Both the position numbers and the translations under genes were made by a program. From the NCBI RefSeq assembly GCF_014203545.1, contig NZ_JACHJG010000008.1:1-64000 (forward strand): DNA of 64,000 nucleotides, written 5' to 3'. Below the pieces are notes generated by a model that was not told where the DNA came from, did no database searches, and was given only the letters and a program-made list of their open reading frames with translations. Shown here piece after piece: positions 1-64,000 of this stretch. This DNA is from Streptomyces netropsis (GTDB lineage: Bacteria > Actinomycetota > Actinomycetes > Streptomycetales > Streptomycetaceae). Each line of letters starts with the position of its first letter. Within the stretch, counting starts at the first letter, position 1.

Positions 1-197
1 GGCCGTGGTGAGCTGGCTGACCGCGGTCCCGCTCGCGGGAACCTCCAGCCGAACCGTCATCGAGTACGAGACGCTAGGCGCCGTTGCCATGGCCGGTCTA
101 CATCCTTTCGTTGGTCGCGCGAGTCGGCCTCGCGTGAAGGGGAACGTTGCGGGCCGTCCGGCCCCGTGTTGCCGTGAGGCCGGACGGGCTGGTGATT
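1..197. other. Left edge, no supported gene
   Basis: Downstream flank of the aspartase gene. The open frames here are GC-rich shadows with no recognisable protein, and I see no clear terminator hairpin with a T tract. Confidence 0.4.
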
Positions 198-1670
198 TCA
201 GAAGTCGGTGGCGACGGTCGCCCGGGCGTGCGGGCGGGCGAGGTTGTCCGGGTGGAGGATCCGCTGGAGCTGCTCCGGGGTGAGCAGACCCTTGGCCAGG
301 ACGAGGTCGTGCACCGAGGCGCCGGTGGTCAGCGCCTCCTGGGCGACGGCGGTGGCCTGTTCGTAGCCGATGTGCGGGTTGAGCGCGGTGGCCAGCCCGA
401 TGGACCGGCCGACGAGGTGGGCCAGGTGCTCACGGTTGGCGGTGATGCCGCTGACGCACCGCTCGGCGAGAGTCAGGCAGCCGGCCCGCAGATGGGTCAG
501 GCTCTTGAGCAGGCTGTGCGCGATGATCGGTTCGAAGGCGTTGAGCTGGAGCTGCCCGGCCTCGGCTGCGAAGGTGACGGTCACGTCGTTGCCGATGACC
601 TCGAAGGCGATCTGGTTGACCACCTCGGGGATCACCGGGTTCACCTTGCCGGGCATGATGCTCGAACCCGCCTGCACGGGCGGCAGGTTGATCTCGGCAA
701 GGCCGGCGCGGGGGCCGCACGAGAGCAGGCGCAGGTCGTTGCAGGTCTTGGAGAGCTTGACGGCGATCCGCTTGAGCACACCGGACAGCTGGACGAAGGC
801 GCCCATGTCCTGGGTGGCCTCGACGAGGTCGCCGGCGACGGTGAGGGGAAGCCCGGTGATCCTGTTCAGGTGGGCGCAGGCTGCCTCGGCGTACCTCGGG
901 TGGGCGTTGAGGCCGGTGCCGATGGCGGTGCCCCCGAGGTTGATCTCGCGCAGCAGCGCACGGGCCTCGTCCAGGCGCGTCCGGTCCTCGGCCAGCATGA
1001 CGGCATACGTGGCGAACTCCTGGCCGAGCGTCATCGGCACCGCGTCCTGGAGCTGTGTGCGGCCCATCTTCAGAACGTCGGCGAATTCCTCGGCCTTGGC
1101 CGCGAACGCCTGGCGCAGCACCTCCATGGCTTCCAGCAGGCGGCCGGCGGCGAGCTGCAGGGCGAGGCTGACGGCAGTGGGATAGACGTCGTTGGTGCTC
1201 TGCCCGGCGTTGACGTCCTCCAGCGGGTGGAGGTGCCGGTACTCGCCCTTGTCGTGGCCGAGGAGTTCCAGCGCCCGGTTGGCGACGACCTCGTTGGCGT
1301 TCATGTTGGTGGAGGTGCCGGCGCCGCCCTGGATGACGTCGACGACGAACTGGTCGTGGAACCGCCCGTCCCTGATCTCCTCACAGGCCCGCACGATGGC
1401 GTCCGCCTTGAGGTCGTCCAGCAGCCCCAGGTCGCGGTTGGCCCGGGCGGCGGCCTGCTTGACGGAGGCCAGGGCGATGACGAGGTCGGGGTAGGCGGAG
1501 ATCGGGGTGCCGGTGACGGGGAAGTTCTCCACGGCCCGCAGGGTGTGGACGCCGTAGTACGCGGCCGCGGGGACGTCCTTGTCGCCCAGCAGGTCGTGCT
1601 CGGTGCGGACCTGCGGGTGCACGTGGGGCGAGGCGGGGACGGAGGAGAGGCCGGGAGCGAGTGCCGACAT
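198..1670 (-). CDS. aspA: Aspartate ammonia-lyase (aspartase)
   Basis: Cytoplasmic lyase that deaminates L-aspartate to fumarate and ammonia, in the aspartase/fumarase superfamily. The family signature loop is present as GSSIMPGKVNP, and the N-terminal region reads RTEHDLLGDKDVPAAAYYGV, typical of AspA. The product is about 490 residues; family members are usually 470-480. The frame is open further upstream to 1772, but that stretch (MCSAPPEHRR...) is low-complexity and overlaps the asparaginase gene, so I start at the ATG at 1670 (MSALAPGLSS). It follows the asparaginase gene on the same strand after a 55-nt gap, implying an operon that turns asparagine into fumarate. A fumarase-type activity cannot be excluded from sequence alone, but the N-terminus and the neighbour favour aspartase. 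Confidence 0.93.
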   Translation of the reverse strand: MSALAPGLSSVPASPHVHPQVRTEHDLLGDKDVPAAAYYGVHTLRAVENFPVTGTPISAYPDLVIALASVKQAAARANRDLGLLDDLKADAIVRACEEIRDGRFHDQFVVDVIQGGAGTSTNMNANEVVANRALELLGHDKGEYRHLHPLEDVNAGQSTNDVYPTAVSLALQLAAGRLLEAMEVLRQAFAAKAEEFADVLKMGRTQLQDAVPMTLGQEFATYAVMLAEDRTRLDEARALLREINLGGTAIGTGLNAHPRYAEAACAHLNRITGLPLTVAGDLVEATQDMGAFVQLSGVLKRIAVKLSKTCNDLRLLSCGPRAGLAEINLPPVQAGSSIMPGKVNPVIPEVVNQIAFEVIGNDVTVTFAAEAGQLQLNAFEPIIAHSLLKSLTHLRAGCLTLAERCVSGITANREHLAHLVGRSIGLATALNPHIGYEQATAVAQEALTTGASVHDLVLAKGLLTPEQLQRILHPDNLARPHARATVATDF

Positions 1671-1725
1671 GGGGATCCGATCAGGTGCGGGGGGCTTGGT
1701 GCGGGGAGGAAAAGGGGAAGGGGTG

Positions 1726-2733
1726 TCAGGCCCGGGTGCCCGGCGCCGGTGCTCCGGGGGTGCCGAGCACATGGCGCAGTGCGTCGACGCGTTCGGCCGG
1801 GTCGGTGGAGGCCAGGGCCGCGGCGAGCACGGCGATCCGCGCCTGACCGGCGCGCAGAGTGCCGGTCAGTACCGCTCCGGAGGCCGCGAGGTCCACGGCG
1901 CCGCCGTGGGTGTAGATCTCCGCGACCGGCCCGGTGGGCACACGCGTGGTCACGGCGACGAGCACGCCGCGGGCAACCGCCTCGTGGATCGCAGTGCTGA
2001 TCTCGGGGGTGGCGTTGCCTGCTCCTGTCGCCACCAGGACGATGCCCTGGGCACCCGCCTCGACGGCGGCGTTGAGGAACAGTGGATCGGCATCGCAGTG
2101 GTGCATGACGATGTCGACGCGAGGCAGTGGCGGGGCGGCCGACGGCAGGGGGAGCGGTGTCGGGCGCTCGGGCCGCCGGTGGATGCGCACTCCGTCGGCT
2201 CCCACGTCCCCGACCCGGCTGCCGGAGGGATCGGCGAACGCGTCGGTGGCCAGTGTCTGCACCTTCACCGTTCCGCGCGCGGCGTGCACCTGGCCGTCGA
2301 AGACAACCAGAACGCCGAGGTCGCGCACCGAAGCCGCCGTCAGCAGTGCGTCGTGGAGGTTCCGCGGCCCGTCGCCGTCCGGCGCTTCGAGCGGGCGCTG
2401 GGCGCCGGTGAGAACCACCGGCCGAGGGTCGTCGTGGTGGAGGTCGAGCAGGAAGGCGGACTCCTCCAGCGTGTCCGTACCGTGTGTGACGACGATGCCG
2501 CCCACGGAGGGATCGGCCAGTACCTCGCGTACGGTGCGCAGGAGCGTCAGCTGGTGTGCGGTGGTAAGCCGGGCGCTGTTCACGCTCATCAGGTCGACGA
2601 CCCGCACGGACACGCCCTCGGGCACGACGGCCGTGGCCACCACGTCCCCGCCCCGGGCTTCGGCGGCGAAGCCGGAGCCCTGCCAGCGGCTGGCGATCGT
2701 CCCGCCCGTGCTGATGACGACGATCTGTTCCAC
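1726..2733 (-). CDS. ansA: L-asparaginase
   Basis: Hydrolyses L-asparagine to L-aspartate and ammonia. Both threonine signature regions of the family are present: ISTGGTIAS at the N-terminus and VVTHGTDTLEES about 85 residues later. The frame opens at 2814, but the best start is GTG at 2733 (VEQIVVISTGG), preceded by GAGGAG about ten bases upstream; this gives 335 residues, normal for the bacterial enzyme. There is no signal peptide with this start, so a cytoplasmic enzyme is likely. It is the promoter-proximal gene of a two-gene operon with aspA and is divergent from an Lrp/AsnC-type regulator, an arrangement that suggests control by asparagine or another amino acid. Confidence 0.92.
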   Translation of the reverse strand: MEQIVVISTGGTIASRWQGSGFAAEARGGDVVATAVVPEGVSVRVVDLMSVNSARLTTAHQLTLLRTVREVLADPSVGGIVVTHGTDTLEESAFLLDLHHDDPRPVVLTGAQRPLEAPDGDGPRNLHDALLTAASVRDLGVLVVFDGQVHAARGTVKVQTLATDAFADPSGSRVGDVGADGVRIHRRPERPTPLPLPSAAPPLPRVDIVMHHCDADPLFLNAAVEAGAQGIVLVATGAGNATPEISTAIHEAVARGVLVAVTTRVPTGPVAEIYTHGGAVDLAASGAVLTGTLRAGQARIAVLAAALASTDPAERVDALRHVLGTPGAPAPGTRA

Positions 2734-2879
2734 GTCTGCTCGCTCCTCTGCCAGATGATCGCTGCCGTACGCGACGACGTGCCGCACGGCGGGTGCCTCC
2801 TCCCCGCTGTCCACTGTGGTTCGGGGGCACGCCCTCGCATGCCAGTTCGCACTGGGGGCGGGGCGGGAGCAACCATAGG

Positions 2880-2948
2880 ACGATTCACGCGCAATCGGGT
2901 CGCCGATTCGGGCGCGCTCCGGGCTGAAACGTGGTGGATAATTGCGCA
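2880..2948. promoter_or_regulatory. Regulatory region between asparaginase operon and Lrp gene
   Basis: The gap holds an imperfect dyad CGATT-N7-AATCG (2881-2897), a plausible Lrp/AsnC operator, and a GATAAT -10-like hexamer (2937-2942) six bases before GTG 2949, which would give a leaderless regulator transcript. No convincing -35 box is visible, so this is an inference. Confidence 0.4.
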
Positions 2949-3404
2949 GTGGATCAGATCGACAGGAATATTTTGCGTGAGCTCCAGGACGACGGCCGAT
3001 TGACCATCCAAGAACTGGCCCAACGGGTCGGCCTCACGTCCTCACCGTGCATGCGCCGCGTCCGCCAGCTCGAGCAGGACGGCGTCATCCAGGGCTACCG
3101 GGCGATCATCGACCCCGAAGCCGTCGGAAGGGGCTTCGAGGTCCTCGTCTCCATCGAGGTCAAACGCGACCGGGGAGCCGTCGAGGCCTTCGAGGCGGCG
3201 CTCCAGGACATCCCTGACGTCATCGAGGCATACCGACTCTTCGGCAGCCCCGGCTGCCTGCTGCGCATCGCGGTCGCCGACATCACCGCCTACGAACAGC
3301 TGTGGATCGAGCGTCTCACCACACTGTCCGGCATCACCGAGGTCAACTCGCAGATCATCATGAAACGGATTAAGGAGCCGCAGGGCCTGCCGGTCGGCCG
3401 CTGA
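2949..3404 (+). CDS. Lrp/AsnC family transcriptional regulator
   Basis: Amino-acid-responsive DNA-binding protein. Residues about 1-55 form the AsnC winged helix-turn-helix (DQIDRNILRELQ ... LAQRVGLTSSPCMRRVRQLE) and the rest is the RAM/ligand-binding domain ending around SQIIMKRIKE. At 151 residues it has the usual length. The frame also permits GTG at 2931 or 2934, but family members usually begin at the D(Q/R)IDRNIL segment and no Shine-Dalgarno sequence precedes either start, so I prefer GTG 2949 with a possibly leaderless message. It is divergent from the asparaginase-aspartase operon and is the obvious candidate regulator of it; that link is inferred from position. Confidence 0.88.
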   Translation: MDQIDRNILRELQDDGRLTIQELAQRVGLTSSPCMRRVRQLEQDGVIQGYRAIIDPEAVGRGFEVLVSIEVKRDRGAVEAFEAALQDIPDVIEAYRLFGSPGCLLRIAVADITAYEQLWIERLTTLSGITEVNSQIIMKRIKEPQGLPVGR

Positions 3405-3454
3405 AAGAGCGTCTTGGAAAACCCCGTCCCCTGAATGGGGGCCCTCCAGGATCA

Positions 3455-3634
3455 GGATCGGGCCCGAACATGGGGTATCGGCGTAGGAGAACCCCATTGG
3501 GCCCAGTGGGTGCCGTGGACGCAGAAGGGCCGGCCGGAGGGGTCGAGGAGTGCGGTCCAGTGCTGCCCGCCGGGCTGGTGGGCGGGCTGGGTGTCTTCGC
3601 CCAACAGCCCCGGCCTGCGCCGTCTGTTCCGTCT
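3455..3634 (-). pseudogene. Remnant of a VOC/glyoxalase-type protein (C-terminal end)
   Basis: Directly downstream of the PaaX-type gene and in the same frame, the minus strand reads QHWTALLDPSGRPFCVHG, close to the usual C-terminal end of VOC-superfamily proteins (hW..L.DPeG..FCl). No N-terminal part is present, so it looks like a truncated leftover. It was recognised from this one motif only. Confidence 0.45.
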
Positions 3635-4519
3635 TCAGTGCGTGGCCCGGGCTGCTGCCTCGCGGGTGACATCGGCGTAGAGGCGGAAGAGGACCGGGCC
3701 GGCTTCGCCGTGGTCTCGTTCGCGCAGGGCTGCCCAGCACCGGGCGATGAACCCCCGGGCCTGGGTGCCGGGCCAGGGCTGGGGCAGGAGCTGGGGCGGC
3801 AGCAGCGGGTCGGGCTCCATGGCGCGGGTGAGTTCGGTGGCCAGTTCGACCGCGATGGTGAGGAGTGCGGAGGAGGAAAGGGAGGCAGGGCCGGTGAGCC
3901 GGTCGAGGCGGGGCTGGGCGATGCGGCTGAGGCGGTGGTAGCGGTCGGCGATCTCCTGTAGGGGCCATAGGCGGCGGGCGAGTTCGGCAGGCTCTTGGGT
4001 GTCGCCCCTGCGCAGGTCCGTCGTGGTGAGGAGGGTGAGCGTGCCATGGGCGCCGAGGCGGTGGGCCGCTTCTTCGACGTAGGGTTCCCAGGTGTTGGCG
4101 CAGACGTACAGTCCGCCCTGGAGTGGGGCGCCGCCGAGGTGGACGAGCGTCTCGCGCAGGGCGTCCCGGGCCGTGCGCGCCGATTCCGGCACCGCGAAGG
4201 CGGCCAGGTGCCAGACACCGTCCCAGGGCGCGAGTCCGGCGTCCTGCTGGAATGCGTGCCGGAGGAACTCCGCGTTGGGGGCGAGGGCACGCGTCGTGTC
4301 CGCGGTCGCGTGAAGCTTCGCCTTGCGGCCACGGCCCTCGTGGGTGAACCGACCTTCGGCCACGAGGCGTTTGACGCACAGCCGCACCTGCTGGTCGCTC
4401 ATGCCCAGGATGTTGGCGACGGTGTACAGCTCGTCCGCGCCGACGGTGCCGTCTTCGCGGATCAGCGCGTGGACGAGCATGCGGGTGGGGACCTCGACGT
4501 GGTCCGTTTCGGCGCTCAC
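3635..4519 (-). CDS. PaaX family transcriptional regulator
   Basis: Likely repressor of the PaaX type (294 residues), the family that in other bacteria responds to aryl-CoA or related metabolites. The N-terminus reads as a winged helix (MLVHALIREDGTVGADELYTVANILGMSDQ..VRLCVKRLVAEGRF), followed by the central domain with a WDGVWHLAAFAVPESARTAR segment and a C-terminal helical domain (LARRLWPLQEIADRYHRL). The start is GTG 4519: its GTGA overlaps the TGA of the upstream acetyltransferase and GAGAGGAG lies just upstream. The longer upstream frame is a shadow of the acetyltransferase gene. Translational coupling implies co-expression with that enzyme. The target pathway is not evident. Confidence 0.82.
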   Translation of the reverse strand: MSAETDHVEVPTRMLVHALIREDGTVGADELYTVANILGMSDQQVRLCVKRLVAEGRFTHEGRGRKAKLHATADTTRALAPNAEFLRHAFQQDAGLAPWDGVWHLAAFAVPESARTARDALRETLVHLGGAPLQGGLYVCANTWEPYVEEAAHRLGAHGTLTLLTTTDLRRGDTQEPAELARRLWPLQEIADRYHRLSRIAQPRLDRLTGPASLSSSALLTIAVELATELTRAMEPDPLLPPQLLPQPWPGTQARGFIARCWAALRERDHGEAGPVLFRLYADVTREAAARATH

Positions 4520-5151
4520 AGTGGTGTCGCTCCTCTCGTTCCGACGGCGCGACGCATGGTGGTCACCGCGCCGAACCCCAGCAGCCCGCGCAGGTAGGGC
4601 GTGCGCTCGGTCCGCACGGCCGTGAAGCCACGCCGCTCGTACAGGGCCCTCGCGCGCGGGTTGCTGTCGATCACGTCCAGTCTGATCTCCCGGCGGTCCT
4701 GTTCCGTCGCGACGGCGGCCACTTCTTCGATGAGCAGGCTCCCGACGCCGCGGCCGCGTAGGCCGGGGTCCACGGCGATTCCGTCCATGACGAGTTGCCC
4801 GGGGGCCGGGTGGCGTTCGAACAGGGCGAGGAGCAGGAGTCGGTGCAGTCCTCGCAGGTGTCCGTACGCGCGCAGCACGTCGGAGGCCGATCCCCCGGTG
4901 AGGGCCCGGCCGTTGAGCTGGTAGCCGGCGAGGCCGACGAGCTGCCCGTCGAGGAGCGCGCACACCGCCCGGTCGGCGTTCAGGTGGGCCGCGATGAAGG
5001 GCACCGCCTTGTCCGGCGGATTCAGCGCGGGGCCGAGTTTGCGGCCGAAGGCGTCCCAGTACAGCTCGGCCGCCCGCCGCTCGGCTCCGGCCGGAACGCC
5101 CCGCCGAACTGTCACCGGCCCGGTGCCGGTGCCCGTCGCGTCCAGTCCCAT
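4516..5151 (-). CDS. GNAT family N-acetyltransferase
   Basis: Acetyl-CoA-dependent N-acetyltransferase of 211 residues. The acetyl-CoA binding loop is readable as GIAVDPGLRGRGVGSLLIEE (motif A, R/Q-x-x-G-x-G/A) and is followed by the usual motif B segment IDSNPRARALYERRGF. The N-terminus contains EAFG-like helices typical of N-acyltransferases. The start is ATG 5151 with AAAGGGGG upstream. The stop overlaps the start of the PaaX-type regulator by four bases, so the two form one translationally coupled unit, divergent from the hydrolase gene at 5269. Substrate unknown. Confidence 0.85.
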   Translation of the reverse strand: MGLDATGTGTGPVTVRRGVPAGAERRAAELYWDAFGRKLGPALNPPDKAVPFIAAHLNADRAVCALLDGQLVGLAGYQLNGRALTGGSASDVLRAYGHLRGLHRLLLLALFERHPAPGQLVMDGIAVDPGLRGRGVGSLLIEEVAAVATEQDRREIRLDVIDSNPRARALYERRGFTAVRTERTPYLRGLLGFGAVTTMRRAVGTRGATPL

Positions 5152-5268
5152 GTCCGCGCCCCCTTTCTCGCTGTAACCTCAACTCAAAGCTATCATCCTC
5201 ATGACGATCGTTCTGGAAGTGTTAGTTTTTCGGTGGTGCGTAAACCCCAACAGAGGCGGTCAGATCTC

Positions 5269-6333
5269 ATGTGTCCGAAGATTCAGCCCCGAAGGCGCGG
5301 GCTCCGTATCGTCGTGTGGTCATGCGTCGCGGTCCTGGTCGTGGCTGCCGGTCTCGTCGGTGTGGTGCTGTGGCAGAACTCCTACGACATGGACGAGCAG
5401 CGGGTTTCGATCCGCCACGGCGGTCACACCCTCAACGGCGTGCTGACCACCCCCAAGGACGGGCGCAAGCACCACGGCCTGGTCGTGTACGTCCACGGCG
5501 ACGGCTCCCTCGACGCCACCCACGACGACGGCTACAAGCCCATATGGGAAGCGAACGCCAACGCTGGGTACGCCTCCCTTTCCTGGGACAAGCCCGGCGT
5601 CGCGGCCGCCCCCGGCGACTGGCTCGACCAGTCCATGGACGACCGGGCCGACGAGGCAGCCGCCGCCATCACCTGGGCGCGCACCCGCCCGGACATCGAC
5701 GGCGACCGGATCGGGCTCTGGGGCGCCAGCCAGGCGGGCTGGGTCCTGCCGAAGATCGCCTCCAAGACGTCCGTGAGCTTCGTCATCGCCGTCTCGCCCG
5801 CGATCAACTGGCTCCGGCAGGGCCGCTACAACCTCCTCGCCGAGCTGCGCGCCGACGGCGCATCGGCAGCCCGCACCCAGGCCGAGATCGCCAAGAGCGA
5901 CACCACGCGCCGGCTCCTTGAACGCCATGCGACCTTCGAGGAATACGTCAAGGCCATGGGCGGCGGCACGGACGGCATGACCGCCGACCGCTGGGGCTTC
6001 ATCTCCAAGAACTACACCGCGGACGCCACGCAAGACCTCCACGCCCTGCGCGGCATACCGGTGCTTCTCGCCCTTGCAGGCCATGACATCAACGTAGACA
6101 CCGCCGACACGGAGCGCGTCTACCGCAAGGTGCTGGATGCAGGCGGCGCATTGACGGTCAAGCGCTACCCGGATGCGACCCATTCACTGCTCAAGCGGTC
6201 CATCGAACAGTCGGACCTCAACACCACGCTCACTGCGCTCTTCTCCCCCCGCTCGCTCTTCGCGGACAGGTTCCTGGAAGACCAACCACGCTTCCTCAAG
6301 GATCTCGGCCGAGGCAGCAACGCCACCCCATGA
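5269..6333 (+). CDS. Membrane-anchored alpha/beta hydrolase
   Basis: A 354-residue hydrolase. Residues about 10-35 form an N-terminal transmembrane or uncleaved signal segment (LRIVVWSCVAVLVVAAGLVGVVLW), so the enzyme probably faces the outside. The catalytic core shows the oxyanion strand VVYVHGDGS, the nucleophile elbow GLWGASQAG (Ser), an acid region near LALAGHDINVD, and the catalytic His in DATHSLL. It resembles the dienelactone hydrolase/prolyl oligopeptidase-like esterases (often annotated as CocE/YbbA-like). ATG 5269 is preceded by AGAGGCGG; an in-frame GTG at 5235 has no ribosome site. It is divergent from the acetyltransferase-PaaX unit. Substrate unknown. Confidence 0.82.
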   Translation: MCPKIQPRRRGLRIVVWSCVAVLVVAAGLVGVVLWQNSYDMDEQRVSIRHGGHTLNGVLTTPKDGRKHHGLVVYVHGDGSLDATHDDGYKPIWEANANAGYASLSWDKPGVAAAPGDWLDQSMDDRADEAAAAITWARTRPDIDGDRIGLWGASQAGWVLPKIASKTSVSFVIAVSPAINWLRQGRYNLLAELRADGASAARTQAEIAKSDTTRRLLERHATFEEYVKAMGGGTDGMTADRWGFISKNYTADATQDLHALRGIPVLLALAGHDINVDTADTERVYRKVLDAGGALTVKRYPDATHSLLKRSIEQSDLNTTLTALFSPRSLFADRFLEDQPRFLKDLGRGSNATP

Positions 6334-6437
6334 CACTCCCGCGAGGTTGTCCACGGCGCGTTGTGCACGTGCACGTGTACCGCCCGGTGCTCTTGAAGCG
6401 TGTTTGAGATGTGGTCCCGACCCGGCCCCTCGGTCTG

Positions 6438-6905
6438 TCAGGCGACCGTTCCGCCCGCGTTGCGGATCAGCCGCTGAAGCACCTTCACCGTGGTGACGTA
6501 GTCCGCGTCGCCGATGCCCTCGTGGAGGGCGGCGCGGATCGCGGGAGCGTTGCGCGCGAGGTCGACGCGGGCCTGCTCCCCCTCCTCGGTGAGCCACAGC
6601 CGGTCCTCAGCGTCCTGGGTCAGCCAGCCACGCTCCAGGAGTACCGCGGCCTCTGCCGCCAGGTCGTCCTCGGGCCGGATGTAGGAAGTCATGGCCTCCC
6701 GCAGCTCGGGCAGGGTCATCCCCTCGCCGTCGGGCGAGATGTCGTTCTCCGACAGGTTGCGCAGCAGCCAGAACTGGGGCTGGGTGTAGCCCTTTGCGGC
6801 CTGCTGAGCCCGGGTGAAAGCGATGAGCGCCTCGTAGGCGACACCGGTCCAGTATGCGGCGGGCTGCCCGGCGAGTTCGGCGTCGGAGATCTGCTGGGGC
6901 GTCAT
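6438..6905 (-). CDS. MarR-like winged-helix protein
   Basis: A 155-residue protein resembling MarR-family regulators common in Streptomyces. It has N-terminal helices (YWTGVAYEALIAFTRAQQ), a wing region with PQFWLLRNLSENDISPDG and ERGWLTQDAEDRLWLTEEG, and a C-terminal dimerisation helix. The HTH is weaker than in classical MarR proteins, so DNA binding is probable rather than certain. The start is ATG 6905 with GGAGGGG eight bases upstream. Its promoter region holds a 19-bp-spaced MerR-type element (6965-6995) and no merR gene lies nearby, so it may belong to a redox or drug-responsive regulon controlled from elsewhere. Confidence 0.75.
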   Translation of the reverse strand: MTPQQISDAELAGQPAAYWTGVAYEALIAFTRAQQAAKGYTQPQFWLLRNLSENDISPDGEGMTLPELREAMTSYIRPEDDLAAEAAVLLERGWLTQDAEDRLWLTEEGEQARVDLARNAPAIRAALHEGIGDADYVTTVKVLQRLIRNAGGTVA

Positions 6906-6964
6906 GGGATATCCCCTCCTGGTGCTTCGGTTCGGAGCCTGCACGCCGTGCAGGTCATGCGGAG

Positions 6965-6995
6965 AGCGTAGGACCTCAAGCGCGGTTGAGGACAA
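6965..6995 (-). promoter_or_regulatory. MerR/SoxR-type promoter with dyad operator
   Basis: Reading the minus strand, TTGTCC (6995-6990) and TACGCT (6970-6965) are separated by 19 bases, the stretched spacer that marks MerR-family promoters. The spacer carries a perfect dyad CCTCAA-N6-TTGAGG (6974-6991), whose arms are the same as in the classical SoxR box. It points to the MarR-like gene starting at 6905. Confidence 0.6.
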
Positions 6996-7147
6996 GCGCG
7001 TGATCTTCCGGATGACGTCGGCACAGGAACCAGAAGCCGTCCCCGCCCTGAACACATTCGAGATGTTGATCAGGCCCGTGGAACGACCTCGGAATGGCTC
7101 GTGACCTGACGGAGAAACAGTGAAATTGTCTGGAGGCGGTGTTGCCT

Positions 7148-7345
7148 GCGTCGCCGGTGATGGGGGTAAGCCCCGGGACCGGCGGCAGGTCTTCGACGGG
7201 ATCTGGTGGCGGGCTCGTACCGACCCCCCCTGGCGGGATGCGCCCGAACGGTATGGCCCGTGAGAGACCTTGTACTCGATCTTCCGACGCTGGTAGATCG
7301 ATGGGACCTGGGCCCGCATCCTGAAGAAGCTGCAGGTCAAGACGG
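7148..7345 (+). pseudogene. Decayed IS5-type transposase fragment
   Basis: Plus-strand translation reads RDRRQVFDGIWWRARTDPPW, then RDAPERYGP-stop-ETLYSIFRRW-stop-IDGTWARILKKLQVK. This is the N-terminal part of an IS5-family transposase in which a Trp codon (TGG to TGA) and a Gln codon (CAG to TAG) have become stops. Nothing after the first 60-70 codons remains. Confidence 0.8.
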
Positions 7346-7469
7346 GTGCTCCGGGCATGCGCACCAGCGCCGCGGCGAGGACCCTGACGTCCTTCTGGGT
7401 GGCCTCCCGTACTCGGGCAACACGGGGGCAGGGTCCTTCTTCTACGGATTCACAACCCGCACCGGACGG

Positions 7470-7734
7470 GCTCCAGCCGGACGAGAAGATCGGCTTGACG
7501 GTCGCGGCCGTCCTACCTCTCAGCGAGCTTCGCTCGATCATCGCCGAGCCGTTTCTCGCAAACCTGGAGATCGAAACCGAGGTGGTCCGCTACGAGCAGG
7601 CTTGGGACGAGTACAGCGACCCGGCCGCCGCCCCAGGAATCCTTGCGGCACGCATCGAAGAGATCTCAGCAGAGGAGACAGGCGCATGGACTCAGCGCCT
7701 TCCCCGCCCTGCCACCCCAGGAACCAACCAATAG
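7470..7734 (+). pseudogene. Orphan C-terminal fragment, unrecognised
   Basis: The segment starting LQPDEKIGLTVAAVLPLSEL and ending in ATPGTNQ reads like real protein (balanced hydrophobic/acidic composition, FLANLEIETEVVRYEQAWDEY) but has no start codon or ribosome site of its own, and the frame upstream of it is junk. It lies between two IS5-type sequences and is probably the tail of a gene truncated by transposition. I do not recognise the family. Confidence 0.3.
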
Positions 7735-7772
7735 CGACAACGCCGCCCACGCCGACTCCTCGGAGTACGAGA

Positions 7773-8732
7773 TAGGTCGTGTCCGACGGTTCGCGTGACC
7801 GAGCAGTGCTGAGGTCGTTGGAGCGAGCGTGGGGCGAGGCGATTTGTCGGATCGGGAGTGGGCCCGGCTTGAGCCGCACTTACCGAAGAACACGGGACGG
7901 GGCGGGAGGTGGGCATGCCACCGCAAGGTGATCAACGGGATCCTGTTCCGGCAGCGGACCGGTATCCCGTGGCGTGACTTGCCGACGCGGTTCGGGAAGT
8001 GGAAGACCTGCCATGACCGGCATCGAAGGTGGTCAGCGGACGGCACCTGGGAGAAGCTTCTGCGGGCTGTTCAGGCCGATGCCGATATGGAGGGCCGGAT
8101 CGACTGGTCCATGGTCAGCGTCGATTCCACATCGTGCCGAGTCCATCAGCACGCCGCTGGAGCCCACCAATGCCCGGCGCGGATACCGGGCCGACGCAGG
8201 CGGCCCGCCCATCACCGGCCGGACGAGGCGATCGGCCGCTCACGCGGCGGGCTCACCACCAGGATTCACCTGGCGAGCGACGGCGGCTGCCGTCCGCTCG
8301 CCGTTCTGATCACTCCTGGGCAGTGGGGTGACGCCCCGCAGATGATCCCGGTTCTGAACCGCATCCGTGTCCCGCGCCCGGCCGGCGGACGCCCAAGGAC
8401 GCGCCCGGCACACCTCTGCGGCGGCGACAGGGCCTACAGTTCCCGCCGCAACCGCTGCTGCCTGCGGCGGAGGCAGATCCGGCACACGATCCCCGAACGC
8501 CGGGACCAGCGGGCCAACCGCCAACGCCGCGGTAGCCGTGGCGGCCGGCCCTCAGGATTCGACCAGACGCGATATGCGCGCAGGAACGAAGTCGAGCGAA
8601 CCATCAACGCGCTCAAGGGCTCCTGTGCTGTAGCCACCAGGTACGACAAAAGAGCGTATGTCTTTCATGGCACGGTTACCCTCGCGGCGATTCGGCTCTG
8701 GCTTCGCGCATGACCTGCCGGACAGTCCTTAG
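7773..8732 (+). mobile_element. IS5-family insertion sequence
   Basis: About 960 bp around one intact transposase gene. The ends are imperfect inverted repeats: the left end reads TAGGTCGTGTCCGACGGTTC (from 7773) and the right end, reverse-complemented, reads TAAGGACTGTCCGGCAGGTC (to about 8732). The short TA/TNA at each tip may be the target duplication. Boundaries are approximate. Confidence 0.7.
7829..8713 (+). CDS. IS5-family transposase (DDE)
   Basis: A 294-residue transposase encoded in one frame. The N-terminal DUF4096-like domain (LSDREWARLEPHLP ... GIPWRDLPTRFGKW) is followed by a DDE catalytic domain with visible residues: Asp in VSVDSTSCRVHQHAAGA, Asp in CGGDRAYSSRRNR, and Glu in RRNEVERTINALKG. 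GTG 7829 is preceded by TTGGAGCGA. The frame has no stops and all three acidic residues are present, so the element could be active, unlike its decayed relative 500 bp upstream. Confidence 0.88.
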   Translation: MGRGDLSDREWARLEPHLPKNTGRGGRWACHRKVINGILFRQRTGIPWRDLPTRFGKWKTCHDRHRRWSADGTWEKLLRAVQADADMEGRIDWSMVSVDSTSCRVHQHAAGAHQCPARIPGRRRRPAHHRPDEAIGRSRGGLTTRIHLASDGGCRPLAVLITPGQWGDAPQMIPVLNRIRVPRPAGGRPRTRPAHLCGGDRAYSSRRNRCCLRRRQIRHTIPERRDQRANRQRRGSRGGRPSGFDQTRYARRNEVERTINALKGSCAVATRYDKRAYVFHGTVTLAAIRLWLRA

Positions 8733-8760
8733 CTGGCGGATACCGTCTCGTGGCGATGCG

Positions 8761-9588
8761 TCACGACGATGTGCAGATCGCCTCTGCAGTCACTTTCTGG
8801 GGTGTGCCCGTCGTGTTCTCGGCAGTGATCTGCCATCCGGTGCCGTTGGGGAGTGCGCGAGAGGCGCCGATGAATGCCTGGCCGCTGGGGAAAGAACCAC
8901 CACCGCTGGCTACTTGGCCGGGGTCGCAATTGGCAGTCGCAACGCCTTCATCGCCGGGCTGGACGGTGATCTGGTTGCCGAGCCGGGGCTCATGGGCGAC
9001 CGTCGAGCACAGGGCGACCGCATTGAAGCTCTGCACCGCGTTCGAGTTGTTGAACACCACGGCGTGGTACGACTGGGTCGAGGCGGAGAACCGCAGGCCG
9101 ACGACGTCGGTGCCTGTCGCCTCCCAGCCTCCGCCGGCGGGTACCTGGCTGCCGGGGCACCTGAGGAAGCTGCTGACGCTCTGTTGGTGGGCGGGCACCG
9201 TGAGGGGGGTGTCGGCCACGCGCGTGTGGGACTGAGCGGTGCAGACGACAAAGGCTGAACCTCGCCGCTCCACGGCCGATTTGTTGCTGAACTTGACTTC
9301 CCATGCATTGCCGCGGGGTGAGGAGCCGGTCAGGAAGAGCCCTTTACCGGACCTGACGCCGCCGCCTCCGCTCGGTTCACGGCCGGCTGGGCAAGGCGCG
9401 ATGGCCGTTCTGGCCTGGCCTGCCGGGATGACCACCTCGGCGCCTTGACTCCCGGTGTGATCCGTCGGGGCTGCGGCCCTGGGCTCGGAGGCCGGCGCAC
9501 TGCTTGTCCAGCCAGCGGCATCGGTCATTCCTGCGGTGAGGGTCAGAGCGGCGACCGCCGCCATCACCGGAATTCTGATCCACTTCAC
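8761..9588 (-). CDS. Secreted Cys-repeat protein of unknown function
   Basis: A 275-residue exported protein. GTG 9588 (VKWIRIPVMAAVAALTLTAG) has GGGGAGGA five bases upstream and gives a classical signal peptide ending near AGWTSSA. The mature part contains three imperfect repeats of about 70-80 residues, each opening with a CP-x(4-6)-P-(S/A)GGG-type motif (CPAGREPSGGGG, CPGSQVPAGGG, CDPGQVASGGG) and closing with a second Cys (VVCTAQ, ALCSTV, AICTSS), so three disulfide-linked modules are likely. I do not recognise a named family. It lies just downstream of an IS5 element transcribed towards it, so antisense read-through is possible. Confidence 0.75.
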   Translation of the reverse strand: MKWIRIPVMAAVAALTLTAGMTDAAGWTSSAPASEPRAAAPTDHTGSQGAEVVIPAGQARTAIAPCPAGREPSGGGGVRSGKGLFLTGSSPRGNAWEVKFSNKSAVERRGSAFVVCTAQSHTRVADTPLTVPAHQQSVSSFLRCPGSQVPAGGGWEATGTDVVGLRFSASTQSYHAVVFNNSNAVQSFNAVALCSTVAHEPRLGNQITVQPGDEGVATANCDPGQVASGGGSFPSGQAFIGASRALPNGTGWQITAENTTGTPQKVTAEAICTSS

Positions 9589-9697
9589 TTCGTCCTCCCC
9601 TGTGCTGTTACTCCTGCAAGGCAGGCATGCCCTACACACCCGAAAGAACCCGGAAAGTCACTCGTCTGAGCTAACGGGCCTCAAGAACTCCACTCCC

Positions 9698-9735
9698 ACG
9701 AGTGGCCACCCTAGACACGAGTGGCCACCCTAGAA
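9698..9735. repeat. Tandem 19-bp direct repeat
   Basis: CACGAGTGGCCACCCTAGA occurs twice head to tail with no spacer; each unit contains the palindrome GTGGCCAC. It lies in a gap of about 780 bp with no supported gene (9589-10368). It could be an operator pair or a replication-slippage relic. Confidence 0.6.
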
Positions 9736-10104
9736 AGGAAGGGAACACAGGGACCTGGGCCTTCTCAGGTGCGTCCGACGAATCGCGTCAGGGACACAGC
9801 ATGGCCACGCGGGCCCGCCGACCTGACCCGTCGGACAGGCCTAGGCGTTTCAGGGCCGGGCGGCGTCGGACCGAGGAAGACCCCGAGGCTTCCTGGGCCC
9901 GACGCCACGGGAAGTGCACTGCTCTCAGAGCAGGCCAGCCACCTAGTGGATCAAGCCTCCGACGAAGGCGTGGATCCCGGCCACGGCCCAGCCCAAGAGC
10001 TGACCGGTAATGGGCAAGAGCATCGCTGCACTCCTGTCATATGGGCCGCTCATCATCGCGGCCTGGTGACCGGATCAACGACGCCCCGTCCGGTCGGACA
10101 CGTC

Positions 10105-10332
10105 CTAGTGCCCAGGCAGGCAACGCTTGCCCGTGAAGGAGCGCCCGCCACGGGGCGGCTGTGTCACCGCGGTGCATGCTCTCGGCGTGCGGCCGGAAGT
10201 TCCCGCACTGGACGCACTTGGGGCTTTTGGCCGGTGAGGCGAAGGGGGCACTTCCCTGCTCCAGCGAAGCCAGAGCTTGGGGGCACGTGCCGGGCGTCGC
10301 GACGGGGCGAACGTTGCCTGTCGGGGCACTAG
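10105..10332. repeat. Candidate MITE bounded by 26-bp inverted repeats
   Basis: The left end CTAGTGCCCAGGCAGGCAAC (10105 on) matches the reverse complement of the right end, CTAGTGCCCCGACAGGCAAC (to 10332), and the match continues to about 26 bases. CTAG at both tips looks like the target or terminal tetranucleotide. The 228-bp unit holds no transposase, so it resembles a non-autonomous element or deletion derivative. Confidence 0.6.
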
Positions 10333-10368
10333 CGTGCGGCGATCCGGCTACGGGACGAACGCCGGGAC

Positions 10369-11610
10369 CTAAGAGGCGTTCTTGGCCTGGGCGTTTGCGT
10401 CACCGCACATCGCTTGCCGGTACAGCGTCTTCAGCGCGTCGTCGATGGGGTGGTGCTGCGGTTTTCCCGAGGAGTCCGGCTTGTTCCACCTCTGGAGGTT
10501 GACCGCGACGGACATCTGGCGCTTGCCGTCGGCCCGGGTCAGGGACATCGTTCCGGCCCCCCACACCGTGCCGTCGTGGCCCCAGAAGGTGCCGCAACCC
10601 TGGATGCCGACCTTGTGCAGACCGAGGCCGTATTCGATCATCGATCCGTCCAGGGCGACGACCGGGACCGTGCGCTGCATCTGCGCCAGCGACAACTGGT
10701 TGACGATCTTTCCGTCGAGCAGCTTGCCGTAGAAACGGTTGAGATCCTCCATGGTCGATACGAGAGCGGCGCCGGTCCCCGTCCAGGACATGTTGTAGAC
10801 GCTGTAGTCGCGCGGCGGGTCGTTCAGGCCCCACAGAGCCTCGTACATCCGCGAGTGCGGCCCCTCGATACGCGGCCGGGCCGGAAACCCGGTGTGCCGG
10901 AGCCCAGCACGCTCGATGACATTCCGGGTGATGTACTCCTCGGCCGTGGTACCGGTCACCTGCTCCAGAAGTTGGCCGAGGAGCAGGTAATTGGTGTTGG
11001 AGTACACCCCCGGAGTGGCTCCGGGCTCGCCTGCGGGAGGCGCCTTGACCCCCATCTCGATCAGCTCGGCCGGGCGGAACTGCCTGAACCGGTTGTCGTC
11101 CAGGCTCTCGGGCGACATGTCCTGCAGGGAAGGGAACGCATAGCGGGTGTAGTCGGGTAGGCCGCTGGTGTTGTTGAGTAGCATGCGCACCGTGATCTTT
11201 TTGCCGCGCTCTCCCGGCACCAGCTGCGGCAGGTAGCCGCCGATCGGTGCGTCGAGCTGGATGCGGCCCTGCTCGACCTGCTGCATGACTGCGGCGGCGG
11301 TGAAGGTCTTGGTGATGCTGCCGACGCGCTGGCGCATGTCGGGCGTGACGGGACGGCCGGTCCTGACATCGGCGACCCCGGAGGCGCCGCGCCATGTCCG
11401 GCCGGCATCGCGTATCTCGGCGTACAACCCCGGCACGCCGGCGCGGTGGACACCGTCCATGGCGGACTTCAGCTCTCCGGGATCGAGGGCGGTCGCCGGG
11501 CTCGTGCTGGTGGTCGGCGCGGCCCTTGTCCCGTCGGATGCGGGAGCTGCCGCCACCGTGCCCACACAGACGCTCAGCGCGGCCACGCTTCCACATATCG
11601 CCAGTCGCAT
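10369..11610 (-). CDS. Serine hydrolase (beta-lactamase/D-Ala-D-Ala carboxypeptidase family)
   Basis: Exported penicillin-binding-type hydrolase of 413 residues. A signal peptide (MRLAICGSVAALSVCVGTVAAAPA) is followed by the class C-like catalytic triad motifs: SITK (S-x-x-K) in QRVGSITKTFTAA, YSN in PGVYSNTNYLLLG, and the HDG box (replacing KTG) in FWGHDGTVWG. LLNNTSGLPDYT is typical of Streptomyces R61-like DD-peptidases. ATG 11610 is the conservative start; TTG 11616 sits at better spacing behind AAAGGA. It lies downstream of the esterase gene on the same strand after a 74-nt gap. Peptidoglycan trimming or esterase activity are both possible. It is one of three genes of this family in the window. 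Confidence 0.88.
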   Translation of the reverse strand: MRLAICGSVAALSVCVGTVAAAPASDGTRAAPTTSTSPATALDPGELKSAMDGVHRAGVPGLYAEIRDAGRTWRGASGVADVRTGRPVTPDMRQRVGSITKTFTAAAVMQQVEQGRIQLDAPIGGYLPQLVPGERGKKITVRMLLNNTSGLPDYTRYAFPSLQDMSPESLDDNRFRQFRPAELIEMGVKAPPAGEPGATPGVYSNTNYLLLGQLLEQVTGTTAEEYITRNVIERAGLRHTGFPARPRIEGPHSRMYEALWGLNDPPRDYSVYNMSWTGTGAALVSTMEDLNRFYGKLLDGKIVNQLSLAQMQRTVPVVALDGSMIEYGLGLHKVGIQGCGTFWGHDGTVWGAGTMSLTRADGKRQMSVAVNLQRWNKPDSSGKPQHHPIDDALKTLYRQAMCGDANAQAKNAS

Positions 11611-11684
11611 CTTCAAGACATCCGTCCTTTCGTGATCAATGAGTGCAACGGGGGCTCTCCCCCGTGCCTTTCGGCATCCACGGC

Positions 11685-12581
11685 TCACTTGGCCAGAGCG
11701 CGGCGCAGGGCGGCGCCGAGTTCGGCGTTCTGCCGCTGCGAGACCTCGGCGGACAGGAGTGCCTGCGATCCGTGGAAGGTGCCGGGCCACTGGTGGAGCT
11801 CGACCGACACGCCCACCTGCATCAGGCGCAGTGCGTATGCGATGCCCTCGTCGCGGTTCGGGCAGAACTCGGCGGTGGCGATGTAGGCCGGTGGCAGGCC
11901 GGAGAGATCTGCGGCCCGAGCCGGGGCGGCGTACGGTGTGGCGGGCTGGGAGCCCAGGTAGTGCCGCCACGCTGCGGCGAGCTTGTCGCGGTTGAACCAG
12001 GGCGTGTCGGTGAAGTTCCGTGCCGACCACGTCTCCTGCCGGTCGTCCAGTCCCGGCTGGTTCAGCAGTTGGAAGTGGATCGCCGGTCCCTGCTCGTCGC
12101 GCGCCCGCAGGGCCGTCGCGGCCGCGATGTTCGCGCCGGCGCTGTGTCCTCCGACCGCGATCCGCGCCGGGTCGATGCCGAGTTCGTCCGCGTGCTCGGC
12201 CGTCCAGGTCAGTACGGCATAGGCGTCGTCGAGGGCGGCCGGGAACCGGTGCTCGGGCGCCAGGCGGTAGCCCACCGAGATCACCGCCGCCCCGGCGAGG
12301 CTCGCGATCCGGGCGGCCCAGGGATGCTCGGTGTCCAGGTCGCCGAAGACTCCGCCGCCGCCGTGCAGCCAGACGATGGCGCCTTGCGCCTGGTGCGGGC
12401 GGTAGACCCGCACCGCCACATCCGGGTCGGCGGACACCGTGCGGTCCTCGACCTCCATGTTCGAGGTGTCCGGTGCCGGCGCCGCGGCGGCACGCTCGGA
12501 GAATTCCTTGCGCGAGGTGACCGGGTCGTTCATGTCGAGTTGCGGGAGAAACGGGATGAACGCTTCGAGTTCGGGATCCAT
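11685..12581 (-). CDS. Alpha/beta hydrolase, HSL/lipase family
   Basis: Cytoplasmic esterase of 298 residues in the hormone-sensitive lipase family. It shows the oxyanion-hole motif VWLHGGGGVFGDL, the nucleophile elbow GGHSAGANIA (Ser), the acid region ATAEFCPNRDEG, and the catalytic His in WPGTFHGSQAL. The start is ATG 12581 (MDPELEAF), with GAGG nine bases upstream; the longer frame to 12827 is not protein-like. It probably hydrolyses short-chain esters or acylated small molecules. It is likely co-transcribed with the downstream serine hydrolase. Confidence 0.86.
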   Translation of the reverse strand: MDPELEAFIPFLPQLDMNDPVTSRKEFSERAAAAPAPDTSNMEVEDRTVSADPDVAVRVYRPHQAQGAIVWLHGGGGVFGDLDTEHPWAARIASLAGAAVISVGYRLAPEHRFPAALDDAYAVLTWTAEHADELGIDPARIAVGGHSAGANIAAATALRARDEQGPAIHFQLLNQPGLDDRQETWSARNFTDTPWFNRDKLAAAWRHYLGSQPATPYAAPARAADLSGLPPAYIATAEFCPNRDEGIAYALRLMQVGVSVELHQWPGTFHGSQALLSAEVSQRQNAELGAALRRALAK

Positions 12582-12852
12582 GACGACCATCCTCACGCTC
12601 GTCACCCGATGGGTCACCCGCCATCCGTCGCGCATCCCACCGCGATCACGCACCGATCGGCGCCGCCCCGTCCTTCTCTCTCCTGGCGTTCCAGAACCCG
12701 CCCGTCGCCCACTGCGCGCCATCCCCAGTCGTGCAGCAGGATCACCGTGTCCGCCCGCAGGTCGAGCAGCGTAAACACGCTCACGCGGCGCGCCTGCGGC
12801 CTTCGTCGGCAGAGCGGTGTTGCCCATGACCCGAGGCCACTAGCGTGATGGC

Positions 12853-13620
12853 ATGCACCGAAGCGATATCCCCCGACACATGCGCATGGCACTGGCCGTC
12901 GCCACAGCCCTTCTTCTCTCCACGGGGTGCACGAGCGCGTCGGGCACGACGGACGCCCGTCAGGAGGCGAAGAGTCCGGCAGCAACCGGCGCCCGCTCCG
13001 CGGGCTCCAAGGAAACCTCAGCAACCGCCGATGCCTTCAGGCATCGGGCCTCCGGCCTCATCCCCGCCCGGCAATTACAACGCGATGTGTGCGAGGCAGG
13101 CGAGGAGAGTTCGTTCAACCACGGTCGCGATACCTACCGGTTCAGGTGCACGCGCACGCTCATCATGTACTTCGGTGCGGACGGCGCAATCGTGGACCGA
13201 ATCCGGGAAATGGACGCGGCCATCAAGGACGTCGTACGAAAGCGCACCGGAAGCAAACCAATAACCGATCAGTCATTCGAGACGGTCGACGAAGCCATGA
13301 AGTACTACGCGAGCGATGGGAAGGACGGGCCAGTGCCGACGCTGACTTACCGGTGGTCGGTCGGGGGCGGCGCACAAAACAAGTTCAAGGCAAGAATGGA
13401 CTGGGAAGATCCGGTCAAGGACAGGGGGCGGTTCTTCCTGCAAGGGCCGGGGAACTATGTCTGTAGCACGAGCAACGGAGGGGTGAATGCGTCACGTTCG
13501 GCCGTGCAAGAGTGCCAGACAGTGGATCAGGAGGCCGAGACTTCAAGGATCCGGGCCCGGCACCGGTATGCGGTGAAGGTAACCCTCGAGGACAATTACT
13601 ACGAACTCGAATGGGAATAG
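12853..13620 (+). CDS. Putative lipoprotein with a TTA codon
   Basis: A 255-residue exported lipoprotein. The N-terminus MHRSDIPRHMRMALAVATAL ends in a lipobox (LLSTGC), so Cys 26 is probably lipidated. After a low-complexity Ala/Ser/Gly linker comes a mixed domain with six Cys residues and an Asp/Lys-rich surface (DRIREMDAAIKDVV), ending VTLEDNYYELEWE. I do not recognise the family. Codon 75 is TTA (13075-13077), which in Streptomyces is read only by the bldA tRNA, so translation is probably limited to late growth. It is less GC-rich than its neighbours in the second half. Confidence 0.72.
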   Translation: MHRSDIPRHMRMALAVATALLLSTGCTSASGTTDARQEAKSPAATGARSAGSKETSATADAFRHRASGLIPARQLQRDVCEAGEESSFNHGRDTYRFRCTRTLIMYFGADGAIVDRIREMDAAIKDVVRKRTGSKPITDQSFETVDEAMKYYASDGKDGPVPTLTYRWSVGGGAQNKFKARMDWEDPVKDRGRFFLQGPGNYVCSTSNGGVNASRSAVQECQTVDQEAETSRIRARHRYAVKVTLEDNYYELEWE

Positions 13621-13814
13621 CGGGGAGGGGTGGGCAGTGGCGCCTGTCGGCGACCACCCACCGTGCGACGCTGGTGCAGCCCTCGGGTGCAGCTGTCACC
13701 TGCGGCCAACGGTGAGCCGTCAACGAACCCGTGCCGACACCCCCACAACCCTGGTGGCACCGCAGCTCAGTGATGTGGAGTGCCATCGCGGCGACGGCGG
13801 CCATTGCCAGCGTC

Positions 13815-14050
13815 ATCGCTGCCGTGGCCGTGGCGAAATGACACGTTGCCGCCCTGCTGCCACTTGGCGAAGTAGCCGTAGACCGTGGCCCACGCCGGGA
13901 GTCGTGCGGGAGATGCCGGCAGAGTCCCGGCAGCGGTCTCCGTACAGGATCGCGTTCATGGTCTGCCACAGCTCACTCTCGGGCGGGCGCCCGGCGCCCG
14001 GGGCGCGCTGGCGGCGCTTGGCCCGCCACAGGCCGTGATGGCTCAACTCG
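13815..14050 (-). pseudogene. Decayed IS5-type transposase fragment
   Basis: The minus strand shows GRPPESELWQTMNAILYG in one frame, then CRHLPHDS and AWATVYGYFAKWQQGG in the other frames. Together these match the N-terminal domain of an IS5/IS112-type transposase. At least two frameshifts have occurred and the catalytic domain is absent. It is a different lineage from the intact element at 7773. Confidence 0.72.
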
Positions 14051-14242
14051 CAGGCCCAGGTTCAGAAGCAGGCGCTGAAGGCACCCCCGCCGCACCCCCG
14101 ACGCGGCACTGTCACCGATCGGTCATGGGCATGTCTTGAATCTGCTTCAGGGCCCTTTTCAAGATCATCCCGCTGATAGATTCCCGTCTCGCCGGGTCCA
14201 AGATCATCGGCACCCGGCTGGACCATCATTGAGGAGCAACAG

Positions 14243-14554
14243 GTGAATTCCGTAATTCGGGGGAAGAGCGCCGGCAAGCGTGCCGCTGCCGTGGCGGGCC
14301 TGCTGGTCGCCGCCACGCTCGGCGGCGCGGCTCTGGCGGCGCCGGCGTACGCCGACGACGTCTACGGCCACTGCAAGGGCGAGGGCGTGCGCATCCGCGC
14401 CGCCGCGAGCACGTCCAGCTCGGTCGTCGGCCTCTGCTACAGCGACCACCGCCTGGCGCACCGTGACGTTTCGGGCGACGGTCAGTGGGACAAGGTCTAC
14501 GACGTGAACACCGGCGTGTCCGGCTGGATCTCGCACGGTTACTGGAGCTGGTAA
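14243..14554 (+). CDS. Small secreted SH3-like protein
   Basis: A 103-residue exported protein. GTG 14243 has GAGGAGCAACAG directly upstream. The signal peptide (AAAVAGLLVAATLGGAALAAPAYA) ends at AYA-DD. The mature part of about 66 residues looks like a single bacterial SH3 domain: GVRIRAAASTSSSVVGLCY corresponds to the usual nVRsgPststxvig strand and WISHGYW to the final strand. Two Cys residues may pair. Such proteins bind cell wall or other extracellular ligands; the actual partner is unknown. A strong terminator follows immediately. Confidence 0.78.
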   Translation: MNSVIRGKSAGKRAAAVAGLLVAATLGGAALAAPAYADDVYGHCKGEGVRIRAAASTSSSVVGLCYSDHRLAHRDVSGDGQWDKVYDVNTGVSGWISHGYWSW

Positions 14555-14559
14555 ACAGC

Positions 14560-14610
14560 AGCCGGGGGGCGCGGGGGGTCCCTACCCCGCGGCCCCCGGC
14601 GCTTTCTTCT
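14560..14610 (+). terminator. Rho-independent terminator of the SH3-like gene
   Basis: Right after the stop codon, GCCGGGGGGCGCGGGG pairs with CCCCGCGGCCCCCGGC across a short loop, followed by CTTTCTTCTT. It is a strong GC hairpin with a T-rich tail. Confidence 0.8.
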
Positions 14611-14625
14611 TGGGTGAGGCGGCGG

Positions 14626-14952
14626 TCAGGCCGTACAACAGGTACGGACAAACCTCAAGGCGGGGCGTGGCAAAGCCGAGGACGACGCCGGGCCGAACCC
14701 TTCCAGGCTGTCGGCCAGCTCTACGAGGACCAGGCGGAGCACGCGCGGAACCTGCCAGCGAGTGGGCAGATAGGCGAGGGGCAGGGGCGCGTTGCGCGTG
14801 ACCCGGTACAGATGCACGCCGACGCGGGCGTAGTCCCCCGTGTGTCGAGCGGGCCGGGGGCTACGACCGGTCCCGGGGTGGTCCCGAACCCGTTCACGGC
14901 GTTCTGTGTGAGCGCCGCGGTGACGGCCGGCACGGCCAGGGCGTTGCTCGTC
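14626..14952 (-). pseudogene. Broken DUF4255/Pvc16-type gene (contractile injection cap protein family)
   Basis: Immediately after the LysM-like gene the minus strand reads SNALAVPAVTAALTQNAVNG, the characteristic beginning of DUF4255/Pvc16 N-terminal domains. The expected ATG is ACG, although a GAGGA ribosome site is present. The sequence VHLYRVTRNAPLPLAYLPT, typical of the second half of the domain, continues in another frame, so there is also a frameshift near 14850 and the frame ends at 14626. Proteins of this family cap or complete sheathed tails in extracellular contractile injection systems. The assignment is from motif memory. Confidence 0.55.
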
Positions 14953-14958
14953 GGGTCC

Positions 14959-15465
14959 TCACCACAGCGTGCTCAGGTCGTCGAGGTCGGTGAACCACTG
15001 CTCGGTGCCGGTGATCAGGCTTTCGGTGATCTCGACGGCGATCTGTCCGTCGTCGGCGAGCGTCTGGCGGACCTGCTCCAGGTTGTTCCGGAGCATGGGG
15101 TCGTTCTGGGCCGCAGCCTGAACCTTTTCGGCGGCGAGCACCTCGGCCGTTGCCTGGCGTTCGGCCTTGTCGGCCTCGAGGGCGCTCCGGGCGGTCTGGA
15201 TGAGCGCGTCGAGTTCCCTGCTGATCTGCTCGAAGAAGGCGGCCAGGGCCCCCTCCACGACGTCGGGGACTTCGTCGCAAGCCTCGACCAGCGGTGGCAC
15301 GACCACGACCATTCCCGGTCGCAGATGGTCGAGGTCGAGACCCGGATTGGCCTCGCGGATCGCCTGAGCGGCCCTTTCCTGCGCCGCCTTGGATGTTCCG
15401 GCCTTGACGAGCCGGGCAGCCAGGGCGGCGACGGTGTTCTCCTGCTCGACGACGACGATCGGCAT
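14959..15465 (-). CDS. LysM-like protein of an injection-system-like block
   Basis: A 168-residue cytoplasmic protein without a signal peptide. Residues about 8-55 (TVAALAARLVKAGTSKAAQE ... IREANPGLDLDHLRPGMVVVVPP) resemble a LysM fold, especially the final LRPGMVVVVPP strand, though with a longer first helix. Residues 60-165 are acidic and helical, probably a coiled coil (ALEADKAERQATAEVLAAEKVQAA). ATG 15465 has GGAAGGA nine bases upstream. It follows the large DUF6519 gene after 89 bases and precedes the broken DUF4255 gene. LysM proteins are regular baseplate or hub components of phage-tail-like injection systems, which fits the context. Confidence 0.7.
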   Translation of the reverse strand: MPIVVVEQENTVAALAARLVKAGTSKAAQERAAQAIREANPGLDLDHLRPGMVVVVPPLVEACDEVPDVVEGALAAFFEQISRELDALIQTARSALEADKAERQATAEVLAAEKVQAAAQNDPMLRNNLEQVRQTLADDGQIAVEITESLITGTEQWFTDLDDLSTLW

Positions 15466-15554
15466 CCTTGCGGTCCTTCCGGCGGTTGAATCGGGGAGGT
15501 CGAGGGCGAGAGGGAGCGGACGGTCCCTCGGAGGGCGGGGTACCGGACCCGTCG

Positions 15555-18500
15555 TCAGAGCACATCCATGACATTGAGGTTCAGCCACTTGGGGTCGATG
15601 TAGTCCTCCGGGTCGATGCCTCGACTGGTGATGTTGCCGAGCGCGGCGAGCGAGCCCGGGTCGACGTCGAGGTAGATCGACGGAAGGCCGCCCCTGGCAC
15701 GGTTGGCGGTCACGGTCGCGGTCCTGGCCCGCACGGTGAGCGCGGCCGGGTCCGAGTCGCCGTGCTGGCGGAACTGGTTGGCGGAGACGACAGCGTCTCC
15801 GGCCACGTCGATCCGCGCTGCGGGGTGCTGGGCGGCGCCGGTGAAGGTGTTGGCGGAGACGATCGCGCTGACGTCCAGCGAGGCGTGGGCGAACGCGGTG
15901 TGGCGGCCGATGAGGTACGAGACCCGGTTGCCGACGACGGAGACGTACGGGCCGATGTGCCCGGTGCGGATGTCCGGGGTGTCGGGGTCCCCGTCGTCGT
16001 CCCCGGGGTCGTCGCCCACCAACAGGCCGCTCCACGGGGTGTGCCCGTCGTCGTCGACGTCCTCGGGGATCCGTCGGCAGACATTGCCCTCGATGGTGGT
16101 GCGAGCGAAGACGGAGACGTGGATGCCGAGGCACCGGTCGTCATCGTCGGGCTCGGCCCGGCCGATCCGCTCGACGGTGTTGCCGTGGACTCGGGACTCC
16201 CGGCAGGCCAGCACGGCCACACCGGTCCTGTGGTCCGGGCTGCCGCCCTCGTCACCTTCCTTGCCCTCGTCGAGCTCGGTGGTGAGGTTGCAGACCGTGT
16301 TGGATCCCACGAGTGCATGGGTCGCGCCGACGACTCGGATGCCGTCGGTGCCGCCGGTTTCGCTCCACTTGTGAGTGGCGATGTCCCGCAGCGTGTTGCC
16401 GACGATCACGGCGTCGGCGAGCCGGCCTCGTTCCGTGACCACGATCCCCCCTTCGCCGACTCCTTCGATCGTGTTGTGCGAGACGTCGAGGTCGCCGGTG
16501 GGCACCCGCACGAGGATGCCCACGCCCCCGATCCGGCTGATGCGGTTGCCCGAGATGCGGGTGGTGCCGCGCAGTACGCCGGACTCGCCGCTCCGCATGG
16601 CGATCCCGTGGCCCGAGCCGGTCTCCGGGTCCGGGTTGCCGGTGACCGTGTTGTCCCGGACGGTGTATCCGCTCGCCCCCACCTCGATGCCGACCCCCTT
16701 GCTCTGCACGTGGTTGTCGGTGATGTCGAAGGAGGCCCAGGGGGAGAGGGCGCCGAGCAACCGCAGACCCGCGCCCTGCGCGAACACCACCGTGTTGCCG
16801 CGGATGGTGTTGCGGAGCATGTGGGCCGCACTGCCGCGGAACTGCACGCCCGACCACCAGCACGTCAGCAGGTTGCCACTGATCTCCAGATCGGCTGTCA
16901 GCAGGTGTGCCCTGATGCCGCCGCCTTCGTCGTCCAGGTACTCCCGGGCCTCGACACCGATGCGGGCCGCGATGTCGCAGTCCTGGATGCGGGTGCGCAG
17001 GGACGCGTTGGAGAGCTGGACGGCGGTGCCCTGGCCGCTGTCCTCTCCCCCGCCGGCGATCAGCACGGTGAGCCGCCGGACGGTGACCTCGGCCGTGATG
17101 GAGACCTTGATCCCGGGCCGGTGGCTGCTGGAGATCAGCGCGAAGTCCTCCAGGGTGACAAAGGCCGAGAGGCTGATGTCGAAGCCGCCCCTCTCACCGA
17201 TGAGCAGGGTGCCGGGGCCCTGCCCGTGGACCCGCACCGACCGTGCCTCCCGGATCCGTACGGGTTCCTCGCCGAGGTGGTAGACGCCCTGCGCGAGACA
17301 GACCGTGCCGCCGTCTTCCGAGACCGAGTCCACCGCAGCCTGCACGGTCATGACACCGCTGGCGTGCGACTCGGGGGTGACACAGACCGTGCAGTCCCCG
17401 CAGTGCCCGGCGTCCGGCCACAGCGTGCGGCAGTCGTACGTGGCGGAGGGGAACGTGACGACGGCCAGGCGGGCGTAGTGGTGGTGAACGCCCAAAGGGG
17501 GCGCCTCGTCGAGCTTCTCGACGGTGGCGGTGGCCGTGCGCGCGGTGAAGATCCAGTGGTCACCGGGGCGGAAGACACCGCCACCGGGTGCGTCGAGTGT
17601 CACGGTGATGCCGTGTTCGAGGACGACGGCCACGCTCCCGGTCCGTACCCCGATGACCCCAGGGGCGCCCGCGGCGTCGAGGTCCTCGAGTACGGCACCC
17701 GTTCCGCTCGTGATCGTGCCCGCTTGGGCCCACCGGCGGATCCGCAGATTCCGCCGGCGCGCCTCGTCGGTCGTGGCCGGCAGGTCGGTCGGCAGCGCAG
17801 GGCTGAAGGAGACCGTCCCGTCGCCGTGCACCGTGGTGATGCGGCGCATCTCACCGGGCCGCTCGTCGAGTTCCCGGTGGTCGTCGAGGATCTCCACCCA
17901 GTCGTTCTCGCGCAGGCCGGGCACCGTGTCACGGCCCAGGTGCTCGGGCCGCAACCGGTCGGGGGCCACGACCTCGACGACCCGCACGGCGACGGAGCCG
18001 TTGTCGCGGGACCACTTGAAGGTGGCGGTGCCGGGGGCTCCGCCGTCGTGGATCTCGACCCGGTAGGTCTGGTTCTCGAGCCCGCGGTAGGCACCGCCGG
18101 GCGGCGGCGAGCCGGGGTCGTCGGCAGCCGCCACGGCGACCGCGTCGGTGGTGAGCCGGCCCGCGGAGAGGGCGATGACGTCGGCCCAGCCGGGGATGTC
18201 CTCGTCCTTGGTGCCGCAGTTGATGCCGGGGGTGTCGGGTTCGTGCACGCGCACCCGCCACACGGTCTGGGTGCGGCCGGTGGTGTCGACGCCCACCGCC
18301 TCCTCGACCAGGTCCGGCGCCTGGAGCGGGGTGACCTCGCGCTGCCACACGTCCAGATAGACCAGATGGGTGCCCGTGGTGGGCAGGTCTTTCGGGGCCG
18401 ACCAGTAGGGCTGGTGCGCGTACGGGGTGTCCTCCTCGCTCACGGGGTCGGCGAGCAGCGGGTCGAGGACGATGCCTCCCGTGCCGTGGTTCTCGGCGAG

Positions 18501-18782
18501 CAGGCCGTCGACGTACATCCGGCCGCGGCCGATGGTGATGCCGTCCGCCGAGCTCGTGATCCGGAAGGCGTCGGGGGTCGTACGGGGGACCACGGCGACG
18601 CCGGAGAACCCCTCCGCGATGCCAGGGGTGCCGAGGTCGGCGGCAGCGGCACGCAGTCGGCGGTCGACGATCGCCACGAACTCGTTCCAGTCGGAGCCGA
18701 GCGGCAGTCGGCCCTGCTGCACGACGACGCCGGAGTGGTCGCGCAGCGCGTCGAACCTCGCGCGGCTCAGATCGGCTCCCAT
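15555..18782 (-). CDS. DUF6519/right-handed beta-helix protein (tail-fibre-like)
   Basis: A 1075-residue protein. Residues 1 to about 430 form a DUF6519-type domain; the opening SRARFDALRDHSGVVVQQGR followed by LPLGSDWNEF is its signature and resembles N-terminal domains of tail-associated proteins. A Cys-rich linker follows (CRTLWPDAGHCGDCTVC), possibly metal-binding or disulfide-linked. From about residue 500 to 1060 comes a right-handed parallel beta-helix with repeated N-T-(I/V)-x-(G/N) turns (HNTIEGV, GNTLRDI, GNTVERI, ANTFTGA), as in pectate-lyase-like folds and phage tail spikes. There is no signal peptide. ATG 18782 follows AAGGAGG at good spacing. Together with the LysM-like gene and the DUF4255 remnant it suggests a structural or receptor-binding part of a contractile-injection-like particle; a polysaccharide-degrading role is also possible. 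Confidence 0.82.
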   Translation of the reverse strand: MGADLSRARFDALRDHSGVVVQQGRLPLGSDWNEFVAIVDRRLRAAAADLGTPGIAEGFSGVAVVPRTTPDAFRITSSADGITIGRGRMYVDGLLAENHGTGGIVLDPLLADPVSEEDTPYAHQPYWSAPKDLPTTGTHLVYLDVWQREVTPLQAPDLVEEAVGVDTTGRTQTVWRVRVHEPDTPGINCGTKDEDIPGWADVIALSAGRLTTDAVAVAAADDPGSPPPGGAYRGLENQTYRVEIHDGGAPGTATFKWSRDNGSVAVRVVEVVAPDRLRPEHLGRDTVPGLRENDWVEILDDHRELDERPGEMRRITTVHGDGTVSFSPALPTDLPATTDEARRRNLRIRRWAQAGTITSGTGAVLEDLDAAGAPGVIGVRTGSVAVVLEHGITVTLDAPGGGVFRPGDHWIFTARTATATVEKLDEAPPLGVHHHYARLAVVTFPSATYDCRTLWPDAGHCGDCTVCVTPESHASGVMTVQAAVDSVSEDGGTVCLAQGVYHLGEEPVRIREARSVRVHGQGPGTLLIGERGGFDISLSAFVTLEDFALISSSHRPGIKVSITAEVTVRRLTVLIAGGGEDSGQGTAVQLSNASLRTRIQDCDIAARIGVEAREYLDDEGGGIRAHLLTADLEISGNLLTCWWSGVQFRGSAAHMLRNTIRGNTVVFAQGAGLRLLGALSPWASFDITDNHVQSKGVGIEVGASGYTVRDNTVTGNPDPETGSGHGIAMRSGESGVLRGTTRISGNRISRIGGVGILVRVPTGDLDVSHNTIEGVGEGGIVVTERGRLADAVIVGNTLRDIATHKWSETGGTDGIRVVGATHALVGSNTVCNLTTELDEGKEGDEGGSPDHRTGVAVLACRESRVHGNTVERIGRAEPDDDDRCLGIHVSVFARTTIEGNVCRRIPEDVDDDGHTPWSGLLVGDDPGDDDGDPDTPDIRTGHIGPYVSVVGNRVSYLIGRHTAFAHASLDVSAIVSANTFTGAAQHPAARIDVAGDAVVSANQFRQHGDSDPAALTVRARTATVTANRARGGLPSIYLDVDPGSLAALGNITSRGIDPEDYIDPKWLNLNVMDVL

Positions 18783-18797
18783 GGGGATGCCTCCTTC

Positions 18798-19688
18798 TCA
18801 GGTCGCGTGGAAGAAGCCCGCTTCGGGTCCGAAGCGGAGGTACTCGTCGAGCCGCAGCAGGAGATCGCTCTCCCGTCGCGGCGTGAACAGCAGGTGGGTC
18901 GCGCCCATTTCGCTCTCGTCGTCGGCATCGCGCCGGATGGTGTCCGGTGTGGCGGTGCCGATCCGGCGTACGCGGGGTCGCCGAAACGGAGCGAGGTGAA
19001 GCGCGAGCGGGTGGCGCGGCGAGTGTCGGGAGGATCGGCGGGGCCCGGGCGGCAGCGGTAGCGACGGCACGGGCGCGATTCCTCCGGCACGTGACTGAAG
19101 CGCAGGTATCACTGCCGGCGTCCCGTTCATGCGCGTGCCCCAGGACAGAGCCGCCGGTTCCCGCATGCTGGGGGTGGCGCGCGCGTGCGGCCTCGTGTGG
19201 TTCATGCACTGCCTGGTCACGAGGCGTTCGAAAACGCGACGGCATGGGCCGGCCAGCCGGTGACGTCCCGGGTCAGCTGCTCCAGCGCGGCGGCCGTGGC
19301 CCTTGCGACGCCGGTAGGCGATGGTGTGAGCCCCCTCGGCGCGCGGTGAGCGGACCTTGTCCGCCACGCCGTCAGCACCACGGTGACCAGCACGCAGGCC
19401 GCGTGCGCGACGACGGCGTGCCGTCGGCGCCGCCGTCCGGCGGGCTTCATGCAGCCGACGACATTCATCAGCGTGAAGGGTGTCGCGAGGTACCGGAAGA
19501 AGTCGGCGATGCCGCGGGAGGTCCGGAACCGGTTGAGGAATGCGAGGGCATGGGCCGAGGTCTTCGGCAGGACATGCGGATTCGCTGCCCCCGCGCGTCT
19601 CCGCCGACGGCTCGAGGACCGCACTGCCCAACGCGCTCAGTGGTCCGTGATCACCGACGCCATGCACGCGGATTTCGATCGAGCTCAT
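18798..19688 (-). pseudogene. Decayed large membrane protein (RVHGVGDH family)
   Basis: Three in-order pieces lie in different frames. The N-terminus is MSSIEIRVHGVGDHGPLSAL (19688 downwards). A middle segment contains FFRYLATPFTLMNVVGCMKP and the hydrophobic HAACVLVTVVLTAW (about 19590-19380). The C-terminus is ESEMGATHLLFTPRRESDLL, ending at 18798. The pieces fit a large Streptomyces protein with an N-terminal VHGxG motif and internal membrane helices, of which most of the interior has been deleted. It ends 15 bases before the DUF6519 gene, so its promoter may still serve that operon. Confidence 0.6.
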
Positions 19689-20225
19689 GGGCTCAGCACA
19701 GCACAGGCCGGATTGTCGACGGCGTACGACGCGCGCCCGTGCCCTCTATGAGTGGCAGCGTGCGCTCCGATGCCGTGAACCCGCATTGCCGTGGGCGGTC
19801 TCGGCCCCTCGTAGCAGGCTTCCCGGCCGACCGCGAGGGCTCGCATGGTGCCGGTGCATGCTGTGGCCCATGCCCCCTCGGTGCAGGGGTGTGCACGTTT
19901 GGCCACACGAGCGCCGTGGTCGGGGTCCCGTCGACTGCTGGGCCGCAGAGGTCCTGGGCCGGAGGTTAAAGAAAACGCTGATTCCGGAAGCTTGGAGTAG
20001 ACCAGCGCCAGGTGGGTCAGCTCCGTCAGCCTCGCGGTGCACCCGTTTCGCGATCTCCAGCAGCGCGGGAAAGTGCAGGAGAGGCGCTCGCGCACCGCGC
20101 CTTGGTCAGCAGCACCCCCTGCTGACCGGGGCCACTTGCCCGGCGGCCTTCCCGGGTAAGTCGACTCCGCGAGTCACAGGCGATGATGGTGCCCCGATAC
20201 GTCGATCACGAGGTCAGGAGCTCCG
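19689..20225. other. Gap without supported gene
   Basis: About 540 bp. Several overlapping open frames exist on both strands, but none has a ribosome site plus recognisable protein. It contains a short AT-richer stretch (TTAAAGAAAACGC near 19967) and otherwise nothing I can assign. Confidence 0.4.
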
Positions 20226-20564
20226 ATGCCAAGACGGGTTCATCAGCCACTCGAGGACGAGGAGGTCGACTTTGTCCTCAGGATGAGCGACGGCCCGGTC
20301 CTCGCCTACTTCTCCGGGACGTGGCCTAAGGCGATCGAGGCGTGCCGGGCAATGGACCTTGTCGTGGGTCGGATCGCCGAGGAGTACGCGAACCTCCTGA
20401 CGGCCGTCAAGATCGACATCACCCGTTGTCCGGTGGCGACCAAGCGGTACGGCGTCACCGGGGCCCCGTCCGTCGTCCTACTCAAGGAAGGTGAGGTGGC
20501 GGCACGTAGCGCGGGACCGATGACCCACGCCGAGTTCCGGGAATTCCTGATCGCGCACCTCTGA
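20226..20564 (+). CDS. Thioredoxin-fold protein without the CxxC site
   Basis: A 112-residue cytoplasmic protein with a thioredoxin-like fold: the beta strand GPVLAYFSGTW, the helix IEACRAMDLVVGRIAEEYA, the strand LLTAVKIDITRCP, and the cis-proline loop YGVTGAPSVVLLKEGE are all in the expected order and spacing. The active-site segment reads SGTWPKAIEAC instead of WCGPC, so a dithiol/disulfide reaction is unlikely; a chaperone-like or scaffold role is more plausible. ATG 20226 is preceded by AGGAG. A strong terminator-like hairpin follows at 20741. The genes around it are mobile-element remnants, so it may be an accessory gene. Confidence 0.75.
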   Translation: MPRRVHQPLEDEEVDFVLRMSDGPVLAYFSGTWPKAIEACRAMDLVVGRIAEEYANLLTAVKIDITRCPVATKRYGVTGAPSVVLLKEGEVAARSAGPMTHAEFREFLIAHL

Positions 20565-20740
20565 CCGGCCGTCCGCTCCCCGCCGAGAACGGTGCGCAGG
20601 CACAATGGCTCGACGCGAATGCAATGACCCGCGCCCGTTCGCACACCCCGGTGACTGTCCGACGCGATCACCTGAGCACAGCTCGGTGGCATGACCGGAA
20701 CGGCACACCTGCGGGTGCTACGAAGGGGCGGATACCAAAG

Positions 20741-20780
20741 GGCCCGAACCTCCCGGTGAACGAGGTTCGGGCCTTCTCTT
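20741..20780. terminator. Terminator hairpin
   Basis: GGCCCGAACCTC (20741-20752) pairs perfectly with GAGGTTCGGGCC (20762-20773), followed by TTCTCTT. It probably ends the thioredoxin-fold gene transcript. Confidence 0.75.
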
Positions 20781-20790
20781 GCCGGGCCGT

Positions 20791-20830
20791 AGCCGCAGCC
20801 GCAGCCGCAGCCGCAGCCGCAGCCGCAGCC
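20791..20830. repeat. (GCAGCC)n microsatellite
   Basis: Six perfect GCAGCC units plus a partial one. The tract sits between the terminator and an IS-end fragment and does not belong to a supported gene. Confidence 0.9.
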
Positions 20831-20851
20831 AGAAATATCAGCTGGGCACGT

Positions 20852-20989
20852 CTTCGCCCGCATGAAGTGCTGGAAGATCCTTCGCGACTTCCGCTTGAAA
20901 GGCGATGGCGTCCACCACGCCACGCTCGGCGTCGCCCACCTTCGCCACCTCACAGTCCCCGACTCAGGTGATCCTTGCAGGACAGCGCC
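20852..20989 (+). pseudogene. 3' end of a DDE transposase plus IS right end (copy 1)
   Basis: The reading FARMKCWKILRDFRLKGDGV HHATLGVAHLRHL is the C-terminus of a DDE_Tnp_4-type (IS5 superfamily) transposase. It is followed by the element tip TTGCAGGACAGCGCC. Everything upstream is missing. A second copy lies 700 bp away in the same orientation. Confidence 0.75.
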
Positions 20990-21029
20990 CAGATCGACAT
21001 GCGAGCAGACGCCTGCCGAGCCATCGTGG

Positions 21030-21053
21030 GTGTAGGGGCGAACACCCCTACAC
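21030..21053. other. Perfect hairpin GTGTAGGGG-N6-CCCCTACAC
   Basis: Nine-base perfect arms with a six-base loop, about 135 bp upstream of the small gene at 21188. There is no T tract, so it may be an operator or leader hairpin rather than a terminator. Confidence 0.5.
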
Positions 21054-21187
21054 GCCGCCCACCTCGGGAGGGCAACGTGCAGCAGTACGAGCTAAAGCCC
21101 GGTCGTCACCGGGCCGCATGAGCAAAGTGACATCTGCTTCAAAGCCGAGAGGTCATACGACAGTACTCACTGGTGCGGAGGGTAACC

Positions 21188-21478
21188 ATGAACAAGAAGC
21201 CCGCCTGCGGACCTGAGCGCGACCCTGAATTCTTTGCCGAAATCGACAAAGTCTTCGCCCAATACCCCGAAGCCGCCCGTAGGTATGCGGTGCGTTGCAT
21301 GAGGCGCGAACTGGAAACACTAAAGATCGACTTCACCAAGCAAATCGGGCTGTCACGGGTTGAGGACGGCCGGATCATCACAGAGTTTCACGATCGAGAC
21401 GACGACCTGGTGCGTTCGGCACACCACGCCTGCTGCGAGTGGCACCAAGGCCACTGTTACGAGCAGTGCCAGGAGTAA
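21188..21478 (+). CDS. Small Cys/His-rich protein, unrecognised
   Basis: A 96-residue protein starting at ATG 21188, with GGAGGG six to ten bases upstream; an in-frame GTG at 21173 is less well placed. It has a charged helical body (ELETLKIDFTKQIGLSRVED) and ends in a dense Cys/His cluster, HHACCEWHQGHCYEQC, which could bind a metal. There is no signal peptide or membrane segment. Its codon usage is less GC-biased than the neighbouring housekeeping genes. It is bracketed by two directly repeated transposase 3' ends (20852-20989 and 21552-21726), which suggests acquisition with mobile DNA. Function unknown. Confidence 0.62.
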   Translation: MNKKPACGPERDPEFFAEIDKVFAQYPEAARRYAVRCMRRELETLKIDFTKQIGLSRVEDGRIITEFHDRDDDLVRSAHHACCEWHQGHCYEQCQE

Positions 21479-21551
21479 CTCTCCGCACCTTGCCGTGCAC
21501 CGCCGACACTGCGGCGCCGCCGGCGGTGCCCCGTCGCGGCTCGAGCCTGCC

Positions 21552-21726
21552 TTCGCCCGCATGACGAGCTGGAAGATCCTCCGCGACTGCCGCCTGAAGG
21601 GCGACGGCGTCCACCACGCCATGCTCGGCATCACCCGCCTGCACAACCTCACTGTCGCCGGGTAAGCCAGCACGCCGCTTATCACGCGCCCCAGGCCGAC
21701 TCAGAGATCATTGCAGGACAGCCCTT
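21552..21726 (+). pseudogene. 3' end of a DDE transposase plus IS right end (copy 2)
   Basis: FARMTSWKILRDCRLKGDGV HHAMLGITRLHNLTVAG ends at a TAA (21663-21665), followed by the tip TTGCAGGACAGCCC near 21713-21726. Same orientation and extent as copy 1. The tip runs up to the stop codon of the methyltransferase gene at 21725. Confidence 0.78.
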
Positions 21727-22372
21727 AGGCTTTGCGGGCGAGTAGTTGAACCTCCTGAAACTGCCGTCGGTCGGTGGGCTGGGGCTCGCGAACCATCCGG
21801 GCTACCTCGACCAACCCGGACGTGCGCAGCATCTCGGCAAGGTGATCAGGAGACCACCGATAGGCCGGCGCGACTGCGTGATCGAAGACCTGCGTCGGGT
21901 GAGACGGATCATCGCTTGCCGAAAAGCCGACCAGAAGGTGGCCGCCGGGTGCCAGCACACGGTGGAACTCCGCCAAGGTGACGGGGAGTTCTTGTGGTGG
22001 AGTGTGGATGATGGACCAACGTGAGAGTACGCCGCCCAGCACGCCGTCAGCGATGTCCAACGCGGCCATCGAGCCCACGTCGAACCGCAGGCCCGGATAG
22101 GCCTGTCGAGCCAACTTGATCATCGCAGGGGAGGCATCAACACCAAACGCCGCCAGCCCCAGCTCGTCCAGATGAGCAGTGATGTGGCCAGGCCCACACC
22201 CCAGGTCCGCGACCTGACCATCCCCACTCGCACTTACGACCTCGGCGAAGGCACCCAGGATCGCGCGGTCCAGGGGGCTGTCACGCAGCGAGTCGCGGAA
22301 CAGCTGCAGATAGGTGGGGGCAGCAGCGTCGTAGGCGTCGCGGGTGGCACTGAGGGCATCGTGTTCGACCAT
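21725..22372 (-). CDS. Class I SAM-dependent methyltransferase
   Basis: Cytoplasmic methyltransferase of 215 residues. SAM-binding motif I is clear (GQVADLGCGPGHITAHL), motif II acid in FGVDASPAMIKLARQ, motif post-I/III around VLSRWSIIHTPPQEL and VLAPGGHLLVGF. It belongs to the UbiE/COQ5-like methyltransferase-11/25 group. ATG 22372 lies 14 bases after AGGAG, so spacing is long but acceptable. The gene ends exactly at an IS tip, so its natural 3' flank has been replaced; the protein itself looks complete. Substrate unknown. Confidence 0.85.
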   Translation of the reverse strand: MVEHDALSATRDAYDAAAPTYLQLFRDSLRDSPLDRAILGAFAEVVSASGDGQVADLGCGPGHITAHLDELGLAAFGVDASPAMIKLARQAYPGLRFDVGSMAALDIADGVLGGVLSRWSIIHTPPQELPVTLAEFHRVLAPGGHLLVGFSASDDPSHPTQVFDHAVAPAYRWSPDHLAEMLRTSGLVEVARMVREPQPTDRRQFQEVQLLARKA

Positions 22373-22491
22373 GCTCGCGACAGTAGCTCCTGGCGCTGAG
22401 GCGAGCCGAGAGAATCACGACCTTCCCTCCCGCCTGTCAGCCCGGGCTGTCACTGATGGCCTGTCATGCAGCCTTGGCCGGGTAATCGGTC

Positions 22492-22588
22492 CACTGAGCG
22501 TATTCAGCGTTGCCGCTCCAGGGTGAGGACGGCTTTGCTGATGACGGTCATGTGGTTGGGGCTGATGCGGGATCTGCGGAAGATCTGC
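22492..22588 (-). repeat. Solo right end of the 23538-24430 insertion sequence
   Basis: These 97 bases are the reverse complement of 24334-24430, including the TIR (TGAGCGTATTCAGCG) and the last codons of the transposase, with at most one mismatch seen. This leaves an inverted pair of IS ends around the four-repeat gene. Confidence 0.9.
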
Positions 22589-22595
22589 GCGGAGC

Positions 22596-22639
22596 GAAGG
22601 GCCCGCCCCCGCCGGGCAGGCGGTGGGGGCGGGCCCTTC
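22596..22639 (-). terminator. Strong terminator of the four-repeat gene
   Basis: GAAGGGCCCGCCCCC (22596-22610) is perfectly complementary to GGGGGCGGGCCCTTC (22625-22639). It sits 20 bases beyond the stop codon of the minus-strand gene. There is little T tract, as usual in Streptomyces. Confidence 0.78.
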
Positions 22640-22658
22640 GTTCGACGCGACCGTGAGA

Positions 22659-23258
22659 TCAGGCGCGCACCATCCACCAGGCGCCGATGCCGTTGCAGCC
22701 GCCCGCCATGAAGTTGATGCTGCGGTAGCCGGGCGGGATCGGGGAGCCGGAGCAGGTCCAGATGCCGTTGCGGACGAGCTGGTGGTACCAGGCGCCGACG
22801 CCGTTGCAGCCGGTGCGGTTGTAGCCCGTGATGACGTAGCCGGGCGGGATGGGCGAGCCCCCGCAGGTCCAGCGGCCGTCACGGGCGAGCTCGTGGTACC
22901 AGCCGCCGACGCCGTTGCAACCGATGCGGTTGTAGTTGGTGATCACATAGCCGGTCACGATCGGCGAGCCGCCGCAGGTCCAGATACCGTCGCGCACGGG
23001 CTCCTGGTACCAGGCGCCGGCGCCGTTGCAGCCGCCGCGGCTGTAGTTGGTGATGACGTACCCGTCCGGGACGGGCGCCCCGGAGCAGGACCAGCCGCCG
23101 GCCATCGCCGCCCCGGTGGTCGCGGCGGTGGCCGTGCCGGTGGCGGCGCCGGTGAGGGCGGCCGCGATCAGTGCGACGGTGCCCACGACGGCGGCGAGGC
23201 GGCTCCGGATGGCAGCCAGCGTCTTACCGCTCCACAGGTGACCGAAATATCTGTCCAA
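22659..23258 (-). CDS. Secreted protein of four Cys-pair repeats
   Basis: A 199-residue exported protein. TTG 23258 is the only start before the signal peptide (RSRLAAVVGTVALIAAALTGAATGTATAA), with AGGA about ten bases upstream. The mature part is four tandem repeats of about 37 residues, each W-x-C-x-G-(S/A)-P-(I/V), then P-x-G-Y-V-I-T-x-Y, then G-C-N-G-x-G-(A/G)-W-Y. Each unit has two Cys and aromatic residues at fixed places, resembling small carbohydrate- or cell-wall-binding repeats. The last unit is altered (RSINFMAGGCNGIGAWW). I do not recognise a named family. It is enclosed by inverted copies of an IS end and could have moved with them. Confidence 0.75.
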   Translation of the reverse strand: MDRYFGHLWSGKTLAAIRSRLAAVVGTVALIAAALTGAATGTATAATTGAAMAGGWSCSGAPVPDGYVITNYSRGGCNGAGAWYQEPVRDGIWTCGGSPIVTGYVITNYNRIGCNGVGGWYHELARDGRWTCGGSPIPPGYVITGYNRTGCNGVGAWYHQLVRNGIWTCSGSPIPPGYRSINFMAGGCNGIGAWWMVRA

Positions 23259-23537
23259 TTCACACCAGTCCTATCGACATGCTCACTTCAGGTCTGTCGA
23301 CGGTCAAGAACACCGGATGACGCAATAAAAGTCACCCCGCACGGTCGCGATTGTGAGAAGCGCGTCACTGTGCGTAGATGCCAAACCTGGGCTCGCCGGG
23401 CTGGTATGGGGGAGCGTCAGGTTCCGGATGTTGCTGCGGCACTCGTACGGGTGAACGGGGTCGGTGGGCCGTTCGTAGGACCGTTCGGCATGCTGGACTG
23501 TGGTGACCTCGATCGAGGGGATCGCCATGAGCGCACT

Positions 23538-24430
23538 CACTGAGCGTTTTCAGCGTGGCTACTGATCGGGTGAGGCCGATGAGGTCGAGGTGAGGGACGC
23601 AACGCACAAGGCTCCGGTGCCGTTGAGGGAGGTGTTCGAAGTCTCAACCCGCCGCCACAGAAGCCCTGTTGGTTCCCTATTCTGCCGCACTCGACCTCCC
23701 GCACGCCCTGGTCGAGTGGGTCACGATGCTCATCGTCACCCGAGAGGGTGACCGGCGGTGCAAACTCCCGCCGCACCGGCGTGCGCTCGTCACTCTGGTG
23801 TACCTACGCCACCACGACACCCTCTCCCGGATCGCCGCCGGCTTCGGGATATCCGTCGGCACCGCCCACGCCTACGCCACCGCCGCCACCGGCCTGCTCG
23901 CCGACCGCGCGCCGGGCCTGCTCAAGACGCTTCGCGAGCACGATCCGGAGTTCGTCCTGCTGGACGGGACTCTCGCCGAGTGCGACCGCGTCGGCGACAG
24001 CCGGGCCGACTACTCGGCCAAGCACCGCCGGCACGGCGTGAACGTCCAGGTCGTCACCGACCCCGCCGGCGAGGTGCTGTGGATCTCACCCGCGCTGCCG
24101 GGCCGCACCCACGACCTGACCGCAGCCCGAACCCACCACATCATCCGGATCTGCGAACGCCAGGGCGTCCCGATCCTCGCCGACCGCGCCTACCAGGGCG
24201 CCGGCTCCTGGGTCACCACCGGACTCAAACGCCCACCGCGCGGTGAACCCACCCTCACCCAGCGCACCGTCAACCGGGCCCTGGCCGCAGCCCGGGCACC
24301 GGTCGAACGCAGCATGGCACGACTGAAGTCCTGGCAGATCTTCCGCAGATCCCGCATCAGCCCCAACCACATGACCGTCATCAGCAAAGCCGTCCTCACC
24401 CTGGAGCGGCAACGCTGAATACGCTCACTG
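23538..24430 (+). mobile_element. IS5-superfamily element with DDE_Tnp_4 transposase
   Basis: The left tip CACTGAGCGTTTTCAGCG (from 23538) and the reverse complement of the right tip, CAGTGAGCGTATTCAGCG (to 24430), are inverted repeats around one transposase gene (893 bp in total). I cannot see a clear target duplication. It is inserted next to the end of another transposase remnant. Confidence 0.85.
23669..24418 (+). CDS. IS5-superfamily transposase (HTH_Tnp_4/DDE_Tnp_4)
   Basis: A 249-residue transposase. The N-terminal helix-turn-helix domain ([37 protein letters not shown]) is followed by a DDE domain with acidic residues in [26 protein letters not shown] and [17 protein letters not shown] 23669 is taken as the start; the frame is open only a little further upstream (from 23627) with no better codon. 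The gene is intact and stops within the right inverted repeat. A 97-bp inverted copy of its 3' end lies at 22492. Confidence 0.85.
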
Positions 24431-24590
24431 CTGGATCGGTGACTCGGCTGCGAAGCTAGCCTTCGGCTCGGCGCGACCGTTCCGCCAGCGGATGTGGTCA
24501 GCGATGGTGGCCTTCTGCTCGTCGTGGATGCGGTGGTCGGTGCCGTTGAGCGCGAGCAGGCCGATCAGGGATCGGAATCCCGTCGAGGGA
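24425..24590 (-). pseudogene. C-terminal remnant of another transposase
   Basis: The minus strand reads LALNGTDHRIHDEQKATIAD, then HIRWRNGRAEPKASFAAESPI before running into the IS right end. This matches the C-terminus of an actinobacterial transposase, probably IS630-type, cut by insertion of the 23538-24430 element. The N-terminal part is not found on the other side. Confidence 0.55.
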
Positions 24591-25148
24591 CCTCCTCGAC
24601 GGGTCTCGCCGACATGCTGACCGGGAAGCGGTCGGCATCAGTGATGATATCGATCACGCACGCTCATCTCCGGCCAGAACGGCAGGCTGCCCAAGGGCAC
24701 TTCGACTCTCGTCCATAACCCCAGCCTGCCTACTGTGCTGTTCATCAGCCCCCCAACGCGACCTAAGGATCCACCACCGTCACCGCCCACCGACACCACG
24801 GGGGAACGCTCAGTAAGTGGCGCAGCAAACCGCATCGGCTCAGGAATCTTTGGCCTGCCATGCCCTTGTGTCCCGCCTGCTCGTGCTCGACCGTTTGGGT
24901 TTCTGCTGTGATGCCCTGCTCGCAGCTCGTTGAGAGGAATGGGCTTGGCGAAAAACCGGGGGGGGCGGCCAGTGGTGGTTCCGCCCGGCCGACGGACTTC
25001 CGGCGCCGGACCACGGTCAGTGCCGTGCGGACGCCCATGGCATCGTCGGCACCCCCGCGCGCCCTCCCCGGCCCGACCGCTGTCCGCACCACCCCGGAGG
25101 CGCCCTCAAGCTGCCTCGTCTCCCCCGAAGAAAGGAATCACCCCTGCC
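24591..25148. other. Upstream region of the glycosidase gene, no supported gene
   Basis: About 560 bp with only shadow frames. Near 24560-24610 an inverted repeat (CCCGTCGAGGGACC and CTCGACGGG) is visible. The glycosidase promoter must lie here, but I could not pick out a convincing -35/-10 pair. Confidence 0.35.
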
Positions 25149-27137
25149 ATGGTCTCCCTCCCCGCAAGACGCCTGGGGCATCTGTTCGGCCGGCCGGCCA
25201 CAGCGGCCGCAGTGGGCCTGGTCCTGCTCGCCACCGGTGCATACCCTGCGATAGCCGGCCCGGGTGTCCCGCCCGCCCGGGCTGCCCAAGCTGCCCCGGC
25301 TGCTCAGGCCGTCCCCGCGGACGGGACTGCTCTTGCCGCCTCGTGGGCGGGGCCGCTCAGCACACGCGGCCGCTACGTCGTCGACGCGGACGGCAACCGG
25401 TTCCGTCTCCGCTCAGGCAACTGGCACGGAGCATCCGGCACCTACAACGGCTCCGGGGACATCAATGACCCAGCCAATCACCACGCCGGCGAGAAAGCCG
25501 ACCAGATGCCGCTCGGGCTGGACCGTGCCCCTCTCTCCAGGATTTTGGGTGGCTTCCATGAGTTAGGCCTCAACAGCATCCGGCTGCCGTTCTCCAACGA
25601 GATGATCAAGGACACCCGGCCGGTCAGCGACGCGTCCGTCGCAGCCAATCCCCGGCTCCGCGGCAAGACGCCCCTCCAGGTCTACGACGCGGTCGTCCAG
25701 GAACTCACCGACCAGGGGTTCGCTGTCATCCTCAACAACCACACCAGTTCCTCGAAGTGGTGCTGCGGCCTGGATGAGAACGCGATGTGGAACAGCAACC
25801 AGACCACGGCTGCCTGGGAAGCCGACTGGATCGCCATGGCCAAGCGGTACAAGGGCAACTCCCGCGTCGTCGGAGCCGACCTCTACAACGAGGTCCGCCC
25901 CCACAACATCAACTTCCCCAACTGGGGCGAAAACGGTGGCGGCCAGGACTGGTTCTCCGCCGCCCAGCGGGCCGGCGACCGCATCCTCACGGAAGCCAAC
26001 CCCGACCTCCTGATCATCATCGAGGGGATCAACTGGAGGGGCGTCCCCGGCCTCGGCGGCCACCGCCCCCACTTGCAGCCGGCGCGCACTCTCTCCCACA
26101 CCCTCGTCGTCTCCGACAAACTCGTCTACTCCGCCCACTTCTACGGCTATACCGGATCCAAACACACCGGTGCCTCCGGCGGGCTGGGCGCCACTTCCGA
26201 CCCCCGCTACCAGGACCTCTCCCCCACCGAATTGAAAGCCACCCTCAACCGGGAAGCCTTCTTCGTCTCCCAGGAAAACGGCCGGCACTACACCCATCCC
26301 CTGTGGATCAGCGAATTCGGGGTCGGCGGCCGCACCGAGACCGACCAGAAGAGCAAGGGCTGGTTCCGCAACTTCGTCCAGTACCTCATCAATACCGACG
26401 CCGACTACGCCTACTGGCCCCTGATGGGCTGGACCGAGAGCAACAACGGCTGGGCCGCCCTCGAATGGGACAAGAACGGCAACCGGCGCAGCATCCTGGA
26501 CGACAACGGCACAGCCGACTGGCGCGCCGAGCATTGGAAGCGCCTGGCCGCCTCCCCCGGCCACACCGGCCAGGTGACCAGGACCGACACCTACTCCATG
26601 CTCGACCTCGACCACGATGACCACATCGCCTCCCGGCGCATGCGGGCGGCGGGCGACTGGGACAACGGCTACCGCAAGGCCGCCTGCCCCGACGGGCAGC
26701 GCCTCATCGGCCTCAGCCGGGCAGGCACCGGTGGCTACGGCCGCGGCCTGTGCACCGACGCCGGCGGCCGCAGCCTCTGGCAGCCCGGCGCCCCCCACAC
26801 CGTCGTCACCAGCGAGCCCAGCCCGCTCCCCAGCGGCGACTGGGCCTCCGGGCAGACCAAAGTCCAGTGCCCCAACACCTACATGATGATCGGTTACAGC
26901 ACCGACCGGTCCTGGATTCACGCCGCCCTGTGCGCCAAGGCCGACACCGCCAAGGGCACCACGAGCCGCACCCTGTGGTTCGACTCCGATGACAACCGCC
27001 CCTCCGGCAACCCCGGCGGCGAATTCGCCAACGGCAACCACAAAGCCCAGTGCCGGGCCGACGAGTACCTGGCCGGCTTCGCCTACACCGGACTGATCAA
27101 GAAGCCGAACGCCGTCCTCTGCCGAACCCTCAACTGA
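25149..27137 (+). CDS. Secreted GH5-type glycoside hydrolase with C-terminal Cys repeats
   Basis: A 662-residue secreted glycosidase. A signal peptide (residues 1 to about 48, with VGLVLLATGAYPAIA) precedes a GH5-like barrel. Visible features are LGLNSIRLPFSNEM, FAVILNNHTSSSKWCCG, the acid/base Glu in GADLYNEVRPHN, and the nucleophile Glu in WISEFGVGG, so a retaining endo-acting cellulase- or endoglycoceramidase-like enzyme is likely. Residues about 480-660 hold three repeats of about 50 residues, each with a Cys at both ends (ACPDGQRLIGLSRAG..LC, QCPNTYMMIGYST..LC, QCRADEYLAGFAYTG..LC), probably a substrate- or wall-binding module. Codon 139 is TTA (25563-25565), implying bldA-dependent late expression. 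ATG 25149 lies 14 bases behind GAAAGGA. Confidence 0.85.
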   Translation: MVSLPARRLGHLFGRPATAAAVGLVLLATGAYPAIAGPGVPPARAAQAAPAAQAVPADGTALAASWAGPLSTRGRYVVDADGNRFRLRSGNWHGASGTYNGSGDINDPANHHAGEKADQMPLGLDRAPLSRILGGFHELGLNSIRLPFSNEMIKDTRPVSDASVAANPRLRGKTPLQVYDAVVQELTDQGFAVILNNHTSSSKWCCGLDENAMWNSNQTTAAWEADWIAMAKRYKGNSRVVGADLYNEVRPHNINFPNWGENGGGQDWFSAAQRAGDRILTEANPDLLIIIEGINWRGVPGLGGHRPHLQPARTLSHTLVVSDKLVYSAHFYGYTGSKHTGASGGLGATSDPRYQDLSPTELKATLNREAFFVSQENGRHYTHPLWISEFGVGGRTETDQKSKGWFRNFVQYLINTDADYAYWPLMGWTESNNGWAALEWDKNGNRRSILDDNGTADWRAEHWKRLAASPGHTGQVTRTDTYSMLDLDHDDHIASRRMRAAGDWDNGYRKAACPDGQRLIGLSRAGTGGYGRGLCTDAGGRSLWQPGAPHTVVTSEPSPLPSGDWASGQTKVQCPNTYMMIGYSTDRSWIHAALCAKADTAKGTTSRTLWFDSDDNRPSGNPGGEFANGNHKAQCRADEYLAGFAYTGLIKKPNAVLCRTLN

Positions 27138-27537
27138 TCGCCGGGACCCGTGAACGGTGCAGGCAGGCCGGACGGCCTCCTTGCACCGGGGCCTTGCGCG
27201 GCCAGACCCCCGGCAGCCGCTGCCACGACGCCATGGTCTTCGCCTTCACCTCGCCGCACGAGGCCTCGGGCCTGATCGCGGAGTGACGCGGGTCCTCGCT
27301 GGCAGATCGGCACAGGTGAGGGCTTTCCGGGGCTGTGGGTGCCGGGCTGGGGGTCGTCAGGTCAGGGAGCGATCTCGAAGCGCCGATTCTGGCCGCCACC
27401 GCGCCGAAGACGGATCGACGAGGCCGAGCTGCTGCCGTGAGGACTCCGCTGCGATGTGCACCGCCCCCGGGAGGAGGGACACGGGGGATGCGGCAGATTA
27501 GGCGGCGGTACGCATCGGACGGTTGGAAGGGATAGCG
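27138..27537. other. Gap without supported gene
   Basis: About 400 bp between the glycosidase and the next small gene. The plus strand contains HDAMVFAFTSPHEASGLIAE followed by a stop, which could be the tail of a lost gene, but it has no start and I do not recognise it. Confidence 0.35.
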
Positions 27538-28023
27538 ATGATTCTGGAGCTGCTGCCGGAGGTGGGAGTTGCCACGCTGAGGCTCGGCATGTCGGCCGAC
27601 GAAGCGGTCGGGGCCGCGCAAGAACTGGGCTTCGCCCCGTCCGACCCGGACTATGGCGACGCGCCCGGACAGGCGCTCTGCAAGCACGAGGAGTCCCGCA
27701 CGGAGTTCACTCTGGGCTTCACCAAGGGCGCGCTGACCGACATCCATGTGTACCGGTTCCGAATCGAGGACGCGGACGTGACGGTCGCCCTCGACGGGCT
27801 CGACGTCTTCCGAACTCCCAGCGACGAGCTACTGGATCGCCTTGAGGAACGGGGCTACGCGGTCGAGCAGAACGACAGCGGAGTGGACACCCTTCCCGAC
27901 CTCAAGGTGATCCTGTCGAACGAGAGCAGCTTTGAGTACCCGATGGACGAGGAGGGGGACCCGATCTACTTCGACTACGCCCTCGTCACGTCGGTGGACT
28001 TCCGGGGGCCGCGCAGGGACTGA
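27538..28023 (+). CDS. Acidic cytoplasmic protein, unrecognised
   Basis: A 161-residue protein. ATG 27538 (MILELLPEVGVATLRLGMSA) has GGAAGGG close upstream. It is strongly acidic (DEEGDPIYFDYALVTSVD, EDADVTVALDGLDV) with no membrane or signal segments. The opening vatLRLGMSadEA and the general layout resemble small actinobacterial proteins annotated as hypothetical and occasionally found beside toxins as immunity proteins; no toxin gene is adjacent here. It appears to be a single-gene unit. Confidence 0.6.
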   Translation: MILELLPEVGVATLRLGMSADEAVGAAQELGFAPSDPDYGDAPGQALCKHEESRTEFTLGFTKGALTDIHVYRFRIEDADVTVALDGLDVFRTPSDELLDRLEERGYAVEQNDSGVDTLPDLKVILSNESSFEYPMDEEGDPIYFDYALVTSVDFRGPRRD

Positions 28024-28745
28024 CTCCGGCGGCCGTCGACCGGGCCGGTCGTCCTCGGCCCGCTCGCACCCGGTCGAGAACGACCGGGACGTCGCACCTG
28101 GGAGATGCGCTGCGACGCGGAGCGCGGGCGGTTCGTGTTCCGGCGCGCTCTCCGTCGCGTGGGTGACCGGCACTCCCCCGCACGCGGCCGATCGTCCAGA
28201 AAGAGCCGTCCCCTCCAGATCGAGCCACTCCCTCATGGTGTCGGCGCACGTGCCGTATCCATCGCCGCAAGCGGTCCGGCCGCCGGGGGTGGCCCGCGTC
28301 ACCCGTTCCTTTCTCCGCCGGTGAGCGTCTTGAGCGGTTGCGGGCGCAAGTGCAAGGCGGGGCCCTGACAAGGCGGGGCGAGCCGATGGCGACTTCGGCG
28401 CGGGGTGTGGCTGCTGTATGGGGTGATGCTGCGTGGCGCGGCTCGGTCGGACGCCGGGCTGAGGCTGTCGGATCTGGAGAGGCGCCTGGTGCGGACCCTG
28501 CGGTCGAGGATGCCCGAGGGAGAGATTTACGCGATGGGACGGGTGTTCGCCGAGGAGTCGTCGGTCAAGAACGCGCCGCGGCGCCCTCCGCGCAGGAACA
28601 GTACGGGATCGTCGGCGCCGGTGTCGCTGTAGCGCTGTCCGGTGGCCGGGGGCGCGGCGCCGACGCTCCGGGCGGGGGTAGCCGGGCAGCAGTAGGGGCG
28701 GAGTGAAGGACGCGGGCCGTATGGTGGCGACACCGCGCGTCGATG
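28024..28745. other. Gap without supported gene
   Basis: About 720 bp. A plus-strand frame from 28429 (LRLSDLERRLVRTLRSRMPE) has no ribosome site and no recognisable family; the other frames are arginine/proline-rich shadows. It may hold the terminator region of the KAS III gene. Confidence 0.4.
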
Positions 28746-29774
28746 TCACAGGCGCACCTGGACGACGCCGAAGCAGGCTCCGCTGGCCAGGCCGATCAGT
28801 CCCACCAGGTCCCCGGGCTCCACTCGGTCGGACTCCTGGGCCGCGACCAGTTGCAGGGGCAGTGAGGCGGCGCCGCAGTTGCCGTGCTCGGCCACGGTGG
28901 CCAGGCAACGGTCGGCGGGCAGGCAGAGTTTGGTCGACGTGTCGAGGAACTGGGACATCGATATCTGGTGGAAGGCGATGAACGCGCTCGCGCGGACCGC
29001 CTCCATCTCGCGGTGTGCGAGGACCTCCAGCGCGAGGGGCAGGACGTCGAACGCGTCGTGCAGCAGGCTGCCGTTGAGCCGGAGGGTGGTGTGCTCGTCG
29101 TCGGTGGAGCGGCCGTGCAGCGAGCCGCCGCCGGCCACGGTGCAGGCCTCCCAGGCCGTGGGGTTGCCCCCGAAGACCAGGGAGAGCACGCCGGGGTCGT
29201 GCTCCCCCGCGGGGCCGGCGGTCAGGACGAGGGCGGCGCCGGCGTCGGAGACGGTGTAGCCGGGCATGGCCCGCAGGAGTGCCTCGTGGTCGGGCAGGCG
29301 CCAGCGGGTGGTTTCCGTGAGCGTCTCGCCACAAGCGATCAGCACGGTGCGGTACCGGCCTACGGCGATGAAGGCGCATGCCGTCTCCACCGCGTTGAGC
29401 ACGCTGTTGCAGGCGTTCTTGATGTCGAACACCGGGCAGACGACGCCGAGTTTCGCGGCCACGATGTGCGCGGTCGCCGGCTCGAGGAGGTCGTGGCTGG
29501 TGGCGGCGAACAGCAGCAGGTCGACCTCGTCGATGCCGGCACCCGCCGCTTCCAGCGCCTTGGTGGCGGCCGCCACCGCGAGGTCGGACGCCTGGACGCC
29601 CTCGTCGCGCACATGGACCCCGCGCACTCCGGTGAGGTCTTCCAGAAGTCCGGCCGGGGGAACATATGCCCCGCCCGAGGCCGCGATCCGCTCCCGGATG
29701 GCGCCCATGGTTCGGTAGCGGGACGGCAGATGGACCGCTGTCGCAGCCAGACGGGCACGCCGGGTGTCAGGCAC
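28746..29774 (-). CDS. 3-oxoacyl-ACP synthase III-like (KAS III) enzyme
   Basis: A 342-residue thiolase-fold condensing enzyme. The catalytic triad is readable: Cys122 in DIKNACNSVLNAVE, His269 in IAFHQISMSQF, Asn299 in AEHGNCGAASLPL. The N-terminal half has TGVRGVHVRDEGVQASDLA as in FabH-like proteins. GTG 29774 has no ribosome site but stands six bases after a TATGGT box, suggesting a leaderless message. It is divergent from the single-module polyketide synthase at 29928 with only about 150 bp between them. It may load a starter unit, extend a product, or release and esterify the synthase's acyl chain, as some KAS III-like enzymes of secondary metabolism do. A primary FabH is less likely because no fab operon surrounds it. 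Confidence 0.85.
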   Translation of the reverse strand: MPDTRRARLAATAVHLPSRYRTMGAIRERIAASGGAYVPPAGLLEDLTGVRGVHVRDEGVQASDLAVAAATKALEAAGAGIDEVDLLLFAATSHDLLEPATAHIVAAKLGVVCPVFDIKNACNSVLNAVETACAFIAVGRYRTVLIACGETLTETTRWRLPDHEALLRAMPGYTVSDAGAALVLTAGPAGEHDPGVLSLVFGGNPTAWEACTVAGGGSLHGRSTDDEHTTLRLNGSLLHDAFDVLPLALEVLAHREMEAVRASAFIAFHQISMSQFLDTSTKLCLPADRCLATVAEHGNCGAASLPLQLVAAQESDRVEPGDLVGLIGLASGACFGVVQVRL

Positions 29775-29780
29775 GGCATC

Positions 29781-29808
29781 ACCATAACCACTTCACATGT
29801 CAATTCAA
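29781..29808 (-). promoter_or_regulatory. Candidate leaderless promoter of the KAS III-like gene
   Basis: On the minus strand TTGAAT (29808-29803), a 16-base spacer and TATGGT (29786-29781) lie six bases before GTG 29774. The surrounding AT-rich stretch also carries a direct repeat CAATTCA at 29801 and about 19 bp further on, a possible shared operator for both divergent genes. Confidence 0.4.
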
Positions 29809-29927
29809 GTACTACGAAGGCAATTCACCATATAGAGCTACAAGTCGCTTGATCGGCACGGATGTTGGGCATCCCTCCCGTGCCACATCCGACCGGTTCG
29901 GTTCCTGCGGGGGGAATGGTGCATGTC

Positions 29928-32900
29928 ATGGGGCAGCGTGACCGCGCGGTGGCCGTGGTGGGTGCGGGCCTGCGGCTGCCCGGCGGGATCACCGACCTGG
30001 CCGGGCTGTGGGCGGCCCTGGCCGAGGGCCGTGACCTGGTCGGCGAGATCCCGGCTGACCGCTTCGACAGGACCCGCTTCGTGGACCCCGGGGCCGTGCG
30101 CGCCGGGCGGAGCTACACGGGCGCCGGCGGGTTCCTCGACGACGTGGCCTGCTTCGACCCGGGCTACTTCGGCATCGCCCCCAAAGAGGCTCCGTATGTC
30201 GACCCGCAGCAGCGGCTGCTGCTGGAGATGACGGCCGAGGCGCTGGACGATGCCGGGATCCCCGCCGAGTCGCTCGCCGGCTCGGACACCTGCGTCTACA
30301 TCGGCGTCTCCGACCCGGCCTACGGCCAGTTCATCATGACCCAGGAGAACCACACCAGCCCGTACGCCATGAGCGGCAGCACCCTGTCGATCGCAGCGAA
30401 CCGCCTGTCGTACTGTTTCGACCTGCGCGGGCCGAGCATGGCGGTCGACACCGCCTGTTCCTCGGCCCTGGTGGCCCTCGACCGGGCCTGCCGGACGCTG
30501 CTGGACGGCACCAGCCGCACCGCCCTGGCCGGCGGGGTCAACGTGCTGATCGGGCCCTACGCCTTCGCCGGCTTCTCGCATGCGGGCATGCTGTCGCGGC
30601 GTGGCAGGTGCGCGGCCTTCTCCGCCGGCGCCGACGGCTTCGTGCGGTCCGAGGGCGGGGGCGTCGTGGTCCTCAAGCGGCTGGCGGACGCGCTGTCGGA
30701 CGGCGACCGGATCCACGCGGTGATCGCCGGTACGGGCACCAACTGCGACGGCCGCACCCAGGGCATGGCCCTGCCCAGTTCCCACGCCCAGGAGGCGCTG
30801 CTGCGCGCGGTGTACGAGCGGGCGGGGGTGGAGCCGGACGACCTGGTGTACTTCGAGGCACACGGCACCGGGACCCCGGCGGGTGACCCGGCGGAGGCGG
30901 CCGCCATCGGACGGGCCCTGGGGCAGCGCCGAACGCGGGGGCCGCTGCCGATCGGCTCGGTCAAGTCCAACGTGGGCCACCTGGAACCGGCTGCCGGGAT
31001 GCCGAGCCTGCTCAAGGCCCTGCTGGTGCTGCGGCACGGCACGGCCCCGGCGACGCTGCACGCCCACCCGCTGAACCCTGCCATCGACTTCGCAGGCCTG
31101 GGCCTCGCCCCCACCGTCGAGTCCGTCGGGCTGTGCCTGGGCGAGCGGGCCGCGGTGGGCGTCAACTCCTTCGGCTTCGGCGGGGCCAACGCCCACGCGG
31201 TCCTCATCCCACCGCCCGCCCCGCCGGACCACCACCGGCCGCACACCGGGGGCACCCTGCCTGTGGTGGTCTCGGCTCGTTCGGCCGCGGCGCTCCGGGA
31301 GCTGACCGGGCGGGTCTCGGCCCGGCTGCGGGAGGCCGCCCCCGAGGAGTTCTACGACCTGGCCCGCACCACCACGCTGCGCCGCAGCGCGCACCCGCAC
31401 CGCGCGGCCGTCCTCGCCGACGGGCCGGAGCGTGCGGCGGAGGAGTTCGACCGGCTCCTCGCCGGGACGCCCGCCACCGGGGCACTGGCCCGTGCGGCTG
31501 ACCGGCGCACCGTGGCGTACGTCTTCTCCGGCAACGCCTCGCAATGGCCGGGCATGGCCGCGGATCTGCTGGCGGCCGACGTCGTCTTCCGGGCCGCCGT
31601 CGAAGAGGCGGACGCCGCCTTGGCGCCGCACCTGGGGTGGTCGGTGGCGAGGGAGCTGGCCGGGCCCGACGCCGCGGCCTGGCGGCGTACCGAGATCGCC
31701 CAGCCCGTCCTGTTCGCCGTGCAGATCGGCTTGGCCGCGCTGTTCGCCGCGCGGGGGCTGCGTCCCTCGGCGGTGACCGGGCACAGCGTCGGTGAGGTGG
31801 CCGCCGCCCATGTGGCCGGAGCGCTGCCTCTGGACGACGCGGCCCGGGTGATCGCCGAACGCAGCCGCGCCCAGGGGGTGACGGCGGGTGCCGGCCGGAT
31901 GGCGGCCGTCGGGCTGTCCGAGGCGGAGGCCCTCGGTGCGCTGGCTCGCTACGAGGGTGCCCTGGAGCTGGCCGGGATCAACAGCGACCGGGACGTCACG
32001 GTGGCGGGCGACCCGCGGGCGCTGGCGGATCTGGGCGCCGAGCTGAATGCCCGGGACGTCTTCTTCCGCGAGCTGGGCCTCGACTACGCCTTCCACAGCC
32101 GGGCCATGGACCCGATCGCGGACCCCTTGCGGGCCGCTCTGGCCGGGCTGGCCCCGGCCCCGGTCCGGGTCCCGTTCGTCTCCGCCGTCACCGGCACCCC
32201 GCTGCCGGGGGACGCGCTGACCCCCGACTACTGGTGGCGCAACGTACGCGAACCGGTCCGCTTCGCCGCGGCCGTCGCCCACGTCGTCGCGGAACATGCG
32301 GGCATCCTCGTGGAGATCGGCCCGCACCCGGTGCTCCGGCCCTATCTGCGTCGCACCGGCGCCTCCTACGTCCCCACCCTGCGCCGTGACGGCGACGGGC
32401 CGAGGGAAGCGGCCGCGGCCGTCGCCGGGCTGATCGCGACGGGTGCGGTCGTGGACTGGCCGACGCACTTCCCCGCCCCCGGCCGGGTGGCCGACCTGCC
32501 GCCCTACCCGTGGCAGCGCGAGCGGTACTGGCACGGGGCCCCGCAGGACATGGTCGTGCGCACCAGCGGCACCGGCCTGCTCGACCATCCGCTGTTGGGC
32601 GAGCGGCTCCCGGCGCCCCACGCGCTGTGGGAGGGCACCGTCGAGCCGCAGTTGGCGCCCTGGTTGGGGGATCACCGGATCGCGCGGACGGTGCTGATGC
32701 CGGCCGCCGGGTATCTGGAGATGGCCCTGTCGGCCGGGCGACTGGCTCTGGGCCGGCCGGTGGAGGTGCGGCATCTGCAGATCTTCCGGCCGCTGGCCCT
32801 GGGCTGGCCCGACCCGGAGGGCGTGCGCCTCCAGACGGCCGTGACCCCGGCCGATGGCGCGTTGACCATCAGCAGCAGCCAGGGCCGCGGCGGCGCGTGC

Positions 32901-35900
32901 GAGCCGGTGGTGCGTGCCGAGGTCCGCACCCTGCTCGGGGCGGCCCCCGCCCCGCTGGATCCGGAGGCGCTGCGCGCGCGGTGCCCCCGTACGGTCGCCG
33001 CCGCGGACTTCTACCGCACCTGCCACCGCGTCGGCCTCGGTGTCGGGCCGGCCTTCCAGCTGCTGGGCGAGGTGCACGTGGGCGAAGGCGAACTGCTGGC
33101 CTCCTACCGGCACGAGGAACCCGGCGCCCCGTACACGGTCCACCCCGTGGTGCTGGACGGCCCCCTCCAGGCCACCGTCGCGCTCGTCGAGAGGTGGATG
33201 GACAGCGGCCGGGCCTACCTGCCCTCGGTGTTCGGCGCGGTACGGGTCTGGCGCACGCCCGCGCCGACGGGCTTCGTGCATCTGCGCCAACGCGCCCGCA
33301 CCGAGAACGAGTTCTGCTGGGACATCGCCTACGCCGATGAGGACGGCACCGTCTCGGCACAGATCGAGGGCTGCCGCACCCGCCGGATGGACAACAGCGA
33401 CCACACGCCGGTGACCGTCCAGCGCACCGTCCTGCGCGCCGCACCGCTCCCCCTGTCCCCCGCCGCCTCCTCCCCGCTGCCGCCGCCCGCCGATCTGCTG
33501 GCGGCCGTCGAGGACCGCATGTCCGCAGCGCGTGCGGCGCTGCGCGAGAGCGGCCACGACCGCTGCGCCGCCGCGGCCGAGGAGGCCGGAGCCCACTGCT
33601 GGGCGGCCGCCCTCGCCGGGCTGCTCACCGACCCCGCCGCCACCTTCGCCGCGGGCGACCTCGTGGCCGGGGGCCTGCGGCCCCAGCACCGGCGTCTGGT
33701 CCGGCTGATGCTCCCGCTCGTGGCACGTCACGGGCTGGCCGAGCTCATGGACAACGAGCGGTGGCGGCTCACCCGCACGGTGCCGCGCCCGGGCGAGCTG
33801 CTGCGGAAGCTGGTGGAGGACCACCCGGCCTGCGCTGCCGAAACCGTCCTGATCAACCGGCAATTGCGCCACCTGCCCGACGTATTGCGCGGCGCCTCCG
33901 AGGCGGCGGAACTCCTGCCGCCCGGGGACCCCGTGCTCGAGCAGCTCCACGCGACCGCGCCCGCCCGCCGCTTCGCCCACCGCGTCGTCATGGCACTCGT
34001 CACCGAGGCCGTCCGGCAGTGGCCCGGGGACCGCCCGCTGCGGGTGCTGGAGGCCGGCGCCGGCACCCACGCCCTCACCGCGGCACTGCTGCCCCTCCTC
34101 CCGGCCGACCGCACCCGTTTCACCTGCACCGATGCCACGGCGACCGGCTTCGCCCGGGCCGAACACCGTTTCGTCGACTACGACTTCGTCGAATACCGCC
34201 TCCTCGCCCTGGACCGTGACCCGCTCTCCCAGGGCTTCCCCGATGGCGGCTTCGACCTGGTCGTCGCCGGGGACGCGCTGCACACCGCCACCGACCTGAC
34301 GGCCGCGCTGGGGCACGTCCGCACCCTCCTTTCCCCCGGCGGCCTGCTGCTCTCCACGGAGCCGCACGACGTCTGGCGTACGGCCTTCGTCCTCGGGGCG
34401 ACCGAGGCGTTCTGGCAGCGTGGCGACCACGCGCTACGCCCGGAGACCCGGCTGCTCGCCCGGGAGAAGTGGCTGCCGCTGCTGGCCACGTGCGGCTTCA
34501 CGGGTGCGGTCCGCACGGGCATCGAGGACCGCTCCGTCCTGCTGGCGTCCGCCGACCGCCTGCCCGCGGACGGGCCCGCACCACCCACGCCGGAACCGGG
34601 CGCCGCCTGGCTCGTCGTGACCGAGACCTCCGACGAGGTCCCCCTCGCCCGAGCCCTGGCCGAGCTGCTCGGCCAAGCCGACGTCGTCGCCACCCCCGAG
34701 GACCCGGCCGCCTGGGATGCCGCCCTCCCCTCCGGGGGTGTCCCGCCCGGCGTCGTCCTGCTGCTGGCCACGGACGCCTGCGCGGAGGTGGTCGCCCTGA
34801 CGACCCGTCGCGCCGCCGTCCTGCGCGCGCTGAGTGCCGCCCGTTCCGGGGCGATCGGCGGGGTGTGGCTGGTCACCCGCCCCAGCGGACTGTTCCCCGC
34901 GCCCGAGCGCCCCGCCCACCCGGCCGACGCAGCGGTGTGGGGGGCCGCCCGCGTCCTGGCCAACGAGCACCCCGGCCTGTCCCTGCGCCGGATCTCCCTG
35001 GACCGCTCCGACGCCCCGGCCACGGGCGCCCGCCGACTGGCCCACGAGCTGCTCGCGCCCGGCGCCGAGGACGAGATCGTCCTCACCCGGAACGGACGCT
35101 TCGTCCCCCGCCAGCTCCAGCGTCCGGCCGACCGCCCCGACCCCGCCCCCGGCCACACCCCGTACGTTCTGGAGGTCCGGGACCCAGGGCTCTCCCGCCG
35201 ACTCGTCTGGCGCCGGACCGAACCGCTGCGTCCGGGCCCCGGCGAGATCCTCGTCGAGGTCCGGGCCGTCGGCCTCAACTACCGCGATCCGATGCGGGCC
35301 AACGGGCTGCTGCCGCCCGAAGCCGTCGAAGGCAGCCCCCTCAGCCGCGGGCTGGGCACCGACTGCGCGGGCATCGTCCGCGCCACGGGCCCCGGGGTCA
35401 CCACGTTCACACCAGGCGACCGGGTGCTCGGACCGATGCCCGCGTCACTGGCCTCGCACACCGTCACACCGGCCGCCACGTCACTGCGCGTCCCGGACGG
35501 AATGAGCTACGCCGAGGCCGCGACCTTCCCGGTGGCGTTCCTGACCGTCCACCACACCCTCGCCGAGCAGGCCCGGACCTTCCCCGGCGAGACGGTCCTG
35601 GTGCACGGCGGCGCCGGGGCGGTCGGCCTGACCGTCCTCCAGAGCGCCCGGCACCTGGGGCTCCACGTCATCGCCACCGCGGGCACCGAGGCCAAACGCG
35701 ACCTGCTGCACACCCTCGGCGCGGCCCACGTCCTGGACTCGCGCAGCCTGGACTTCGTCCCGCGGGTACGGGAACTGACCGGTGGCCGGGGCGTCGACAT
35801 CGTCGTCAACTCCCTCAGCGGAGAGGCCATCGCCCACGGACTCGACCTGTTGCGCCCCAACGGCCGCTTCATCGAACTCGGCAAACGCGACATCTTCCTC

Positions 35901-37277
35901 AACAACCCACTCCTGCTACGCCCCTTCCACCACAGCCTCACCTTCCTCGGCTTCAACCTCGACAGCGTCATGTTCGACCCGCAACGATGCCCGCCCCTGC
36001 TGCGGGACGTCGCGGAACGGATCGTCCGCGGCGCCTACCGTCCGCTCCTCCACACCGTCCACCCCGCCGCCCGCGTGGACGAAGCGTTCCGGCTGCTCCA
36101 GCACTCCCAGCACACCGGCAAGGTGGTCGTCGCCTTCGACCCGCTGGACGAGCCCGTACCCGTCGAGTCCCCCTCCGCCATCCCCCTCCTGGACCCGGAC
36201 GGCACCTATCTCGTCACCGGCGGACTCGGCGGCTTCGGCGCCGCCACCGCCACATGGCTCGCCGACCGGGGTGCCCGGCACCTCGCGCTGGTCTCCCGGC
36301 GCGGCGCGAACGCGCCCGAGGCAACCGAGATCCTCGCCCACCTGGCCGAGCGAGGTGCCGACGCAACCGCCTACGCCGCCGACGTCACCGACGAGACGGC
36401 CATGCGACAGGTCATCACAGCCGTCGATGCCACCGGGCACCGCCTGCGCGGCATCGCCCACTGCGCCATGCACCTCGACGACGCCCCGCTGGCCGACCTG
36501 ACCGACGAGCGGTTCGCCGCCGTCCTCGCCCCCAAGATCGCCGGGGCCGACGTCCTGGCACACCTCACCGCCGACCGCGATCCGGACGTCGACCTGTTCC
36601 TGCTGTACTCCTCGGTCGCAGCGAGCATCGGAAACCCCGGGCAGGCCCCCTACGCTGCCGCGAACGCCTACGTGGAAGCTCTGGCTCGCGCTCGCCGCCA
36701 CGCCGGCCGCGCCGGCAGCGCGATCGCCTGGGGCCCGATCTCCGAAACGGGCTACGTCGCCCGCAACGACCTGGGCGCCACCATGGCCCACCTCGGCTTC
36801 GAGCCCGCGGCTCCCGCCGAGGCCTTCGCGGCCGCAGACCACCTCGTCGCCACGGGCACCGACGTCTCCGGCGTCGGCCGCTACCGCTGGGGCCGCGCCC
36901 GCCGTGTCCTCCCGGCTCTGGCGGCGCCGCGCTACGCCGCTCTCGTCCCGGCCGGTGCCGCGGAATCGGACGACACACGCGAAGAGTTCCTGCGCCACCT
37001 GGCCGCACTGTCCCCCGAAGAGACCGCGCACGCCGTCACCGAGGCCCTGACTCACCTCCTCGCCACCGTCCTGCGTGCCGACCCGACGGAACTGGACGCG
37101 GACCGCCGACTGGAGGAGTTCGGCCTGGACTCCCTGATGAGCACCGAATTCCTCCTGCACACCCGCGAACGTTTCGGCGTCCAGCTCTCCCCCACCGAAC
37201 TCATCGGCGGCCCCCGCACGCTGACGCAATTCGCACGGCTGGTCCACGAGCGACTGGGGACCCATACGGCGGGCTGA
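29928..37277 (+). CDS. Single-module highly reducing type I polyketide synthase
   Basis: A multidomain synthase of about 2449 residues. In order: KS (Cys177 in VDTACSSA, His312 in EAHGTGTPAGD, His351 in SNVGHLEPA); AT (Ser620 in GHSVGEV; YAFH at 720-723); DH (His916, Asp1077 in VVLDGPLQA); a C-methyltransferase-like region (about 1200-1580, EAGAGTHALT); ER (HGGAGAVGL at 1893); KR (GGLGGFG at 2098, Tyr2242); ACP (Ser2402 in GLDSLMS). No thioesterase or other release domain is present. Two motifs are off consensus: DH has Arg for Gly in HxxxGxxxxP, and the methyltransferase has GTH for GTG, so methylation may be lost. This domain order is that of fungal highly reducing synthases and suggests iterative use to make a reduced chain. 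ATG 29928 has GGGGGGA 11 bases upstream; ATG 29862 and 29916 are alternatives. The divergent KAS III-like enzyme is the likely partner. Confidence 0.9.
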   Translation: MGQRDRAVAVVGAGLRLPGGITDLAGLWAALAEGRDLVGEIPADRFDRTRFVDPGAVRAGRSYTGAGGFLDDVACFDPGYFGIAPKEAPYVDPQQRLLLEMTAEALDDAGIPAESLAGSDTCVYIGVSDPAYGQFIMTQENHTSPYAMSGSTLSIAANRLSYCFDLRGPSMAVDTACSSALVALDRACRTLLDGTSRTALAGGVNVLIGPYAFAGFSHAGMLSRRGRCAAFSAGADGFVRSEGGGVVVLKRLADALSDGDRIHAVIAGTGTNCDGRTQGMALPSSHAQEALLRAVYERAGVEPDDLVYFEAHGTGTPAGDPAEAAAIGRALGQRRTRGPLPIGSVKSNVGHLEPAAGMPSLLKALLVLRHGTAPATLHAHPLNPAIDFAGLGLAPTVESVGLCLGERAAVGVNSFGFGGANAHAVLIPPPAPPDHHRPHTGGTLPVVVSARSAAALRELTGRVSARLREAAPEEFYDLARTTTLRRSAHPHRAAVLADGPERAAEEFDRLLAGTPATGALARAADRRTVAYVFSGNASQWPGMAADLLAADVVFRAAVEEADAALAPHLGWSVARELAGPDAAAWRRTEIAQPVLFAVQIGLAALFAARGLRPSAVTGHSVGEVAAAHVAGALPLDDAARVIAERSRAQGVTAGAGRMAAVGLSEAEALGALARYEGALELAGINSDRDVTVAGDPRALADLGAELNARDVFFRELGLDYAFHSRAMDPIADPLRAALAGLAPAPVRVPFVSAVTGTPLPGDALTPDYWWRNVREPVRFAAAVAHVVAEHAGILVEIGPHPVLRPYLRRTGASYVPTLRRDGDGPREAAAAVAGLIATGAVVDWPTHFPAPGRVADLPPYPWQRERYWHGAPQDMVVRTSGTGLLDHPLLGERLPAPHALWEGTVEPQLAPWLGDHRIARTVLMPAAGYLEMALSAGRLALGRPVEVRHLQIFRPLALGWPDPEGVRLQTAVTPADGALTISSSQGRGGACEPVVRAEVRTLLGAAPAPLDPEALRARCPRTVAAADFYRTCHRVGLGVGPAFQLLGEVHVGEGELLASYRHEEPGAPYTVHPVVLDGPLQATVALVERWMDSGRAYLPSVFGAVRVWRTPAPTGFVHLRQRARTENEFCWDIAYADEDGTVSAQIEGCRTRRMDNSDHTPVTVQRTVLRAAPLPLSPAASSPLPPPADLLAAVEDRMSAARAALRESGHDRCAAAAEEAGAHCWAAALAGLLTDPAATFAAGDLVAGGLRPQHRRLVRLMLPLVARHGLAELMDNERWRLTRTVPRPGELLRKLVEDHPACAAETVLINRQLRHLPDVLRGASEAAELLPPGDPVLEQLHATAPARRFAHRVVMALVTEAVRQWPGDRPLRVLEAGAGTHALTAALLPLLPADRTRFTCTDATATGFARAEHRFVDYDFVEYRLLALDRDPLSQGFPDGGFDLVVAGDALHTATDLTAALGHVRTLLSPGGLLLSTEPHDVWRTAFVLGATEAFWQRGDHALRPETRLLAREKWLPLLATCGFTGAVRTGIEDRSVLLASADRLPADGPAPPTPEPGAAWLVVTETSDEVPLARALAELLGQADVVATPEDPAAWDAALPSGGVPPGVVLLLATDACAEVVALTTRRAAVLRALSAARSGAIGGVWLVTRPSGLFPAPERPAHPADAAVWGAARVLANEHPGLSLRRISLDRSDAPATGARRLAHELLAPGAEDEIVLTRNGRFVPRQLQRPADRPDPAPGHTPYVLEVRDPGLSRRLVWRRTEPLRPGPGEILVEVRAVGLNYRDPMRANGLLPPEAVEGSPLSRGLGTDCAGIVRATGPGVTTFTPGDRVLGPMPASLASHTVTPAATSLRVPDGMSYAEAATFPVAFLTVHHTLAEQARTFPGETVLVHGGAGAVGLTVLQSARHLGLHVIATAGTEAKRDLLHTLGAAHVLDSRSLDFVPRVRELTGGRGVDIVVNSLSGEAIAHGLDLLRPNGRFIELGKRDIFLNNPLLLRPFHHSLTFLGFNLDSVMFDPQRCPPLLRDVAERIVRGAYRPLLHTVHPAARVDEAFRLLQHSQHTGKVVVAFDPLDEPVPVESPSAIPLLDPDGTYLVTGGLGGFGAATATWLADRGARHLALVSRRGANAPEATEILAHLAERGADATAYAADVTDETAMRQVITAVDATGHRLRGIAHCAMHLDDAPLADLTDERFAAVLAPKIAGADVLAHLTADRDPDVDLFLLYSSVAASIGNPGQAPYAAANAYVEALARARRHAGRAGSAIAWGPISETGYVARNDLGATMAHLGFEPAAPAEAFAAADHLVATGTDVSGVGRYRWGRARRVLPALAAPRYAALVPAGAAESDDTREEFLRHLAALSPEETAHAVTEALTHLLATVLRADPTELDADRRLEEFGLDSLMSTEFLLHTRERFGVQLSPTELIGGPRTLTQFARLVHERLGTHTAG

Positions 37278-37584
37278 CCTGGGCCACACGGTCACGTCAG
37301 TCCCCCGCGCAACCACGGCACCGTCTGCCGGACGTGGGACCAGCCGTGAAAGCCCCTCCTCTCCGGGGGGCTACTCGGTTCCCTCCTGACCGACCCCCTT
37401 ACGGGCCCACCGATGGCTGCGCACGGATTACCTCCCTGGGCCTTGTGGCCCAGGGCGACATGCAGTTCCGCCAAGGCGGCATCGAGCGGTCTTCTCGCCC
37501 ATGGCCCGGCGCCTACTCGTGCACCGGGATCACCTTTCACCTGCGGCCAGGCGCGACCGGCGCCCCGCCGCCTCGGTCACCCGC
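37278..37584. other. Gap between the synthase and the lyase gene
   Basis: About 300 bp between two convergent genes. It holds a hairpin AGCCCC-N10-GGGGCT (37351-37372) that may terminate the polyketide synthase transcript; it has no T tract. No gene supported. Confidence 0.4.
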
Positions 37585-39000
37585 TCACGAGGCGTTCAGG
37601 CCCACGTCCGCAGCCGTGAGGGGACGACGGACCGGGGCCAGCGTCGTGTACTGGTCCGCGCCGATGTCACGGGCTCTGCCGCGCGGGTGACCGTCGATGT
37701 CCTCGGTGACGGACGGGCTCTTCAGCGTCGCCGCCCCGATCGCGGGGCTGCCCGCCGACAGCCGGGACACCCCGTCGGATTCCTGCCGGAGGAGCGGGTC
37801 GACCCGGCGGTATCCGCCGGAGGGGATGTTGCCGTTGGACGCCGGACCCCACAGGATGTTGCCCTGCCAGGTGAAACCGGTGTTCTTCCCCATCGCGACC
37901 AAGCTGCCCGCGCTCGCGACCAGGAGGTTGTCAGCGATGACCACGTCCTGGGGCGCGTAGTCGCGACCCTCGCCCGAGAGCGTCCCGGCGTTGCCGACCA
38001 GCGTGTTGTGCACGATCACCGCACGGTCGCACGCGTCGTTGCCCCGCCGCTCCTCCTTCGACTCGCCGGGGTGGTGATCGCGGGTGGTGCCGCTGCCGAT
38101 CACCAGGGCGCGCCCGGACAGGCCACCGAGGTAGTTGTTGACGACCAGATGGTCGTTGCCGTAGACGCGGACGCCTTCCGCGCCGCCGAGCAGATAGTTG
38201 CCCTCCACGGTGGAACGGTTGCCGTGCCGCAGCACGATTCCGCCGCGGCTGTTACGGATCGTGTTGTACCGGACGGTGTTCTCCGAAGTCTTCACCGAGA
38301 TGGCCTCGGGGTCTCCGTCGCACTTCTCGAACAGGTTGTACTCCACGACCGCTTTCGCGCTGAGCAGTGCCCGGGCGCTGTCGCCGAGCCGGACGGCCTC
38401 TCCGCCGTTGGCGCCGGTGAAGCTGTGACCGGAGAAGTGGTTCCTGAACAGGGTCAGGTTCTGGGCGACGGTCTTCGCGTCGCGGCCGTCGAGGACGACG
38501 AAGATGCCCTCAGTGGTCCTGTCGTGGAAACGGTTCCGGTCGATCTTGACGTCGTCGCCCCGCACGACGACCCAGTCCATCCCGCTGACATCGGCGAACT
38601 TGAAGTCGTTGCGCGTCAGCCGGATGTGCGAGGAGTTCGCCGGGATCTCCAGCGTGCTGCTCTGCCGGAAGGCGAAACCGCTGACGACGATGTTGCTCGA
38701 ATCGCTGAAGACGAAGCCGCGCTCGCCCTGGAGCACCGCGCCGCCACGGGATGCCGCGACGATGGTGATCGGTGCGTCGCCGGTGCCGTTCTTCCCCGAG
38801 ACGCGAAGGGCACCCCCCGCCGGGACGGTGTACGTGCCGTCGGCCACCACTATCCGATCGCCGGGCACCGCGCGGTCGATCGCCTTCTGAAGTCCGTCCA
38901 GGGAACTCACCGTCACCGTGGCCGCCGACGCGCCGACCGGCACAGCGGCGAGCCCGGCGGCACCCAGCAGGGTGCCGGTGAGGAACGTGCGTCTTTTCAT
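37585..39000 (-). CDS. Polysaccharide lyase, PL6/chondroitinase-B type
   Basis: A 471-residue exported beta-helix enzyme. The N-terminus MKRRTFLTGTLLGAAGLAAV is a Tat signal (RRTFL). The mature protein has the PL6-type opening (SLDGLQKAIDRAVPGDRIVV, ADGTYTV) and beta-helix rungs with NSRGGIVLRHGNRSTVEGNY and GAEGVRVYGNDHLVVNNYLG, where conserved Lys/Arg/His of alginate lyase or chondroitinase B are found. The C-terminus has SAGSPAIGAAT and DIGADQY, typical of secreted right-handed beta-helix proteins. It would cleave uronic-acid polymers (alginate or glycosaminoglycan) outside the cell. ATG 39000 has AGGAG six bases upstream. Confidence 0.83.
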   Translation of the reverse strand: MKRRTFLTGTLLGAAGLAAVPVGASAATVTVSSLDGLQKAIDRAVPGDRIVVADGTYTVPAGGALRVSGKNGTGDAPITIVAASRGGAVLQGERGFVFSDSSNIVVSGFAFRQSSTLEIPANSSHIRLTRNDFKFADVSGMDWVVVRGDDVKIDRNRFHDRTTEGIFVVLDGRDAKTVAQNLTLFRNHFSGHSFTGANGGEAVRLGDSARALLSAKAVVEYNLFEKCDGDPEAISVKTSENTVRYNTIRNSRGGIVLRHGNRSTVEGNYLLGGAEGVRVYGNDHLVVNNYLGGLSGRALVIGSGTTRDHHPGESKEERRGNDACDRAVIVHNTLVGNAGTLSGEGRDYAPQDVVIADNLLVASAGSLVAMGKNTGFTWQGNILWGPASNGNIPSGGYRRVDPLLRQESDGVSRLSAGSPAIGAATLKSPSVTEDIDGHPRGRARDIGADQYTTLAPVRRPLTAADVGLNAS

Positions 39001-39425
39001 GATGACTCCTGAGACAACGGAAATGTACCGGGTCGATCCTTGTGCCCCGGCGTGACGTTGCGCAACAACTGACGGACCGTAACCACGGGCCGCCGCACAC
39101 CCTTTCCCGCTCGCGGCCACACCCTCACAAGGGGGTGGACCGGCCCGGCCTCCCTGCACTTCTTGGGGTAGGCCGCTGTCTCTTCTCAGCCTGTTGCCGC
39201 GCGCGTCCGCTTCCGTGCCCTCGTGCCGCCCCCTGCCGCCAGGGGCCGACGAGTGCGACGGGGACGGCAAGTTCGGTGCTCTGTTGCGCAGGAGCGGACC
39301 GGGGTACCTTCCGCCCCATGGGGATACGCGCGCAGCACCCGTCTGACGTACAGATCGCTCGTAACAGTGGCCGTATGCCGCCCCATTCGACCAGTCAGCC
39401 GCCCCTCCCCCGAAGGCGCCCGCCG
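39001..39425. other. Divergent intergenic region
   Basis: About 425 bp between the lyase and the carboxypeptidase. No protein is supported; both promoters should lie here but neither could be assigned. Confidence 0.35.
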
Positions 39426-40712
39426 ATGGCGGCCCGCATCCGCATCCTCGCCATCGGCCTCACCACCGCCACGCTCGCCCTGACTCTCGTCCAGACACCC
39501 GCCCAGGCCGCCCGCGCCCCGCACCGCACCGGCTTCGAACTCAGCAACGGAACCCGCTGGACCACCCAGGCCGAGGAACAGCGCCTCCTGGCCGCCCTCG
39601 ACCGGTCGAGCGACCGCGTAGCCGTCCGCCGCATCGGCACCACCCGCCAGGGCCGACCGCTCCGGCTGGTCCGCATCGGACCCGCCCACCACACCGCCGA
39701 AACCCTCCTTCTCGCCTGCAGCCAGCACGGCGACGAACCCGCCGGCCGGGAAGCCTGCCTCATCCGCGTCCGGGACCTCGCCCACACCACGGACCCGGCC
39801 ACGCTGCGCTTCCTCGAACGCACCACCGTCCTGGTCGTCCCCACTCCCAACCCGGACGGCCGCGCGGCCGACACGCGCACCAACGCGGACGGCGTCGACG
39901 TCAACCGCGACCACATCGCTCTCAAGACCGCCGAGAGCCGCGCCCTGGCCGCCGTCATCCGCGACCACCGGCCCGACATCGTCTACGACCTGCACGAGTA
40001 CGGCGCCACCCCGCCGTACTACGACAAGGACCTGTTCGACCTCTGGCCACGCAACCTCAACACCGACGCCCGCGTGCACCGGGAGGCACAGACCCTCTCG
40101 GCGGCCTACGTACGCCCCACTGCCCACGACGCCGGTTACAGCACCGGCACCTACGGCATCTGGACCGACCCCGCCACCGGCGACCCCGTCAAACAGGTCG
40201 CCGGCGACGGACAGGAGCGCATCCTGCGCAACACCTCCGGCATCAAGCACGCGATCGGTCTGCTCATCGAGAGCCGCGTCGACCCGGTGACGGATGCCGA
40301 GAAAGCGGACCAGGCCCTCAACAACCGGCGCCGTGTCCGTTCCCATCTCGTCGCGCTGGACGGGACGTTCGCCTTCGCGGGCGAGCGACGCGGGCACATC
40401 ACATCGGCCACGGCCGCGGCACGTGTCAAAGGCCTCGCCGACCGGGGCCCGGTCCACCTCGGCGGCGCCGACAACGAACCCGCTCCCCCCGGCCAGACCC
40501 TGCCCGACCCGCCCTGCGCCTACCGGCTCACTGCCGAGCAGTATGCGGAGACTCAGGACGAACTCGCCCTGCACGGCATCGAAAGCACCCCGTCCCCAGC
40601 AGGCGGCGCGCTGGTCCCGATGCGCCAGCCGCTGCGGTCACTGGTACCGCTGCTGCTGGACGCCAGGGCGTCGTACGAACTCACCGCAGGCGAACCCGTC
40701 GACCCTTGCTGA
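39426..40712 (+). CDS. Secreted M14-family zinc carboxypeptidase
   Basis: A 428-residue exported metallopeptidase. ATG 39426 ([20 protein letters not shown]) with GAAGGCG upstream gives a signal peptide ending near AQAAR. Zinc ligands of M14 peptidases are visible: His and Glu in [12 protein letters not shown] and the third His in [15 protein letters not shown] and [11 protein letters not shown] are the matching substrate-binding segments (Asn-Arg pair), and [21 protein letters not shown] contains the catalytic Glu near the C-terminal side. It probably trims peptides or peptidoglycan stems outside the cell. An earlier in-frame ATG at 39375 would lengthen the signal peptide. The neighbouring lyase is divergent. 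Confidence 0.85.
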
Positions 40713-40800
40713 CGAGCAACCGTCCCACCGCTGATCGCGACGGCTGCGGGAGCCGGCTACTCATCTCTCGCAGCCGACGGCGCGGCTCGCACTCAGGCGG

Positions 40801-40915
40801 CGAGGTCGGGACAGTCGACGGCCTCGCGCTCGCCGCCACCTTCGTGTGCGGCCACCTGGCCAACCCCGACCTGCGCCGGGAGATCCACAGCGGGCTCCAG
40901 GTGGTGGAGAACTGA
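40801..40915 (+). pseudogene. Fragment of a Tn3-type transposase C-terminus
   Basis: The plus strand reads VDGLALAATFVCGHLANPDL, then RREIHSGLQVVEN and a stop. This resembles the conserved C-terminal region of Tn3-family transposases (hLxxylxxxxlrreIxxgLnvVEnWN). Only about 38 codons remain. Confidence 0.5.
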
Positions 40916-42109
40916 TCAGAGCCGCGAGCTGCCGGCCTGGGAGTGTCCATCCGCCCGAACAGGCGGCAGTTCGCCACAGTCGTGGGTGTAGAGCCAGGCC
41001 GTGGCCTTCTCGTAGAAGAGGCGGACCGCCACCGGCATCACCAGGTCGCGCATCCACCGCGCGAGCGGGCCGGCCGTCTTGGCGTCGCGATTGCCCGAGG
41101 CTGCCTTGACCATCTTGGCAATGCGGTCCGAGCGGGCAGCCTCGTACGCCGAGAGGGCGGCCGCCATCGAGGGTTCTGCGGCCAGTGACTGCGCCAGGAC
41201 CAGTGCGTCCTCCAAGGCCATCGATGCGCCCTGCCCCGCACCGACGGGGTGTCCGGCGTCGCCGAGCAGCACGATGCGGTCGTTGTGGCGGACCGGGATG
41301 GCATCGAGTTTGTGCATCAGGGTGGGGCGATGCAGTTCGACGGTGGCCTCGAGGATCGCGGCCGGCACCTGTTCGTGACGGTAGAGCCCGGCCAGGCGGC
41401 GCAGCCATTCCTCGTCGGTGAGGCCGAACTCCGGCTGCGCGGGCCAGGAGACCTGGGCCGACCACCAGACCTTGCCGTCGGGGGCGGCGAGGTGGATGAA
41501 GGCGCCATTGCGGGCGAAGGTCATGTTGAAGATGCCGGGTTCGGTCTCGATACCGTCGGCAATGCCCGAGATGCTGTAAAGGCCGGCGTATTCGGGGGCG
41601 GGCGCCTGCGGGTCGAGCAGCGACCGGGTGGCTGACCAGATGCCGTCCGCGCCGATGAGCAGCGATGCCTCCGCCACATGGCCGCTCGCGAAGACCGCGC
41701 GTACGCCCTCCTCGGTGGTGACCACATCCACCAGGCGCTCACCGGTGACGATGACTGCCCCGGCCGCCAGTGCCTCCGCGCGCAGCACCTCGACCAGCGC
41801 GCCCCGCATCAGGGTCACGCTGTGCAGCTCTTGGCCGCTCAGCCGGCCCCGCGGGACATCGCCCAGCAACTTGCCTGAGCTCGACCACATGCGCTGGCCC
41901 GGCACATCAACCCCGGCCCGCTGCACCTGCTCCAGTACGCCGAGCGAGCGCAGCACCCGCAGACCGTTGGACGCCAGACTCAGGAACGAGCCGACCTGAC
42001 CTGCCGGTTCGGCGTACGCCTCGTACACCGTGACCTCCATGCCGAGCCGGCGCAGCGCTATCGCACTCGCCGCTCCAGCCACTCCGCCGCCGATCACGAT
42101 GACGCCCAC
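40916..42109 (-). CDS. FAD-dependent monooxygenase
   Basis: A 397-residue flavoprotein of the PheA/UbiH-type group A monooxygenases. The dinucleotide-binding motif is at the N-terminus (VIVIGGGVAGAASAIALRRL), the DG motif in LLIGADGIWSATRSLL, and the second FAD motif in RIVLLGDAGHPVGAGQGASM. Substrate is probably a small aromatic or antibiotic. The start is taken at GTG 42109 behind AGGGAG; the frame continues to 42130. It is divergent from a TetR gene, with a double palindrome between them overlapping the likely promoter, so the pair looks like a repressor and its target. Confidence 0.87.
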   Translation of the reverse strand: MGVIVIGGGVAGAASAIALRRLGMEVTVYEAYAEPAGQVGSFLSLASNGLRVLRSLGVLEQVQRAGVDVPGQRMWSSSGKLLGDVPRGRLSGQELHSVTLMRGALVEVLRAEALAAGAVIVTGERLVDVVTTEEGVRAVFASGHVAEASLLIGADGIWSATRSLLDPQAPAPEYAGLYSISGIADGIETEPGIFNMTFARNGAFIHLAAPDGKVWWSAQVSWPAQPEFGLTDEEWLRRLAGLYRHEQVPAAILEATVELHRPTLMHKLDAIPVRHNDRIVLLGDAGHPVGAGQGASMALEDALVLAQSLAAEPSMAAALSAYEAARSDRIAKMVKAASGNRDAKTAGPLARWMRDLVMPVAVRLFYEKATAWLYTHDCGELPPVRADGHSQAGSSRL

Positions 42110-42119
42110 ACACACTCCC

Positions 42120-42148
42120 TGAATCATCATTCACTGAATCTCAATTCA
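42120..42148. promoter_or_regulatory. Twin TetR operator
   Basis: Two copies of the dyad TGAAT-N4-ATTCA lie 15 bp apart (42120-42133 with CATC, 42135-42148 with CTCA). A third half-site ATTCA is at 42159 and a TATGAT -10-like box at 42165. They lie between the divergent monooxygenase and TetR genes. Confidence 0.75.
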
Positions 42149-42212
42149 CCGAACGGGGATTCACTATGATTGAGGGCCGGACCCCACGTCAAGCCTGAGA
42201 AGGAGCCCCCGG

Positions 42213-42836
42213 ATGGGCGCACGCAAGGAGAAAGCCGCCGAGACGGAGGCGGCGCTGAAGGACGCGGCACGGCGGCTGTTCGCCGAGCGCGGCTATCTCG
42301 ACACGAAGATCACCGACATCACCCGCGAGGCCGGGCGCGCCACCGGCTCCTTCTACGCCCACTTCGCGGACAAGAACGCCCTGCTCCAGGCCCTGCTGCA
42401 GGACCTGAACGCGCAGGGCGACACGGAGATCGGCGCGGACGGCCACCCGGCCGATCACGATCTGACAGACCCCGACCAACTGCGCGAACATCTGGCCGTC
42501 ACCTGGCGGGTGATCCGCGACCACCTGCCGGTGGTCGTGGCCCTGATGCAGACGAACTTCGCCGGCCCGCCCGGCGAGGGTCGCGCATGGGCGAACCTGA
42601 CCGGAGAGACGAGCACCCTTCGCGAGCACCTGGACTGGCTCCACCGGCGCGGCCACCAGCTCCCGGGCGACCCGGCGCTGGTCGCCGCAGCCATGGGGGC
42701 GATGGTTTCGATGTTGGGGTTCGCCGTCATCACCGCAGGGGAAGACGGCCCGCGGGCCACCGATGAGGAGATCGTCGACACCCTCACCTCCCTCCTGCTA
42801 CACGGCCTGGCAGGACCGGCGTCGGGCGCGAGCTGA
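42213..42836 (+). CDS. TetR family regulator
   Basis: A 207-residue repressor. Residues 10-55 form the TetR helix-turn-helix ([40 protein letters not shown]). The remainder is an all-helical ligand domain. ATG 42213 has AAGGAG seven bases upstream. It is divergent from the FAD monooxygenase with a twin palindrome in the gap, so it very probably represses that gene and itself, released by the oxygenase's substrate. Confidence 0.9.
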
Positions 42837-43152
42837 CGCGTCCACGAGAGAGGGGCCGGCGGCGGGAAGGGAACGCTGAGCGCTGGGCCGTGAACCAGGC
42901 GGTGAGCACGACAGCGTGGTCTTCCCCGGTCAGGAACCCGCGCGCCCCACTACGCCGCCGCGCGCCTGGACTACACCTACCGCGAGGACCGTGCCGCCGT
43001 CGACAACCGGACGGCGGCACGGGAAACAGCCGCGGCCTCCGACGCGTACGCGTCGGTCAGCCGGGCGATGCCCCGGAGTGCCTGCCGGTCGGCGGCACCG
43101 AGGCCGGGACTCCGGAGCCGCGTACTTCAGGTGTGGTTTCCGAACCGGAGGC
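42837..43152. other. Gap without supported gene
   Basis: About 315 bp between the convergent TetR and dienelactone hydrolase genes. GC-rich, with a weak inverted repeat around GTGCCGCCGTC and GACGGCGGCAC (near 43000-43022) that could be a shared terminator. Confidence 0.4.
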
Positions 43153-43902
43153 TCAGCTGTTGGTCAGGGCGCGGTCGAGGAGGGGGAGCAGACGGTCCCA
43201 GTGGCACTGCAGCGCGGAGGGGTTGAAGGCGTCGGTGTCGGACATGGTGAAACCGTGGATGGTGCCGGGGTAGATCTCGATGGTGTAGCCGACACCTGCG
43301 GCATCCAGGGCCTGGTCGAGCTCGCTGATGGTCTCGGGCGTCATGTCGTTCTCGGCGAGTCCGAGGTGGACTTGGGCGGTGAGCGCGGGGACGCGGCGGT
43401 GCGGGCTGTCGGGCGCGTCGGTGACCAAGAAGCCGGGGTGGAATCCGGCGACGGCCGCCACCTGGTCGGGGTGGGCCGTCGCGGTGCGCATCGCCAAGGC
43501 GGCACCTATGCAGTAGCCGATCACACCGACCGGCCCTGCGCTGACCTCGGGCTGGGCCGTGAGGAACCTGAGGTAGGCGTTGGCGTCGCGCAGGACACGT
43601 TCGGTGGTGTGCGCCTCGACCAAGGGCATCAGCCGGCCGATGACCTCGGGCCGGATCTCTTCTCCGATGTGCTCGGGAAGTTCGATCACCGGTGCCGGAC
43701 CGTGCCGGTAGTAGAGGTTGGGGACGAGCACGTAGTACCCGTGCTCGGCCAGTTCGCGAGCCTTCTCCTCCAGCTCGGGCCGCACACCGAAGGCATCCGT
43801 GTACAGCAGCACCCCCGGGTGCCGCTCCCCACGGTCGGGGAAGGCGGCGAAAGCGTCGGCCTGGCCGTCCGTGGTGGGAATCTGCAGCGTCTTGGTGGGC
43901 AT
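43153..43902 (-). CDS. Dienelactone hydrolase family protein
   Basis: Cytoplasmic alpha/beta hydrolase of 249 residues. The Cys nucleophile elbow characteristic of dienelactone hydrolases is present (VGVIGYCIGAALA), with the acid in VHLGLAENDMTPE and the His in YPGTIHGFTM. YTDAFGVRPELEEKA is the usual N-terminal region holding the Glu/Arg substrate site. ATG 43902 has AAGGAGGAG upstream. No ring-cleavage pathway lies nearby, so a general lactone- or ester-hydrolysing role is more likely than chlorocatechol breakdown. Confidence 0.88.
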   Translation of the reverse strand: MPTKTLQIPTTDGQADAFAAFPDRGERHPGVLLYTDAFGVRPELEEKARELAEHGYYVLVPNLYYRHGPAPVIELPEHIGEEIRPEVIGRLMPLVEAHTTERVLRDANAYLRFLTAQPEVSAGPVGVIGYCIGAALAMRTATAHPDQVAAVAGFHPGFLVTDAPDSPHRRVPALTAQVHLGLAENDMTPETISELDQALDAAGVGYTIEIYPGTIHGFTMSDTDAFNPSALQCHWDRLLPLLDRALTNS

Positions 43903-44028
43903 GGCGGATCTCCTCCTTTTCGTAGTCGATCATCAAGCAGGTCAGAAGTCGTCCGACACGGTGGCCACCGTCGCACTCGGACTTGACTCGTGGTGGGCCT
44001 TGGTCCGGAAAGGGGCCGGTGTCACCGT

Positions 44029-44940
44029 CTAACTCGCGCCGGCCGGCCGCAGTGAGGTGAGGTGTGCCATCTCCTCCTCCGAGAGCCGCAGCGCGTCGGC
44101 GGCCATGTTCTGCGCGAGGTGGTCCGGATCGCCGGTCCCCGGGATCGCCAGCACATGCGGCCCCTGGTGCAAGGTCCAGGCCAGGCGGACCTGCGCGACG
44201 GACACACCGTGCGCGCGGGCGACGGCGTGCACCGCCTCGCTGTCATGGGCTGCCGGACCGGTCTCACGCCCGGAACCGGCGATCGCGAAGAACGGGACGA
44301 AGGCGAGGCCGAGTTCACCGCAGAGCCGCAGGAGAGCCCGGTCCTCGCTCGACGCACCGAGCCCGTAGGGGTTCTGCACGCAGACCAACGGGGTGATGGC
44401 CAGGGCCTCGGCCAGCTGCTCGGACGTGACGTTGGAGACACCGAGGTGGCGGATCAGCCCGGCATCGCGCAGTTCGGCCAACGCGCCGAGGTACTCGCCG
44501 ATCGAGCCGGCCCGTCGGCCCGGTGGCACGCGCAGGTTCACCACATCCAGGTGATCGCGGCCGAGTTGGCGCAGGTTCTCTTCCACCTGGCCGCGCAACT
44601 GCGCCGGTGTGGCCCACCACCACGCGCCCGAGGGGTCGCGGCCCGGCCAGACCTTGGTCGTGATGACCAGATCCTCCGGGTACGGCGCCAGCGCCCGGTT
44701 GATCAGCTCATTGGCCGAGCGCGTCGCCGAGAAGTAGAACGCGGCGGTGTCGATGTGGTTCACGCCGAGCTCGACCGCCCGCCGGAGCACGCCGATCGAC
44801 TGCTCGCGGTCACGCGGCACGCCGTGGTCAAAGGGTGCGGTACCGGTCAGACGCATCGCGCCGAACCCGACGCGGTTGACGGTCAGATCACCGAGTTGCC
44901 ACGTACTCGTGGCTGCTGCGGTGTTCGTCCGTGGGCTCAT
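44029..44940 (-). CDS. Aldo/keto reductase
   Basis: Cytoplasmic NADPH-dependent oxidoreductase of 303 residues. Family features are visible: GFGAMRLTG at the start, the catalytic region HIDTAAFYFS (Asp and Tyr) with Lys in ITTKVWPG, LGVSNVTSEQL, VCVQNPYG and the cofactor loop VLAIPGTGDPDHLAQN. In the HxDT... segment the usual active-site residues Asp, Tyr, Lys are retained. ATG 44940 follows AGAGGAG. The start overlaps the end of a 58-codon upstream frame that contains a terminator-like hairpin (45056-45097), so expression may be controlled by attenuation and translational coupling. Confidence 0.88.
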   Translation of the reverse strand: MSPRTNTAAATSTWQLGDLTVNRVGFGAMRLTGTAPFDHGVPRDREQSIGVLRRAVELGVNHIDTAAFYFSATRSANELINRALAPYPEDLVITTKVWPGRDPSGAWWWATPAQLRGQVEENLRQLGRDHLDVVNLRVPPGRRAGSIGEYLGALAELRDAGLIRHLGVSNVTSEQLAEALAITPLVCVQNPYGLGASSEDRALLRLCGELGLAFVPFFAIAGSGRETGPAAHDSEAVHAVARAHGVSVAQVRLAWTLHQGPHVLAIPGTGDPDHLAQNMAADALRLSEEEMAHLTSLRPAGAS

Positions 44941-45113
44941 GAGATCTCCTCTTGCGGGCTAGGGACAGAGACCCGCGGTGCGTTCAGGTTGCTCGACGGG
45001 GCGAGTACCTTCGAAGCGGGTTCACCAGCGCCCGGGCAAACTGGCTCCGGGCATGAAAAAAGCCTCCTCGGCGGATCAGGATCCGCACCGAGAAGGCTCG
45101 TGTGTAGCAACAC
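44937..45113 (-). CDS. Possible leader ORF of the aldo/keto reductase
   Basis: A 58-codon frame starting at GTG 45113 (VLLHTSLLGADPDPPRRLFS) runs through the hairpin and its six-T tract and stops at TGA 44937, overlapping the ATG of the reductase gene by ATGA. No ribosome site precedes the GTG, and a TGCTAAAGT extended -10-like sequence overlaps it. I infer a regulatory leader peptide; it could also be a chance frame in a structured leader. Confidence 0.4.
   Translation of the reverse strand: MLLHTSLLGADPDPPRRLFSCPEPVCPGAGEPASKVLAPSSNLNAPRVSVPSPQEEIS
45056..45097 (-). terminator. Intrinsic terminator/attenuator upstream of the aldo/keto reductase
   Basis: On the minus strand GCCTTCTCGGTGCGGATC pairs with GATCCGCCGAGGAGGC and is followed directly by TTTTTT. 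It is the best intrinsic terminator in the window, yet it sits inside the 5' leader, about 120 bases before the start codon, which is the usual position of an attenuator. Confidence 0.75.
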
Positions 45114-45392
45114 TTTAGCAGGTCAGTCAGGGCATCCGCCAGCGGGTCATCGGATAAGAGGCTTCGGGGCCGGCGGCCAGCAGTGAGCGTCGTACCGCCC
45201 GGGTCAGACCTGGTCGCCTGCGGCCACCGGCTCATCCACCACTCCCCCCGCGCCGCCCGGCTGGTTCGGACCCGTGCTCATCCACGCCTCCGGGTCCTAC
45301 GGCGCGGCAGCCCTGCAGCGGGAGATACGGCGCCGGACCGCACCGAACTCGGCCGGAGATGGGTTCCACCCTTTCGAACCGCAACTGTGCCC

Positions 45393-47392
<2,000 letters not shown>

Positions 47393-47812
47393 GTGAAAAT
47401 TCCACGCACGCTGGCGGTCACCGTGCCGCTGCTGGTATCGGTCACTCTCATGACCGCGACCCCGGCCTCCGCCGCCTCGTACAGCGGAGGAAACGCATAC
47501 GCTCGCGGCGGCATCGCGAACGTGACCTCCACGTACATGGGTGGCGGAATCTACGATCTGTCACTTCAGAGCCCCATCGCCACCGATCTGAAGAAGAAAG
47601 ACGGCTGGCGCCCGATCCTGAAGGTCATGTGGAAGGACTACACCGCAGGAAATCCGACCAAGGAGAGGACCCTCGGGTTCGGTGTTGACAACGGCGAGAC
47701 CGCCTACTTCGCAGACACCTCGATCGCCACGAAGTACCCGAATTCTGTGACGTTCAAGGTCTGCGGCCTGAAGGCCGGCGCCCGAAAGTGCGCGAGTCTC
47801 AGCAAGAGGTGA
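47393..47812 (+). CDS. Small secreted protein, unrecognised
   Basis: A 139-residue exported protein. GTG 47393 (VKIPRTLAVTVPLLVSVTLM) follows GAAAGGCAGG. The signal peptide ends near TPASAAS. The mature part is about 110 residues, beta-rich (IANVTSTYMGGGIYDLSLQS, TLGFGVDNGETAYFADTS) with two Cys residues (VCGLKAGARKC) close to the C-terminus that may pair. It is less GC-rich than its neighbours. I do not recognise the family. Confidence 0.7.
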   Translation: MKIPRTLAVTVPLLVSVTLMTATPASAASYSGGNAYARGGIANVTSTYMGGGIYDLSLQSPIATDLKKKDGWRPILKVMWKDYTAGNPTKERTLGFGVDNGETAYFADTSIATKYPNSVTFKVCGLKAGARKCASLSKR

Positions 47813-47980
47813 CAGGATCACCACGGGCAGACGGCCTTCTCACAAGCCATTTCATCGCTGGGGCGCCGAACGCTCCGTCACCTGGCTGGGGTCGTGGTGA
47901 GCACCTGCGTTTCCGAGCGGGCCCATGAACTGCTGCCGAAGGCGCCACGCGTGGGCCCTGATCCCAGCCGAGTGTCCTGC

Positions 47981-48500
47981 TCACTCGATCTCGTCCAGGA
48001 ACGGGACGATCGCATCGATGAAGTGCTCGTTCCGATCGCCGACCACCATGTGCCCCGCGTCGGCCACATCGACGCGCCGCGCGTGGGAAACCCTGTCACA
48101 GAACTGCTCGGCGATGTCTTCGCGCACCATGTCGCTGATCCTGCCGCGGACGAGCAGGATCGGCGCGTCGGCGTGGCGCGCGGCGGCGAGGAGACGCTCC
48201 GCCATGCCGGGCGGGTCCATCCGGCCCTCGAAGCTGTCCAGCATCCGGGGGTCCCAGTGCCAGACCCAGCGATCGCCGTGGCGTCGCAGGTTCTTCCGCA
48301 TCCCCTCAGGGCCGTCCGGCCATGAGGGGATGCGGCAGGAGGGGGGGAGACCGCCGCGGCCGCTTCCCCGACGCTGGCGAATCCGTCCGGCCGGCGGCGC
48401 ATGAACTCGACGATCCGGCGGGCTCCGCGGGGATCCGGTCGATGGGCGACGTCGACAAACGTGGCCGTGCGCCGGCCGTCATACCGTGGCTCGGGTCCGC
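47981..48500 (-). pseudogene. Broken alpha/beta hydrolase
   Basis: The C-terminal half is intact in one frame: RKNLRRHGDRWVWHWDPRML, APILLVRGRISDMV, VDVADAGHMVVGD with the catalytic Asp-region and His. The preceding part (TFVDVAHRPDPRGARRIVEF, MRRRPDGFASVGEAAAAV) is in another frame, shifted near a run of C residues at 48345. The N-terminal part with the nucleophile Ser is not found. The family is the common Streptomyces haloperoxidase/lipase-like hydrolase. Confidence 0.7.
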
Positions 48501-48826
48501 AGCGGCGCAGCAGCTGGTCGCGGTAGGGGTCCGCAGCCGCCGCGGCGAGCGCGACGTCCAGCGCGAACAGGGCACGCGCGAGGAACCGGTCGTCGTCGAT
48601 CAGGGTGGCGACCCACTGGTGCAGCGCACCGACGCACGAGGTGCCGACAACGGTATTTCGAACGCGGTGACTCCACACCGCCCTCCCGCCACGCCGCACA
48701 CGCGGCCGTCGGCTCGTTGTCGCCTGGGAGCCCGGCGGCATCGGAGGTTAGGGTGAGTCGGGGCTTGCCGTGGGGCCGGCCGACCCGGGCACGGACGTGC
48801 ACGGGGCCGAGGTGACGGGAGGCCGG

Positions 48827-49291
48827 GTGAGCGACCGCGTACGCCGGGCGCCGTCAGCCGCCGTCGCCACGGCCCTGGCCGGGCTGTGGGCCTTGCTTCT
48901 CGTGCTCCTGGCCGGCTCGGCGGCCGCTCCGACAGCGGCCGCCGCCACGTCGCCGCCAGGATCCACCGCATCGGTCGGCACCTCGGTCCCGTCCCCGTCC
49001 ACCGCCCCGGTGGCCGGCCTGAACGGCCGCGTGCAGACCCGGATCGAGCCGACCGATACCCATCCGGCGGTGAACGACCGCTCCCGGGTCTCGACACCGG
49101 ACGCGCACGCGGTCGTCCACAGCCAGCGACCGCACGGCCTCCCGGTCATGACGCAGGGCCCGGTCACCGGGCCCCTGCGGCTCCCGCTCCGGGCCGGCGA
49201 GATCGTCGGGCCGCGGCAGGAGCGCGCGCCGCCCCCGGCGGTCCTCACTTCACGCCGCACACGCGGTCCTCCCTTCGTACGGAGCAGCTGA
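48827..49291 (+). CDS. Small secreted or membrane-anchored protein
   Basis: A 154-residue protein. GTG 48827 (VSDRVRRAPSAAVATALAGL) has GGGAGG upstream. One hydrophobic segment (LWALLLVLLAGSAAAPTAA) is followed by a Pro/Ser/Thr/Arg-rich low-complexity region with no recognisable domain. It lies 120 bp before secDF on the same strand and may share its transcript; a role in export is only a guess from position. Confidence 0.5.
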   Translation: MSDRVRRAPSAAVATALAGLWALLLVLLAGSAAAPTAAAATSPPGSTASVGTSVPSPSTAPVAGLNGRVQTRIEPTDTHPAVNDRSRVSTPDAHAVVHSQRPHGLPVMTQGPVTGPLRLPLRAGEIVGPRQERAPPPAVLTSRRTRGPPFVRSS

Positions 49292-49411
49292 CACCCCGAG
49301 ACGTCGGCCGCCCCGCTCTCCGGCATGCCCGCACGCCTTGGCGCGCGATAGCCGCCAGGAGCATCTGCGGCGCCGGCGTCCCTCTTCCGTACGCCGTGAA
49401 GTGGAGAATCC

Positions 49412-51748
49412 ATGTCACCCCGCGCCCCGCTGTGGCGTGCGCTGATCGCGCTCGCCGTCGTCGCCGCGTCCTTGTACTTCGCCCTGACCACCCCCGCCCG
49501 CCTCGGCCTCGACCTGCGCGGCGGCACCCACATCGTGTTGGAGACACGGGACTCGCCCGGCACCCGCGCCGACTCCACCGCCACCGACCGGGCCCTGGAG
49601 GTGCTGCGCCAGCGAGTCGACGCGCTCGGAGTGGCGGAACCGTCGCTCACGCGCTCCGGCGAGCGACGCGTCATCGTCGAACTGCCCGGTGTCCACGACC
49701 CCCGGGAGGCCGTCGAGGTCATCGGACGCACCGCCCAGCTCTCGTTCCACCCGGTCCTCGCGTCCGCCGGCTCCAAGGAAGGGGCCGGTGACGGCGGGAG
49801 GGCCCCGGACACCCGGACCCTGCCCGATCCCGACACCCCGGGGCGCCTCCTGCACCTCGGCTCCCCCGCCTTGACCGGCCGTGACGTGAAGGACGCCAAG
49901 GCCGTCCTGGACACGCAGTCGGGCAACGGCTGGACGGTCGCGCTGTCCTTCCGTGGTAGCGGGGAGAAGGCCTGGGCCCGCGTCACCGGTGCCGCCGCCT
50001 GCGCAGCACCGGGCGACGCCTCCCGGCGTGTGGCCATCGTCCTCGACGACCGCGTCGTCTCGGCCCCGGCGATGCAGCAGAGCGTGCCGTGCCGTACCGG
50101 GATCGGCGGCGGCAGCGCACAGATCAGCGGCGGTTTCGGTGCCGCCGAGGCCCGTGAACTGGCCGCGCTCGTCAAGGGGGGTGCGCTGCCGGTACCGGTC
50201 GAGGTCGTCGAGCAGCGCACCGTCGGCCCGACACTCGGGGCCGAGGCGATCCGTGCCAGCGCCGGTGCGGCGGTCATCGGTCTCATCGGCACGGCGCTGT
50301 TCGTCATCGCCGTCTACCGGCTGCTCGGTGTGCTGGCCACCGTCGCGCTGGCGCTGTACGGGCTGATCTCGTACGCGGCCCTGGTGGCTCTCGGCGCCAC
50401 TCTCACCCTGCCGGGGCTGGCCGGTTTCGTGCTGACCATCGGCATGGCCGTCGACGCCAACGTCCTGGTCTTCGAACGGACCCGGGAGGAGTACGCGCGG
50501 CTCCCTCTGCGCCGACAGGGGCCGGCGGACCTCCGCAAGCCGTTGCACAAGGGTTTCGGCAAGGCGTGGAGCGCCGTCGTCGACTCCAACGTCACCACTC
50601 TTCTCGCCGCCGGGCTGCTGTTCTTCTTCGCGACGGGCCCGGTGAAGGGATTCGGTGTGACTCTGTCGGTCGGTGTCGCGGCCTCCATGGTCTCCGCCCT
50701 TGTCATCACCCGTGTCCTCGCGGACTGGGCGCTGCAGCGGGACGGGGTCCGGCGGCGGCCGGGACTGGCCGGTGTGGCCTCGGGGGGCCGCGTGCGTGCC
50801 TTCCTCGCACGGCGCGCACCCCGCCCGATGCGGCGTCGCCGCACCTGGCTGGCCGTCAGCGGGGGGCTGCTGGCACTCGCCGTCGCCGGCATCGGGCTGC
50901 GCGGTCTGCACCTGGGCGTCGAATTCACCGGCGGCCGCCTCGTCGAGTACGCCACGAGCCGTCCGCTGGACGTCGAGAAGGCACGTGCCGCCGTCGGCGA
51001 GGCCGGCTTCCCGCGCGCAGTCGTGCAGAAGGCGGGCGACGGGGACATCGTCGTCCGCACCGGCGGCACGACGGACGACGACCAGCGGCGCATCCGTACG
51101 TCCTTGGAGGCGCACGGCGGCACGGTCACGGTCGAACGCGACGAGCGCATCGGGCCCGCCCTGGGCAGTGAGCTGCGTGGCAAGGCCCTCATCGCGCTGG
51201 GTGCGGCGGTCGCCGCCCAGCTCGTCTATCTCAGCGTCCGGTTCCGCTGGACGTTCGCCACGGCGGCGGTCGGGGCCATGGTGCAGGACGTGCTGCTGGT
51301 CGTCGGATTGTTCGCCTGGCTGGGCAAGCCCGTCGACAGCGTCTTCCTCGCGGCGCTCCTGACCGTCATCGGATACTCCGTCAACGACACGGTGGTCGTC
51401 TTCGACCGCGTCCGGGAGATGCGACGGTCCCGCGGCCGACAGCCCGGAGCGCCGGGCCGTGCCTCGCTGACGTCCGTCGTCGACGACGCGATCCTCCAGA
51501 CGCTGCCGCGGACGGTCAACACGGGCATGGGCGTTCTGTTCGTCCTCGCCGCGCTCACGGTCCTGGGCGGCGACTCCCTGGCCGACTTCTCGCTGGCGCT
51601 GCTCGCCGGCGTCCTGTTCGGCATGGCCTCGACCGTACTGACGGCCGCGCCGATCGCCGTGACCCTGGAGGGCCGCAGCCCCGGCCCGGTGCCGGTACGC
51701 ACCCGTCCGGGCGCGCGGTCGCGGCGGGATTCGGGCGCGGTGGTCTGA
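49412..51748 (+). CDS. secDF: Fused protein translocase subunit SecDF
   Basis: A 778-residue integral membrane protein joining SecD (residues 1 to about 450) and SecF (about 465-760), auxiliary subunits of the Sec translocon that use the proton gradient to help pull exported proteins. Typical SecD segments are GLDLRGGTHIVLET (first periplasmic strand), the base domain EVLRQRVDALGVAEPSLTRS, and VLTIGMAVDANVLVFERTRE in TM4 with the key Asp. SecF shows GVEFTGGRLVEY and VIGYSVNDTVVVFDRVREM. About twelve membrane helices are visible. ATG 49412 has GGAG eight bases upstream. Streptomyces usually has a separate secD-secF pair next to yajC; the fused form away from that locus is probably an additional copy. 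Confidence 0.92.
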   Translation: MSPRAPLWRALIALAVVAASLYFALTTPARLGLDLRGGTHIVLETRDSPGTRADSTATDRALEVLRQRVDALGVAEPSLTRSGERRVIVELPGVHDPREAVEVIGRTAQLSFHPVLASAGSKEGAGDGGRAPDTRTLPDPDTPGRLLHLGSPALTGRDVKDAKAVLDTQSGNGWTVALSFRGSGEKAWARVTGAAACAAPGDASRRVAIVLDDRVVSAPAMQQSVPCRTGIGGGSAQISGGFGAAEARELAALVKGGALPVPVEVVEQRTVGPTLGAEAIRASAGAAVIGLIGTALFVIAVYRLLGVLATVALALYGLISYAALVALGATLTLPGLAGFVLTIGMAVDANVLVFERTREEYARLPLRRQGPADLRKPLHKGFGKAWSAVVDSNVTTLLAAGLLFFFATGPVKGFGVTLSVGVAASMVSALVITRVLADWALQRDGVRRRPGLAGVASGGRVRAFLARRAPRPMRRRRTWLAVSGGLLALAVAGIGLRGLHLGVEFTGGRLVEYATSRPLDVEKARAAVGEAGFPRAVVQKAGDGDIVVRTGGTTDDDQRRIRTSLEAHGGTVTVERDERIGPALGSELRGKALIALGAAVAAQLVYLSVRFRWTFATAAVGAMVQDVLLVVGLFAWLGKPVDSVFLAALLTVIGYSVNDTVVVFDRVREMRRSRGRQPGAPGRASLTSVVDDAILQTLPRTVNTGMGVLFVLAALTVLGGDSLADFSLALLAGVLFGMASTVLTAAPIAVTLEGRSPGPVPVRTRPGARSRRDSGAVV

Positions 51749-51825
51749 GCGGGACCCGAGCGTCCGCCGGACAGCCCCGGATCATCATGGCCGGGCCGAC
51801 GAGTGACCTGATGGATGAGGCTCGC

Positions 51826-52734
51826 CTAGGAGAGTTGCCCGGCAAGGTGCTCGGGCATCAGACAGGCATGGTGACGGGCGGTCGTGACGAACTCGGCGAT
51901 GAGGGGGTGGGGCGCGGTGCGGGTGAAGACGGCGAGGGGGCGGCGCCGGCGTGGGGTGAGACGCAGGACGGTGCCGGGGAAGTCGGGGGTGAGGATGTTG
52001 GCGGGGACGAGGGCGACGCCGAGTCCGGCGGCGACGAGGCGGGGGACGGCGGCGGTCTGGGTGGAGCGGATCGCGGCGTGGGGGGTGAACCCGGCCTCGG
52101 CGCAGAGCTGTTCGACGGACTGGGCCAGGCCGTGCGAGCTTCCGTACTGGACCCAGCGGCGGTCGGACAGCTCCGCCAGGCGCACGGTCTTGCGCTTGGC
52201 CAAGGGGTCTCCGGGCGGGGCGAGGGCGACGAACTCCTCCGCCCCCAAAGGGTGGTGGGGGCCGTCCCAGCCCTCGGGCAGCGGGCCGATGGCCACGTCG
52301 GCGGTGGCGTCGGTCATGGCGCGGGCAAAGGAGTCGAGGTTGGCGTACTCGTGCAGCACCACATCGATGTGGGGGTGCTGCCGGTGCCAGGCTGCCAGGA
52401 CGGAGGGGAGCACGCCCAGGGCCACGCTCAGGACTGCGGCGAGGTGCAGTTCGCCGTGGACCATCCCGGCCACGGCGCGGGCGGCGCCGGTGGCCCGCTC
52501 GGCGCCGGACAGGGCATGGCGGGCGCCAGGGAGGAAGGCGCGGCCGGCGGGGGTGAGGTGGGCGCCGCGGGGGGTGCGCTCGAGCAGTGAGGTGCCGACC
52601 GTGCGCTCCAGGCTCTTGAGCTGCTGGGAGAGGGTGGGCTGGGAGACGCGCAGGTGGGCGGCGGCGTCGGTGATGGAGCCGGTCTCGACGACGGCCAGGA
52701 GGTATTCGAGCTGCCGGAGGGTCGCTGCTGACAT
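51826..52734 (-). CDS. LysR family regulator
   Basis: A 302-residue LysR-type regulator. The helix-turn-helix occupies residues 1-60 (LRQLEYLLAVVETGSITDAA, HLRVSQPTLSQQLKSLERTV); the periplasmic-binding-protein-like effector domain follows. ATG 52734 overlaps a palindrome (52732-52748) that continues into the gap with a VOC-protein gene transcribed the other way, the usual LysR arrangement of divergent target and autoregulation. Confidence 0.92.
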   Translation of the reverse strand: MSAATLRQLEYLLAVVETGSITDAAAHLRVSQPTLSQQLKSLERTVGTSLLERTPRGAHLTPAGRAFLPGARHALSGAERATGAARAVAGMVHGELHLAAVLSVALGVLPSVLAAWHRQHPHIDVVLHEYANLDSFARAMTDATADVAIGPLPEGWDGPHHPLGAEEFVALAPPGDPLAKRKTVRLAELSDRRWVQYGSSHGLAQSVEQLCAEAGFTPHAAIRSTQTAAVPRLVAAGLGVALVPANILTPDFPGTVLRLTPRRRRPLAVFTRTAPHPLIAEFVTTARHHACLMPEHLAGQLS

Positions 52735-52782
52735 AGCTCCATGCTATGGGGTTGTGTGAAATTTCGTCTTTGCGCTATGGCG
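52732..52782. promoter_or_regulatory. LysR-type operator region
   Basis: A perfect dyad CATAGC-N5-GCTATG (52732-52748) and a further half-site GCTATGG near 52776-52782 lie between the LysR gene and the VOC gene, matching recognition and activation sites of LysR control regions. Confidence 0.65.
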
Positions 52783-52841
52783 GCCGGGTTCCTAATGTCG
52801 AACGCGAACCAAACGACCGAACGGGATGAAGGGGAACCCCC

Positions 52842-53351
52842 GTGTCCACCCGGCTCCACCGTGGCTTCGACCACTTCGCTCTGCGTGCCGCCGACTTCGA
52901 CGCCACCGTCCGCTTCTACACCGAGGCCCTCGGCTTCACGGTCGCCTACGAATGGACTTCCCCCGGCACCGTCGGCCGCTCCGCGTTCCTGGACGCGGGC
53001 AACGGCTCCTGCCTGGAACTGTTCGACGCGCCCACCAGCGTGCCCGGCGGCCCCGCCCACCCCGACCTCACGGCCCCGGCGCCGACCGACGCCGAGCGGG
53101 CCGCACACAACGCGCTCCTGCACATCGCACTGCGCACCGACGACGTGGATGCCGCCTACGCGCACGCCCTGACGCACGGCGCCCGCGCCATGCAAGCCCC
53201 CGCCGACCTGCCGCAGACCGGCCTGAACGGGCATACGGACAGCCGAATCCGGCTCGCATTCGTCTACGGCCTGGACAGCGAGGTCATCGAGCTCATCCAG
53301 CGCGACGACTTCGTCACCGCCGCCGGTAGCCCCGCCGCATCCGACCGTTAG
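52842..53351 (+). CDS. VOC family (glyoxalase-like) protein
   Basis: A 169-residue metal-dependent vicinal-oxygen-chelate protein. Two beta-alpha-beta-beta-beta repeats are seen: GFDHFALRAADFDATVRFYT with EALGFTVAYEW and LELFDAP, then LLHIALRTDDVDAAYAHAL and LAFVYGLDSEVIELIQ. Likely metal ligands are His in DHFAL, Glu in CLELF, His in LHIAL, and Glu in VIELIQ. GTG 52842 has AAGGGG upstream. It is the probable target of the divergent LysR regulator and may detoxify a keto-aldehyde or antibiotic. Confidence 0.87.
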   Translation: MSTRLHRGFDHFALRAADFDATVRFYTEALGFTVAYEWTSPGTVGRSAFLDAGNGSCLELFDAPTSVPGGPAHPDLTAPAPTDAERAAHNALLHIALRTDDVDAAYAHALTHGARAMQAPADLPQTGLNGHTDSRIRLAFVYGLDSEVIELIQRDDFVTAAGSPAASDR

Positions 53352-53363
53352 GACCCCACCCGC

Positions 53364-53651
53364 ATGCCGCCGCTCGCCCTCGCATCCGACCAGGAGATTC
53401 CCACACCGCCGGCGAAGGGGCCGCTCAACGGCCTGGCCACCCTCGCCCTCGCCTACGGCACCATCTCCATCGTCGGAGCCTTCGCCCCACCGGTTCGTGA
53501 CATCACCGGCACCGTCCCCGTCCCTGCCCTGATCCTGGGCGCCACCGGATGGGCAAACGCCCACCGCATGAACAGCGCCGGACGCAAGCAGGCCATGGCG
53601 GGTATGGCCACCGGCTTGACCGGCCTGATCCTGACCCTCATCACGCGCTGA
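53364..53651 (+). CDS. Small DUF4190-like membrane protein
   Basis: A 95-residue membrane protein with two hydrophobic segments (LATLALAYGTISIVGAFAPP and GMATGLTGLILTLI) around a positively charged loop (NAHRMNSAGRKQA), the layout of DUF4190-type proteins. It starts 12 bases after the VOC stop, so it is probably co-transcribed. Function unknown. Confidence 0.65.
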   Translation: MPPLALASDQEIPTPPAKGPLNGLATLALAYGTISIVGAFAPPVRDITGTVPVPALILGATGWANAHRMNSAGRKQAMAGMATGLTGLILTLITR

Positions 53652-53838
53652 CCCTGTACCGGACCGGGCCGTGGCGGGCTGGAGGGCGACTGCGTCCAGG
53701 TACCCTCACCGCCGGGGTTCAGAAACAGGCACTTGTCTTGTCGTTCAACGTCCGGCAACCGCGTCCTGTGGGCGCGCATATGTCGTCAACTGGGACCAGC
53801 AGCGTCTTCGTTCGGCAGACAGCGTCGTCCACCCGTAC

Positions 53839-54733
53839 TCACTGCTTCCTGAAGTGCTCGATCAGACGCGAGTAGCTGTCATTGGCGTGGCCGTCTTCCA
53901 CGGCCTTGTTCACGAGGCCGAGGGTGTAGCCGGGGAATGCGACGTCGATGTTCCGGGCCCCGCTCTCGCGGACCAGGTCCTCGACCGAGGGCCGGTGGTG
54001 CTGGAGCGCTCCGTACGGCGTCGCGTACTCACCACGGTCGACCTCGTCGGCGATCATCGGGAAGGACGCCAGGAGTGCGGCAACGGACGGGCCGGCGTCG
54101 TCGAGGAACCGCTTCACCTCGATGCCCTCGCTGGACAGCAGAGCGGCCGCGTGCAGGAATCCGTTGAGCGCGCCCCACATAGTGCCGTGCACGGCCATCC
54201 CGTACAGGGCCGGCACGCCAGGGTCGGCCGAGATCAGCGTTCCCCGGCCACCGATGAGCTGGAGCGTTGGATGGAAGTGGTTGAACACGGCGTGGGAACC
54301 GCCGTAGAAAATCACCGTCTCCGCTCCCCCGATGCCCGGAGCGATCGTCATGATCTGCCCATGGAGATACTGCGCGCCCTGGTCCCTGCCCCACTCGGCC
54401 ACGGCCCTGGCCTCTGCAGATGTCCCATCCGTGAGGTTGAGCACGGAGCGGCCGGAAAGCGCGTCGCCCGACGATTCCAGAACCGCGCGGGCTGTCCGCA
54501 TTGCCCTTCACACTGACGACCACAAGAGGACTGGCGGCAACGGCGTCGCGGACAGTCGCGGACCGCTCAGCCCCCCCTGGCGACCAGGGGGTCGGCCCGC
54601 TCCGACGTACCGTTCCACACCGTGGTCGGGTGCCCGCCATCGAGGAAGGCGCCGGCGAGTGCGAAACCCATCTCGCCCAGACCGATCACGGTCACGGCCG
54701 ACTGGGCATCGGTTCGTTCTGAGGCAGTGTTCA
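53839..54733 (-). pseudogene. Broken 6PGDH/imine-reductase-like NAD(P)-binding enzyme
   Basis: A reductase gene of the 3-hydroxyisobutyrate dehydrogenase/imine reductase family in three frames. Frame one gives VTVIGLGEMGFALAGAFLDG and VWNGTSERADPLVARG (54733-54568), with GGGGAGAG before ATG 54733. Frame two gives ERSATVRDAVAASPLVVVSV. Frame three gives VLESSGDALSGRSVLNLTDG and the complete C-terminal domain (FLHAAALLSSEGIEVKRFLD ... IEHFRKQ). The first shift is at a seven-G run near 54567, where removing one G restores LVARGAER. The second is near 54500. It may be a real pseudogene or two assembly errors. Confidence 0.78.
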
Positions 54734-54916
54734 TCGACGTCTCTCCCCGGTTGTAGTGGTCCAGCCCGTCCAGGGCCGCCACTGGTGCTACGCGAAACGT
54801 CACGCTGGAACCTGAACCGAAGTTGAGGTCAAAGGGGATCTGCGGCCGTGTGCTCACCGCCCTGGGAGAAACCGGCCGAGCCGAACACACTGACACCCGC
54901 CCGCGTCCGCAGGGGT

Positions 54917-55010
54917 TCAGAACCCCTTGGTGAGCGGATAGCCGATGCCGTGGGAGGAGGCGATACGGGTGGAGACGGATGAGATGTTGATGATCCGTTT
55001 CGAGTCCCCG
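54917..55010 (-). pseudogene. Fragment of a short-chain dehydrogenase
   Basis: The minus strand reads RIINISSVSTRIASSHGIGY PLTKGF and a stop. This contains the active-site Ser strand (NISSVS) and YxxxK of classical SDR enzymes at the correct spacing, but nothing of the Rossmann N-terminus and a premature stop right after YPLTK. Confidence 0.6.
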
Positions 55011-55164
55011 CCGCAGACAGCCCCGCGCCGCGTCCGGATCACCGGCCGGAAGGACCCGCCCTCCCACTCGCGCGAGCCCGCCTACCGGAGCTTCATCGCT
55101 CCCTCCCCCATCCCCTCGACGCTTCGACCGAAGTCCCAGCGCCTACTGAAGTCCGGCTGAACCG

Positions 55165-55596
55165 TCAGTCCGTCGGCCCCACAGGGGTGACCAGGACCAG
55201 GGGAATCTCCCGTGTCGTCGCGGTGCGGTAGGCCGCGTACGAGGGCATCACGGCCACCACCGTCGGCCACAGGCGGGCCGACTCCACTGCCGTGGCCGGC
55301 CGGGCCGTCGCGGTGAAGGTGGCCGCGCCGACCTGGAGGGTGACCTCCGGGGTGGCCAACAGGTTCAGGTACCAGGCCGGGTGGCGGGCCGCGCCCGCGT
55401 TGGATGCCGTCAGGACGTACGCGTCCCCGTCCCGGACGTACGCCAGCGCCGTACGGCGCAGCAGGCCGGACTTGCGGCCCCGGGTGGTAAGGAGCAGGTC
55501 GGCCACCCCGGGGCGAGGGCGGCCGCCGGTCTCCTCGAAGCGGCGGATGTGATCGGCGACCCAGGGCGTCGGGTTGTCGTGGATCATGTCGGTCAT
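55165..55596 (-). CDS. Deazaflavin-dependent oxidoreductase (nitroreductase family)
   Basis: A 143-residue F420-dependent oxidoreductase of the DUF385/Ddn group. The family signature is clear: VADLLLTTRGRKSGLLRRTA with LAYVRDGDAYVL, and HPAWYLNLLATPEVTLQVG, which form the F420 pocket. Its start codon overlaps the stop of the upstream NAD(P)-binding gene by four bases (55593-55596), so the two are translationally coupled. Such enzymes reduce quinones, nitro groups or other electrophiles. Confidence 0.9.
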   Translation of the reverse strand: MTDMIHDNPTPWVADHIRRFEETGGRPRPGVADLLLTTRGRKSGLLRRTALAYVRDGDAYVLTASNAGAARHPAWYLNLLATPEVTLQVGAATFTATARPATAVESARLWPTVVAVMPSYAAYRTATTREIPLVLVTPVGPTD

Positions 55597-56198
55597 GCGG
55601 CAGACACTCCGGCGTGCGTCCGGTGCAGGGTCCGGACCTCGACCTCGTCCAGCAGTGCGCGGGCGAAGTCCGCGGTCGTGATCCGGCTGTCGGCGGTGGC
55701 GGGGGCGAGCACATACCCGCCCGTGGGCTCGCCCTCGTGGTCGAAGTCCCCCGCCGGGCTCAATACCACCCAGTCGAGCGCCTCAGGCGCGGCCGCTCGC
55801 AGCGCGTCGGCGCCGGCGCCGTGGCCGACATAGAACTCCCGCCACTCCTGCGGGTACCCCGGGGTGTCCATCAGCAAATTCCCGGACGCGGTGGGCAGTA
55901 CGGACGCCAGCCCGACCGACACCAGCCGCTTCACCCCGGCCGCCGGGAGCCCCTCCGTGAGGGCATGGGCGACGGCGGGGAAGAACTCCCCGGGGCGCGC
56001 CCCGGGGTCGTACACGGCGACGATCGCCGCGTCGTGCCCTGCGGCGAGCCGCGCCACGACCGCCGGGTCCGTCACCTCACCGTCGGCCCGCCCGGCCTCC
56101 GTGACTTCGTGGCCACGCCGTCGGGCCTCCGCCACGGCCGCCTGGCCGACCCGGCCGCCCGCCCCGAACACGATGATCCTGCTGCTCTTCGTTTCCAT
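55593..56198 (-). CDS. NAD(P)H-binding (NmrA/atypical SDR-like) protein
   Basis: A 201-residue Rossmann protein. IIVFGAGGRVGQAAVAEARR is the G-x-G-G-x-x-G-type cofactor loop; VKRLVSVGLASVL and WVVLSPAGDFDHEGEPTGGY match the NAD(P)H-binding group of atypical SDRs (YwnB/NmrA-like). Lacks the usual YxxxK pair, so quinone reductase or sensing roles are possible. Coupled to the downstream deazaflavin oxidoreductase and divergent from an HxlR regulator, a typical redox- or aldehyde-responsive unit. Confidence 0.85.
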   Translation of the reverse strand: METKSSRIIVFGAGGRVGQAAVAEARRRGHEVTEAGRADGEVTDPAVVARLAAGHDAAIVAVYDPGARPGEFFPAVAHALTEGLPAAGVKRLVSVGLASVLPTASGNLLMDTPGYPQEWREFYVGHGAGADALRAAAPEALDWVVLSPAGDFDHEGEPTGGYVLAPATADSRITTADFARALLDEVEVRTLHRTHAGVSAA

Positions 56199-56237
56199 GG
56201 TCAGGAGCGTAGGCCGAGGGCTGGTTTCCCATTGGAT

Positions 56238-56250
56238 ACCGCCTTACGGT
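56238..56250. promoter_or_regulatory. Candidate HxlR operator
   Basis: ACCG-N5-CGGT (with CCTTA inside) lies between the divergent NAD(P)-binding and HxlR genes, eight bases before ATG 56258. HxlR proteins bind short dyads of this type. The dyad is short, so evidence is weak. Confidence 0.4.
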
Positions 56251-56257
56251 GTAGGTC

Positions 56258-56644
56258 ATGACGAAGACTCAGTCCGGACGGGCCCCACTGGATCCGGAAA
56301 TGTTCGACCCGGTCTGCCCGTCCCCGCTGGTGCCGTTCCGCGTGGGCGACAAGTGGGCCACGTTGATCCTGCGCTGTTTGCAAGACGGTCCGCGCCGGTT
56401 CTCGGAGCTCAGGGTCCCCTTGCGCGGTGTCACGGCCAAGTCGCTGACCCAGTCACTGCGCGGGCTGGAACGGGACGGATTCGTCGTACGGGAGGAGTAC
56501 GAGGGTCGTCGCGTCGAATACGCCCTGACCCCGCTCGGCCGGGGCCTGCTGGTCCCGCTGGACACGGCCTGCGAATGGACGCGGGAGCATTGGGACGAGC
56601 TGATCGACGCGCAAGAGGCGGGCCTTTCGGCCACTGATCATTAA
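56258..56644 (+). CDS. HxlR family regulator
   Basis: A 128-residue winged-helix regulator. The HxlR signature is present (CPSPLVPFRVGDKWATLILR and RRFSELRVPLRGVTAKSLTQ, LRGLERDGFVVREEYEGRRV, EYALTPLGRGLL). A Cys near the N-terminus (DPVCPSP) is in the place where HxlR-type redox sensors carry their reactive Cys. It is divergent from the NAD(P)-binding/deazaflavin operon, its probable target. Confidence 0.92.
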   Translation: MTKTQSGRAPLDPEMFDPVCPSPLVPFRVGDKWATLILRCLQDGPRRFSELRVPLRGVTAKSLTQSLRGLERDGFVVREEYEGRRVEYALTPLGRGLLVPLDTACEWTREHWDELIDAQEAGLSATDH

Positions 56645-56701
56645 TCAGCCATCCATAGGATCCGGCCCCGGCGTAGGTGTCGAGGCGAGGTGGATCCCGG
56701 C

Positions 56702-57655
56702 TCACGCCAGGGTGACCTGCATCCCGCCCTTGGCCAGGACATCGAGCACCTCGGCGATCAGGTCGTACGGTCGGCCGTCCGGCGTCAGGACGCGGGGCAG
56801 GTGCTCGCGCGCGGTCGCGGCGTCCCGCCGGAGCAGGGTTGCGGGGGCGGTGTAGCCGAAGGTGCCGCGCAGACAGTCGGTGAGAGCGTCCAGGCAGCCA
56901 CCGAAGTAGCCGCCCGGCCCGTTCACCGCCTCGCCGAGCGCCAGATAGAGACCCGGGACGTCGGTTATGTGCCGGCCGTCGAGCTCGTGCCCATGACCGG
57001 TCGGCCGGTCATGGCGTGCGCGCCGACAACCTCTCTCCCGGGCGAGATCCAACCAGGCCCCGCGCTGCCGGGTGTCGAGTCCTGCCCAAGCGCCGGGGGT
57101 CCCCCCACAGCAACCGCTCGGCAAGCGGCTCGCCCCGCTCGTCCCGTATCTCCAGGACCGACTCCTCCAGCTCCAGCGCCCGCCGGGTCCCCGTCATCAG
57201 AGCCCGCTGCAGCTCCTCACCCTGGACAAGTCCTCGCAGGACGAGCGGGGGGGGACCCGCTCGGGCGGCAGGACCCGAGCGAATTCCCGGCAGGATCCCA
57301 ACCAGCGGTGCCCGTCGCGCAGTCGGACAGGACCTCGGTGGCCCTCGGGCGGACCCTCTTAGTCGTCCATGCCGGTGAACACGAGACCGTCCGTCCCGGG
57401 GTGCCGTCCGAGGCTCTCCGCGTCTTCCAGGAGCCAGGGATCGAGCGTCCCGTCTTCCGGCACCAACCACACCTGGCTGCCGGCCCAACCGCGCGCCTCG
57501 GCTCCTTCCGGAACCCAGCCGAACAGTTCGTACGTCCCACGCCGAGGCTCCCCGAACAGCCCCTCCACCTCGGGGCAGACGCCCCACACACGGCCGTGCT
57601 CCGTCTCGGTCAGCGTGTACCGGGCCCGCCCGCGATGGTCCTCGTCCTCATGCAC
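56702..57655 (-). pseudogene. Broken barstar-family gene (large form)
   Basis: A gene of about 315 codons with three lesions. The N-terminal part reads RYTLTETEHGRVWGVCPEVE and SQVWLVPEDGTLDPWLLEDA, then has an in-frame TAA at about 57361. After it the same frame continues as DGHRWLGSCREFARVLPPER, shifts at an eight-G run (57243-57250), reads LVLRGLVQGEELQRALMTGT and LEESVLEIRDERGEPLAERL, shifts again in a run of Gs (about 57105-57110), and ends with the barstar domain (LDGRHITDVPGLYLALGEAV, NGPGGYFGGCLDALTDCLRG). Barstar domains inhibit barnase-type RNases. Two of three lesions are in homopolymers. Confidence 0.8.
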
Positions 57656-57810
57656 GGTGAGAATCTTGCCTGAACCAGGAGTGGGCGGTGGAGCTGAGCC
57701 TTCGCAGTCAGTCACACGTCGCCGTAGTGTGGTGGCACCCGGCGATACGGGCGCAAGGCTTCGCTCCAGGAGGGTGGGTGATGTCCGCGCAGACAAAATA
57801 GTTTGCCGAC

Positions 57811-58371
57811 GTGGATGTCGCGTGGGTAGCGTCGCCGTCCGTGACCCCGACTCTGCGCACCGAGCGCCTGCTCCTGGAGCCGTACATCCCCGAGGACGAA
57901 GAGGGCTTCGTCGCTCTGTTCCAGGACACCAGGGTGTCGCAGTGGATGGGTGACGGCCCTGCTTCCGAAGCATCGGACCGGGCCCTGTTCGGGCGGATCT
58001 TCACGAAGGTCTACGCCCAGAACCTGTTCGATGTCTGGGCCGTTCGTCGCGACGGACTCCTGGTCGGACATGCCGAGATCAAGCCGACCGACGTCGTCGG
58101 AGGTCACGAGATCATCTACGCTCTGGCGCCGACGGCATGGGGGGTCGGCCTGGGGACCGAGCTGGCAGAGGCCATCGTTGCCTATGGCTTCGACGCCCTC
58201 GGATTGACCGAGGTGCATGCCACCGTGGCCGCAACGAACGAGGCCTCGCTGACCCTGCTGGACAGAATCGGTTTCGAGCATGTCCAGGACATCAAAGAGG
58301 AAGACGGCAGCACCACCCGCGTGTTGACCCGCCGTCTGGCTGCGACCGACAAGTCGCCCCTCGCACGGTAG
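57811..58371 (+). CDS. GNAT family acetyltransferase, RimJ/RimL type
   Basis: A 186-residue acetyltransferase. LRTERLLLEPYIPEDEEGFV is the usual N-terminal opening of the RimJ/RimL group (Acetyltransf_3); IIYALAPTAWGVGLGTELAE holds the acetyl-CoA loop and ATNEASLTLLDRIGF the motif B region. GTG 57811 lacks a ribosome site, and GTG 57841 is an alternative; leaderless translation is possible. Targets may be protein N-termini or small amines. Confidence 0.85.
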   Translation: MDVAWVASPSVTPTLRTERLLLEPYIPEDEEGFVALFQDTRVSQWMGDGPASEASDRALFGRIFTKVYAQNLFDVWAVRRDGLLVGHAEIKPTDVVGGHEIIYALAPTAWGVGLGTELAEAIVAYGFDALGLTEVHATVAATNEASLTLLDRIGFEHVQDIKEEDGSTTRVLTRRLAATDKSPLAR

Positions 58372-58669
58372 CGAGCAAACCACTGCCTGTGCGCCTCCCG
58401 CGGGTGGCCGGGCAGGCAGCGTGGGCCCGGGATGGGTGAGTCGGGGCGAACGTGGTCTTCGGCTCTGCGCGGGTGTTGCGCCGACAGGGCGGCACCGCCA
58501 TCGCGGCGTGGGCATTCGTTCTCGCCACCTACCCCATCGGCTGGGCGCACCGGGGGGTAGCCCTACCTGGAGCCGGGCGGGTAGCAGGATCGCCCCGGGC
58601 CGTCGGGTACGGACATGCTGGGACCGGCATTCAGCGCTGGTTTCCCAATGATTCCGTAGGAGTTGGCTC

Positions 58670-59842
58670 GTGCGTGAGCAGGCATGGCAGAGGTTCCGTT
58701 CTCCCCAGCGGCGGGCCGGTCGGCGCAGAGCCGTGCCGGCCGCGGCCGCGGTGGCCGTCGCCGTAGTGACGATGGGCGCCCTGACGCCGCCCGCGGCGTC
58801 CGCTGCCGCCAGGCCGGACACCGTCCAGCAGCGCCTGAACGCGCTGGTGAACTCCGATGGCCTGCCCGCCGCGCTGGCCGGTGTCCAGGACCGTGAGGGC
58901 CACACCAGTAACTACACCGCAGGGGTCGGCGACCTGGCCACCGGCTCGAAGGTGCCCGACGACGGTCAGGTGCGGATCGGCAGCAACACCAAGACGTTCA
59001 CCGCGGTGGTCGTGCTGCAGCTGGTCGGTGAAGGGAAGATCGGCCTCGACGTCCCGGTCGACACCTATCTGCCGGGCCTCGTACGCGGGGAAGGGATCGA
59101 CGGGAGCCGCATCACCGTCCGTCACCTCCTGCAGCAGACCAGCGGATTGCCCAACTACAGCAACTACCTCGGGGACGACGTCCGCTACTTCGAACCCCGC
59201 GAGCTCGTCGACATCGCTCTCCGGCACAAGTCCCGCTTCGACCCCGGGAAGAAGTGGGAGTACAGCAACACGAACTACGTGCTGGCCGGCCTGATCGTCG
59301 AGAAGGTCACCGGCCGCCCCCTCGCCGAGGAGATGGACCGGCGCATCATCAAGCGCATCGGGCTGCGCCACACCTACTTCCCCGCCCCCGGTGACGCGAC
59401 CATCCGAGAGCCCCATCCCAAGGGCTACTACCGGGAATCGGCCGGCGCGCCTCTGCACGACATCACGGAAATCGACCCCTCCTGGGGCTGGGCGGCAGGT
59501 CAGCTGATCTCCACCAACTCCGACCTCAACCGGTTCTTCACCGCGCTCCTGACCGGCCGCCTCCTCCCGGAGGCCCAGCTCACCCAGATGCGCAGCGCCA
59601 CCCGCCCCGCTGAGAAGACCTTCGGACCCGGCGCCCGCTACGGACTGGGGCTCGTGAGCATGCCGCTGCCGTGCGGCGACGGCGTCTACTGGGGCCACGG
59701 TGGTAGCTTCCCGGGATACGAGACCCGGGGTGGGGTCACCACTGACGGTCGCGCCGCCAACGTCGCGGTGACCATGCAGCTGACCGACGAGGCGGCCAGG
59801 AAGCGTGTCGACCGTGTCGTGCACGCGGCCCTGTGCCGCTGA
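58670..59842 (+). CDS. Serine hydrolase (beta-lactamase/DD-peptidase family)
   Basis: A 390-residue exported hydrolase. GTG 58670 has TAGGAG eight bases upstream. A long Arg-rich n-region precedes the signal peptide (AAAVAVAVVTMGALTPPAAS). Catalytic motifs: SNTK in IGSNTKTFTAVV, YSN in WEYSNTNYVLAG, HGG in YWGHGGSFPGYE. It is close in layout to the Streptomyces R61 DD-peptidase. It is the second complete member of the family in the window (see 10369) and probably acts on the cell wall or as an esterase. Confidence 0.9.
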   Translation: MREQAWQRFRSPQRRAGRRRAVPAAAAVAVAVVTMGALTPPAASAAARPDTVQQRLNALVNSDGLPAALAGVQDREGHTSNYTAGVGDLATGSKVPDDGQVRIGSNTKTFTAVVVLQLVGEGKIGLDVPVDTYLPGLVRGEGIDGSRITVRHLLQQTSGLPNYSNYLGDDVRYFEPRELVDIALRHKSRFDPGKKWEYSNTNYVLAGLIVEKVTGRPLAEEMDRRIIKRIGLRHTYFPAPGDATIREPHPKGYYRESAGAPLHDITEIDPSWGWAAGQLISTNSDLNRFFTALLTGRLLPEAQLTQMRSATRPAEKTFGPGARYGLGLVSMPLPCGDGVYWGHGGSFPGYETRGGVTTDGRAANVAVTMQLTDEAARKRVDRVVHAALCR

Positions 59843-59958
59843 ACCACGCCTCCTGGGGGCCGTCCGGCGGGCCGGGTAGCGCTTGCCGGCCTTTCGAGGC
59901 GCCTGCTCGCGTGCGTCGGCGGCGTGCTGATGAGCACGGCACGTGCGGGTCCGCGATG

Positions 59959-60486
59959 TCACCTCTCGCCCGTCGGCCGGCCCGGATTCGCGCCGTCACG
60001 CGGCCGGCCACCCTCATGGGCACCGCGGTCGGCCACCGCGTGGCCCGCCCCGCGTCCGTCCGCGCGGGCCACGATCAGGCCGTCGTGGGCCCGGATCGCG
60101 ACCTCGGTGGAGTCGTCGACCGGGTCCCAGCCGATGGCTGCGGGGACCGTGCCGGTGTCGTCGAAGACGATACGTGGTCGCTGTAGTTCCTCGGGCGCGA
60201 CCACCCGACGTAGGCAGGCGATGAGATCGATGATCCGGAGTCTGGCCAGGCGGCCGGTCTCGGCGGGGTCGCCGGTCACGACGACGAACGTCAGCTTGTC
60301 GCCCGGCCGCGCCGAGCGCATCGCCTCCTCGGCCGCGGACAGGCGTCCCACGCCCAGCACGACCACCACGCCGTCGTCGACGAGGTCGACCCGGCGGCCG
60401 GTGATCTCGTCGCGGAGTTCGCGGGGGGCCGTCCATGTGTCTTGCGTCGGCGCCGGTGGTCGGTTCGGCGATGCCGCCCTACCGTC
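59959..60486 (-). CDS. Unrecognised ORF, perhaps decayed
   Basis: A frame of up to 176 codons with protein-like stretches: ELRDEITGRRVDLVDDGVVV, LARLRIIDLIACLRRVVAPE and IVFDDTGTVPAAIGWDPVDD, then a low-quality tail rich in Gly/Arg. ATG/GTG starts are inside the conserved part (GTG 60369), so the true start is unclear and it may be the back half of a broken gene. Function unknown. Confidence 0.35.
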   Translation of the reverse strand, partial: DGRAASPNRPPAPTQDTWTAPRELRDEITGRRVDLVDDGVVVVLGVGRLSAAEEAMRSARPGDKLTFVVVTGDPAETGRLARLRIIDLIACLRRVVAPEELQRPRIVFDDTGTVPAAIGWDPVDDSTEVAIRAHDGLIVARADGRGAGHAVADRGAHEGGRPRDGANPGRPTGER

Positions 60487-60826
60487 GGTCGTTCACGCCC
60501 CGTCCGCTTCCCGCTGCGGTCCGGGCGGTCGGGTCGTCGGTGAGGTCGCGTCGTCCCACGCAGAACGTGGGCGGGTTGACGTCGTGCATCTGCAGCGAGA
60601 AGTAGATCTTCCGCCGTAGGCCGGATCCCGGCCGCCAGGAGACGTAGTTGTGAACGCCGGTGCCCGCGTCGAGCGGGCGGTGCGCCACGTCGGTCAGGAA
60701 CCGTTCGTAACGTCGCGCGGCGCGGGGCTGCGCGGCGAGGAACCGGCGCATCCGGCCCCGGATGAGGGCGGCGTTCGAGGCGTAGGTCCACAGCGGCACG
60801 TGGAGCGTGGCCCGTGTCCGGTCCAC
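60479..60826 (-). CDS. Unrecognised ORF, perhaps decayed
   Basis: A 115-codon frame, MDRTRATLHVPLWTYASNAA ... VHNYVSWRPGSGLRRKIYFS LQMHDVNPPTF, that reads like real protein to about residue 95 and then becomes Arg/Thr-rich. It overlaps the frame at 59959 by eight bases, suggesting one longer gene interrupted by a frameshift. I could not place the family. Confidence 0.35.
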   Translation of the reverse strand: MDRTRATLHVPLWTYASNAALIRGRMRRFLAAQPRAARRYERFLTDVAHRPLDAGTGVHNYVSWRPGSGLRRKIYFSLQMHDVNPPTFCVGRRDLTDDPTARTAAGSGRGVNDRR

Positions 60827-61639
60827 GAAGGGCTCTGCCCCCGGATCGGCAGCGAATTGAAGGCTTCAACGAGGCCGATCGGCGGCAACCGAGGCGAACT
60901 GTACGCCGGGGTCTCCTGACGCCCCCGGAGATCACTCCTCTGCATCTGACCCCAGAGCGGCCTGAGTTGGCCGATGCCCATCGGAAGCGACGCTTCGGAT
61001 GGGCATCGGAGGAGATGCCTCGGACGAACTCCGCCTCGATCCCGGTCGAGCCGCGATGGGGACGCCTCCCTCCATCTCGGAGCCAGGCACATCAAGGCCT
61101 CCAGGACACCCAGCCCTGGAGGCTTCGCCTACACGGCGTCCCTGCCGTTGCGCGAAATGCACAGGCCCAGCCCCGCACCCGTCACCGGTCCGCACCGCTT
61201 CGGCACGAGCCGCACGGACGGCCACCAGGCGGTGACAGCGACTGATGCGCCGCGAAGGGCTGCGGCTCCTGACGGGGTGAAAACGCTGCCTTTAGCCCAT
61301 CGGGCTGCTCCCTGTCGTCTGCCCTACGCGATGCAGATCGACTGCTCCCCACTACGGAGTGCGCTGTCCACCCAGATGGACCAGCCGCCCGGTGAGTTGG
61401 GATTCGTTGTGAAGAGTGTCCTTGACACTCCTGTAAGGAGTCCCGTCGGCGATTCAGCCACAAACACAGGAAGGGGAGGGAGTCCGTGCTTTCCGCTCAG
61501 CTTCTTGAACGTCTTCGTGCTCGGCCGGCTGCTGTCAGCGACCTCGCGTGCAGCCTCACCACCGATTCCGCTCACTTCGCGGCCGCGGGCACAGCCTCTT
61601 CGCCGGCAGGCACGCGCAACCCGGCCTCTGAGGAGAACC
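60827..61639. other. Gap of about 800 bp with two hairpins, no supported gene
   Basis: The long plus-strand frame through here (from 60974) is only protein-like after 61640. Two strong hairpins are present: CCGATGCCCATC pairing with GATGGGCATCGG with further pairing inside (60971-61009), and GCCTCCAGG-N9-CCTGGAGGC (61097-61123). Confidence 0.45.
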
Positions 61640-62389
61640 GTGTATCAAGCCCCTGAGTACGACATGGCGCCGCGCCTGAGCGGGCGCCGGCGCAGGCTGT
61701 GGGTCGCGCTGCTGCTGGGTACGGCCACGGTGGCCTACAACGGCTGGCTTCTGGAGTTCCTCCTGCCCACGGGTCTGGACCCCAGGCATTCCTACGTGAG
61801 TGAGCTCTACGCAGCCGACCAGCCCTTCCAGGCGCTGTTCAGCGGGATCGAGGTCACCTGCGCGCTGCTCGTGACGGCAGGGGCGCTGCTGGCGCGGAGC
61901 ACGCTGCCGGGCCGGCTGGCCGGTACCGGCTGCTGGGCACTGATTGCCTTCGCCGCGTTCTCAGTGGCCGACACCATCGTGCCGATGCGCTGCGCGCCGT
62001 CGGTGGAACCCTCCTGCGAGGCAGTGAACCCGTGGCACACCACAACCAGCGCACTGGTCCACTTCGCGATCTTCTCTTCCATGGCGCTGCTCAGCGCCGC
62101 GGCCAGGGCCGAGCGCCCCGGGATGCCGTTGATCCACCGCTGGGGCCCCTGGATGCTGTCGTGCTCCATGGTGGCCGCGGTGGCCACGGTCGGTCCCCTG
62201 TTCGGCGGGCCGGGCTGGCACGGCGTTCCGCAACGGGTGCACCTGACCCTGGTGGGAACATGGTTCGCCCTCCTGGCAGTGGCACTGGTCAGGCTACCGA
62301 CCCACCACGAGTCGGCTGACAGGACACCGACAGCCGCGCGCATCCCCCGGCCGACGCAAACGGCCTCCACCAACAGCGCCGTCACCTGA
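61640..62389 (+). CDS. DUF998 family membrane protein
   Basis: A 249-residue integral membrane protein. GTG 61640 has GAGGAG five bases upstream. Six or so hydrophobic segments are visible (LWVALLLGTATVAYNGWLLE; GIEVTCALLVTAGALL; GTGCWALIAFAAFSVADTIV; TSALVHFAIFSSMALLSAAA; WMLSCSMVAAVATVGPLFGG; LVGTWFALLAVALVRL). RHSYVSELYA and ADTIVPMRCAPS are the conserved loop segments of DUF998 proteins. Function unknown. Confidence 0.82.
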   Translation: MYQAPEYDMAPRLSGRRRRLWVALLLGTATVAYNGWLLEFLLPTGLDPRHSYVSELYAADQPFQALFSGIEVTCALLVTAGALLARSTLPGRLAGTGCWALIAFAAFSVADTIVPMRCAPSVEPSCEAVNPWHTTTSALVHFAIFSSMALLSAAARAERPGMPLIHRWGPWMLSCSMVAAVATVGPLFGGPGWHGVPQRVHLTLVGTWFALLAVALVRLPTHHESADRTPTAARIPRPTQTASTNSAVT

Positions 62390-62535
62390 TCACACGTCAC
62401 AGCGACACAGACAGGGCCGCGGCACGGCGTGGGCGCCGAGCCGCTCAACCGCACGCGCGAGCCAGGCGAAGCCTGCCCGACACTCAGCGCCTGTACCAGG
62501 CATTCCGAGGCACCCAGGCGAGGCGAAACAGTCAC

Positions 62536-63093
62536 TCACCGGGGCCGCCATTGGTGGTCGGGCAGGAAACGCACGTCGTACCGCTCAGGCACCTCCGCAA
62601 ACTTGTGGGGTTCCGGGACGACGGGCTGGTTCGGCAGGCCAAGCCGCTCCGCAGGCGCGCCGAGGTTTTCGAAGAACCGCTCGAAGGTGCCGCCGGGGCC
62701 GGCCGCGACGCCGACGACCTGGCTGTGGTGGCGCTCCATGCGGTAGGCGTGCGGGCAGTTCTTGGGTACGAAGCCGAAGTCGCCGGGGGTGAGGAGCTTC
62801 TCCTGCTGGTTGCCCTCGGTGTCCTCGACGAACAGCCGCACGGCGCCCTGGGCGATGTAGAACACCTCGTGGGTGTCGGGGTGCAGGTGGGCCGGGATGA
62901 GGTCGCCCTTGGGGCCTTCGACGGTGAAGAAGTTGAAGGTGTTCTCGGTCTGCTCGCCGCCGGCGTAGATGGTGATCAGGTCGCCGAACAGGTGGGCGCG
63001 GTCTCCTTCGCCCTTCTCGATGAAGTAGGGCTTGCCCGGCTCGGAGGGTATGTGCGAGGCCCGCCGGTAGCGGGTGGCGTACTCGATGGTCAT
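62536..63093 (-). CDS. Quercetin 2,3-dioxygenase-like cupin
   Basis: A 185-residue cupin. Metal ligands are in HLHPDTHEVFYIAQG (His, His, Glu pattern HxHx(n)E) and NCPHAYRMER (His), as in Streptomyces quercetinases. ATG 63093 has AAGGAG upstream. It is divergent from a MarR regulator with a perfect palindrome between them (63120-63136), so it is probably induced by its aromatic or flavonoid substrate through that regulator. Confidence 0.87.
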   Translation of the reverse strand: MTIEYATRYRRASHIPSEPGKPYFIEKGEGDRAHLFGDLITIYAGGEQTENTFNFFTVEGPKGDLIPAHLHPDTHEVFYIAQGAVRLFVEDTEGNQQEKLLTPGDFGFVPKNCPHAYRMERHHSQVVGVAAGPGGTFERFFENLGAPAERLGLPNQPVVPEPHKFAEVPERYDVRFLPDHQWRPR

Positions 63094-63119
63094 GGTGCTC
63101 CTTGGGTCCGCCTGAAGAA

Positions 63120-63136
63120 TGTCAGGTAGCCTGACA
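63120..63136. promoter_or_regulatory. Perfect MarR-type operator
   Basis: TGTCAGG-TAG-CCTGACA: seven-base perfect arms between the divergent cupin and MarR genes. Half-site CTGACA recurs at about 63147-63152. Confidence 0.78.
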
Positions 63137-63175
63137 TGTAAGAGTGCTGACAGGCAAGCCGACCGTGAGGGATCC

Positions 63176-63616
63176 ATGCAGTCCACCCGCCGCAACCTCC
63201 CCCAGCTGTTCACTGACGCCCGGCGTTGGTTCGAAGAAGGGCTGCTGGCATCCCTGGAGGCAGCCGGAGCCACACCGGTCTCCCCGACACAGGCGCAGCT
63301 TTTCGCCGTACTGGACGATCACGGCACCACCGTGTCCGAGCTCGCCCGGCGTATGGGCGTCACCCGGCAGACCGCGCACCAGGCCGTGCACGGCCTCGTC
63401 GCCGCCGGATTTCTCGAGCAGGTTCCCGACCCCGCCTCCGCCCGGCAGCGGCTGATCCGGCGCACCGTGGAAGGGGAACGCGCGCACCGCCAGGCCGGCG
63501 CCATCCTCGAACGGCTGGAAGATCAGCTCGCCGAGCGGATCAGCCGAGAGGCGGTCGACGCCTTGCGGGCGGCACTGGAGACGCCGTGGGGCCAGCCCCC
63601 TCCCCCGAACTCATGA
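63176..63616 (+). CDS. MarR family regulator
   Basis: A 146-residue regulator. The winged helix is clear (SPTQAQLFAVLDDHGTTVSE, LARRMGVTRQTAHQAVHGLV, FLEQVPDPASARQRLI). ATG 63176 follows GAGGGATCC. Divergent from the cupin dioxygenase with a perfect dyad in between; probable autoregulated repressor of that gene. Confidence 0.9.
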   Translation: MQSTRRNLPQLFTDARRWFEEGLLASLEAAGATPVSPTQAQLFAVLDDHGTTVSELARRMGVTRQTAHQAVHGLVAAGFLEQVPDPASARQRLIRRTVEGERAHRQAGAILERLEDQLAERISREAVDALRAALETPWGQPPPPNS

Positions 63617-63828
63617 GGCCGCCACCACGAAGGGGCCGAAAACAGACACCAAGCATGTTCCAGCCGTTCCACCAGGCGTTCGGTCAGGGCGCGGGAGTTC
63701 TGGGGCGCACGCACCGTTCACGGGTGCGCCGGGCGGCTGCGATACAGGCGTGTCGATTCGCGAGTATCGCGCCGGAGCGCGTCTTCTGCCGGGAAACATG
63801 GCTTTCCCCGGTGAAAGGGAAGGTCATC

Positions 63829-64000
63829 ATGGTGATGCTCACTGTACGGACCAGACTCGCCGCGGTGGTCGTGGCAGCCACGATGGCGGCAGCGATCGGG
63901 CTGACGGCGCCCGCAAAGGCGGACGGTGCGCCCGCCGCTCCGGCCACAGGTCACGGACTGACCCAGGCCGCCCTGGACTCCGCCGTCAAGGGCGGCGTTC
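63829..64000 (+). CDS. Secreted protein, partial (probably serine hydrolase)
   Basis: Cut by the right edge of the window. ATG 63829 has GGGAAGG six bases upstream; ATG 63835 is an alternative. The visible 57 residues are a signal peptide (RTRLAAVVVAATMAAAIGLT, ending APAKADG) and the start of a mature protein (GLTQAALDSAVKGGV). This N-terminal pattern, an extracytoplasmic domain beginning L-x-x-A-L-D-x-x-V, is usual for the serine hydrolases found at 10369 and 58670. Confidence 0.6.
   Translation, partial: MVMLTVRTRLAAVVVAATMAAAIGLTAPAKADGAPAAPATGHGLTQAALDSAVKGGV

What the first reader, a model, noticed from the sequence alone, without database searches (positions are those of the whole stretch)
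28746..37277. Bacterial single-module synthase with fungal-type highly reducing domain order, paired with a KAS III-like enzyme
One protein carries KS-AT-DH-MT-ER-KR-ACP, the layout of fungal highly reducing polyketide synthases, with no release domain and no further modules. A divergent KAS III-like enzyme with an intact Cys122-His269-Asn299 triad is its only visible partner. Two domains are off consensus: Arg replaces Gly in the DH motif (HRIARTVLMP), and the methyltransferase loop is EAGAGTH instead of ExGxGTG, so methylation may be lost. The KAS III enzyme could load the chain or release it. Few bacterial clusters of this two-gene type are known to me.
Basis: partly seen in the sequence, partly recalled or inferred. 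Interest (0 to 1): 0.75.

Follow-up and report, generated by a model that had tools for sequence, protein, structure and literature searches.

The report
Polyketide synthase wired to olefin-pathway condenser
A Streptomyces chromosome carries a one-module polyketide synthase facing an enzyme of the kind that welds two fatty chains head to head, and many related strains carry the same pair with the rest of an olefin/beta-lactone pathway, which this strain has mostly lost; if active, it would be an untested route to hydrocarbons, beta-lactones or ketones built from polyketide chains.

Summary
The architecture is real. Window 29862-37277 encodes KS-AT-DH-MT-ER-KR-ACP with no release domain; a divergent KAS III-like gene (28746-29774, minus) has an intact C122-H269-N299 triad. 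The pair is conserved: in 33 of 36 named loci whose KAS III is at least 58% identical, the PKS lies beside it. The 'two-gene cluster' is a pruned remnant: in 22 of those 33, OleB-, OleC- and OleD-like genes follow KAS III (all three in 20; two cut by contig ends). The window keeps only a frameshifted 5' relic of oleB, and searches of its genome found no oleB, oleC or oleD orthologue. KAS III is OleA-like: it has the catalytic glutamate (E98) that six of six other KAS III proteins of the genome lack, and OleA leads the family-profile and fold rankings narrowly (FabH leads the single-sequence one). Best reading: the PKS builds an acyl chain, the OleA-like enzyme releases it by head-to-head Claisen condensation, and OleD/C/B, where present, give beta-lactone or olefin; without them a ketone is expected. 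'Fungal type' holds only for domain order. The MT SAM loop is off consensus in 19 of 24 rows. No product is known.

The parts
29862..37277 (+). Single-module type I PKS, KS-AT-DH-MT-ER-KR-ACP, 2471 aa as listed (true start may be 29916 or 29928); no release domain
   Evidence: ORF, Pfam, start context, relatives 59-72% identical
29943..31205 (+). KS domain; catalytic Cys and two His intact
   Evidence: Pfam PF00109/PF02801, alignment of 13, tree
31518..32420 (+). AT domain; motif YAFH in 13 of 13 rows, read as malonyl-type from recalled rules
   Evidence: Pfam PF00698, alignment
32586..33395 (+). DH domain; His and Asp kept, Arg at the motif glycine
   Evidence: Pfam PF21089/PF14765, alignments
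33402..34559 (+). C-methyltransferase domain (SAM core about 34047-34349); SAM loop EAGAGTH off consensus
   Evidence: Pfam, alignment A3, model and fold match to CurJ
35235..36131 (+). ER domain
   Evidence: Pfam PF08240/PF00107/PF13602
36201..36743 (+). KR domain
   Evidence: Pfam PF08659, active site
37044..37241 (+). ACP domain, Ser of GLDSL motif present
   Evidence: Pfam PF00550, alignment
28746..29774 (-). OleA-like KAS III (thiolase superfamily), 342 aa, C122-H269-N299 plus E98
28588..28747 (-). Relic of oleB (beta-lactone decarboxylase-like gene): 5' end only, one frameshift, then cut off
   Evidence: 80.6% DNA identity over 103 nt (28690-28588) to oleB of G090; translated score 35.0 bits against a best of 27.7 in 378 other segments of the window

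Best explanation
The pair is what remains, in this strain, of a PKS-fed Ole-type pathway. Proposed steps: (1) the PKS works iteratively on malonyl units with KR, DH and ER and leaves an acyl chain on its ACP (inferred; the MT is probably silent here). [quoted passage not shown] this is the off-loading step (inferred from residues, neighbours and the Shewanella Pfa/OleA precedent). (3) In relatives an OleD-like reductase, an OleC-like beta-lactone synthetase and an OleB-like decarboxylase carry this on to beta-hydroxy acid, beta-lactone and internal olefin (inferred from family resemblance). (4) In the window strain oleB is a relic and no oleC or oleD orthologue was found, so the beta-keto acid should decarboxylate to a long-chain ketone, or the pathway is dying (inferred). 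Shown here: gene content, conservation, diagnostic residues, relic. Not shown: any activity or product.
For: Adjacency: PKS beside KAS III in 12 of 12 relatives at >=63% identity found among 294 other genomes of the genus sample and in 33 of 36 named loci at >=58% (10 of the 12 are among the 36). OleB/C/D-like genes directly behind KAS III in 22 of the 33 (all three in 20; L114 and L117 cut by contig ends), OleC/OleB on the far side of the PKS in 3 (L116, L128, L129), none in the stretch held in 8; OleD on the far side too in G241, the genome of L128. NCBIfam for the genes of two relatives: OleC second to PRK09274 (436 and 412 of 478 bits) with 'olefin beta-lactone synthetase' 418 and 354; OleD first with '2-alkyl-3-oxoalkanoate reductase' 320 and 330; OleB haloalkane-dehalogenase family 153 and 139 bits. 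E98 (OleA Glu117 position) in 28 of 28 rows of A2, but S/T/C/Q/S/T in 6 of 6 other KAS III proteins of this genome, all six with HQAN. Family profile: best PDB matches are the X. oryzae protein 3fk5 (135.9 bits) and X. campestris OleA (135.1); model: ranks 1-11 are X. campestris OleA, Z 40.3-41.0, then 3fk5 39.8, FabH 39.1, MxnB 38.7. Relic. Precedent: OleA takes chains from the ACPs of the iterative Pfa synthase and alone yields a 31:8 ketone (PMC6463001, passages).
Against: No product or activity is known. Compared as a single sequence, KAS III has a FabH (4dfe, 96.5 bits) just above OleA (94.7), and the family profile scores FabH 4ryb 132.9 close to OleA 135.1. The Ole-type matches lie under NCBI's cut-offs (KAS III 136 of 285, OleC 418 of 900, OleD 320 of 580 bits), so substrates may differ. 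The published OleA pattern EPxx[AS]x(14,18)DxxNACL fails at its last residue: NACN in 13 of 13 close rows, NACS in L125. Three close KAS III relatives have no PKS beside them (L125, L126, L130), so the enzyme need not use a PKS chain. PpyS-type pyrone synthases share the Glu and could fit. The window may be an abandoned locus: the matched part of its relic (80.6%) is as similar to G090 as the live KAS III (79.7%) and PKS (77-79%) genes are, so the loss looks recent.
Confidence: 0.6

Rival explanations
1. KAS III is a PpyS-like pyrone synthase: it fuses the PKS chain with a beta-ketoacyl thioester and cyclises to a dialkyl alpha-pyrone, which needs no OleBCD and would explain two-gene clusters.
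For: PpyS keeps the same Glu (E105) and makes pyrones by head-to-head condensation; a second PpyS group holds Streptomyces proteins of unknown role (PMC4578411, parts 1 and 2 of 3). Loci without oleBCD in the stretch held exist (8 of 33).
Against: 22 of 33 loci carry OleB/C/D-like genes that in the known pathway act on a free beta-keto acid. No PpyS sequence was available to compare, and the 2015 paper had no PpyS crystal, so the sequence and fold ranks do not exclude it.
Confidence: 0.15
2. KAS III is a FabH- or acyltransferase-type loader that starts the PKS with a special starter unit; the chain is released by an unlinked thioesterase.
Against: E98 and the NACN/HQI signatures set it apart from 6 of 6 other KAS III proteins in the genome, which read HQAN; co-occurrence with OleB/C/D-like genes is unexplained.
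Confidence: 0.13
3. The window locus is non-functional: after loss of oleBCD the pair is only waiting to decay.
For: oleB relic; its similarity to a live oleB suggests a recent loss; no oleC/oleD orthologue in the genome; transposase gene nearby at 23669-24418.
Against: The 7.4 kb PKS ORF and KAS III are intact with all catalytic residues checked except the MT loop and the DH glycine. A sister lineage (L124, genome G295) also keeps a full-length PKS and KAS III while no OleC match at E<=1e-30 and no OleD match above 33-37% was found there.
Confidence: 0.3

Closest known systems
Shewanella PfaA-E + OleABCD (polyunsaturated hydrocarbon 31:9)
   Same: An iterative PKS-like synthase supplies ACP-bound chains to an OleA-type enzyme; OleA alone gives a ketone (PMC6463001, passages read).
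   Different: There the synthase is a five-gene PUFA synthase; here one polypeptide with a full reducing loop and an MT domain, divergently paired with the OleA-like gene.
OleABCD olefin pathway (Xanthomonas, Micrococcus)
   Same: OleA-like Glu and triad, and in relatives OleB-, OleC- and OleD-like neighbours.
   Different: Pattern ends NACN not NACL, scores lie under curated cut-offs, and a dedicated PKS stands beside the gene. The known pathway condenses activated fatty acids (passages).
Lipstatin (Lst) and other oleACD beta-lactone clusters of actinobacteria
   Same: OleA/C/D-type logic in Streptomyces (PMC7064751 passages); of 44 outgroup loci (KAS III 43-50%), 33 show an OleD-like and 21 an OleC-like match of at least 30% identity, none an OleB-like one.
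   Different: None of those 44 has this PKS in the stretch held (two show a 36% match that coincides with a FabF-like KS; several are short contigs); here 22 of 33 have OleB-like genes behind KAS III.
Photopyrone and pseudopyronine synthases PpyS, PyrS
   Same: Head-to-head condensation with a catalytic Glu.
   Different: Make alpha-pyrones; no OleBCD named in the parts read.
Mycocerosic acid synthase (MAS-like PKS)
   Same: Single-module reducing PKS, best full-length PDB match 926 bits.
   Different: No C-methyltransferase in the MAS order (recalled); KS only 48% identical and outside the window clade.
Fungal highly reducing PKS (LovB type)
   Same: Order KS-AT-DH-MT-ER-KR-ACP.
   Different: KS and MT score below bacterial enzymes.
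Clostridium acetobutylicum single-module highly reducing PKS
   Same: Bacterial one-module PKS shown to be iterative and highly reducing (PMC5686105, passages).
   Different: KS-AT-DH-KR-ACP without ER or MT; no OleA-like partner in the passages seen.

Membership tests
OleA (head-to-head thiolase) | KAS III/thiolase fold with Cys-His-Asn triad | tested here: met
   Pfam PF08541/PF08545; C122, H269, N299 invariant in 13 of 13 and 28 of 28 rows
OleA (head-to-head thiolase) | Catalytic Glu at position 117 of X. campestris OleA | tested here: met
   E98 aligns with it; absent in 6 of 6 other KAS III proteins of the genome
OleA (head-to-head thiolase) | Published pattern EPxx[AS]x(14,18)DxxNACL | tested here: not met
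   All positions fit except the last: NACN
OleA (head-to-head thiolase) | Score over the curated cut-off of the best NCBIfam model (PRK09258) | tested here: not met
   136.2 of 285 bits; so described as OleA-like, not filed as OleA
OleA (head-to-head thiolase) | oleB/oleC/oleD next to the gene | tested here: not met
   Window: relic of oleB only. Relatives: behind KAS III in 22 of 33 loci with the PKS, all three in 20
OleA (head-to-head thiolase) | Condenses two acyl thioesters without decarboxylation | not testable with these tools
   needs enzyme assay
OleC / OleD / OleB (genes of relatives) | Best match to the characterised Ole models | tested here: inconclusive
   OleD model first, OleC model second, for two relatives; scores under cut-offs; OleB only to the haloalkane dehalogenase family
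PpyS-type pyrone synthase | Catalytic Glu and head-to-head fusion to a pyrone | tested here: inconclusive
   Glu met; no PpyS sequence in hand, product unknown
Fungal highly reducing PKS | Domain order KS-AT-DH-MT-ER-KR-ACP | tested here: met
Fungal highly reducing PKS | KS nested with fungal HR-PKS | tested here: inconclusive
   No fungal KS could be put in the tree; PDB scores rank LovB below MAS, Pks13, PikA1, CurL
Fungal highly reducing PKS | Iterative use of the single module | not testable with these tools
   inferred from the lack of other modules beside it
Ordinary modular (assembly-line) PKS | KS groups with the other KS of the genome | tested here: not met
   Own clade, 98/99 support, apart from 18 of them
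MAS-like PKS | KS-AT-DH-ER-KR-ACP without MT (recalled) | tested here: not met
   MT fold present

The most novel reading that the evidence does not exclude
A one-polypeptide, highly reducing iterative PKS is off-loaded by head-to-head Claisen condensation through an OleA-like enzyme, giving polyketide-derived olefins or beta-lactones in full clusters. The pruned PKS + OleA-like pair, probably reached more than once, is a working minimal ketone (or pyrone) synthase rather than debris.
Probability: 0.35. Interest if true: 0.68.

Novelty: new variant of a known kind. Interest (0 to 1): 0.55.

Why it matters
It would give a release mechanism for a bacterial single-module PKS that has no release domain, and would link type I polyketide assembly to the Ole hydrocarbon/beta-lactone route in Streptomyces. 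Beta-lactones are a drug class. The KAS III occurs at >=63% identity in 13 of 295 genomes of the genus sample (about 4%), with the PKS beside it in each, and in named strains, so the products can be looked for directly.

Tried and rejected
Rejected: a stand-alone two-gene system as the original state of the window locus; it has an oleB relic and its sister G090 has the full set. Rejected: DH inactivation by the Arg; the position varies in relatives while His and Asp stay. Rejected: fungal origin; the score ranks do not favour it, though a tree with fungal KS was not possible.

Left open: loss of methylation. Against activity: SAM loop ExGxGTG intact in only 5 of 24 rows (L113, L119, L121, L122, L133), and dN of the MT is 0.22-0.33 against 0.10-0.14 for KS in five pairs. 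But the spacer after the MT (0.27-0.34) and the ACP (0.20-0.38) are as fast, and codon bias makes dS rough. For activity: His294 and Glu320 invariant in 24 of 24 (their role is recalled).

Results against my reading: L125, L126 and L130 lack the PKS. FabH is the best single-sequence PDB match of KAS III. Genomes G213, G219 and G258, without oleBCD beside the pair, hold an OleC-like gene (42-46%) elsewhere, in G213 next to another KAS III, and G296 (genome of L097) holds an OleD-like gene (52%) on another contig, so such loci may be complemented in trans. No OleC match at E<=1e-30 in G006, G295 or G296. Own genome: best OleC match 33%, 73 bits; best OleD 35%, 81 bits; best OleB 38% over part of the protein.

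Led nowhere: paper searches for a known product or a bacterial PKS of this kind. One search listed 29 papers for the domain string; by their titles nearly all concern fungi; none was opened. Flanking genes of the window are not shared with L065-L076 apart from a 39% match in L075, nor with L098, L123 and L124; L097 has one 132-aa match to another ORF.

Rows dropped or weak: only 80 of 436 loci were kept by the tool. PKS rows broken by frame or contig ends (L097, L110, L112, L114, L117, L120, L127) stayed in the adjacency count. Of 28 usable MT stretches 23 were used with the window; the five left out (L102, L104, L108, L109, L111) are also off consensus. The L129 row strings two PKS copies together and was not used. 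The KAS III tree used 46 rows. Confidence was lowered from 0.62 to 0.60 on re-reading.


Full report
OBSERVATION. The two ORFs are at the stated coordinates. Pfam gives KS, AT, DH, methyltransferase, ER, KR and ACP in this order and nothing after the ACP. The KAS III-like protein has C122, H269 and N299. The window is the start of contig C8 of an 8.04 Mb genome, taken to be Streptomyces from its named relatives. That genome holds 67 matches to this KS, of which the best apart from itself is 48% identical.

CONSERVATION. KAS III was searched in 295 genomes of the genus sample: 13, the window's included, have a copy at >=63% identity. In all 12 others the PKS (59-72% identical) stands divergently beside it. 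A second search in named genomes kept 80 of 436 loci. Of 36 with KAS III >=58% identical, 33 have the PKS beside it; of the other 44 (43-50%), none shows it in the stretch held; two of these have a 36% match of about 300 residues that coincides with a FabF-like KS, and several are short contigs.

MISSING GENES. Behind KAS III, in the same direction, 22 of the 33 loci carry an alpha/beta hydrolase (OleB-like), an AMP-ligase (OleC-like) and an NAD-dependent reductase (OleD-like); all three are seen in 20, and L114 and L117 are cut by contig ends. Eleven of the 22 have a discrete ACP and a FabF-like KS next, one of them truncated. In three loci OleC- and OleB-like genes lie on the far side of the PKS instead (L116, L128, L129), and in G241, the genome of L128, OleD is there too. 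Eight show none in the stretch held. For two relatives (G090 in L065; G160, strain CHD11, in L071) NCBIfam ranks the characterised OleD model first and the OleC model second, under their cut-offs.

RELIC. In the window the DNA behind KAS III still matches oleB: 80.6% over 103 nt to the oleB of G090, with a gap that shifts the frame, then the match stops at 28588. Translated, it scores 35.0 bits; the best of 378 other segments of the window scores 27.7. The genome-wide search found this relic again and no orthologue of oleB, oleC or oleD. In the KAS III tree the window sits with L097 and L124, neither with oleBCD beside the pair, and this trio is sister to G090, which has the full set (four-row clade 100/98). 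L097 and L124 show no relic. The matched part of the window relic is as similar to G090 as the live genes are (KAS III 79.7%, PKS 77-79%), so I read its loss as recent and perhaps separate from theirs (inference).

WHAT KAS III IS. As a single sequence it scores FabH 4dfe 96.5 and X. campestris OleA 94.7 bits. The family profile puts 3fk5 of X. oryzae (135.9) and OleA (135.1) first, FabH 4ryb 132.9 close behind. The model (pLDDT 88) matches X. campestris OleA at ranks 1-11 (Z 40.3-41.0), 3fk5 39.8, FabH 39.1, MxnB 38.7; these margins are small. The residue test is sharper. OleA and PpyS use a Glu from the partner subunit, and MxnB/CorB have Val there (PMC4578411, read in parts 1 and 2 of 3). 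The window has E98 at this place and so do 28 of 28 rows; six of six other KAS III proteins of this genome do not. The published OleA pattern fits except for the last letter, N for L. So it is OleA-like in expected mechanism and a separate subfamily by membership.

WHAT THE PKS IS. KS scores best with bacterial PKS structures and lower with LovB; an amoebal PKS lies between. The tree puts it in its own clade with a solo PKS of G107 that is 47% identical over its length and has beside it only a 27% OleD-like reductase, no KAS III or OleB/C. AT has YAFH in 13 of 13 rows; I read this as malonyl from recalled rules. KR, DH and ER motifs are kept. The MT fold is intact, nearest to CurJ by sequence too. 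Its SAM loop is intact in 5 of 24 rows, all in one KAS III clade, and its dN is 1.8 to 2.8 times that of the KS, though the spacer and ACP are as fast. Its His and Glu are invariant. I expect little or no methylation in the window enzyme but do not claim proof.

MECHANISM. [quoted passage not shown] By analogy the PKS chain here leaves by head-to-head condensation. Absence of oleB in actinobacterial oleACD clusters goes with beta-lactones (PMC7064751, passages), so clusters with an OleB-like gene are expected to give olefins, if that protein is a true OleB. The window strain should give a ketone or nothing.

NOVELTY. In the open PubMed Central library searched (listings, and passages or parts of five papers) I found no report of a type I PKS coupled to ole genes in Streptomyces. 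The survey of Gram-positive ole genes does not mention Streptomyces in its main text. Subscription journals and supplements were not searched. Hence: a new variant of a known kind.

Noticed in passing
L129 (Streptomyces sp. ISL-11) 2315-9733 and 13936-21024: Two copies of this PKS, one on either side of the KAS III gene (10001-11026); the second is cut by the end of the stretch held.
   Followed up: no
L186 (G107) 6322-13794: Solo PKS, 47% identical over its length, without KAS III or OleB/C beside it; the only other match among 296 genomes of the phylum sample at E<=1e-50.
   Followed up: partly
L125 and L126: OleB-C-D-like genes with a 58-61% identical KAS III and a FabF-like KS (in L125 also a discrete ACP) but no PKS: perhaps the form before the PKS joined or after it left.
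   Followed up: partly
L134-L157 and similar, KAS III 43-50% identical: A second actinobacterial group pairs this KAS III with OleC- and OleD-like genes and other enzymes (amidotransferase-like, ACP, FAD enzyme, judged by eye in L077-L081) in Streptomyces, Lentzea, Saccharopolyspora and Pseudonocardia; product unknown to me.
   Followed up: no
window 23669-24418: DDE-type transposase gene about 4 kb from the oleB relic; possible agent of the loss, untested.
   Followed up: no
window 15555-18782: 1075-aa protein with DUF6519 and a beta-helix region.
   Followed up: no
window 37585-39270: Chondroitinase-B-like beta-helix lyase just downstream of the PKS, not found beside the pair in L065-L076.
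   Followed up: no
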